Source of the DNA: a virus
IMG/VR virus record: IMGVR_UViG_3300027733_000176
Span: 1 to 27,241 of that record
Reading direction: 5' to 3' (one strand)
DNA length: 27,241 nt
Both the position numbers and the translations under genes were made by a program. This document shows positions 1 to 27,241 of this stretch, piece by piece. Under the pieces are notes generated by a model that was not told the origin of the DNA, did not search any database, and saw only the letters and a program-made list of their open reading frames with translations. Position 1 is the first letter of the stretch. Every line of letters starts with the position of its first letter.

Positions 1-292
1 CCTTAGGTAGACGTGCATCTCCACCAGCGTATGAATCGCTGTTACCGAAAGCACCGCCTGTAGCACCGTTATTAACAGGGCTGTTGCCGTAACCAAATAC
101 ACCACCAGTGCCACCACCAGAGGTATTTTCAAAGCACCACTTTTCTTGGTTCTCAAGAAGGATAGCGGTGTTTAAACGAGTGTTTTCATTTTCAATAGGT
201 GAAATCTTGTCAGAAGAGTAATCCAGTACTGGCGTCCACTTCTCAACAAGTTGTTCAGCTTTTGACTTATCGATGTGTAGTAATGTTTCCAT
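1..292 (-). CDS. 23: Major capsid protein gp23, N-terminal part (cut by window edge)
   Basis: Reading the minus strand from an ATG at 292 gives 97 codons open to the window edge. The frame resembles the start of T4-family major capsid proteins, with a short helical N-terminus and then the ILLENQEKW stretch (compare IFENQEKDF in T4 gp23). A Gly/Asn/Ser-rich linker follows, then a run ending DARLPK that in relatives leads into the capsid fold. It is the last gene of the head cluster, directly after scaffold gp22, which is the T4 order 21-22-23. T4 gp23 is cleaved near its N-terminus by gp21; no clear (L/I)xE|(A/G) site is visible in the part present. There is no Shine-Dalgarno site, and a TAAATAAA element lies just before the ATG. 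Confidence rests on the NQE motif plus gene order. Confidence 0.85.
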   Translation of the reverse strand, partial: METLLHIDKSKAEQLVEKWTPVLDYSSDKISPIENENTRLNTAILLENQEKWCFENTSGGGTGGVFGYGNSPVNNGATGGAFGNSDSYAGGDARLPK

Positions 293-296
293 ATAT

Positions 297-304
297 TTTA
301 TTTA
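297..304 (-). promoter_or_regulatory. TAAATAAA element before gp23
   Basis: The minus strand reads TAAATAAA at -12 to -5 from the capsid ATG. It resembles the T4 late promoter core (TATAAATA) but sits where a ribosome-binding site would normally be, so it could be a late promoter with a very short leader or an A-rich translation-initiation element. Confidence 0.4.
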
Positions 305-365
305 TCTTTATTTGTGTTTTTTTGTATTAACTGAATGTTGCTGTTTACTTGTTTTTGCTAAAATG

Positions 366-1418
366 TTAACGCTTGGAAGCTTGTGAATACTTACTTCCTT
401 GTCGTCTCATTTCACTCAGATATTCGGTAACACCACCTGCTCGTGGGGTGTTGGGTGAAGTGACTATAGACTCGCTAATGCTAGAGTATTCAAGTTCAGG
501 TCTATCTATTACAGATTCAACTAAACGTTTCTGTACAACCTCTTCCTTATGTAACTCTTCTTGCATGCGGGATTCCTTCTCGAACATCTCAACTACGTAC
601 TGGTAATTTTCCTTGATATAGTCTGTCGATTTATCCTTGAGAAGACGCTTAACATGACGTTTAGAATCTTCATTTAGGTTTTTTGTTTTGTTTTCAAGTA
701 GTAGTGCTGACTCTACAGTTCCAAGCCTTTCCTCTAGAGTTGCGTTAATCCCTACTGCTTCATTTAATTCTTTTTGCAAAGAGTCGATTGTTCTCTTGCC
801 GTCTACTAAAGCTTCTTTAATTTCACTATTAATGAATTGTTCATCAATACTTACTAGTTCTCTTATTTGATCAACAATTCTACGAGCTTGTATGTTTTCA
901 ACAGCTTCGCTAATTTGTTGTGTCGGTATAAGTTTTTCAATATAAAGCTCAAGATAGTTACTAACTTCTTCGATCAATTTGTCTTTATATTGTACTGCTT
1001 CTGTTTGAAGAGCTGTTTCATACTTTTCTACAACTTGTTCAAGCATACCTGCATGCTTTTCATCAATTGCACGCAATACGTTTTTTAGTTTTGCAGTATG
1101 ATCCGCATCAACAACATCAATAAAATTCTGTAACTTTGCAGTATGATCTGCATCTATAGATTCAAGTAAATGTTGCAATTTAGCGCTATGCTCTTCATCT
1201 ATTCTAAGAAGGGCAGATTCAACTTGAAGAGCAGCGCGCTGTTCAGCGAGTTCGTTAGCTTTCTGTTCAAGTATTGCCTCGTTAGTAGCTATCAACTCAG
1301 CTTGTGCTGCGCTAACTTTCTCTTGAACAACAGTTTCAAAAGCAGCTACGATATCATTGAGTGAGTTTTCACTCAAATGTTCTTTAAATTTTTCTTGTAA
1401 GATTGTCTTGATATCCAT
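366..1418 (-). CDS. 22: Prohead core scaffolding protein (gp22-like)
   Basis: This 350-aa, strongly charged, almost wholly helical protein has long heptad-like coiled-coil stretches and almost no aromatic residues until the C-terminal third. It lies between the prohead protease and the major capsid protein, exactly where T4 gene 22 lies; T4 gp22 is the main internal scaffold of the prohead and is degraded by gp21. Residues about 73-132 are four 15-residue repeats of the type (I/V)D(A/E)(D/E)H(T/S)AKL. The last 40 residues (SSISESIVTSPNTPRAGGV and the following RRQGSKY) look unstructured. Relatives I know of are roughly 270-350 aa, so length is normal. The ATG at 1418 has no SD; a TAAATAAATA element lies 10-19 nt upstream. 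The assignment is mainly positional and compositional. Confidence 0.8.
   Translation of the reverse strand: MDIKTILQEKFKEHLSENSLNDIVAAFETVVQEKVSAAQAELIATNEAILEQKANELAEQRAALQVESALLRIDEEHSAKLQHLLESIDADHTAKLQNFIDVVDADHTAKLKNVLRAIDEKHAGMLEQVVEKYETALQTEAVQYKDKLIEEVSNYLELYIEKLIPTQQISEAVENIQARRIVDQIRELVSIDEQFINSEIKEALVDGKRTIDSLQKELNEAVGINATLEERLGTVESALLLENKTKNLNEDSKRHVKRLLKDKSTDYIKENYQYVVEMFEKESRMQEELHKEEVVQKRLVESVIDRPELEYSSISESIVTSPNTPRAGGVTEYLSEMRRQGSKYSQASKR
1023..1202 (-). repeat. Four tandem 45-bp (15-aa) repeats in the scaffold gene
   Basis: Residues 73-132 of the scaffold protein repeat with a strict 15-residue period: IDEEHSAKLQHLLES, IDADHTAKLQNFIDV, VDADHTAKLKNVLRA and IDEKHAGMLEQVVEK. 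At DNA level the two middle copies still share a run close to tttgcagtatgatctgcatc, so the expansion is partly recent. A period of 15 is compatible with a continuous helix. Confidence 0.85.
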
Positions 1419-1427
1419 AGTATGTAT

Positions 1428-1437
1428 TATTTATTTA
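1428..1437 (-). promoter_or_regulatory. TAAATAAATA element before gp22
   Basis: The minus strand reads TAAATAAATA at -19 to -10 from the scaffold ATG. It overlaps the stop codon of the 59-aa gene upstream (TAA at 1431-1433). No SD is present. Confidence 0.4.
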
Positions 1438-1610
1438 GTCTTTTTAGAGTGTTTTTTATTTTTTAGAAAATCACCCGAGACAATCTCTTTAGCACTCTTT
1501 TTAACTCTCTCGCCAATTTTGTCTTCAATTATCTTTTCTAAAATTTGATTTACTTGTGAGTAATCTTTTTCAAGTAGTTTTACTAAAAAATTGTTAATGT
1601 TATTTTTCAT
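1431..1610 (-). CDS. Small basic helical protein, probable prohead core (gp67-like position)
   Basis: A complete 59-codon frame runs from ATG at 1610 to TAA at 1431-1433, filling the gap between protease and scaffold. The protein begins MKNNINNFLVKLLEKDYSQV, continues with NQILEKIIEDKIGERVKKSA and ends in a Lys-rich tail (KNKKHSKKTK). It is predicted helical with no Cys or Trp. The pattern of a short amphipathic helix, then an aliphatic/acidic helix, then a K/R-rich end recalls the small prohead core proteins of T4-like phages; T4 genes 67 and 68 lie beside gene 21. A TAAATAATA element precedes the ATG (-12 to -4), as for its neighbours. It is shorter than usual annotation cut-offs. The gene call is fairly firm; the core-protein role is inferred from position and composition. 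Confidence 0.7.
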   Translation of the reverse strand: MKNNINNFLVKLLEKDYSQVNQILEKIIEDKIGERVKKSAKEIVSGDFLKNKKHSKKTK

Positions 1611-1615
1611 AAATA

Positions 1616-2302
1616 TTATTTAATGTTAGATTTAATTTTTTGCACAAAATTAAGTAACTGCTCTCTAAGAAAGTCATCAGTGTCTTTTTTCGGTATTGAA
1701 GACAAATTACGATCTAATGTCTGATAAGCGCGAGCTGCACATTCAATAATACTACCATCTGATTTTACAACCCATTCACGACTCTCCATAACACTTTCAA
1801 GCATTGCTTTCTGTACAGAGGGTTCATGCACAACATCAAGACAGATCAAATGAAAATTATCTACTTCTTTACCTTTACTAGTTTCAGTAACATTACCAAG
1901 AGCGCGAGAACTTATACCCAACTGCACATTATCGGTAATTAAACTCTTTAAGAGGCTTCCCATTGGAGTACTCAATACAAGAGACTTACCCATTACATAG
2001 TTGTTAGTTATTTTAAGTTCAACAACGCGATGACACGAATTAACAGGGTTAACTTCTGTACTTTGAGGGTGGTTCATTTCACCAATAGAACGATTAGTTT
2101 TAATCATCTTTTCAGTGTATCTTTCAACCTCTTTACGCATTTCATCGAGCTTATATATACGACCATTCTGATTTTTTTCATCAGCCATCATAAAAGGCCC
2201 AGTTATATAGACTTTACGGTCTGTTGATGAGTCTCTGTTTTGCTCTTCAACGAGGTAGTCTAGACCTTCTGTTATATTCTCTACAAGAAATTTTAATCCC
2301 AT
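1616..2302 (-). CDS. 21: Prohead core protein protease (gp21)
   Basis: This 228-aa protein is the maturation protease that cleaves scaffold, core proteins and capsid N-termini inside the prohead, then itself. It belongs to the herpesvirus-assemblin-like serine protease fold. Visible family landmarks are the N-terminal YITGPFMMADEKNQNGRIY segment, the catalytic His in GEMNHP (about residue 78), the catalytic Ser in LGISSRALG (about residue 131), and the following LICLDVVHEPS strand (about 153-162), equivalent to the FDVVxDPS run in relatives. Length is close to T4 gp21 (212 aa). The C-terminal 40 residues are polar and likely autoprocessed. The ATG at 2302 has no SD but has TAAATAAATA upstream. 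It sits between gp4 nuclease and the small core gene. Confidence 0.95.
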   Translation of the reverse strand: MGLKFLVENITEGLDYLVEEQNRDSSTDRKVYITGPFMMADEKNQNGRIYKLDEMRKEVERYTEKMIKTNRSIGEMNHPQSTEVNPVNSCHRVVELKITNNYVMGKSLVLSTPMGSLLKSLITDNVQLGISSRALGNVTETSKGKEVDNFHLICLDVVHEPSVQKAMLESVMESREWVVKSDGSIIECAARAYQTLDRNLSSIPKKDTDDFLREQLLNFVQKIKSNIK

Positions 2303-2314
2303 GGTATTAATCTA

Positions 2315-2324
2315 TATTTATTTA
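2315..2324 (-). promoter_or_regulatory. TAAATAAATA element before gp21
   Basis: The minus strand reads CATAAATAAATATAG, with the core at -22 to -13 from the protease ATG. It lies in the 40-base gap after the gp4 nuclease gene, so it could start a gp21-core-gp22-gp23 transcript. Confidence 0.45.
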
Positions 2325-2342
2325 TGCTAAAAGTTTTATTTT

Positions 2343-2801
2343 TTAACTATTAGACATATTCTTTTCAGTTAATATTATAAACTTATACCCATGTTTTTGA
2401 GACCACTGTGAAGCTGCTTCCCATTTTGCTTTATTTTGAAGATATTCTCTTTGCAACATTACTGTGTTTTGAGGTTTACGCTTATTACTCGGCGGCGGGG
2501 GAGTTAACTTACTATAAGGTTTTATCTCAATGAGATACTTTACTATAGAACCCTTCTCATCGCGCATAGTAGCACTATTATCAACAAAATATCTATGCAC
2601 TCTACCGGTTAACGGGTTTTGATACGGCACAACTATACTCTCACTACTCCATGTTAATATTCTAGGATTTTTATCTAAAAATCTAAAATACTGTAACTCA
2701 AGACCACTACGATATATAATAGGTAATGTACCATTATACTTTTCAGGATTTAATGGCCTAAATACACCTTGCTTATAATGTCTACCTTTATTATTTTTCA
2801 T
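2343..2801 (-). CDS. 4: Head completion protein, gene 4-type nuclease fold
   Basis: This 152-aa protein matches the T4 gene 4 (also called 50/65) head-completion family. That family acts after DNA packaging to finish the head before tail joining and shares a TnsA/restriction-endonuclease-like fold. Typical landmarks are present in order: FRPLNPEKYNG near the N-terminus, IIYRSGLELQYFRFLDKNP (about 28-46, with Glu35), WSSESIVVPYQNPLTGRVHRY (about 51-71), Asp74, and LIEIKPYS (Glu92-x-Lys94), giving an E...D...ExK arrangement. The C-terminal part KWEAASQWSQKHGYKFIILT is also family-typical. It starts 2 nt after the stop of the gp13-like gene, so the two are probably co-transcribed. Length is normal. 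In T4 this gene lies with baseplate genes, so its place in the head cluster is a rearrangement. Confidence 0.9.
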   Translation of the reverse strand: MKNNKGRHYKQGVFRPLNPEKYNGTLPIIYRSGLELQYFRFLDKNPRILTWSSESIVVPYQNPLTGRVHRYFVDNSATMRDEKGSIVKYLIEIKPYSKLTPPPPSNKRKPQNTVMLQREYLQNKAKWEAASQWSQKHGYKFIILTEKNMSNS

Positions 2802-2803
2802 AA

Positions 2804-5350
2804 TTAACCTATAAAAAACATAGGTGGTGTATTGTCTCTATACTCTGTAATAAGCACTTTTTCAAGATTATCTTTTTCTGTTAGACCTTGTTGACGTAAG
2901 TCGTTACCATTAACAGACCCTCCACCAAACAATGCAGTTCCATTGTATTTACCTCTTACGTTACCAACAGCTATCATAGTTAATGCTTTTGAGTAGTCAT
3001 ACACCCAGCGCTCTTTGACGAGATCTTTAATAGGTCTTTCAATATAACAACCAACGAGACCTAAATAGCTTTCTTCTGTACGCGGTTCAGGTATGATGCG
3101 TAGGTTTTGTGTTCTATTATCAAAACGAAAGTGTGGTGTTTGTGCTAATACTTTATTGCGAGTATCTACAAACCCTTTAAGTGCTTCCCATGAAACGAGA
3201 TCAAAACCAAAATTACCAACCATATAAGAACTATAAATCTGCTGAGCCATTGCTTGTTCAAGTGTAAACAACGTATTGATACCAGTACTTTCACCTTGAT
3301 TAAAACTAAAACAATCTATTATTTTTCGACATGAAGCTAAGTCGTAATCGTAAAATAAACTAGCGCTTTCAGTACGAGTAAGTGTTGTAAGATTTGGATT
3401 AATATATACACTTGATAAAATAACAGTACCTATAGTACTGGCATTTGTATTTATAAACTGCAAACTTGTACCGCTTTGATACAGAGTACTACCAGTAATA
3501 TAATACGTTAAAGGTGCAATATTAACAAACGGGGTGTTCACAACATATGAAGACAGTGTTACTGTATTAATATTATTTTGTACAATAGTACCTGATAAAC
3601 TATATGTACGGTCTAAGTCAAAATATTCACCTGATTGAATAAGCTTGTTATTAAACAAGTAATAACTATCAGGTAATACACCACCGACAATACCATAACT
3701 TGGCCCAGGTACATCAGCTGTAAGAAAAAACTCAACATCAGTAAGTTGTGTACTTACCGCACAGTCTCCTGCCTCACTATAACCTAAGGGCAAGCTATAA
3801 ACAGAACTACAACTTTTAAATAAGCAGCTATCAGATATATAGTATGTGTTTAAATCAACATTAACTATTTCAATAGAGCGATCAATTACTTCTTCTTGAA
3901 ATGAAACCCCTAAAGGTATATTTGCTGCATATACCGCACCTGCTTCTGTATACGTTGCATCAATGCGAGCTCCACTGCGCCATACTGTAGTACCATTAAG
4001 GTATAAACTATTTGTTACGTTTGATTCAATTGCGTTTAATGTAACATTTACAGAAGTAAGAAAAGGTGTAGAGGTGTATATATTATCTTGTATAAGTTCA
4101 CCTATTAAACTATAACCTTCTGCAAGCTCAGTCGCGTCACCACTTCTATATAATTGTGTTTGACCTTCGATATACTCATTGAAATAAACAGTATCTGGAG
4201 GAACCGGTACAGCAGTTATTTCATTACTAAAAGAATCATAATAAAATTCCGGAAAAACTCTAAGAAGGTTATTATTTATCATCGTGCCTTTTAAACTTAC
4301 TTCTCCTAAATCTCCACCACTATACCATAATTGATTTTGATATATATAGTATGTATTAGAGGGTAGAGAAACTACATTAACATCTCTAACAGCTTGCACG
4401 GTTACAATATCAAATAAAGATAAATTTTGCAGTATTTGAATACCCGCAAACGCTTTACCACCTGGAGATTCATTTAAAGAGCTTTTCCATAAACTATTAC
4501 CATGTACATAGTAATGATCTGTAGGTACGTCTACAACGTTAGCTAGTTCAGTGGTCGTAAAGGTACTTAGCAACGGTGTTGTTATGATTGCCTGTATAAC
4601 TGTACCTTTTGAACTTGTGTCGTTTAATAAATAGCTAGTAGATGAACCGGATTTATACAGTGAACTCTCATGTGTATAGTATGTATAAGGTTCAAGATTT
4701 ACAACATCTACACTAGTTATATTAGTTGTGTAAGTCTCTGGTGTAATAGTGTCTATACTTTCCTGTATTAATTCACCGGTTAAACTTACTGTCTGATTTA
4801 TAGATGAACCTGATTGATAAAGATTACCAGATAGTAAATAGTAATTACCTGTTGTTACTGGAACTACAATCTGTGTAGTTATATAAACCTGTGCAGTTGC
4901 TTGTGTAACATTAGTAAGATATGTTGAACCTATATAGCTTTGAGTAGATTGTATATAACTATCTGTACTTATAGCATTATACACTGTACTGCTAGATGTA
5001 ATATAATAGTAACTATTAACAGGTACTTGTACAATATTTACATTTGTAGTTTTTGCGGAAGATATTGTATATAAACACGTGCTATTTATTAGTTTCTCAA
5101 TGTTTACACCAATTTGAGGTACATATGTCTTAGTATCAAATACCAAGAACTCTTCTGTATACCCTGCATACTTAGTAAAGTACTCTATTGACTCATTAAT
5201 AAAATCTATAAGCTGTTCATCTGTAACTTCTACCTCTACAAGAGGGTAACCAAACATATGTTTTATACGCTTTATCAACCCTTCATACGTCGTGATTGAA
5301 GGGTTTAATTGCGTTGAGCCGGTAAAAGTACTAGGCACTAAATTAGACAT
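2804..5350 (-). CDS. 13: gp13-like neck protein with a ten-repeat insertion
   Basis: This 848-aa protein has an N-terminal segment (about 1-80: ITTYEGLIKRIKHMFGYP, then VEVTDEQLIDFINESIEYF) and a C-terminal segment (about 660-848: PHFRFDNRTQNLRIIPEP, then VYDYSKALTMIAVGNVRGKY and GGGSVNGNDL) that look like the two ends of T4-type gp13 neck proteins. Those seal the packaged head and contact gp14 and the tail. Between them lie about 545 residues made of ten degenerate copies of a 53-61-residue unit with the signature YY(I/V)xxxxLYxSG. Removing them leaves about 303 aa, close to T4 gp13 (309 aa). The repeats are rich in Ser, Thr, Tyr and Val with almost no Lys, as expected of exposed beta structure. 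It follows the portal gene by about 40 nt. The gp13 assignment is from memory of the family; the repeat count is read directly. Confidence 0.75.
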   Translation of the reverse strand: MSNLVPSTFTGSTQLNPSITTYEGLIKRIKHMFGYPLVEVEVTDEQLIDFINESIEYFTKYAGYTEEFLVFDTKTYVPQIGVNIEKLINSTCLYTISSAKTTNVNIVQVPVNSYYYITSSSTVYNAISTDSYIQSTQSYIGSTYLTNVTQATAQVYITTQIVVPVTTGNYYLLSGNLYQSGSSINQTVSLTGELIQESIDTITPETYTTNITSVDVVNLEPYTYYTHESSLYKSGSSTSYLLNDTSSKGTVIQAIITTPLLSTFTTTELANVVDVPTDHYYVHGNSLWKSSLNESPGGKAFAGIQILQNLSLFDIVTVQAVRDVNVVSLPSNTYYIYQNQLWYSGGDLGEVSLKGTMINNNLLRVFPEFYYDSFSNEITAVPVPPDTVYFNEYIEGQTQLYRSGDATELAEGYSLIGELIQDNIYTSTPFLTSVNVTLNAIESNVTNSLYLNGTTVWRSGARIDATYTEAGAVYAANIPLGVSFQEEVIDRSIEIVNVDLNTYYISDSCLFKSCSSVYSLPLGYSEAGDCAVSTQLTDVEFFLTADVPGPSYGIVGGVLPDSYYLFNNKLIQSGEYFDLDRTYSLSGTIVQNNINTVTLSSYVVNTPFVNIAPLTYYITGSTLYQSGTSLQFINTNASTIGTVILSSVYINPNLTTLTRTESASLFYDYDLASCRKIIDCFSFNQGESTGINTLFTLEQAMAQQIYSSYMVGNFGFDLVSWEALKGFVDTRNKVLAQTPHFRFDNRTQNLRIIPEPRTEESYLGLVGCYIERPIKDLVKERWVYDYSKALTMIAVGNVRGKYNGTALFGGGSVNGNDLRQQGLTEKDNLEKVLITEYRDNTPPMFFIG
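3401..5038 (-). repeat. Ten degenerate ~55-aa tandem repeats in the gp13-like gene
   Basis: Conserved tyrosines fall at about residues 115, 170, 224, 280, 334, 389, 450, 503, 563 and 616, a spacing of 53-61. Examples of the core are NYYLLSGNLYQSGSS, TYYTHESSLYKSGSS, HYYVHGNSLWKSS, TYYIYQNQLWYSGG, TYYISDSCLFKSCSS, SYYLFNNKLIQSGE and TYYITGSTLYQSGTS. Each is preceded by a V-x-V-x-x-(L/V)-P-x strand and followed by a (L/I)-x-G-x-(L/V)-I-Q strand. DNA identity between copies is low, so the expansion is old or under diversifying selection. Confidence 0.85.
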
Positions 5351-5357
5351 ATAACAT

Positions 5358-5369
5358 TATTATTTATTA
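5358..5369 (-). promoter_or_regulatory. TAATAAATAATA element before the gp13-like gene
   Basis: The minus strand reads TAATAAATAATA at -19 to -8 from the ATG at 5350, in the short gap after the portal stop codon. No SD is present. Confidence 0.35.
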
Positions 5370-5391
5370 ACTGTTAATGTCTTAATGCTTA

Positions 5392-7260
5392 TTAAGTTGC
5401 AGGCTCAGGGCTAGCTGGTGTCGCTGCAGGGGTAGGGCCACCACCTGCACCAGGCATTGGCTCAGGACCAGCTCCACCAAAGTCAGGAGGCACTGACTCA
5501 GGGCCAGCTGCAGGCATCTCACCTCCTCCAGACTCACCACCGCCTCCTCCTCCACCGCCACTCATAGATCCTGCATCTACACCCTCAGGGGCAGCACCTT
5601 GTTGTGCCGCAAGCTCCCTAAACTGCGGACCAGCTTGTTTAATTTGATTAATCTCCCACTCTAGAGCTGAATCTTTTCTCAACCAATCACGATTTTCTCT
5701 CATCTGATCCTCAGCCATGTCAAGATAATACTTCATAGCATAAGAAGGGCTTATGCTAGGGCTTTGTATAGCTGATTGGAATGTATCAAACTTCATCTTA
5801 ACTAACTGCTGCTCACGCATAGCCATAAAAGAAGTTGGAATATTAAATTCAACTTTAATAGAGCTTTCACGTAATTTGTTCTTCTTCCACATGTCTTTCA
5901 ACTTGAGATGTACAATAAAAGTGTTACGTACACCTATAGCAAACTGTCTTTGTAAACGAATTACAAATCTAGCAAACCTCAATTCATCTCTTGTAATTTC
6001 TGCACCATCTTTAAAAACGTTATCAGCAGACATAAACCTACTAGCTGGTAGTTTTAATGTCTTATAAAGCTTTATTAAGAAGTAGTCTAAGTCTTTTATT
6101 TCGCCTAAATTTCCACCAGAAGGCAAAGTCTCTACATTGTGTCCGTTACCTTGTGCATCCTTAGCAAAGAAATAACTATCCAACATAGACTGAGGGTCGT
6201 ATACATTAGTTACGCGACCACCTTGAGCAGGGTCAAAGTTTTTCTTTGACCAATATTGCTGCATGATTCTCTTAACGTAATTTTCAGCTTTTGGAGGTGA
6301 CATACCGCCAGTAAAAATAGAAAACTTCAACCTTTCAGGAGCTCTAACTAAACGATATATAACAATACTATCTTCAATAAGTGACAAGATACGATACGCT
6401 CTCTTACAGTTTTCTATGTAAGGTAAGCGCAATGATTTAACTTCGTTCCAAATACCACTATGAATGTATGTTACTTGAGAAGTTTGTAAAAATAATAATT
6501 GTTCTTCTTCTTTTTTATTGGTGTTGACAGTGGGATCTATAACCGGCTTCCTCAAAAGATAACCCTTTACAAGTTCGTTTTGCACATTCTGATACACAGG
6601 GTTTATTAGTTCAGAAGGCAAATCTACTAAACCAATAACACCAAGATCAGGGCGTTTTTGATCAATTATGTTTTCAAAAAATAGCTCTCCATCAATTAAG
6701 AATCGTCTAAAATATTCCCAACCGTTATCTTCAAAATCAAATATTTGTATAAAGTTTTTAAATTCTTTTTGTAGTAGATCTTTTACTTCTTTAGAATAAT
6801 CTCCACGCAAGGCAAATGTAGCAACTTCATCATTAGAATCTTTAACTACACATTCATCACAAATTTCATCTAAACAATCTGCAATCTCAGCATATGCTGC
6901 CATTCTTCTATAATCCATCAAGCGGCGTCCCTTATCCTTATCAATACTAGCATACACAAATGCCTGATAATCTTTATTGATCAGTACATTGTTCGGTGAA
7001 CCATAATCTGCATATGATTCCGGATTTTGTAAGAATACAGATTGATCTTGAATGTATTCTTGTCTTCTTGAAGAAACATCTTTAAAGTCATCAAACTTAG
7101 GGTTGCGTTGTATGATACTATCAATAATTTGATAAGCATATGGCAAGCGCGATAAAAAAGCTCCTAATATATTTGTACTCGGGAACGCTTGTGGAGCGTT
7201 GGAGTTGCCACCCTGGTTACCAGGTACAGCATTATTATTAGTATACGGCCTATATATCAT
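5392..7260 (-). CDS. 20: Portal vertex protein gp20
   Basis: This 622-aa protein forms the dodecameric portal through which DNA enters the head and on which prohead assembly starts. T4 gp20 landmarks are clear: VYRLVRAPERLKFSIF-type core (about 300-315, here IYRLVRAPERLKFSI), the KAENYVKRIMQQYWSKKNFD helix (about 325-343), YDPQSMLDSYFF (about 354-365), and VETLPSGGNLGEIKDLDYF (about 376-394) followed by LYKTLKLPASRF. T4 gp20 is 524 aa; the excess here is an N-terminal Asn/Gly/Pro-rich stretch and a C-terminal tail of about 70 residues of Gly, Pro, Ala, Glu and Ser with an eight-glycine run. The tail is much more GC-rich than its surroundings. An AATAAATAAA element precedes the ATG. It diverges from the plus-strand fibre-like gene. 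Confidence 0.95.
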   Translation of the reverse strand: MIYRPYTNNNAVPGNQGGNSNAPQAFPSTNILGAFLSRLPYAYQIIDSIIQRNPKFDDFKDVSSRRQEYIQDQSVFLQNPESYADYGSPNNVLINKDYQAFVYASIDKDKGRRLMDYRRMAAYAEIADCLDEICDECVVKDSNDEVATFALRGDYSKEVKDLLQKEFKNFIQIFDFEDNGWEYFRRFLIDGELFFENIIDQKRPDLGVIGLVDLPSELINPVYQNVQNELVKGYLLRKPVIDPTVNTNKKEEEQLLFLQTSQVTYIHSGIWNEVKSLRLPYIENCKRAYRILSLIEDSIVIYRLVRAPERLKFSIFTGGMSPPKAENYVKRIMQQYWSKKNFDPAQGGRVTNVYDPQSMLDSYFFAKDAQGNGHNVETLPSGGNLGEIKDLDYFLIKLYKTLKLPASRFMSADNVFKDGAEITRDELRFARFVIRLQRQFAIGVRNTFIVHLKLKDMWKKNKLRESSIKVEFNIPTSFMAMREQQLVKMKFDTFQSAIQSPSISPSYAMKYYLDMAEDQMRENRDWLRKDSALEWEINQIKQAGPQFRELAAQQGAAPEGVDAGSMSGGGGGGGGESGGGEMPAAGPESVPPDFGGAGPEPMPGAGGGPTPAATPASPEPAT

Positions 7261-7264
7261 AATC

Positions 7265-7274
7265 TTTATTTATT
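7265..7274 (-). promoter_or_regulatory. AATAAATAAA element before the portal gene
   Basis: The minus strand reads AATAAATAAA at -14 to -5 from the portal ATG, inside the 50-base divergent region between the portal and the plus-strand fibre-like gene. This gap must hold the start signals for both directions and is almost pure A/T. Confidence 0.4.
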
Positions 7275-7310
7275 GATAAATATATATAAATCCCAACCAT
7301 AATTATAGAT

Positions 7311-8120
7311 ATGGGCATAGAACTATACTCTCAAGATTCAATATTCAACGCTGGTGTCACTGCCGTTAAACCAATCACACAACTTATTGACCCCATCTAC
7401 GATACAGATCTTGCTACAAAGTATTATGTAGATCAAACTTTTGCTATATATAAATCTACTCCATTATCTTTACCAGTTGCAACCAAATTTGTATTAGGTG
7501 CTGTAAGACAAGGTGAAGGTGTTGTTATAGAAAGAGATGGCTCTATAAGTGTTGCAGATTATGCCCCAATGCAAGCAACAAGAAATTGGATACTTGAAAA
7601 CGGTACAAGTATCGTTGAGTCAACATCATGGGTACAACAACAAAGCGCAAACATAGTATCTCTTAATGAATTTAATAACGCTATCAACGCAATCTCGGGA
7701 GTAGTAACTACTCCCGAGTACAGCTCTATCCAAAAAATAGGATCTACACTAACAAAACATGCCACAGCAATACAGAGATATGAAACCCCATCAACATGGG
7801 TGGAAGGTAATAGCAGTTCTTTTGCCATTCAACCATCTAGTACATTTATAGGTAAAGACAATACACAAACAATTAATGGTATTAATAATGTTGTTGTAGG
7901 TTCTCGTAATCATAATAATGGTTGGAGTAATTTAGTTATGCTTGGCAACTGCATTAAGCCAAGTGGTGGTCATAGAGTAGCTATTGGCTCAACAGAAGTT
8001 CCAATGAGTACAGCCCTAACTGCTACAGCTGGCAATGCCACACTGCCAGCTACACCTCTTGGGTTTATTTTATTTGAAATAAATGGTCAAGAGGTTAAAA
8101 TGCCTTACTATGGCGTTTGA
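7311..8120 (+). CDS. Fibre-like virion protein on the plus strand
   Basis: This 269-aa protein has three fibre-associated features. Near the N-terminus is DPIYDTDLATKYYVDQT (about 27-43), the ATKxYVD motif found repeatedly in phage fibres. At about 62-82 is GAVRQGEGVVIERDGSISV, a G-x-V-x-x-G-x-G-x-x-x-x-x-D-G-x-x-S-V hairpin also seen in the 725-aa fibre of this window (GAMRVGAGLLNVLGDSELV). From about 170 on is a beta-helix-like stretch (FIGKDNTQTINGINNVVVGS), ending in GFILFEINGQEVKMPYY, a closing strand known from other phage structural proteins. There is no SD. It faces away from the structural operon and its stop overlaps the next gene by 11 bases. A role as a short decoration or fibre is inferred. 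Confidence 0.55.
   Translation: MGIELYSQDSIFNAGVTAVKPITQLIDPIYDTDLATKYYVDQTFAIYKSTPLSLPVATKFVLGAVRQGEGVVIERDGSISVADYAPMQATRNWILENGTSIVESTSWVQQQSANIVSLNEFNNAINAISGVVTTPEYSSIQKIGSTLTKHATAIQRYETPSTWVEGNSSSFAIQPSSTFIGKDNTQTINGINNVVVGSRNHNNGWSNLVMLGNCIKPSGGHRVAIGSTEVPMSTALTATAGNATLPATPLGFILFEINGQEVKMPYYGV
7694..7718. repeat. Perfect 25-bp palindrome (12-1-12) in the fibre-like gene
   Basis: CTCGGGAGTAGT, one A, ACTACTCCCGAG: two perfectly complementary 12-nt arms around a single base. It lies within coding sequence and encodes ISGVVTTPEY. No T-run follows on either strand, so it is not a standard terminator. It is locally GC-rich in an AT-rich gene. Confidence 0.95.
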
Positions 8121-8355
8121 TCTTAAGGAGCGCGGTCTTTATGCAGTGTTACCACAGGCATCTATTTTCTTATTGTATAGAGAAGAAAACAGTACAAATA
8201 ATGTTATTTCATTTTTACAGTTGCCTGATTTAATTGAAATAGATTTCGAAGACGTAAACGAATTTAATATTTTTTTAAATTATCGTACATTAGATTTTGT
8301 TGAACAGCTACCGCGTGAGGTATATGACGTTTGCATTGGTAATGCAAAAAAATAA
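8110..8355 (+). CDS. Unknown 81-aa acidic protein
   Basis: I do not recognise this protein. I start it at the ATG at 8110 (MAFDLKERGLYAVLPQASIF). An in-frame ATG at 8083 would place 38 bases inside the previous gene and gives a less protein-like start; with 8110 the overlap is only 11 bases. The protein alternates hydrophobic and acidic residues (LPDLIEIDFEDVNEFNIFLN), suggesting a small globular alpha/beta fold without membrane segments or metal-binding motifs. An AAGAGG stretch 16-21 nt upstream is too far to be a convincing SD. It is probably expressed with the fibre-like gene by coupling. It ends in a Lys-Lys tail at TAA. Confidence 0.65.
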   Translation: MAFDLKERGLYAVLPQASIFLLYREENSTNNVISFLQLPDLIEIDFEDVNEFNIFLNYRTLDFVEQLPREVYDVCIGNAKK

Positions 8356-8402
8356 AGAAAACACTAGCTGTTGGTTATAAAAATATATATTATATCTCTT
8401 AT

Positions 8403-8603
8403 ATGAATAAAACTGTTAACGAAATGAGTCTTTATGAAGTCGCAAGGTGGCATGCTCTTATTGATGCAGTAAATGTTATAAGTGAAAAATGTGAAGACAG
8501 TAAAAAAGATTTTGAAGAAATTGAACTAAAACCGCTCGAAATATTGCGTTACGTAGACTATGTATCAGATACAATCTACAATAAAATTCTTCAAGAAACT
8601 TAA
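8403..8603 (+). CDS. Unknown 66-aa helical protein
   Basis: I do not recognise it. It is a short acidic protein predicted to be mostly helical: SLYEVARWHALIDAVNVISE, then a charged loop CEDSKKDFEEIELKP, then LEILRYVDYVSDTIYNKI. The hydrophobic spacing suggests a helical hairpin or a small dimer. It starts 47 bases after the previous gene, behind a very A/T-rich stretch (TTATAAAAATATATATTATA at about 8380-8397) that could hold a promoter, and has no SD. The next gene starts one base after its stop codon, so the two are likely translated as a pair. A regulator or accessory role is possible but not shown. Confidence 0.65.
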   Translation: MNKTVNEMSLYEVARWHALIDAVNVISEKCEDSKKDFEEIELKPLEILRYVDYVSDTIYNKILQET

Positions 8604-8604
8604 T

Positions 8605-9042
8605 ATGTTAAAATTTTTAAAAAATCCGTACTTCCACCTAGCATGCTATTCACTAGCGCTTACAAGTCTTGTAAGCGCTAGTGTCGCTCTTGGTTTATAT
8701 CATTGGTTTCCTTTCTTTTTAGAAATATTTCTAATAACATCTGCACTTCAATTTATTATATTTTTTGTTGTAAATACCGTCTTACAGAGACGGGACTACG
8801 CTAGAGAGCAAGAATTTCTTACAAGAGAAGCGGGTAAAGAAATATTTGTTAATTCAAAGCTTGCCTGCGCTTACTGCAAGCAAACAAGTGAAGTGAAAGT
8901 CTCTTTTATGAGAGAGAATACATTTATGTGTGACTTTTGTAAGTTAGAAAACGGTATAAAAATACAACTTATATCTACACAGACAATAAAGCCTGTTGAA
9001 AATGTTACAACAAAGATTATCGAAGCAGCTGGGGCAGTCTAG
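8605..9042 (+). CDS. Two-pass membrane protein with C-terminal zinc ribbon
   Basis: This 145-aa protein starts at the ATG at 8605, one base after the previous stop; an upstream in-frame start at 8560 would lie inside the preceding gene and was rejected. Two hydrophobic segments (about 9-31 and 36-58) form a membrane hairpin. A basic/acidic linker (QRRDYAREQEFLTREAGKE) follows, then a CxxC-x17-CxxC zinc-ribbon-like unit (Cys88, Cys91, Cys109, Cys112; CAYCKQTSE and FMCDFCKLENG). No catalytic motif is seen. Such a protein would sit in the host inner membrane with the metal site probably cytoplasmic, which would fit superinfection exclusion or lysis control, but nothing in the sequence decides this. 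Its TAG shares the CTAG tetranucleotide with the converging gene. A 33-bp palindrome lies in the first membrane segment. Confidence 0.75.
   Translation: MLKFLKNPYFHLACYSLALTSLVSASVALGLYHWFPFFLEIFLITSALQFIIFFVVNTVLQRRDYAREQEFLTREAGKEIFVNSKLACAYCKQTSEVKVSFMRENTFMCDFCKLENGIKIQLISTQTIKPVENVTTKIIEAAGAV
8651..8683. repeat. Perfect 33-bp palindrome (16-1-16) in the membrane-protein gene
   Basis: CACTAGCGCTTACAAG, one T, CTTGTAAGCGCTAGTG: two perfect 16-nt arms around one base. It is inside coding sequence, encoding the core of the first membrane segment (SLALTSLVSASV). It is not followed by a T-run. In RNA it would form a very stable stem with a minimal loop. Confidence 0.95.
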
Positions 9043-9332
9043 AGATACATCTCATCTAAATCCTTAGCAAGAGCGCGCATTAAACTCATTATAGTGTTTG
9101 CTTTGTAAATCATTTTATTAATATGACGCAAACGCGGGCCATCTGTATTGAGACCGTTATACTCTTTACTATGTATTAATTTTCTGCGTACACTTTCGAG
9201 TGATTCAGCAGCAGCAATCAAACCCTCTTCAGTGTTTTCAAGAGGAAACGGCAACCGCTTACTCATTGTAGGCTGTAGATAACCATAGTCAGGTGTAGCA
9301 GAATTACTACTAAGAGGGTCTCGCATATTCAT
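9039..9332 (-). CDS. Unknown 97-aa helical protein
   Basis: I do not recognise it. The N-terminal third is polar and proline-containing (DPLSSNSATPDYGYLQPTMS); the rest is helical and basic (EEGLIAAAESLESVRRKLIH, then RLRHINKMIYKANTIMSLMR, ending ALAKDLDEMYL). No known motif is seen. Two in-frame ATGs lie at 9332 and 9326; the first is kept because it is the longer reading, but it lies inside an inverted repeat (9327-9360) that could hide it in mRNA. There is no SD. The stop codon shares CTAG (9039-9042) with the converging membrane-protein gene. It is isolated from other minus-strand genes, with its own short upstream region divergent from the 70-aa gene. Confidence 0.65.
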   Translation of the reverse strand: MNMRDPLSSNSATPDYGYLQPTMSKRLPFPLENTEEGLIAAAESLESVRRKLIHSKEYNGLNTDGPRLRHINKMIYKANTIMSLMRALAKDLDEMYL

Positions 9333-9360
9333 CTATATTACTTATGTCATATAGATGAAT
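9327..9360. repeat. Inverted repeat (12-bp arms, 10-nt loop) over a start codon
   Basis: ATTCATCTATAT and ATATAGATGAAT are perfect complements separated by TACTTATGTC. The minus-strand ATG at 9332 lies in one arm. The other arm lies about 20 bases before the plus-strand ATG at 9380. It could be an mRNA hairpin that hides the start or an operator in the divergent region. Confidence 0.8.
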
Positions 9361-9379
9361 TTTTATTAAGTAATGTAAG

Positions 9380-9592
9380 ATGCACATAGAGATTGTCGAC
9401 ATACAGCAAAAAAAGACAAGAGATAATTTCGTGTCTTTAAAACTTTTTATAAGTTATGATGCAGAGTTTAAAAGCTCTGTTGCTAAAGCTCTTAAAAAAA
9501 AGAATATTACAAAAACAGAAATTGAATATTTTGTTACATGTTCAATTCAACAGATTTTTGAAGAATTAGATGAAGAAGAAGGTGATGATTAA
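9380..9592 (+). CDS. Unknown 70-aa acidic-tailed protein
   Basis: I do not recognise it. The N-terminal part is beta-rich (MHIEIVDIQQKKTRDNFVSL, then KLFISYD), the middle is a basic helix (FKSSVAKALKKKNITKTEIE), and the end is strongly acidic (EELDEEEGDD). The charged arrangement is like that of small phage proteins that bind nucleic acid or another protein, but no specific family is evident. No SD is visible before the ATG (AAGTAATGTAAG). It is preceded by the 9327-9360 inverted repeat and converges on the 5'-3' exonuclease gene, with which it shares the TTAA stop tetranucleotide at 9589-9592. Confidence 0.65.
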   Translation: MHIEIVDIQQKKTRDNFVSLKLFISYDAEFKSSVAKALKKKNITKTEIEYFVTCSIQQIFEELDEEEGDD

Positions 9593-10491
9593 GTGTAGTT
9601 AAGCTTTGAGATTAAATCACTCATTTTTTGCTGAGATGAGAACTGCCTCTTCCATGTTGCTATATCTTTTACGATGCTCATGTAATTTACATCTTCACAA
9701 TATTTTTCAAATTGTTTGATATTTGCTTTTAAATTAATTTGTTCTTCAAATTGAACTTCATAACATTCTTCTTCACCTTTTTCTTGTTTAAAAGAGTCAT
9801 TTAAATTTATAGCTTTATAATTTCTTATAAAGATATCACGATGTTCACAATCTAAGTGTTCATATATTGCTTCAACAGTTTTTACGCAGAGTTTTTTACA
9901 TTTTTGAGGGCCATACCCCTCTATACCGCCAATATTATCACTTGCATCTCCAAGTAGAGATTTATATTTTAAAAAATGCTCTAACTCAACATTATTATGT
10001 TCATAAAAATTCTTACAATTAATAATTTGTTTTTTAATTGGACTATAAACGCTTATATTACTGTCAATTAATTGAAGTAAATCTTTATCGACACTAACAA
10101 TCATCACTACACCAGTTACTTTATGTGCTAACCAGCTAATAACATCATCTGCTTCTAATACATTAGGGTATATTTGTTTAATACCTAATAAGTTTAACAA
10201 TTTCTCTATTTCATCGTGATGAGATATTACTTTTGCATTTCTCTCAACGTCTCTCGTAGCTTTATAAGCATTTTGTAATAATTCTTTACGAAAATTTGTA
10301 ACGTTGTTTGTTTTTCTCTTATCCCATGTAACCCATGTTGTTGTTGGGTTAAACTTCTGTACTAACATTTTTATAGATTTAAGAAAAAGAAAAGCAACTG
10401 TAGAATTATTTTCGTTATCTTGTTTCAGTGTTCTTTCCGAAACCCAATAACTGCGATGTAGTAGATTACTACCATCTATAATCAAGTTCAT
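9589..10491 (-). CDS. 5'-3' exonuclease / RNase H, PIN-FEN family
   Basis: This 300-aa protein is a structure-specific 5'-nuclease that would remove RNA primers or flaps from lagging-strand DNA, as T4 RNase H does. I start it at the ATG at 10491 because the family begins MxLIIDGxNLLHR exactly there; an upstream TTG at 10527 adds only a lysine-rich stub. Metal-binding motifs are in order: LIIDGSNLLHRSYW (Asp6), TWVTWDKR (Asp57), LEADDVISW (about Glu113, Asp115, Asp116), VSVDKDLLQL (Asp135, Asp137) and the helix-hairpin region LLGDASDNIGGIEGYGPQK (Asp182, Asp185). The length is normal for phage enzymes (T4 RNase H is 305 aa). It is the only clear DNA-metabolism gene among virion genes here. Its stop shares TTAA with the converging 70-aa gene. 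Confidence 0.9.
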   Translation of the reverse strand: MNLIIDGSNLLHRSYWVSERTLKQDNENNSTVAFLFLKSIKMLVQKFNPTTTWVTWDKRKTNNVTNFRKELLQNAYKATRDVERNAKVISHHDEIEKLLNLLGIKQIYPNVLEADDVISWLAHKVTGVVMIVSVDKDLLQLIDSNISVYSPIKKQIINCKNFYEHNNVELEHFLKYKSLLGDASDNIGGIEGYGPQKCKKLCVKTVEAIYEHLDCEHRDIFIRNYKAINLNDSFKQEKGEEECYEVQFEEQINLKANIKQFEKYCEDVNYMSIVKDIATWKRQFSSQQKMSDLISKLNYT

Positions 10492-10555
10492 ATCTTTTAT
10501 TATATATCTTTTAGTGTTTTTTTGCAAATAGTTAATTAAATGCTAATTATATAAT

Positions 10556-10834
10556 ATGAGCGATAAACCTTTAATTTTTCAAGTTAGCAAAGAACAAGTA
10601 GGTAAACAAGATATTAATGAATTTTTACGAACTGCATTAGCACGAGAATTTAACGGTAAAGAATACATGATCGTGCATGAAACAACTCTAGACTCTCCTA
10701 CACCTTACAGTAGAGAATTTAGGAGACTCAAAGGTTTTAATATAGAGAGTGCAGGTAGAACACACACAATTTATTTTGATATAACAGATGCTCAGAATAT
10801 CAATAAAGACAAGAATAGCTGGAAATTCTTTTAA
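10556..10834 (+). CDS. Unknown 92-aa protein
   Basis: I do not recognise it. It is a compact alpha/beta protein: a helix (QDINEFLRTALAREFNGKEY) with a preceding strand (LIFQVSKEQV), then strands and turns (YMIVHETTLDSPTPYSREFR) and a closing strand (RTHTIYFDITDA). There is no membrane segment or cysteine. The gene is preceded by an A/T-rich divergent gap (10492-10555) with TATAAT directly before the ATG and no SD. It converges on the gp14-like gene and shares the TTAA stop tetranucleotide at 10831-10834. A regulatory role is conceivable but is not supported by any motif. Confidence 0.65.
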   Translation: MSDKPLIFQVSKEQVGKQDINEFLRTALAREFNGKEYMIVHETTLDSPTPYSREFRRLKGFNIESAGRTHTIYFDITDAQNINKDKNSWKFF

Positions 10835-11514
10835 TAATTCCCGTACGGGTTGTCGTTGTTAGACTTTGTATAGTCAAATAGTTTATCCCCTGTAAAAACA
10901 TCAATGCTATTGGGAGACACAGCTGTAAGAGCGTTGTTAAACGTAGCGTCTAACTTACCATAAGCACCTCCATCGCTTGCTTGTGTGTTTGATTTCTCAG
11001 GATCAACACCAGTCTCACTACTGTATTCAAATCTACGACATTTAATATACCATACATAATGACCTGCAAGTGGGTTGGTCATCTGTAGATACTCATCATC
11101 TCTTTCAGTTATTTCATAAATAGGTGCGCCTCTTCCGTTTGGTCTATCACCAAATCCACCATACTCAGATAATTCAATTAGATCTCCACTCTTGGGCTCT
11201 GTACCTACACCAAACGTCTCAGCGTAAGCACTAATATGTATTACAGCAGTCATATCACAATCTGCTTGAACACCAAATTTACTCAATATGATACTATCAT
11301 TAGTAATATTTGAAGCGATAATCAGCTTACCTTTTAACTCAAAACCAGCAGTTGGAGACTCACCATATAAATAATCTACACTCTGTTTTGTAGTTTTATT
11401 TGTGTAATACGTAACTTCCGTACCATAGTGCTCAATCTGCTCACGCCACCACTTACTATAGTTTTCGCGTTCATTATGATTTAAGGTCTTATTAAGATAC
11501 CTTACCTTGTTCAT
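10831..11514 (-). CDS. 14: gp14-like neck protein
   Basis: This 227-aa protein resembles T4-type gp14, the neck protein that together with gp13 completes the head and forms the tail-docking surface. Family features in order are EQIEHYGTEVTYYTN with a short loop to DYLYGESPTAGFE (about 26-60), the NDSIILSKFGVQADCDMTAV strand pair (about 71-91), PKSGDLIELSEYGG...PIYEITERDDEY (about 107-142), and GHYVWYIKCRRFEYSSETGV (about 152-171). The end is Asn/Asp-rich and probably flexible. Length is near T4 gp14 (256 aa). Its ATG overlaps the upstream stop as ATGA (11511-11514), so translation is probably coupled to the nucleotidyltransferase-like gene. It is separated from the gp13-like gene by 5.5 kb containing unrelated genes. 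Confidence 0.8.
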   Translation of the reverse strand: MNKVRYLNKTLNHNERENYSKWWREQIEHYGTEVTYYTNKTTKQSVDYLYGESPTAGFELKGKLIIASNITNDSIILSKFGVQADCDMTAVIHISAYAETFGVGTEPKSGDLIELSEYGGFGDRPNGRGAPIYEITERDDEYLQMTNPLAGHYVWYIKCRRFEYSSETGVDPEKSNTQASDGGAYGKLDATFNNALTAVSPNSIDVFTGDKLFDYTKSNNDNPYGNY

Positions 11515-12029
11515 AAATTTATATTAAAGCTCTCTGGCTCTTTGAGCCATTTATTTGTATAAGGATGATACACTGCACTATACGTCTTAAGATCAATAGG
11601 TGTAGATCTTATGTGGTAGTATATCTTTCTTTTTGTACCGGTTATATATCTATCGTTAATTATTGATAAAGCTTTTTGTAATCTAAAATGCATCAATTCG
11701 GGAAAATCTGTTGTATCGTAATATACAACGATATCTATTTGAGCGTCTTTTTTAACGTTAAAGAACGGCCTTAAAATATCTCCCACTAAGACGAAGTCTT
11801 GTACTCTACGAGGCTTGAACATATCCACACTATTAAGATTTTCAATATCTGCAAGAATTTGCTCACGAACCATATCATTTAACATGGGCTTAATCTGCTT
11901 ATTTCTAAGCAACATATTCTGCATTGATGGTTCATTAGTCACACTAGGGTAATGAAATACATCTTCAGGTAGACTATTCTCATTAAGGAGACTAATAGCA
12001 ATATCTTTATAAAAACGGTCAAACTGCAT
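11511..12029 (-). CDS. Nucleotidyltransferase-fold-like protein, probably degenerate
   Basis: This 172-aa protein has a segment RVQDFVLVGDILRPFF (about 75-90) followed about ten residues later by QIDIVVYYDT (about 97-106). The pattern is that of the nucleotidyltransferase superfamily, hG(G/S)...Dh(D/E)h, but Ser after the first Gly is Asp and the first metal-binding Asp is Gln97, leaving only Asp99. The C-terminal YYHIRSTPIDLKTYSAVYHP and KWLKEP also recall a family of phage proteins annotated as NTases near virion genes. With these changes catalysis is doubtful and a structural role is possible. It starts behind a TATAAATA element and a terminator, so it begins a new transcription unit, and it overlaps gp14 by ATGA. 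The family call is tentative. Confidence 0.5.
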   Translation of the reverse strand: MQFDRFYKDIAISLLNENSLPEDVFHYPSVTNEPSMQNMLLRNKQIKPMLNDMVREQILADIENLNSVDMFKPRRVQDFVLVGDILRPFFNVKKDAQIDIVVYYDTTDFPELMHFRLQKALSIINDRYITGTKRKIYYHIRSTPIDLKTYSAVYHPYTNKWLKEPESFNINL

Positions 12030-12034
12030 AAGGT

Positions 12035-12042
12035 TATTTATA
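12035..12042 (-). promoter_or_regulatory. TATAAATA late-promoter-like element
   Basis: The minus strand reads TATAAATA at -13 to -6 from the ATG at 12029, an exact match to the T4 late promoter core. It comes directly after the terminator at 12046-12073, which supports a transcription-unit boundary here. Confidence 0.5.
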
Positions 12043-12045
12043 CAA

Positions 12046-12073
12046 AAACACCCGCATAAAAATGCGGGTGTTT
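12046..12073 (-). terminator. Intrinsic terminator
   Basis: AAACACCCGCAT, a four-base loop, ATGCGGGTGTTT: a perfect 12-bp stem with a GC-rich core. Read on the minus strand it runs into TTTTTGTATAAA, giving a U-tract. It lies 23 bases after the stop of the acidic protein gene and before the next gene. It is the clearest terminator in the window. Confidence 0.9.
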
Positions 12074-12096
12074 AAGTTAATTTAAAATACTATATT

Positions 12097-12945
12097 TTAC
12101 TGTCTCTTTTCAAATAGGTTTGAACCTACTTTTAATTTAGAGTCTACTTTATAAGAGTTTTTAGCATGTAAGTCTGACTTCTCGATTGGCTTTAATGGTA
12201 CACTATCTCCAACTTGTGCTTTACCACCTCTATCACCCTTGATAGCACCAGAAACTTTATTTGTCTTGCCTGTTAAAAGACCAATTTTGGACTTTAGACC
12301 GCTTAAAGCTCCTTTGAGATCTGCAAGAGATTCCTTCACTCCACCGTCATCACCTACAGAGCTAACAGATCCTGCACCTTCAACACCATCAATGTCTGCA
12401 TTAACCTCACTCTCACTACCACCAAATTCGTTAGATAGTTCATCTTCATGTTCCTCACCTTCAACGCTACCACCAAGAGCTTGAACTATTTCAGAAAGCT
12501 TACCTACAATATCTTGCAGATCAGCAACTATGTCACCAGATTCTTCAGTACTCTCAGAAGCAACTTTTGGTGTACCTTCTTCATCAGAACCACCTTCATC
12601 TTCTTCTTCTTCTTCATGTACGTTAGGTTGAGCTGCAAGTTCTCCGTCTTCAGTTAAGACGCGCTTGAATATAGAGTCAAACTTTGAACCAGAAAAAAAG
12701 CTTTCTTTATTTAGCTTCTTAGGCTTCTCGTCATCTTTACCAACTTGTGCTTTAGGCTTATGAAGACCTTTAACAACTTCAGGGCCGTTCTTTTTAAACC
12801 CTGCTGTTACTTTAACGTCTTTTTGTATAAAGTCAGCGTCTATCTTAGGGCTTACAACAGCACTCTTCTTAGCGACTTGAACAGGTTGTTTCTTTTCATT
12901 TAAAAGAATTTGATCAGTATATGTATCTTGTAATTTACGGTCCAT
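12097..12945 (-). CDS. Acidic, low-complexity protein, possible head-core component
   Basis: This 282-aa protein has a basic N-terminal third (LQDTYTDQILLNEKKQPVQV, then PKIDADFIQKDVKVT), a junction FFSGSKFDSIFKRVLTEDGE (about 83-102), a very acidic Glu/Asp/Gly middle (about 110-200) containing a short helix DIVADLQDIVGKLSEIVQAL (about 138-157), a second helix ESLADLKGALSGLKSKIGLL (about 205-224), and a polar basic tail ending in SNLFEKRQ. This layout (basic end, SFxxLFK-type junction, acidic DLQDLxxKL helix, basic tail ending NLF) is one I associate with virion/head-core proteins of large T4-like phages, but I cannot name a family with certainty. It is followed by a strong terminator. An internal-head or core role is inferred. 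Confidence 0.5.
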   Translation of the reverse strand: MDRKLQDTYTDQILLNEKKQPVQVAKKSAVVSPKIDADFIQKDVKVTAGFKKNGPEVVKGLHKPKAQVGKDDEKPKKLNKESFFSGSKFDSIFKRVLTEDGELAAQPNVHEEEEEDEGGSDEEGTPKVASESTEESGDIVADLQDIVGKLSEIVQALGGSVEGEEHEDELSNEFGGSESEVNADIDGVEGAGSVSSVGDDGGVKESLADLKGALSGLKSKIGLLTGKTNKVSGAIKGDRGGKAQVGDSVPLKPIEKSDLHAKNSYKVDSKLKVGSNLFEKRQ

Positions 12946-12961
12946 AGGTTTTATATATATA

Positions 12962-12971
12962 TATTTATTTA
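12962..12971 (-). promoter_or_regulatory. TAAATAAATA element before the acidic-protein gene
   Basis: The minus strand reads CATAAATAAATA with the core at -26 to -17 from the ATG at 12945, followed by an alternating TA tract. This is the same motif as before gp21 and gp22. Confidence 0.45.
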
Positions 12972-12993
12972 TGTATTTAATGCTTTTTTTCTG

Positions 12994-15171
12994 TTAGAAA
13001 CCAACCTTCATAATATAAGCTAACTGATAGTATGGAGGTAGAGAATTGCTAATAGTGTGATTATGAGCTCCATCTGATTTAATAGAATGGGTATGTCCTT
13101 TATAATTTATATTTTGTGGATCTTGAGCATCTGTTAAAAACTTAACAGATTGATCATTATTAATAGAAGTAATATCAACAAACCCATCATGGTAATGTGC
13201 ACCATTAGTAGATGTAGTGAGACTTGAACTACCACCTGTAGTGCCAATAGTTGTTGCGTTTGTTGCCCCCATTATAAATCTCTCTCTCAAATTAGGTGTC
13301 TGCACCCCGTTATGCACACCACCATCACACAAAGCAAACGTTTGCGGTATGTCAACACCACTCCACATTATTATTGCACCTAACGGCAAACCGTACGTAT
13401 CAACATAGCGCTTAGTTGCAGCTTGGTTGTCTACAAGAGGTATACCTGACAACATAACAGCACCAGTACTTACAATATTTTTTGTTGCAGTTACACTGCC
13501 TGTTATTGTGCTGTTACCACTTAATGGTAATTTTGTTGTAATATTAAGAGCATCAATAGCCCCTTGCATAGCACTTAGATTGACTACATGTGCAGAAGAA
13601 ACTGGTGTAGTATTTAAACTTAAAATTCCATTTACACTACCACCACTAGTGAAAATAGATTCGCTACGTAATGTATAAGGTGTAAAGTCTATTAATCCAA
13701 TCGAGCTACTAATAGCATTTTCTACAAAATCTTTTGTTGTAACGTGCTTTGCTGATATTGGTGTAGCTAATACAGATATATTACCTTGTGCTGTGATTTG
13801 TATAGAGCTGGTAGTGTTAGTAAATCCATCAACACTACCTTCAAAAGTCATTAACTCTATTCCGTTCCCGTACACAGAAACACTGCCATCTTTTTTACTG
13901 AAAATACCTGTATTTGCGTCTGTTTGAAAAGATAAACCTACTAACGAATTGTCTCCTTGTGTAGGTGCTCCTGCTGTAACCTTAACAGATCTAAACTTAG
14001 ATTCACCGTCTGCAAATAAAGCGCCGTCTTTTGTGACTGTAAACTTAGTATCCGTCCCATTATTAACAATAAGAGCACTACCAACCCCTGTCTGTACAAT
14101 TTTAACAGCTTCTGTTGGTCGAGATACTTGTATAATAGTTGATCCTTTTATATCAAGTACGTGAGTAAATTCACTATTAGCACTACCTAAATTAAAATAT
14201 GAAGTTTGTAATCTAGGTGCCTTCAACGGCCCTGTCAACTCACCCCCAGATAGTGGTAAATACTTAGTAAAATCACTACCAACAACATCAACTGCAGTTC
14301 TTACAAACTCAGTAGTAGCTACTCTCGTACTCCTATCACTCTGGTCAGGGGTTTTTGTTTCAATAGATTCAGTGACTTGAGCTACTCCATCTACTTGAAA
14401 CTTATAGTTTGAACTCAATGTGGTACCAATAGTAACAGATCCATTTGGATGTACACACAAGCGTTCACTATTACCAGCCCATACACCAATACGCTGACCT
14501 ATATTTAATTGTTGTATTCGATTGTTAACACCGTCAATACTTAAACTACCTACACGAATCTCATTCTTTGTTAAAACTATACCGCGAGTAGAGTCTAATA
14601 TGATAGTAGCTGTACTCATTTCACTAGGGTCCCGTAAAGCTATACTACCTACGCGAAGTACAGAACTGTAGGAAGTGTAGCTTGCATCTCCAGTGCCTTG
14701 ACCATTCTGAATGAAGAAACTTGAACCTAATCTTGCTGGTAAAAAAGTGTCCCCTAAAAGTTTCGTTTTACCAGCAACTTTTAGCTTATATTCGGGGTCA
14801 GCCTCACCACCGATACTCAACCCTCTATTCACACCCTCCACGATAGTGAGAGGGCCTGTTAGAGCACCACCTGATAAATTTAAAAATCTCGTTAACGAAT
14901 CAGGGTTAACTTTAAGTTGATTGTTTACAATCTCAATCGAATACCCATCAACATCTACACGTACAAGCTCACTATCACCGAGTACATTCAAAAGACCTGC
15001 ACCTACTCGCATTGCGCCCGACGTTGAGCTAGTTGCTATCCGCGGCTTATTAAACAAATCTACTAATGCGCCTGATAGAGTGGTAAAGTTATTATTAATA
15101 TCTACACGAGAATTACCAACACAATCAGTTGGTTGTATCAAGGTTATTTTTGGTGAAGGAGAGTTGTTCAT
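12994..15171 (-). CDS. Tail fibre with C-terminal Phage Tail Collar domain
   Basis: This 725-aa fibre protein probably contacts the host surface. The N-terminus (ITLIQPTDCVGNSRVDINNN, then FTTLSGALVDLFN) resembles fibre-base segments that join to the baseplate. The shaft holds repeats of the LSGGALTGPL type (about 98, 309 and 553), YKLKVAGKTKLLGD and YKFQVDGVAQVTES chaperone-like pairs, and ATTEFVRTA, TTKDFVENA and ATKRYVDTYG motifs typical of phage fibres. Residues 595-725 are a collar-type tip: LPLGAIIMWSGVDIPQTFAL, CDGG, TPNLRERFIMGA, then three His-x-His sites (AHYHDG, GHTHS, AHNHT) and a PPYYQLAYIMKV ending, as in T4 gp12 and gp37, where His-x-His pairs bind metal in the trimer. It ends the large tail cluster; the next gene lies 8 bases upstream. 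Confidence 0.85.
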   Translation of the reverse strand: MNNSPSPKITLIQPTDCVGNSRVDINNNFTTLSGALVDLFNKPRIATSSTSGAMRVGAGLLNVLGDSELVRVDVDGYSIEIVNNQLKVNPDSLTRFLNLSGGALTGPLTIVEGVNRGLSIGGEADPEYKLKVAGKTKLLGDTFLPARLGSSFFIQNGQGTGDASYTSYSSVLRVGSIALRDPSEMSTATIILDSTRGIVLTKNEIRVGSLSIDGVNNRIQQLNIGQRIGVWAGNSERLCVHPNGSVTIGTTLSSNYKFQVDGVAQVTESIETKTPDQSDRSTRVATTEFVRTAVDVVGSDFTKYLPLSGGELTGPLKAPRLQTSYFNLGSANSEFTHVLDIKGSTIIQVSRPTEAVKIVQTGVGSALIVNNGTDTKFTVTKDGALFADGESKFRSVKVTAGAPTQGDNSLVGLSFQTDANTGIFSKKDGSVSVYGNGIELMTFEGSVDGFTNTTSSIQITAQGNISVLATPISAKHVTTKDFVENAISSSIGLIDFTPYTLRSESIFTSGGSVNGILSLNTTPVSSAHVVNLSAMQGAIDALNITTKLPLSGNSTITGSVTATKNIVSTGAVMLSGIPLVDNQAATKRYVDTYGLPLGAIIMWSGVDIPQTFALCDGGVHNGVQTPNLRERFIMGATNATTIGTTGGSSSLTTSTNGAHYHDGFVDITSINNDQSVKFLTDAQDPQNINYKGHTHSIKSDGAHNHTISNSLPPYYQLAYIMKVGF

Positions 15172-15179
15172 ACTACTTA

Positions 15180-17231
15180 TTAACAGGATGTATCAAAGTA
15201 TTTATACAAAGATGTAAGATTAGACCATAAATATTTTAAACATCTATTAACTACAGCGCTTGTTACTATTTCGTTTTGACCAACAAAAATATCACTCTTT
15301 TGATAAGGTGCATCACCATATACATCGCACCCTACATTACTGTACATTAAACTACTTCTAAACAATTCAATGTTTTCGTACATACGTTGAAAAGCTCTAG
15401 TAAACACCCAGTCTTGCATATATTCCTCTGCATCTATAATAACCTCATCTATAGACCACATATCAACTAGTAATTTTGATGAATCAGTATTCATGTAAGA
15501 TTTACTATTAATATTCATAAGGTCAACATATTTTACAATATAATCATTTGTAACTAAATACAGATTTCTATTTTCATCATGAAACATACTCTTAATATGC
15601 TTTAAGCAGTTTGGTGTACTAATATCTAACGTAGTAAAATTAATACCTGTACGAAAATGTTTAGTTACTTCACTAGAGGAAGATATATATAGTACTTCTT
15701 TATTGTAGTTACTACGTATTCTAACAGGTGTACCTGTTAAGCTATGCGTGTATGTGTCTATTATTTGTTCATTTATTAAGTTTAAAGTCTGTACTGTATT
15801 ACTATATAATAAATGAACAAGATTCTGACTATCAACAGCAATTGATATAGGGGCTGTAGTAAGACTAATAGTTTTTAACCATTCACCACGATACGTATAA
15901 AGCTTTATACAACTGTTACCACTATCATTAACTATAACATTGGAATATATATCAACACATATATCTGTAGGGTTGTTAAACTTATATTTATTTGCACGTG
16001 AACCTATACCGTAGATACTAAAAGTTCTACCCCATTTAAGTAAATTATTTTTCTTAAAGATATAACAAGCTACGCCGTTATTTTCACGATCACATACAAA
16101 CACCCTATTACCTACACCTGATGCAAGAGCTACAACATTTGAAAAAGGTACATCTTTATCTATACCTGTTATTATAGGCATAAACGGAGTAGTGAGTAGA
16201 TTTGTAGAACATGCTCTTACAGTAGTATTAGTAGATGTAAACATAACACCATCACTAACAACAATATCTGTTAATACACAATTGTCATTAAAAGGTATAC
16301 ACGATATTGTACTACCTACAGTTTCTGCAAACCCCCCTAGACCTGGTACATCTACCACATGCCACCTCGCCCCTAAAAAACAATCACCACTAGTCAACAC
16401 CTGTGAATCTGATAATAGATCTAGTATATTGTCTTGTATAGGGTTTACTTGTGCAGTATTAACATTCGTAAAAGTAGAGCATAAGAGATTCTCCCAATGT
16501 GTATCATGAAATTTACTAGTGTAATTATCATTTTGTATGTCTAGCCATGTCTTTTGCTCTGCTGCGTCTGTCTCTAAAAACGCCCATCGCCAATTATAAT
16601 TACTAGTGGCAGATTGATCTGCCAACCCACAGCTTGCTGCATGCCATGAACTACACGTACGAAAAGGGGAAAGTGGTTCAGAGGATAATACCTGACTCCA
16701 AGCAACATCTTTATATAGTGCCTGAGACCACGTCCAATTACCTGAACCACACTCTAATAAACTTTCCTGACCAGCAACACCATACCAGCCAATATACTCA
16801 ATACTCGACTCATCGTAATATCTAGTCTTTGATATTAAGTAGTCTAGATTTTTCTGTATATCTTTTAAGCATTTATTAATATTTGTATTACCTGCCCATG
16901 TATTTGGATATATGAAAGGGACACTTGTAACAGGTGGTGTGAACAAAACGCTCTCCTCACTATATATGTCTACATTAATATTGTCGTATTTGTTTACAAC
17001 TTTAATTATGTTTGGGTAGTTATAAATTTTCGGGAGACTAGTTATTGTGGAAGGTATGTATGCAGATACACTAAAACTCTTTGTACCTACATTCTTATAC
17101 GAAACATCAAAATATTGCGGTATCTCATGTTTTTTATAGTCAAAAATATTACCATCATCAAGATCCACTCTTAAACGAGTCAATCTCTCAGGCATAGTTA
17201 TTAAATTGTCTACTCGTATTTTAAAGGTCAT
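15180..17231 (-). CDS. Large tail/baseplate protein with NHL-like propeller and Trp-rich module
   Basis: I do not recognise this 683-aa protein as a known family. Residues 1-100 are beta-rich (MTFKIRVDNLITMPERLTRL). Residues 110-140 form a short helical segment (NINKCLKDIQKNLDYLI). About 163-250 is tryptophan-rich (NWTWSQALYKDVAWSQVL; NYNWRWAFLE; KTWLDIQ; HWENLLC). About 320-600 reads like NHL/beta-propeller blades (NNPTDICVDIYSNVIVNDSG, then CIKLYTYRGEWLKTI and APISIAVDSQNLVHLL). The C-terminus (SAVVNRCLKYLWSNLTSLYK) repeats the earlier helical segment. Its ATG overlaps the upstream stop as ATGA (17228-17231), so the two genes are coupled. Location in a tail cluster next to a fibre suggests a baseplate or adhesion role; that is inference. 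Confidence 0.6.
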   Translation of the reverse strand: MTFKIRVDNLITMPERLTRLRVDLDDGNIFDYKKHEIPQYFDVSYKNVGTKSFSVSAYIPSTITSLPKIYNYPNIIKVVNKYDNINVDIYSEESVLFTPPVTSVPFIYPNTWAGNTNINKCLKDIQKNLDYLISKTRYYDESSIEYIGWYGVAGQESLLECGSGNWTWSQALYKDVAWSQVLSSEPLSPFRTCSSWHAASCGLADQSATSNYNWRWAFLETDAAEQKTWLDIQNDNYTSKFHDTHWENLLCSTFTNVNTAQVNPIQDNILDLLSDSQVLTSGDCFLGARWHVVDVPGLGGFAETVGSTISCIPFNDNCVLTDIVVSDGVMFTSTNTTVRACSTNLLTTPFMPIITGIDKDVPFSNVVALASGVGNRVFVCDRENNGVACYIFKKNNLLKWGRTFSIYGIGSRANKYKFNNPTDICVDIYSNVIVNDSGNSCIKLYTYRGEWLKTISLTTAPISIAVDSQNLVHLLYSNTVQTLNLINEQIIDTYTHSLTGTPVRIRSNYNKEVLYISSSSEVTKHFRTGINFTTLDISTPNCLKHIKSMFHDENRNLYLVTNDYIVKYVDLMNINSKSYMNTDSSKLLVDMWSIDEVIIDAEEYMQDWVFTRAFQRMYENIELFRSSLMYSNVGCDVYGDAPYQKSDIFVGQNEIVTSAVVNRCLKYLWSNLTSLYKYFDTSC

Positions 17232-18712
17232 GATGTTTGCAATACATATTTATTATTAGGGTAAAGAACTACACTCGGTGTAGTATATATATGCCCTGTT
17301 AAACTTGATGTCGTAGAGCTACTAACAGTATTCCAGTCAAAAGTGATACCATTAACGCTTGGTAGCAATGGTATTACAGAGTCGTACCATGCTGTCACCT
17401 CAACTGTAAACATACTATCTTTTTTATTATCAAAATGGTAAGGTACATCTAATTGCCCGTCTACAACAACAGGCAGTGGTAAATAGCTTATATAATTAAA
17501 ATTATTATCTATAATATTACTCTTCCAGTACTGTGAAGTAATAGACCATTGCACTTTCGTTACAGTGTGCTGCACTGGTGAACGTATTATATTTGTAATA
17601 CTTGTAGCAGGTTGCTTTCTCCATTTCTTTTTAAAGTTTCCACCTGAAGAGACATCACTCCATGTATATGGTAGATCTGAAGCAGAATCACCTCGATAAA
17701 AGGTTGACCACTTCCACACCTCACCATACAGCCCCAAACATTCATCTAACTCAACACCATGAAGAGCTGCTTTTAGACTTACATCAAATATTGCTTCTTC
17801 TCTATCAGCCATCAAAATAGGTGAAGGTATATTGTGTTCTATTTTAATCTTGAGTGGTTCGTAACACTTAACATGTATATTTTCTCTATATCGGTTAGGC
17901 TGTAAGTCACTAGAAGTACTATAATAAAAACTATACTGTTTTTTCTCACCTGTTATATCATCAAAATAATAATTTGGTGCTTGTAGATTTAATAGTGTGT
18001 TTGGTATAGTGACTTTTAATTCGACTGGTATATATAATTCTTTACCTTTCTCACTCTTAATTCTCGCAGATGCACGAACACCCGCAGGTGTATTAAATCT
18101 TGTACCGGTCAGTGTAACAACATCATTAACTGTTTGACCTGTTAATACTGTAGCATTATGAATTGGTTCACTTGTAAGTGTCAACATCCATGTGTAGTCA
18201 TAGTTATTTGTATCACTGCTCAAAGCAGAAAATGTTATATTCTCTGTATGACCTTCCCCGTAAAAGCTTACACCGCGCGATCTTTCATAGTTTGTATAAT
18301 CAAGAGTTATTACTGATACACCTGTCTCAAAATAATTAGAAGGCCAACTGATATAATCTGCAACGGGTAACGTATCTAGAAAAACAACAGACATTGTCTT
18401 TGCAAAAGTGTAATATTGTGACCACCCTGCATTCTTACCTGAGCAAAATACTGTAATTGTACTTACACAAGGAGATGTACAAACAAGAGGTATACTTACT
18501 GAATTATATGAATTAAAGAGATTTTCTAATTGATATTTAGTTGAATCTGTGTTCAAACAATACCAGTACGTAGCATCTTCAAGAGTAGACATAGCTCTTA
18601 AAGTTGTAGTATACTCAGCTGACACAATATTTCTAAAAAAACACGTCGAGTTTATAGTGTTTTCATAGTTTAGATAAAAATCTAAAATAAAAGTATCCGG
18701 TGTTGTTAGCAT
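17228..18712 (-). CDS. Beta-rich virion protein with Trp-rich module
   Basis: I do not recognise this 494-aa protein. It is almost entirely beta-rich, with segments that look like Ig-like or PKD-type repeats (for example GRGVSFYGEG-like turns near 147-153 and VLTGTRFNTPAGVRA-like strands near 200-214). At 331-368 it carries EVWKWSTFYR, DLPYTWSDVSSGGNF and KKKWRKQ, closely matching a segment of the 475-aa protein five genes away in this cluster. Trp/Cys content is high for a phage structural protein. It lies 17 bases after the 810-aa gene and overlaps the 683-aa gene by ATGA, so it belongs to one operon. An AAATAATAGAG stretch precedes the ATG, without a convincing SD. Its role is inferred as tail or baseplate. 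Confidence 0.55.
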   Translation of the reverse strand: MLTTPDTFILDFYLNYENTINSTCFFRNIVSAEYTTTLRAMSTLEDATYWYCLNTDSTKYQLENLFNSYNSVSIPLVCTSPCVSTITVFCSGKNAGWSQYYTFAKTMSVVFLDTLPVADYISWPSNYFETGVSVITLDYTNYERSRGVSFYGEGHTENITFSALSSDTNNYDYTWMLTLTSEPIHNATVLTGQTVNDVVTLTGTRFNTPAGVRASARIKSEKGKELYIPVELKVTIPNTLLNLQAPNYYFDDITGEKKQYSFYYSTSSDLQPNRYRENIHVKCYEPLKIKIEHNIPSPILMADREEAIFDVSLKAALHGVELDECLGLYGEVWKWSTFYRGDSASDLPYTWSDVSSGGNFKKKWRKQPATSITNIIRSPVQHTVTKVQWSITSQYWKSNIIDNNFNYISYLPLPVVVDGQLDVPYHFDNKKDSMFTVEVTAWYDSVIPLLPSVNGITFDWNTVSSSTTSSLTGHIYTTPSVVLYPNNKYVLQTS

Positions 18713-18729
18713 CTCTATTATTTAATATA

Positions 18730-21162
18730 CTAATCCCACTCTATTTTTAGTAGTTCAGAATGTGCAGGAGCTACTTTAGCTAAAGACTGTTTTATATAGT
18801 TTTCAACCAATTCTTTTACTTTTACACTATTACTATCAGTTAATTTAGATGTATCAAAGCCTGTTATATGTAATTTATAAAATTGACTTTTTGACCCTGT
18901 TAGTTGATTCTTAAACACTCTTTCAATTGTATCAATAAATTGTATTTTAGATGTAAATACATCCCATACCATATCTTTACATTTAAGGTAAGCGCGTTGA
19001 AATATTGGTAAATACTTCTGAGGTACAACATAGTTATAAAAACGCAAATCATCAAAACAACCATTATAAATTATGTCCTTCACGTCAAGTTCAGCGTTTA
19101 AATTACTATATTTACCATTTGGTGTGCCAACATAAAGAGAATTACATTTATCAAAAGTAAGAAAATATCTTGGAGGTATTTTAATTGAATCTCTCTCAAT
19201 ACCATCTAGATATAACAATGCTTTATTTTTATCAAACGTCACACATACATGATGCCATTGATCTATCTTTAGTAATTCAGAATCTAATCTTAAAGAATAT
19301 GTTTTAAAATTTTCTTTAACTACATCTAACATCGATATATCAAAAGCTAAACTTTTTTTATTATTAAATTTAACAGTGTTAAACACTCTACTCCAATTAT
19401 ACCCACTAAAATCTGCAGTTGTTATTACTTTTATATCTTCTCTTAAAACTTTATCTCCAACTCTATACGGTAAATATAAACTCTTTTGTAAACCACCTTG
19501 GAGATTTATAAAATATACTCTCTTATCAAAACTCGACAACACAGCGGCGTACCATAGGTTTTCACTTGTACTACGCTTGTGTCTATAAATGAATGAAATA
19601 TTTTGTTGTATAAAGTTATTGTTTAATACACCCGTAATATCTCCCAGCTCGACTGTGAAAATTAAACCGCTGTTATCTTTTGAAAGCTTACTAACTTTAT
19701 TAACTTCGTGTACTGCCCATATATACCCTTCAGGGTCTACGTTAAAATTAGTAACACTTGATAATGTATTTATTTTAATGTGATTTTTATATAAGAAAAA
19801 ATCTTTAGATAGATGGTAAAAATCATCACCTATAAACAAACTATTAATATATAAATCAAAAATATGAATATCATTTTTAAAATTAAACACTAAAGATGTT
19901 AATTGACTGCAAATTCTAGGCTTTAATTTAATACTATCTTTATCAAGATCATTGCTTACTGTAATGATATATTTATTAGTTGTAATAATATAATTGTTAT
20001 CTTTATCTACAAAAAGTCTATAACACTCAAGATCACCTTCTTCTGTAAACTTAACAGTGTTTCTCTTGCTGTTCCCTAAGTGATCTACCTTTATTAGAGT
20101 GTGATTCTTATCGTCAAGTATAACTAACATTCTTTCCCCATCTACTGCATAATCTTTAATATTAGTTCCTAAAGAAGTCTGTAAATTTGGAGAAGTATAA
20201 TTGTGAGCTTTGTTATTGAAGCAAAATAAATTGCTATGAGTGCTTTCAGCAATAAAAAAATACGGTGTATATATAAGATTTTCAAAACGCAAGCTGTAAC
20301 CACCATCAAACATATTACCAACAATTTGAGAAGTGTTTATATTTTGCCAATCATCTGATTTAATCCAACACATCATTGTAAAAGATTGTGTGTTGTAGAT
20401 ATCACTGTGTATTATTTTAAATTCAGCGTAAGCTTGATTTGCAAAATCAAGATACTGACGATCCACTTCATTTACGCGAGTCTGTGTGCCCATCATTAAA
20501 TTACCGTCACCTATAACTTGTAACTTATTGTTAAAGCCGCTAGTGTCTATACTAGCATCATCCCAGCTGGTATAATGTAATCGTAATGCAGACAAGGTGT
20601 CATTACCTGACAATGTGTCTATATGTAATGATGCAGACTCTTCACCGACATGAAAATACTCATAAAGGTTGCCACTTTCAAGCATTCTTTCAGAAACAAT
20701 ATCAACAAATCCGTCACCACCTTGAGATATGTACACACTAGAATTATACTGACCTATTACATTACTTTCTGCTGAAAGAGTGCCAGGGTTAAAATAGCGA
20801 TCCATCCAAACAGGCTCTTCACCGCTCACACTTTTAAGCCATGAATAAAACAATTCACCATCTTGCATATAACTTGTACTTCCCCACGGTGTATGTGTAG
20901 AGTAACCTTTTTGATAACTGATAAGTCTATCCGCCATAGCAGGTATAGGGCCTGCAATAGCACCAGCTTCTATTAAACCGCTCGTTGTTATACTCACCTG
21001 TTCTGCAAAGTATGGAAAATGAAACGTTGTACTCGTGTCTTTTTTAAGAACAACCTCTCGAGTATTAGCCTGATACCCAAGTTGTATTTTATCGTGACCA
21101 CCATTCTGTTCTGAACCGGTGAACAATTTATAATACTGTCTTTGTGATGGTATTGTACTCAT
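18730..21162 (-). CDS. LamG-like virion protein with propeller-like insertion
   Basis: This 810-aa protein starts beta-rich and has a motif EPVWMDRYFNPGTLSAES (about 116-133). Residues 231-305 look like the first half of a LamG/concanavalin-like domain (YLDFANQAYAEFKI, SFTMMCWIKSDDWQ, FDGGYSLRFENL), and 620-712 the second half (YSLRLDSELLKIDQWHHVCV, TFDKNKALLYLDGIERDS, NGCFDDLRFYNYVV). Between them are about 310 residues with blade-like repeats (DYAVDGERMLVILDDKNHTL, CYRLFVDKDNNYIITTN, NFNVDPEGYIWAVHEVNKVS). The C-terminus (ELVENYIKQSLAKVAPAHSE, LLKIEWD) resembles endings of other phage baseplate-associated proteins. LamG domains usually bind carbohydrate or protein. Its place in the tail cluster suggests an adhesion role; exact family unknown. 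Confidence 0.65.
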   Translation of the reverse strand: MSTIPSQRQYYKLFTGSEQNGGHDKIQLGYQANTREVVLKKDTSTTFHFPYFAEQVSITTSGLIEAGAIAGPIPAMADRLISYQKGYSTHTPWGSTSYMQDGELFYSWLKSVSGEEPVWMDRYFNPGTLSAESNVIGQYNSSVYISQGGDGFVDIVSERMLESGNLYEYFHVGEESASLHIDTLSGNDTLSALRLHYTSWDDASIDTSGFNNKLQVIGDGNLMMGTQTRVNEVDRQYLDFANQAYAEFKIIHSDIYNTQSFTMMCWIKSDDWQNINTSQIVGNMFDGGYSLRFENLIYTPYFFIAESTHSNLFCFNNKAHNYTSPNLQTSLGTNIKDYAVDGERMLVILDDKNHTLIKVDHLGNSKRNTVKFTEEGDLECYRLFVDKDNNYIITTNKYIITVSNDLDKDSIKLKPRICSQLTSLVFNFKNDIHIFDLYINSLFIGDDFYHLSKDFFLYKNHIKINTLSSVTNFNVDPEGYIWAVHEVNKVSKLSKDNSGLIFTVELGDITGVLNNNFIQQNISFIYRHKRSTSENLWYAAVLSSFDKRVYFINLQGGLQKSLYLPYRVGDKVLREDIKVITTADFSGYNWSRVFNTVKFNNKKSLAFDISMLDVVKENFKTYSLRLDSELLKIDQWHHVCVTFDKNKALLYLDGIERDSIKIPPRYFLTFDKCNSLYVGTPNGKYSNLNAELDVKDIIYNGCFDDLRFYNYVVPQKYLPIFQRAYLKCKDMVWDVFTSKIQFIDTIERVFKNQLTGSKSQFYKLHITGFDTSKLTDSNSVKVKELVENYIKQSLAKVAPAHSELLKIEWD

Positions 21163-21167
21163 ATGTA

Positions 21168-22130
21168 TTATATATACAAAATACCATTGGTGGTATTTAA
21201 TATTGCTCGCGCACTTATATTCTCTGTAACTGTAGTTTCTGTTTCATTATAGAAATTACTAACCACAACACCACCACCTTGAGGTGTGAAGTTAGTCTTT
21301 AAGTTTAATATGTTTAATTCAGTTGTATTGTTTACTATAGCATCTTCAATATTAAAAGAACATAGTACGTTACACGGGGCATTAAATTCTTTGTTGATCT
21401 CAACATCACTATTATGATTTCTTTGACTGATATCCATAAAATATGTAACCCACTTGTTGTCTTGTATAGTGGTCGATATTTCTTCTTTTGAATACGATTT
21501 ATATGTGAATAGATATGGCTGTGGTACAGTTGTACCTAATACAACACCACAAGCTTGTAATATATTATCTTTATTAATACTTAAAAATCTAAAACTATTA
21601 TCTAATTTAATTTTAATAGTTACTACATTATCATATATACGCTCAATAAAAAAATTATAAAAATTACTTTCAATAATAGATAAATCATCACGTTCAACTA
21701 AAGACACAATATATGGATAATATGTATCAACCACAACAAATTTATTATCATAAATAATATTAACACACCCTTCAAGAGTTTCTGACTTTACAACAACAAG
21801 CAAGTCAGTCTCTTGAGATGCATAAAACCTATTCTTAATGTATTTTAGACCGCTTGAAACAGCGTCATTTATATGTAAAGTTATTAAAGTAGGTATAACC
21901 CCTAGTTCTTTAGTGGGTTCTTCAGCTACGATATCTGAGATGTTTATATTGTCCGATAGCACAAGCACACTACCGTTGTTAAGAGAAACATCTTTATAAT
22001 TTTTAAAGATACTATTCTTAGTAATAGCTAAGCCGTTGTTGTAAAAAATGCTCTCAACATTCAAGCTTATGTCACTCTTGATATACTCAAGAGCTATTGG
22101 TTTAAGTTGATCAAAATTTTGTGTTCTCAT
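21168..22130 (-). CDS. Unknown 320-aa beta-rich virion protein
   Basis: I do not recognise it. It opens with a short helix (FDQLKPIALEYIKSDISLNV) and is otherwise rich in Val, Ile, Asn and Tyr strands (SVLVLSDNINISDIVAEE; LLVVVKSETLEGCVNIIYDN; VTIKIKLDNSFRFLSINKD), with a Gly-rich turn TPQGGGVVVSN near the end. It has no transmembrane segment, no enzymatic motif and no Trp-rich module, unlike its neighbours. Its ATG overlaps the upstream stop by ATGA (22127-22130), and the 810-aa gene starts 5 bases after it ends, so it is embedded in the tail operon and likely a structural subunit or adaptor. There is no SD. Confidence 0.55.
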   Translation of the reverse strand: MRTQNFDQLKPIALEYIKSDISLNVESIFYNNGLAITKNSIFKNYKDVSLNNGSVLVLSDNINISDIVAEEPTKELGVIPTLITLHINDAVSSGLKYIKNRFYASQETDLLVVVKSETLEGCVNIIYDNKFVVVDTYYPYIVSLVERDDLSIIESNFYNFFIERIYDNVVTIKIKLDNSFRFLSINKDNILQACGVVLGTTVPQPYLFTYKSYSKEEISTTIQDNKWVTYFMDISQRNHNSDVEINKEFNAPCNVLCSFNIEDAIVNNTTELNILNLKTNFTPQGGGVVVSNFYNETETTVTENISARAILNTTNGILYI

Positions 22131-23554
22131 ACACGTATATTATCTTGTGTTTGTGTTAATAAAGAAGAATCGTAATCTGTAACTATAGATTCTCTTTGTT
22201 GATTTTTAATTAGATTATTCCCAATATAAGTATCAAAATCTTCACCATTAAAACCTACAGAGTTAATAAGTTTACCTTTGTAGTTTTTAATTATATTGGG
22301 TGGTGTATTACTTGACTGCACTTCACTGATATATTCACTATTTAAATCAAATGTATGAAACACTGCATGTTTGTCTATACTTGATGCATATAATATAATA
22401 TCGTTAATTGCGCGAGATTTTAATAAATTAAATGTTCCTTGTTGTAAAGTTACGGCACTAATACTATCTATAACTGTAGATGAATAATCTGATGAGTGAG
22501 TATTACAGCTAACTACTGTTAGTGAAGGGTATAGAGTACTTGTACCACTAACATTATATACATGTGTAACGTCAAAATTTCTTGGGTCTTGAAGGTCAGC
22601 AGAAAAAGAGTTATTGCATGTATATAAGTTTATGTTGTTAGGGTTGAATCTACTAACTGTCAATAAACTAGAACCGTCATTAAAGTCCCATATTATTTTC
22701 TCAATAGGAAAACTACCAGCAACACATCCCTCCGCACTAAAAATAGCTGTTAGCGGGCTTGTCTTGGATGTTAATGACCTATAAAAAATGTTTGCTGTAG
22801 GGGCAATCTCCTTTACATACACTATACAATCATGTCTTGTAACTTGAGTGTATAGTGTACTTAATATATATGAATATGTAGTCAGCTTGCAATCTTCATG
22901 ACCTTGAGGTGCCCATGTTTTTGCGTATGATGCACCATAGGAAGTTTCTGACCATCTTAATGGTGTATTTGATAAAGAATTTAAATAATCCCACGACCAC
23001 ACCTTACAATATGCATCTATACATTGTTCGGGAGATGTCCATGTCTTTACAAAAGCTTTAGGGTTTAACAGAGAATACTCCTTAGTATTCTCAAGCCAGG
23101 TGGTATCGTTTTCTTTACTGCTTGTCATATCACTCCACCCCCACATACGTTTATCTTCCCTACATACATCATACTTACCGTCACCTACACTATTCGGGAA
23201 CACCTTAAAAACTTCACGAGCAATATAACTAATTCTATATGAACCAGGCATAACAAACGTGTGTGTTATTTGATCAGCTTCACTAAGTGCAAAAGAACTT
23301 TTTGTTTGACCACTATTGTATGAATCATTAAAATCAATCTCTATAAAAGTATCTAACACTTGTGTTGTGCTTGCAGATTGAGTGTATGTTTGACCACCGA
23401 CTTGAAAGAGAACACACATATACGGTGCATAACCGGTTATATACGATGTGTCGATATTATTATATATCGTATTAGATATACAAGGTACGCCAGTGTCCCA
23501 GCTGTATTCTGGTGTAACTGTAGTGTGAGATTTTATTTGTAGTGAGAAAGACAT
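22127..23554 (-). CDS. PKD-like virion protein with tandem Trp-rich module
   Basis: This 475-aa protein has two PKD-like segments: one at about 30-115 (DTFIEIDFNDSYNSGQ, ITHTFVMPGSYRISYIARE) and one at about 250-350 (FPIEKIIWDFNDGSSLLTV, DVTHVYNVSGTSTLYPSLTV). PKD domains are Ig-like folds common in surface and carbohydrate-contacting proteins. Between them are two Trp-rich units: 137-172 (MWGWSDMTSS, TTWLEN, AFVKTWTSPEQ) and 184-217 (KVWSWDYLNS, LRWSETSYGASYAKTWAPQ). The second matches the 494-aa protein of this cluster. The C-terminal quarter is polar without a recognisable domain. It follows the 1223-aa gene by 1 base and overlaps the next by ATGA. An adhesion or tail-decoration role is inferred. 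Confidence 0.6.
   Translation of the reverse strand: MSFSLQIKSHTTVTPEYSWDTGVPCISNTIYNNIDTSYITGYAPYMCVLFQVGGQTYTQSASTTQVLDTFIEIDFNDSYNSGQTKSSFALSEADQITHTFVMPGSYRISYIAREVFKVFPNSVGDGKYDVCREDKRMWGWSDMTSSKENDTTWLENTKEYSLLNPKAFVKTWTSPEQCIDAYCKVWSWDYLNSLSNTPLRWSETSYGASYAKTWAPQGHEDCKLTTYSYILSTLYTQVTRHDCIVYVKEIAPTANIFYRSLTSKTSPLTAIFSAEGCVAGSFPIEKIIWDFNDGSSLLTVSRFNPNNINLYTCNNSFSADLQDPRNFDVTHVYNVSGTSTLYPSLTVVSCNTHSSDYSSTVIDSISAVTLQQGTFNLLKSRAINDIILYASSIDKHAVFHTFDLNSEYISEVQSSNTPPNIIKNYKGKLINSVGFNGEDFDTYIGNNLIKNQQRESIVTDYDSSLLTQTQDNIRV
22818..22859. repeat. Inverted repeat (11-bp arms, 20-nt loop) in coding sequence
   Basis: TACACTATACA and TGTATAGTGTA are perfect complements 20 bases apart, inside the PKD-like gene. 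The arms are A/T-rich, so chance occurrence is plausible in a 27-kb AT-rich window. Confidence 0.6.
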
Positions 23555-23555
23555 A

Positions 23556-26500
23556 TTATACTCGATGTATTATTGTTAAAGTTGTGTATTTATATTCATG
23601 CCCGCTGTCTCTCTCCCTATACTTAAGATTAATAAATATACTATTCTGCTCGTTGAGAGTTACTGTTAATTTATTCTTTGCATAGACAATGTTATCTACA
23701 GATACACTACATCTATCAATAATAATTTCAATATTTTTATTTAAAAATTCGTCTTTTAAAATCTTATTAATTGTAATAGATTTATTAGTTCTTGTATTAA
23801 CATGATGTATTAATGATTCAAATATATTGTCATTAATATTAGTTATTACATCTATATCTTGAAGAATATTAATTGAATTCACATTGTAATTATAGTTGTC
23901 TACACTTATTACTATAACTGTACTCTGTAGTTTATTGTTTATATATTGTATAGTTAAGATATATCTTGAAGTGTTGAGATCTTTACACAACAATATTTCT
24001 TCTATAGAACTTACATCAACTAATTCATGTAATAGATGTTCGTTTAATTTTCTTGTATTTAAATTATACATTAAAAGACTGACAGTATTCTTGTTAATAT
24101 CTACTGCTGCATAACTAAGTTCTTTTTGAATTATATCAAACCACAATAAACTTACTTTCTTATTAAGTTTAGATATTAAAACACTATCAATACTATTATT
24201 GTATATAATAGATGTATTGTAGTTATATTGTAACTGGTCAAAGCATATGTAATTTTCTGTCTCAAATACTGCTGTATTTATATGTACAGAAATATTCTGT
24301 AATTTTTCATACAACTCATTCTGCACTTGTGTAGATTTATTTTCAAAAACACCAGACAACGAAGTGAAGCTACTTTCAATGAAACCACTTTCTTTTCTAA
24401 CCCACAACTCTCCAAAACTTTTTATATTAAAGCTGTCACCACTCTTATATAGAGCGTATTGATTACCATATATATCTGACTCTAGTTTATACTGCAATAA
24501 CCCATTAATTTTAAATATCTTAGATTCTAGCCAAACATTAGTATCAACAAGCCCTATCTTATTATCAAACTTAAATGAATCGTCTGACCATTTCTCTGCA
24601 TTTCTAAAATCATCCCAAGGCGATTGCCGAAAAGTATTAGAAGCTATACCTATGTTATTACTTCTTAGTACTTCTTGAGTAGATTTATACGGTATAAAAG
24701 ATTGATGTTCTTTATATACGCTCTTATGTATATTTCCTGCTGCTGCCTGCGATGCAAGCGGTTCCTTTAACCAAGAACTGTCCTCACCTGTTACCTCAAA
24801 AAGACAATCATCACCACCAAGATTGCCTGATAGTGTTACAAACGAATTGTGTGACAGACTTTTTAATTGTGTGTGTATATCTACACCAACAAACACCGGC
24901 ATACCCAAAGATGTAGGCGTGAAATATCGCTCTGTTGATTCTTTTAGATTTGTAAAAACTGGGTATGTAGCTATTGTGGCCACTTCTCGTGATAGTAGAT
25001 TTTTATACGGAGTAAACGCGGAGACCTCTGTTGTCCAGCTTATACTACTATTACTACCAACATTACTATCTATTGCTGTTAGGTCAAAGGTCCAGGATGT
25101 AGGGTCTTGAGAATAGTAATATACTTCTTGCTGCTTGGCGTTTGTGTATGTGTGAAATACTATATCAGTTGTGGTATTAGTAGCAGAAATACGCGTACTA
25201 TTTGATGTAATAATATCTACACTTTGAGCACTTGTGTCAATTGCTAACTTTTTCCATTCTATAAGATTTACACTTGAAAGTAAAGAAATATCTTCTGTCC
25301 ATGTAAATATATTATCATGGTTATTATTAATTTGTAATATTTTTTCGTATTGAAGCGTTAGATCTGAAAACTCAAAACTGTAGTCAATATTACTTTCGTT
25401 ATCATACTTAATTCTATCTCCACCTACTAATACATTACCTCTATCAGGAGTTTTCAGCCAGAAAGGTCTTGCTCCATAACTCACTCCATCGTATCTACGA
25501 GATGCATAATTCCAACCAAATAGAGGTACTTTAAAATTGAACCCACAAGGTGTGTAGGTGTTTGCTAAGGTTACGCTTTCTAGTACTGTGGGATTAACAG
25601 CTGTAATGGCTGGTATACCATATACTGTGTTAGTTTCTTCATTAAAAGAAAAGGGCATTGCAACATCAACTTCTTGAGTATTGTATATGGTCTGAAATAC
25701 AGGTACATCTATAGTTACTTCCTGTTCTTTTAACGTAAAATATACACCTGATTGAAGTACCAGCTCTATATTAAGATCTACAGACTTAACTATATTATAT
25801 TCTAGCTGATTTTGCGGTGCTATCGGCGTAACAATAACATCTATACCAGTTACATTTAAAGTGTTTACATTACCCCACAAAGGTACAGGTATAGTATAAA
25901 CTGTTGACAATGAACCGTTACCAATTAACGTGTTGTGTGTATGTATTAATGTAGTTAAACTTACACCAGACACACGACCTGTCATATTACTTATTTGCGC
26001 GCTATTTATAACTGTCTCTGTTGTAAATAAATTAACATCACTGACACGCACCGTCAAGCTTGATAAAATTGAACTAAATGTTAACTTAGAACTACTAGTA
26101 TAAGTTGTAATATCTACATCTGCTATACCAGTCGACAGCTCTGTTCCAATTGTAACTGTTTGAGGCACACTGCTAAGTACAACACCACTCATCTCTATAC
26201 AATACAGACCTGTGTACATTGGTGTAAATGAAAATACAGGCGTGTTGTTATACAATTGTACAGCTGAAGGTTGAATAGTATTGATGTCTTTTAAATCTAA
26301 AGTATCAAAATAACTCAAACTCCAACTTACTGTCTTTAACTGTGACACATCAAACGCAGGTGTTTGTTCTGGTGTAACAGGCACACTATCTGTAGGCAGG
26401 GGTGTAGATACAACTATTGGTATAGAATTACCAATAGAAATTTTATCATAAGACCATGCACTAGATATTGTTTCAAGTATCTCTTGCGGTACAGCATAAC

Positions 26501-27227
26501 TACTAATAGTGTTGTATGTAACACTATTAGCTCTATCATACATAATATAATTACCTGGATATAATTGTATATCTGTACCTGTACCTACACTACTCAGCCA
26601 TTCGCCATTACTGTCAATAACAAGATCAACCCATTTTGCTGTTCTATAAGCTTTATCAAAACTATATGTTTTTCTCAAGAACGGCATAATCTTATCACCA
26701 CTATCTTGATCACCGTAATTTGTTCTATAATAACAATAACATCTTCCAGCACTTAAAGTGAAATCATTTGTCCACTTACCGTCACCCCAGCTATAAGGAG
26801 TCCTTGTTTGATACCACGCAAAGTTCTTACTGCTTTTGTAATCATTACTATCTTCAATGCCTCTCCATGTACGTAAGTTAATTACTGGTTGTAGCGAGTC
26901 TACAAGCATTATACTATCTGCTAGTCTATTATGCTCATCATATGAGAGACCGTTATGACCAAAACTCGTGTTGTACACTTGCTTGCATGTGCACGAGACT
27001 GCATCTACGTATGTAAGTTTATTTTTAAAATATGTACATTCCTGTGTATGTTTTTTATTTCCAAAGACTAACGAAATAGGTATGTTGGGGCCAGTCCAAA
27101 CAAATATACTATACTCATTAGGATCTACTCTAAGACTAAACCCTGGCTGTTGTATATATTCAACATCTACAGAACTCACAGACTCTCCACTCAGCCAAGC
27201 AGCGCCAATTATAGACTGAGTAGGCAT
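23556..27227 (-). CDS. Giant 1223-aa virion protein
   Basis: I do not recognise a named family. The N-terminal 250 residues are Cys/Trp/Tyr-rich (CTCKQVYNTSFG, FAWYQTRTPYSWGDGKW, GRCYCYYRTNYG). Residues about 250-600 are a long run of Ser/Thr/Val beta strands, probably Ig-like repeats. The region around 770-905 contains RYFTPTSLGMPVFVGV, SSWLKEPLASQAAAGN and a Trp-rich unit at 869-902 (SPWDDFRNAEKWSDDSF, VDTNVWLES). The last 320 residues are Asn/Ile/Tyr-rich strands resembling a propeller or solenoid (ISKLNKKVSLLWFDI, LNTSRYILTIQYINN). I recall similar YFxPxxLG and SSWLKE runs in large uncharacterised phage proteins. It has no signal peptide or catalytic motif. The ATG at 27227 lies 14 bases from the window edge. 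It is likely the first visible gene of a tail/baseplate operon. Confidence 0.6.
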   Translation of the reverse strand: MPTQSIIGAAWLSGESVSSVDVEYIQQPGFSLRVDPNEYSIFVWTGPNIPISLVFGNKKHTQECTYFKNKLTYVDAVSCTCKQVYNTSFGHNGLSYDEHNRLADSIMLVDSLQPVINLRTWRGIEDSNDYKSSKNFAWYQTRTPYSWGDGKWTNDFTLSAGRCYCYYRTNYGDQDSGDKIMPFLRKTYSFDKAYRTAKWVDLVIDSNGEWLSSVGTGTDIQLYPGNYIMYDRANSVTYNTISSYAVPQEILETISSAWSYDKISIGNSIPIVVSTPLPTDSVPVTPEQTPAFDVSQLKTVSWSLSYFDTLDLKDINTIQPSAVQLYNNTPVFSFTPMYTGLYCIEMSGVVLSSVPQTVTIGTELSTGIADVDITTYTSSSKLTFSSILSSLTVRVSDVNLFTTETVINSAQISNMTGRVSGVSLTTLIHTHNTLIGNGSLSTVYTIPVPLWGNVNTLNVTGIDVIVTPIAPQNQLEYNIVKSVDLNIELVLQSGVYFTLKEQEVTIDVPVFQTIYNTQEVDVAMPFSFNEETNTVYGIPAITAVNPTVLESVTLANTYTPCGFNFKVPLFGWNYASRRYDGVSYGARPFWLKTPDRGNVLVGGDRIKYDNESNIDYSFEFSDLTLQYEKILQINNNHDNIFTWTEDISLLSSVNLIEWKKLAIDTSAQSVDIITSNSTRISATNTTTDIVFHTYTNAKQQEVYYYSQDPTSWTFDLTAIDSNVGSNSSISWTTEVSAFTPYKNLLSREVATIATYPVFTNLKESTERYFTPTSLGMPVFVGVDIHTQLKSLSHNSFVTLSGNLGGDDCLFEVTGEDSSWLKEPLASQAAAGNIHKSVYKEHQSFIPYKSTQEVLRSNNIGIASNTFRQSPWDDFRNAEKWSDDSFKFDNKIGLVDTNVWLESKIFKINGLLQYKLESDIYGNQYALYKSGDSFNIKSFGELWVRKESGFIESSFTSLSGVFENKSTQVQNELYEKLQNISVHINTAVFETENYICFDQLQYNYNTSIIYNNSIDSVLISKLNKKVSLLWFDIIQKELSYAAVDINKNTVSLLMYNLNTRKLNEHLLHELVDVSSIEEILLCKDLNTSRYILTIQYINNKLQSTVIVISVDNYNYNVNSINILQDIDVITNINDNIFESLIHHVNTRTNKSITINKILKDEFLNKNIEIIIDRCSVSVDNIVYAKNKLTVTLNEQNSIFINLKYRERDSGHEYKYTTLTIIHRV

Positions 27228-27241
27228 TCTAAAATTCTTAC

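Follow-up and report, generated by a model that had tools for sequence, protein, structure and literature searches.

The gene and its neighborhood

The window analyzed here, meaning the whole stretch of DNA, is a complete IMG/VR virus record of 27,241 bases, itself a fragment, from a freshwater phage related to T4. A T4-type head module lies on its minus strand and comprises a scaffold-like gene, gp21, a gp4-like gene, the gene of an 848-aa protein, and the portal gene gp20. The 848-aa open reading frame opens with ATG and is uninterrupted. The genes considered below, with the E values of their matches, are as follows.

1616..2302, minus strand: prohead protease (gp21; Peptidase_S77, 1.2e-26)
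2343..2801, minus strand: head-completion/closure protein (gp4-like, TnsA-like nuclease fold), directly downstream of the 848-aa gene (phrog_218, 2.2e-43)
2804..5350, minus strand: gp13/Ad2-type neck protein gene, 848 aa, with an internal repeat array (open reading frame; phrog_211, E 7e-21; T4 gp13 by clade profile, E 9.6e-16)
5392..7260, minus strand: portal protein (gp20), directly upstream of the 848-aa gene (Portal_T4 PF07230, 1.1e-95)
10831..11514, minus strand: gp14-like head closure protein Hc2, not adjacent to the 848-aa gene (phrog_679, 2e-12)

In T4, gp14 forms the partner ring of gp13. The order portal or gp14, gp13, gp4, gp21, scaffold is kept across relatives, and gp14 adjoins gp13 in many of them.

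Farther along the window, the block 12994-27227 holds large minus-strand genes that look like tail fiber or adhesion proteins. A 725-aa protein (12994-15171) has a tail collar fiber C terminus (phrog_1800, 6e-14), an 810-aa protein (18730-21162) carries a LamG/ConA-like lectin domain (PF13385, 6.4e-13), and 22127-23554 gives a weak PKD match.

Both ends of the protein are gp13

The whole 848-aa protein matched PHROG 211 (head-tail adaptor Ad2) at the E value listed above, and each of its two ends did so alone.

5054..5350, minus strand: N-terminal gp13 part, residues 1-99, with helices corresponding to T4 domain I and then the first swing-domain strand (phrog_211, 1.1e-5 alone)
2804..3385, minus strand: C-terminal gp13 part, residues 656-848, with the remaining swing domain, helices, and the C-terminal arm (phrog_211, 1.4e-13 alone)

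A profile built from 22 short relatives retrieved T4 gp13 from the PDB at 9.6e-16, the N and C segments being collinear, and the clade profile aligned over its full length with a profile of cultured gp13s at 1.6e-31 (hhalign). Residues 3-91 of the N part are about 50% identical to short relatives, and the C part is 60-79% identical to clade relatives. Without the insert, the flanks come to about 99 + 193 = 292 aa, compared with 285-289 aa in most relatives and 309 aa in T4 gp13, and this core length lies within the 240-315-aa range used for gp13/Ad2. A first-pass annotation, made from the letters of the DNA, had put the family-like parts at about 303 aa, which is close to the measured value, and had called the termini gp13-like, which these matches confirm. 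On this profile evidence, the 848-aa protein is a genuine T4-type gp13 (Ad2) head-tail adaptor, and its identity is secure.

Fiber-family identity of the whole protein was ruled out by the gp13 matches of both ends and by the head-gene neighborhood. Because both ends are gp13 and no whole-length fiber family without a neck segment emerged, the repeats lie within the neck gene rather than in a separate fiber gene, as the annotation had proposed. The 976 columns of phrog_211 do not reflect a known internal insert; the gp13 core occupies columns 717-976, and the surplus columns are N terminal. Some reference phage probably carries a gp13 whose N-terminal part runs to about 716 aa.

Ten diverged repeats fill the insert

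Between these ends lies an array of ten tandem repeats. In a leave-one-out analysis, in which an HMM of nine units was used to find the tenth, each of the ten was recovered, with E values from 1.7e-6 (repeat 1) to 1.1e-15 (repeat 6).

3386..5053, minus strand: insert, residues 100-655, ten tandem 53-60-aa repeats (leave-one-out profiles; missing in 55 of 68 distinct relatives)
4889..5053, minus strand: repeat 1, residues 100-154, degenerate core (leave-one-out E 1.7e-6)
4727..4888, minus strand: repeat 2, residues 155-208 (leave-one-out E 3.6e-14)
4559..4726, minus strand: repeat 3, residues 209-264 (leave-one-out E 4.8e-15)
4397..4558, minus strand: repeat 4, residues 265-318 (leave-one-out E 3.9e-10)
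4220..4396, minus strand: repeat 5, residues 319-377 (leave-one-out E 4.9e-14)
4052..4219, minus strand: repeat 6, residues 378-433 (leave-one-out E 1.1e-15)
3890..4051, minus strand: repeat 7, residues 434-487 (leave-one-out E 4.9e-10)
3710..3889, minus strand: repeat 8, residues 488-547 (leave-one-out E 2.3e-10)
3551..3709, minus strand: repeat 9, residues 548-600 (leave-one-out E 1.6e-12)
3386..3550, minus strand: repeat 10, residues 601-655 (leave-one-out E 5.7e-13)

LYxSG-like cores occur at residues 177, 231, 287, 341, 400, 456, 510, 570, and 623, with spacings of 53-60 residues, and the first, degenerate core lies near residue 122 (STVYNAIS). The leave-one-out HMMs and the regular cores bear out the earlier count of ten tandem repeats; their location was also right, but the measured span is slightly wider than the 3401-5038 originally given. 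The top ungapped 40-residue self-match scored 86, whereas 100 shuffles averaged 34 +/- 5.4 and never exceeded 56. At the DNA level, the array is in frame and has no recognizable tandem copies beyond short weak matches. Because the repeats are unseen in the DNA, the expansion must be old and its copies diverged. Residues S, T, V, L, Y, I, and N abound in the insert, and K, C, H, and W are scarce; the insert makes up about 65% of the length of this gp13, and the array nearly triples the protein.

Searches of the insert and its repeats against PHROGs, Pfam, and PDB sequences returned nothing at E 0.1 or better. No Ig-like, PKD, lectin, or other catalogued surface domain was found in the repeats with Pfam, PHROGs, PDB sequences, and fold libraries, and no further copies of the repeats were found elsewhere in the window or in the fetched loci.

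We modeled a repeat pair from in-register paralogues (mean pLDDT, 68; at least 70 in 65 of 110 residues). Each unit in the model has a hairpin at the YY../LYxS core and a third strand, and the repeat is thus predicted to be a small, beta-rich unit. Compared with the PDB and viral predicted structures, the pair had no match with E below 0.2; weak, scattered fold matches (among them chitin-binding CBM5/12-type proteins and filamentous-phage g3p) had E values of about 0.25 or more and were treated as noise. The fold may be new, the pair model being too modest for a claim of novelty. A full-length AlphaFold2 model, for which the input alignment was arranged so that both ends stay in register, was of low confidence (mean pLDDT, 35.8) and was used for local strand hints only.

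The insertion site in uncultivated relatives

From two IMG/VR scans we obtained 68 distinct relatives in which both ends are present. Default MAFFT columns were left unused because they misplaced the N part of the window protein against short relatives. The length at the insertion point was 1-3 residues in 55 of the 68, 9-12 in six, 18 in three, and 35-37 in two; L066 has 102 residues there and L001 has 562. Clade relatives (L069, L003, and others; 285-289 aa) resemble the window protein in their ends and neighbor genes, but most have the 1-3-residue loop.

The array was present on two other contigs, L001 (96% identity) and L002 (41% in repeats 6-10). The L002 sequence starts partway through the array, and its repeats 6-10 are in register. 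L001, L002, and the window form one clade with 100/99 support. The 102-aa insert of L066 is unrelated in sequence to the array, giving no repeat-profile match, and L066 and the 35-37-residue cases branch apart from the array clade. Further scans of viral contigs for the insert found only L001 and L002, and bacterial and archaeal genomes scanned with the gp13 C-terminal profile yielded no relative.

Extensions of another sort, in frame and N terminal and about 170-290 aa long, were seen in the gp13 relatives at L034:4113-5834, L060:4326-5861, L004:4482-5864, and L131:180-1598. Those of L004, L034, and L060 are Pro/Thr-rich (PT repeats), and that of L131 is of a different kind.

A smaller domain in cultured Synechococcus phages

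In the gp13 of Synechococcus phage S-CAM9 (373 aa), the first swing-domain strand is separated from the NYIEIPDHVIGV strand by about 128 extra residues, and the same 128-aa domain is found in gp13 of S-8S53, S-8S55, and S-8S56. This domain has relatives among the repeats of baseplate-wedge proteins in cyanophages (phrog_2885, 2.1e-13). The S-CAM9 protein (L143:1492-2613; NC_031922.1) is annotated only as a hypothetical protein or head-tail adaptor. When the clade profile was aligned with cyanophage gp13, YRRVLDCFAF paired with VIGVQGIFRF, the strand after the S-CAM9 domain loop. This pairing would therefore place the window insert in the corresponding loop, and the S-CAM9/S-8S53/55/56 domain and the window array probably occupy the same one. 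Both are extra beta-rich virion domains in the swing domain after the first strand, but the Synechococcus phages have a single 128-aa domain with no sequence relationship to the ten YY..LYxSG repeats. A T4-only alignment and de novo MAFFT alignments shift the insert by about one strand, and the T4-equivalent residue is uncertain accordingly; every version keeps the insert within the swing domain, clear of the helix bundle, the gp14-binding loop, the C-terminal arm, and domain III.

Judged by these alignments, the loop looks like a recurrent insertion point, of which the window array is the extreme case. Because relatives have 35-102 aa there, and the S-CAM9-type domain probably sits there too, the insertion is graded rather than unique. 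The annotation's remark that no gp13 with such an insert had been described holds for size and repeats, but not for the presence of an insert as such, given the smaller, unrelated Synechococcus domain at what is probably the same loop. Among the open-licence literature, we found no papers describing such gp13 inserts.

Selection on the insert

Between the window and L001, dN/dS was 0.13 for the insert, 0.02 for the C part, and 0.00 for the N part. Against L002, dN was 0.64 for the insert and 0.15 for the core, a protein-level divergence roughly four times as fast in the insert, with synonymous sites saturated. The insert is under purifying selection that is looser than that on the core. Within the repeats, the core residues (YY, L, S, and G) are kept while the spacers vary.

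Along the insert (3386-5053), dS between the window and L001 varies from 0.00-0.03 in repeats 3-4 to 0.69 in repeat 10. This unevenness suggests recombination within the array.

Comparison with T4 and a proposed role

T4 gp13 is a dodecamer in which the swing domain (residues 52-192) flips up to the portal and capsid, touching the portal stem/wing and the gp23 periphery domains, and domain III (residues 190-239) holds twelve fibritin trimers (PMC12270204). The N and C parts of T4 gp13 (PDB 9mkb, 9mof, 9x3o, and 9lu4-9lu7) are collinear with those of the window protein, and gp14-like and gp20 proteins are likewise encoded nearby. However, the 556 repeat residues of the window protein correspond in T4 gp13 to a loop of about 10 residues, and T4 gp13 has the fibritin-binding domain III, which the window clade lacks (a gap of about 40 residues relative to T4 residues 190-239 in the profile alignment). 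Cyanophage gp13 is likewise without domain III. If the array is exposed, it would add accessory mass to the neck as the whiskers of T4 fibritin (gpwac) do; fibritin, however, is a separate trimeric coiled coil on gp13 domain III, whereas the mass in the window phage consists of beta repeats within gp13. No fibritin match was found for the protein or insert in PHROGs or for the whole protein or repeat pairs in Pfam, and no fibritin-like gene was recognized among the searched genes of the 27-kb window.

A surface loop of the gp13 swing domain has thus grown by ten diverged copies of one small beta-rich repeat, by arithmetic estimate roughly 59 kDa of insert per subunit. We think it rather likely that the expanded loop serves as an exposed, host-contacting neck module in place of separate fibers. 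By homology, twelve gp13 copies would form a ring between the portal and gp14. A twelve-copy ring would carry twelve arrays, about 120 repeats, around the neck near the portal vertex, and a collar of twelve arrays is our best guess. The array would be an additional exposed module replacing separate neck fibers in a clade without the fibritin-holding domain. It probably contacts the host surface, most likely its glycans, with the conserved hairpin cores as the scaffold and the fast-changing loops as the contact surface.

The annotation had envisaged a large radial projection, possibly a whisker or receptor-contacting spike built of repeats and encoded in the neck gene. The repeats are indeed inside that gene, but the array starts and finishes at one loop, so that its ends must be close, which makes a straight spike doubtful. 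We favor a compact, folded-back, or closed array over a straight radial rod. Moreover, because the T4 swing domain packs on the portal and capsid, the array loop could face the capsid and not the solvent.

An array so placed might be purely structural: the repeats would wrap the portal vertex, bridge gp13 neighbors or the major capsid protein, and strengthen the head-neck junction with no host binding. The contacts of the T4 swing domain with the portal stem/wing and gp23 periphery domains (PMC12270204) are in keeping with this, as are the compact body favored by array ends that close on one loop and the resistance of the ten units to drift (dN/dS, 0.13). We nevertheless regard it as unlikely, since close relatives with the same neighbor genes manage with only a short loop, so that stability does not need the array, and since divergence about four times faster than that of the core is unusual for a buried interface. 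The missing domain III and the lack of a recognized fibritin-like gene among the window genes searched would also suit an array that stands in for fibritin (gpwac) and holds or senses the long tail fibers instead of binding cells. This reading seems quite unlikely to us: the window is only a 27-kb fragment, cyanophage gp13s also lack domain III yet have no such arrays, and the repeats show no sign of a coiled coil or foldon.

The occurrence of the array on only three contigs raises the question of a fusion or assembly artifact or a decaying insert without a role, which we consider very improbable. An assembly artifact is excluded because two other contigs carry the array, L001 with the same architecture and the diverged L002 in register over repeats 6-10. 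The monophyly of the carriers (100/99 support), the dN/dS of 0.13, and the absence of a stop across 556 codons also speak against this reading.

The neck is usually viewed as a conserved mechanical seal, with appendages that come from separate genes. The gp13 array and the independent smaller inserts of other phages, probably in the same loop, would turn the adaptor ring into a display platform. More tentatively, and we put this forward as a possibility that is on balance doubtful, the swing-domain loop may be a general docking point for unrelated surface modules in the T4 superfamily, holding here a new ten-repeat beta fold that would form a 12-fold adsorption collar, an adhesion organelle inside the adaptor ring. 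The gp13 loop would give a defined spot in which to seek extra functions at the head-tail junction.

Follow-up and report, generated by a model that had tools for sequence, protein, structure and literature searches.

A cysteine/four-tryptophan module carried by Ig-like tail-cluster proteins in a clade of uncultivated T4-like phages

We set out to determine what relates the tryptophan-rich stretches that recur in the tail proteins of an uncultivated virus, how such stretches came to lie in different genes, and what they might do there. The window, meaning the whole stretch of DNA analysed, comprises 27,241 nucleotides of IMG/VR record IMGVR_UViG_3300027733_000176. It is a fragment of a T4-like phage, with genes for the portal, maturation protease, head closure and head-tail adaptor proteins; its portal matches phrog_213 (E 3e-98) and is 26–28% identical to T4-like portals. 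The tail genes are clustered on the minus strand. The proteins and module slots concerned are as follows.

22127–23554, minus strand: p475, a 475-aa protein with two PKD (Ig-like) domains; modules A and B are inserted in PKD1
23201–23554, minus strand: N-terminal part of PKD1, residues 1–118, strands up to F (AlphaFold2 model; Pfam PKD)
23024–23164, minus strand: module slot A, residues 131–177, diverged (slot-A profile, alignment)
22889–23023, minus strand: module slot B, residues 178–222, intact (profile, BLASTP, tree)
22805–22858, minus strand: PKD1 strand G, residues 233–250 (AlphaFold2 model; empty-site homologues L075 and L076)
22454–22804, minus strand: PKD2, residues 251–367 (structure match 4jrw)
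18730–21162, minus strand: p810, an 810-aa protein with a LamG-like domain and no module, used for the phage tree
17228–18712, minus strand: p494, a 494-aa protein, a rod of Ig/FN3-like domains
17285–17860, minus strand: Ig/FN3-like domain, residues 285–476, bearing slot C (AlphaFold2 model, 4kkq match)
17603–17740, minus strand: module slot C, residues 325–370, intact (profile, BLASTP, tree)
15180–17231, minus strand: p683, a 683-aa protein with an NHL-type propeller towards its C-terminus
16632–16751, minus strand: decayed partial slot c', residues 161–200 (positional alignment; profile)
16479–16631, minus strand: decayed slot D, residues 201–251 (positional alignment; shuffle test)

Residues 325–370 of p494 and 178–222 of p475 are homologous copies of one module, with a significant profile score and four tryptophans each. 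BLASTP among 13 window proteins, run without composition adjustment, aligned p494 323–367 with p475 176–217 (E 6e-6), and HMMs built from the single slot B and slot C copies found each other at E 2e-5 and 5e-6 (15–17 bits). As a control, 400 window-shuffled versions of each tail protein were scored with a five-copy profile, and the top score was at most 8.7 bits. The pairing of p494 331–368 with p475 184–217 that a sequence-only reading had proposed is thus borne out, and profile searches among the window's proteins matched p494 and p475 significantly in both directions. The further copy which that reading placed upstream in p475, at 137–172, is real but diverged: slot A scored 13.9 bits with a slot-A profile built without the window, a score reached by none of 2000 shuffles, and only 8.4 bits with the general module profile.

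The looser copies suggested at residues 163–250 of p683 gain support from position, as residues 161–251 align with two module slots, c' and D, of orthologous proteins, but they are weak in sequence. On its own sequence the region scored 10.1 bits (3 of 2000 shuffles scored as high), and 5.7 bits with the slot-D profile alone (18 of 2000); the c' copy was also picked up by a profile whose training set included it, and in whole-protein profile scans both copies fell below significance. We read c' and D as decayed copies, mainly by position. Two stretches proposed in p1223, at residues 137–155 and 869–902, found no support: they gave noise-level scores with every module profile, and although p1223 has many long homologues, no module match was found in any of their reading frames. 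Chance resemblance between tryptophan-rich stretches fits these p1223 segments; for slots A to C it is refuted by the profile scores, the shuffles and the 88-copy family described below, and given the cross-detection of the main copies we assign it a vanishingly small probability. The p1223 gene (23556–27241, minus strand) is probably cut by the window edge; its homologues match from about their residue 560, p1223 residue 7 aligning, for example, with residue 572 of the L081 frame.

Viral scans with single p475, p494 or p810 sequences returned no relatives and alignments were needed, so the portal was taken as the start of the search. It led to 33 contigs, including one of 218 kb, G002, with an orthologous tail cluster. 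Alignments with G002 seeded wider scans, in which homologues of p475 turned up on 16 contigs and those of p810 on 80, and a later scan found a few more module-bearing contigs of the same kind. Across the reading frames of 159 loci, an iterated profile counted 88 module copies in 43 frames at E < 1e-3, carried by about two dozen uncultivated T4-like phages. Among named phages, p475, p494, the L081 p475 and the L079 p810 had no relative, and a 53-aa module query gave chance-level matches only (E 6–8). In GTDB genomes neither the module nor p810 had a relative that could be confirmed, so these genomes offered no hint of the host. Among the sequences reached, and as judged by profile matches, the module is confined to one clade of uncultivated T4-like phages. 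Two more distant contigs of about 110 kb (G030 and G031, loci L077 and L078) carry modules in two further proteins, with frames of 939 and 1468 aa.

The module is about 44 residues long, with the consensus C-x4-[CG]-x2-W-x-W-x~12-W-x~12-W and conserved positions C1, W9, W11, W25 and W38. All four tryptophans are kept in 76 of 76 aligned full-length copies, the window's diverged slot A among them, a figure that is partly a selection effect because the profile picked full-length hits; nearly all of the same 76 keep the first cysteine. The spacing from the third to the fourth tryptophan is 12 in every one of the 20 B copies and in all but one of the 15 D copies; that from the second to the third is 12–13 throughout slot D and in 15 of the 20 B copies. 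Slots A and C are variable: the second-to-third and third-to-fourth spacings range over 9–19 and 12–26 in A, and over 14–40 and 12–34 in C.

AlphaFold2 models of p475 (built with 20 homologues) and p494 (built with 17) both insert the modules between adjacent strands of Ig-like domains. In p475, A and B lie between strands 104–118 and 233–248 of PKD1, with strand G closing the domain C-terminal to them, and from strand order we assign them to what would be the F-G hairpin loop. The PKD2 model matches the PKD fold of 4jrw (Z 9.7, rmsd 2.1 over 87 residues). Pfam PKD (PF18911/PF00801) is found in 20 of 20 p475 family members at E ≤ 0.01, the best at 1.7e-12; the window's p475 alone gives E 0.0014, under the gathering score. 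Homologues of p475 usually carry two tandem copies, A and B. Those of L073 and L082 have slot B only, and in L075 and L076 the same PKD1 has its F-G loop closed, with neither A nor B. The L073 homologue (L073:9977–11812) also ends, C-terminal to slot B, in a legume lectin domain (PF00139, E 1.2e-24).

The p494 model is a string of Ig/FN3-like domains in which slot C falls between strands 307–316 and 381–393, a position that by strand order would correspond to the B-C loop of an FN3-like domain. Residues 285–476 match 4kkq (RbmA) with Z 8.7 and rmsd 2.7 over 102 residues, near the background Z of such searches. Whole-model PDB matches to complement and alpha-2-macroglobulin proteins were read as generic Ig-like strings and set aside. 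Within both models, module residues mostly have pLDDT below 50, about 30–40 for most.

It had been suggested that the tail proteins are otherwise unlike each other, and this needs correction for one pair: in most relatives p494 and p683 correspond to the N-terminal and second half of a single chain, next to each other. The fused counterpart has one CYDKYG-type C, a partial c', a full D and then the NHL propeller. In the window the two are separate genes, the p494 stop overlapping the p683 start (ATGA, 17228–17231). In G002 (L044:8411–13384) the chain breaks inside the c' region, which is interrupted by a stop codon and by a glycine-rich domain (PF21722, E 8.5e-11); slot D follows in a new reading frame, where the chain continues.

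How the copies came to be distributed can be read from a tree of 75 of them, on which the labels of the four slots need 3 changes, the minimum (shuffled mean 41.4), and phage labels need 69. The alignment has 42 columns, many forks are unresolved and the window copies sit on long branches; sorting by slot is nonetheless clear, and the copies are therefore old duplicates, each inherited in its own slot. On this evidence the duplications that created the slots predate the divergence of the clade, with vertical inheritance since. A p810 tree of 55 loci, midpoint-rooted and with some long branches that meet, shows a single change in module presence (20 with, 35 without). Module-less relatives retain p810 and the C-terminal part of p683; the contig stretches examined showed no homologue of p475 or p494. 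L075 and L076 fall within the module-bearing clade and therefore most likely lost A and B. No slot D was found in them either; slot C is present twice in one and four times in the other. As we reconstruct it from these sequences, one sub-lineage combines clean slot losses with multiplication of slot C, that is, lineage-specific loss and tandem gain.

The module had been called mobile or duplicated. Duplication stands, the module being shared between tail proteins, but mobility as the usual mode is rejected by the slot sorting. Occupied and empty slots among relatives, the tandem C copies of L075 and L076 and the modules in two proteins of the distant L077 and L078 contigs might all be expected of an element that still moves between tail genes, yet with so few changes of slot against so many of phage, and one presence change on the p810 tree, we consider continuing movement very improbable.

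What, then, might the module do? The B-C and F-G loops of the Ig fold lie at the same pole, that of antibody CDR1 and CDR3 and of the fibronectin RGD loop. Going by the models and Ig topology, A and B (F-G loop) and C (B-C loop) would therefore occupy the same pole of their domains. The tryptophans may form the core of a self-folding microdomain capping the Ig-like domain, perhaps with a disulfide added where a slot combines C1 and C6 with a cysteine further downstream, and the microdomain would present two loops, between the second and third and between the third and fourth tryptophans. Several copies along the fibre could act jointly as an avidity surface, whose target would most likely be a conserved host-envelope component. 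The microdomain, its core and its loops are inferred, the module regions of both models being of low confidence. Adhesin-type domains occur nearby, namely the legume lectin in L073, the glycine-rich domain in G002, LCCL in L066 and LamG in p810. As an overall explanation we tentatively favour a slot-inherited microdomain forming a multi-copy avidity surface, most likely for host binding, while holding it at slightly under an even chance. Among three candidate roles for the module, a multi-copy host-binding surface is likewise the most probable, at close to even probability.

Evolutionary rate counts against host binding. Mean identity in closer pairs is 0.44–0.50 for the modules, 0.49 for PKD1, 0.57 for PKD2 and 0.32 for the C-terminus, so that modules evolve at about the PKD1 rate; host-range tips often evolve faster. 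Conservation that resembles scaffold domains and is not hypervariable would suit an assembly joint, in which A and B contact C and D, or all contact a constant virion partner, locking tail chains together. So would the presence of modules on both proteins in almost every phage in which the two were observed, the fixed slot positions and the nearly fixed lengths of B and D. A joint sits poorly, however, with L075 and L076, which keep two to four C copies without A, B or a detected D, with L073 and L082, which lack slot A, and with the phages that lack modules yet possess p810 and the C-terminal part of p683. An avidity surface would tolerate the loss of A and B alongside two or four C copies more readily than a one-to-one joint, an argument drawn from two related contigs only. 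We regard the assembly joint as unlikely, if still a serious contender. The invariant C1, W9, W11, W25 and W38 look core-like, and with a rate equal to that of the carrier domain they would suit a structural cap or spacer that only stabilises or lengthens the Ig-like domains and binds no ligand. Against this, the PKD domain occurs without a module in L075 and L076, and the module occurs both as tandem copies and in Ig-like loops of two kinds; we consider a purely structural role rather improbable.

Searches of Pfam, PHROGs and the PDB gave no significant or consistent match to the module (best isolated E 0.018–0.35), which is no proof of a new fold. A PDB profile hit to the YC-VW-W stretch of the SMAD MH1 domain (E 0.16–0.5) was judged to be chance. 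WW, TSP1 and CBM5/12 domains are small tryptophan-dependent microdomains with one or more conserved tryptophan pairs. The module resembles them in being small, tryptophan-dependent and built around conserved pairs, but its spacing, WxW-x12-W-x12-W after a cysteine, presumably differs from all three, and none of the Pfam WW, TSP1 and CBM5/12 models reached E 1 on module sequences. A literature search found no description of a Cys/four-Trp module.

The setting is familiar, since Ig-like adhesins have precedents among phages, T4 Hoc and the Ig-like proteins of gut phages both serving in adhesion (PMC13370021). As in those proteins, the domains that carry the module are of PKD or Ig/FN3-like type and belong to the virion. 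Unlike them, the carriers hold a 44-aa Cys/four-Trp insert in the B-C or F-G loop, which was not met in our searches, and unlike Hoc they come from the tail cluster of T4-like phages and do not decorate the capsid; their role in adhesion is putative. The Gly_rich_2 and legume lectin domains accompany or interrupt module-bearing proteins in G002 and L073; they are separate domains in single relatives, absent from the window's copies. The inserted module family thus appears undescribed, in a familiar setting. A bolder possibility, which we hold with less assurance than the host-binding role, is an undescribed domain family, possibly a new microfold, serving one clade of phages as a portable cap in the CDR-like B-C and F-G loops of Ig-like tail domains and forming a multi-copy host-binding surface. 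If the reading given here is right, it would extend the known components of phage tail adhesins by a domain family and give a clear case of the same inserted microdomain in one-pole Ig-like loops of two proteins. The natural variants, whose PKD loop holds two modules, one or none, make the module's role testable, and tail proteins that lacked annotation in a widespread uncultivated group of T4-like phages are placed in two real protein families.

Elsewhere in the window, only the last ~160 residues of an 848-aa protein (2804–5350, minus strand) match the head-tail adaptor Ad2 family (phrog_211); the remainder looks repetitive, with a recurring YY..(S)LYxSG pattern.
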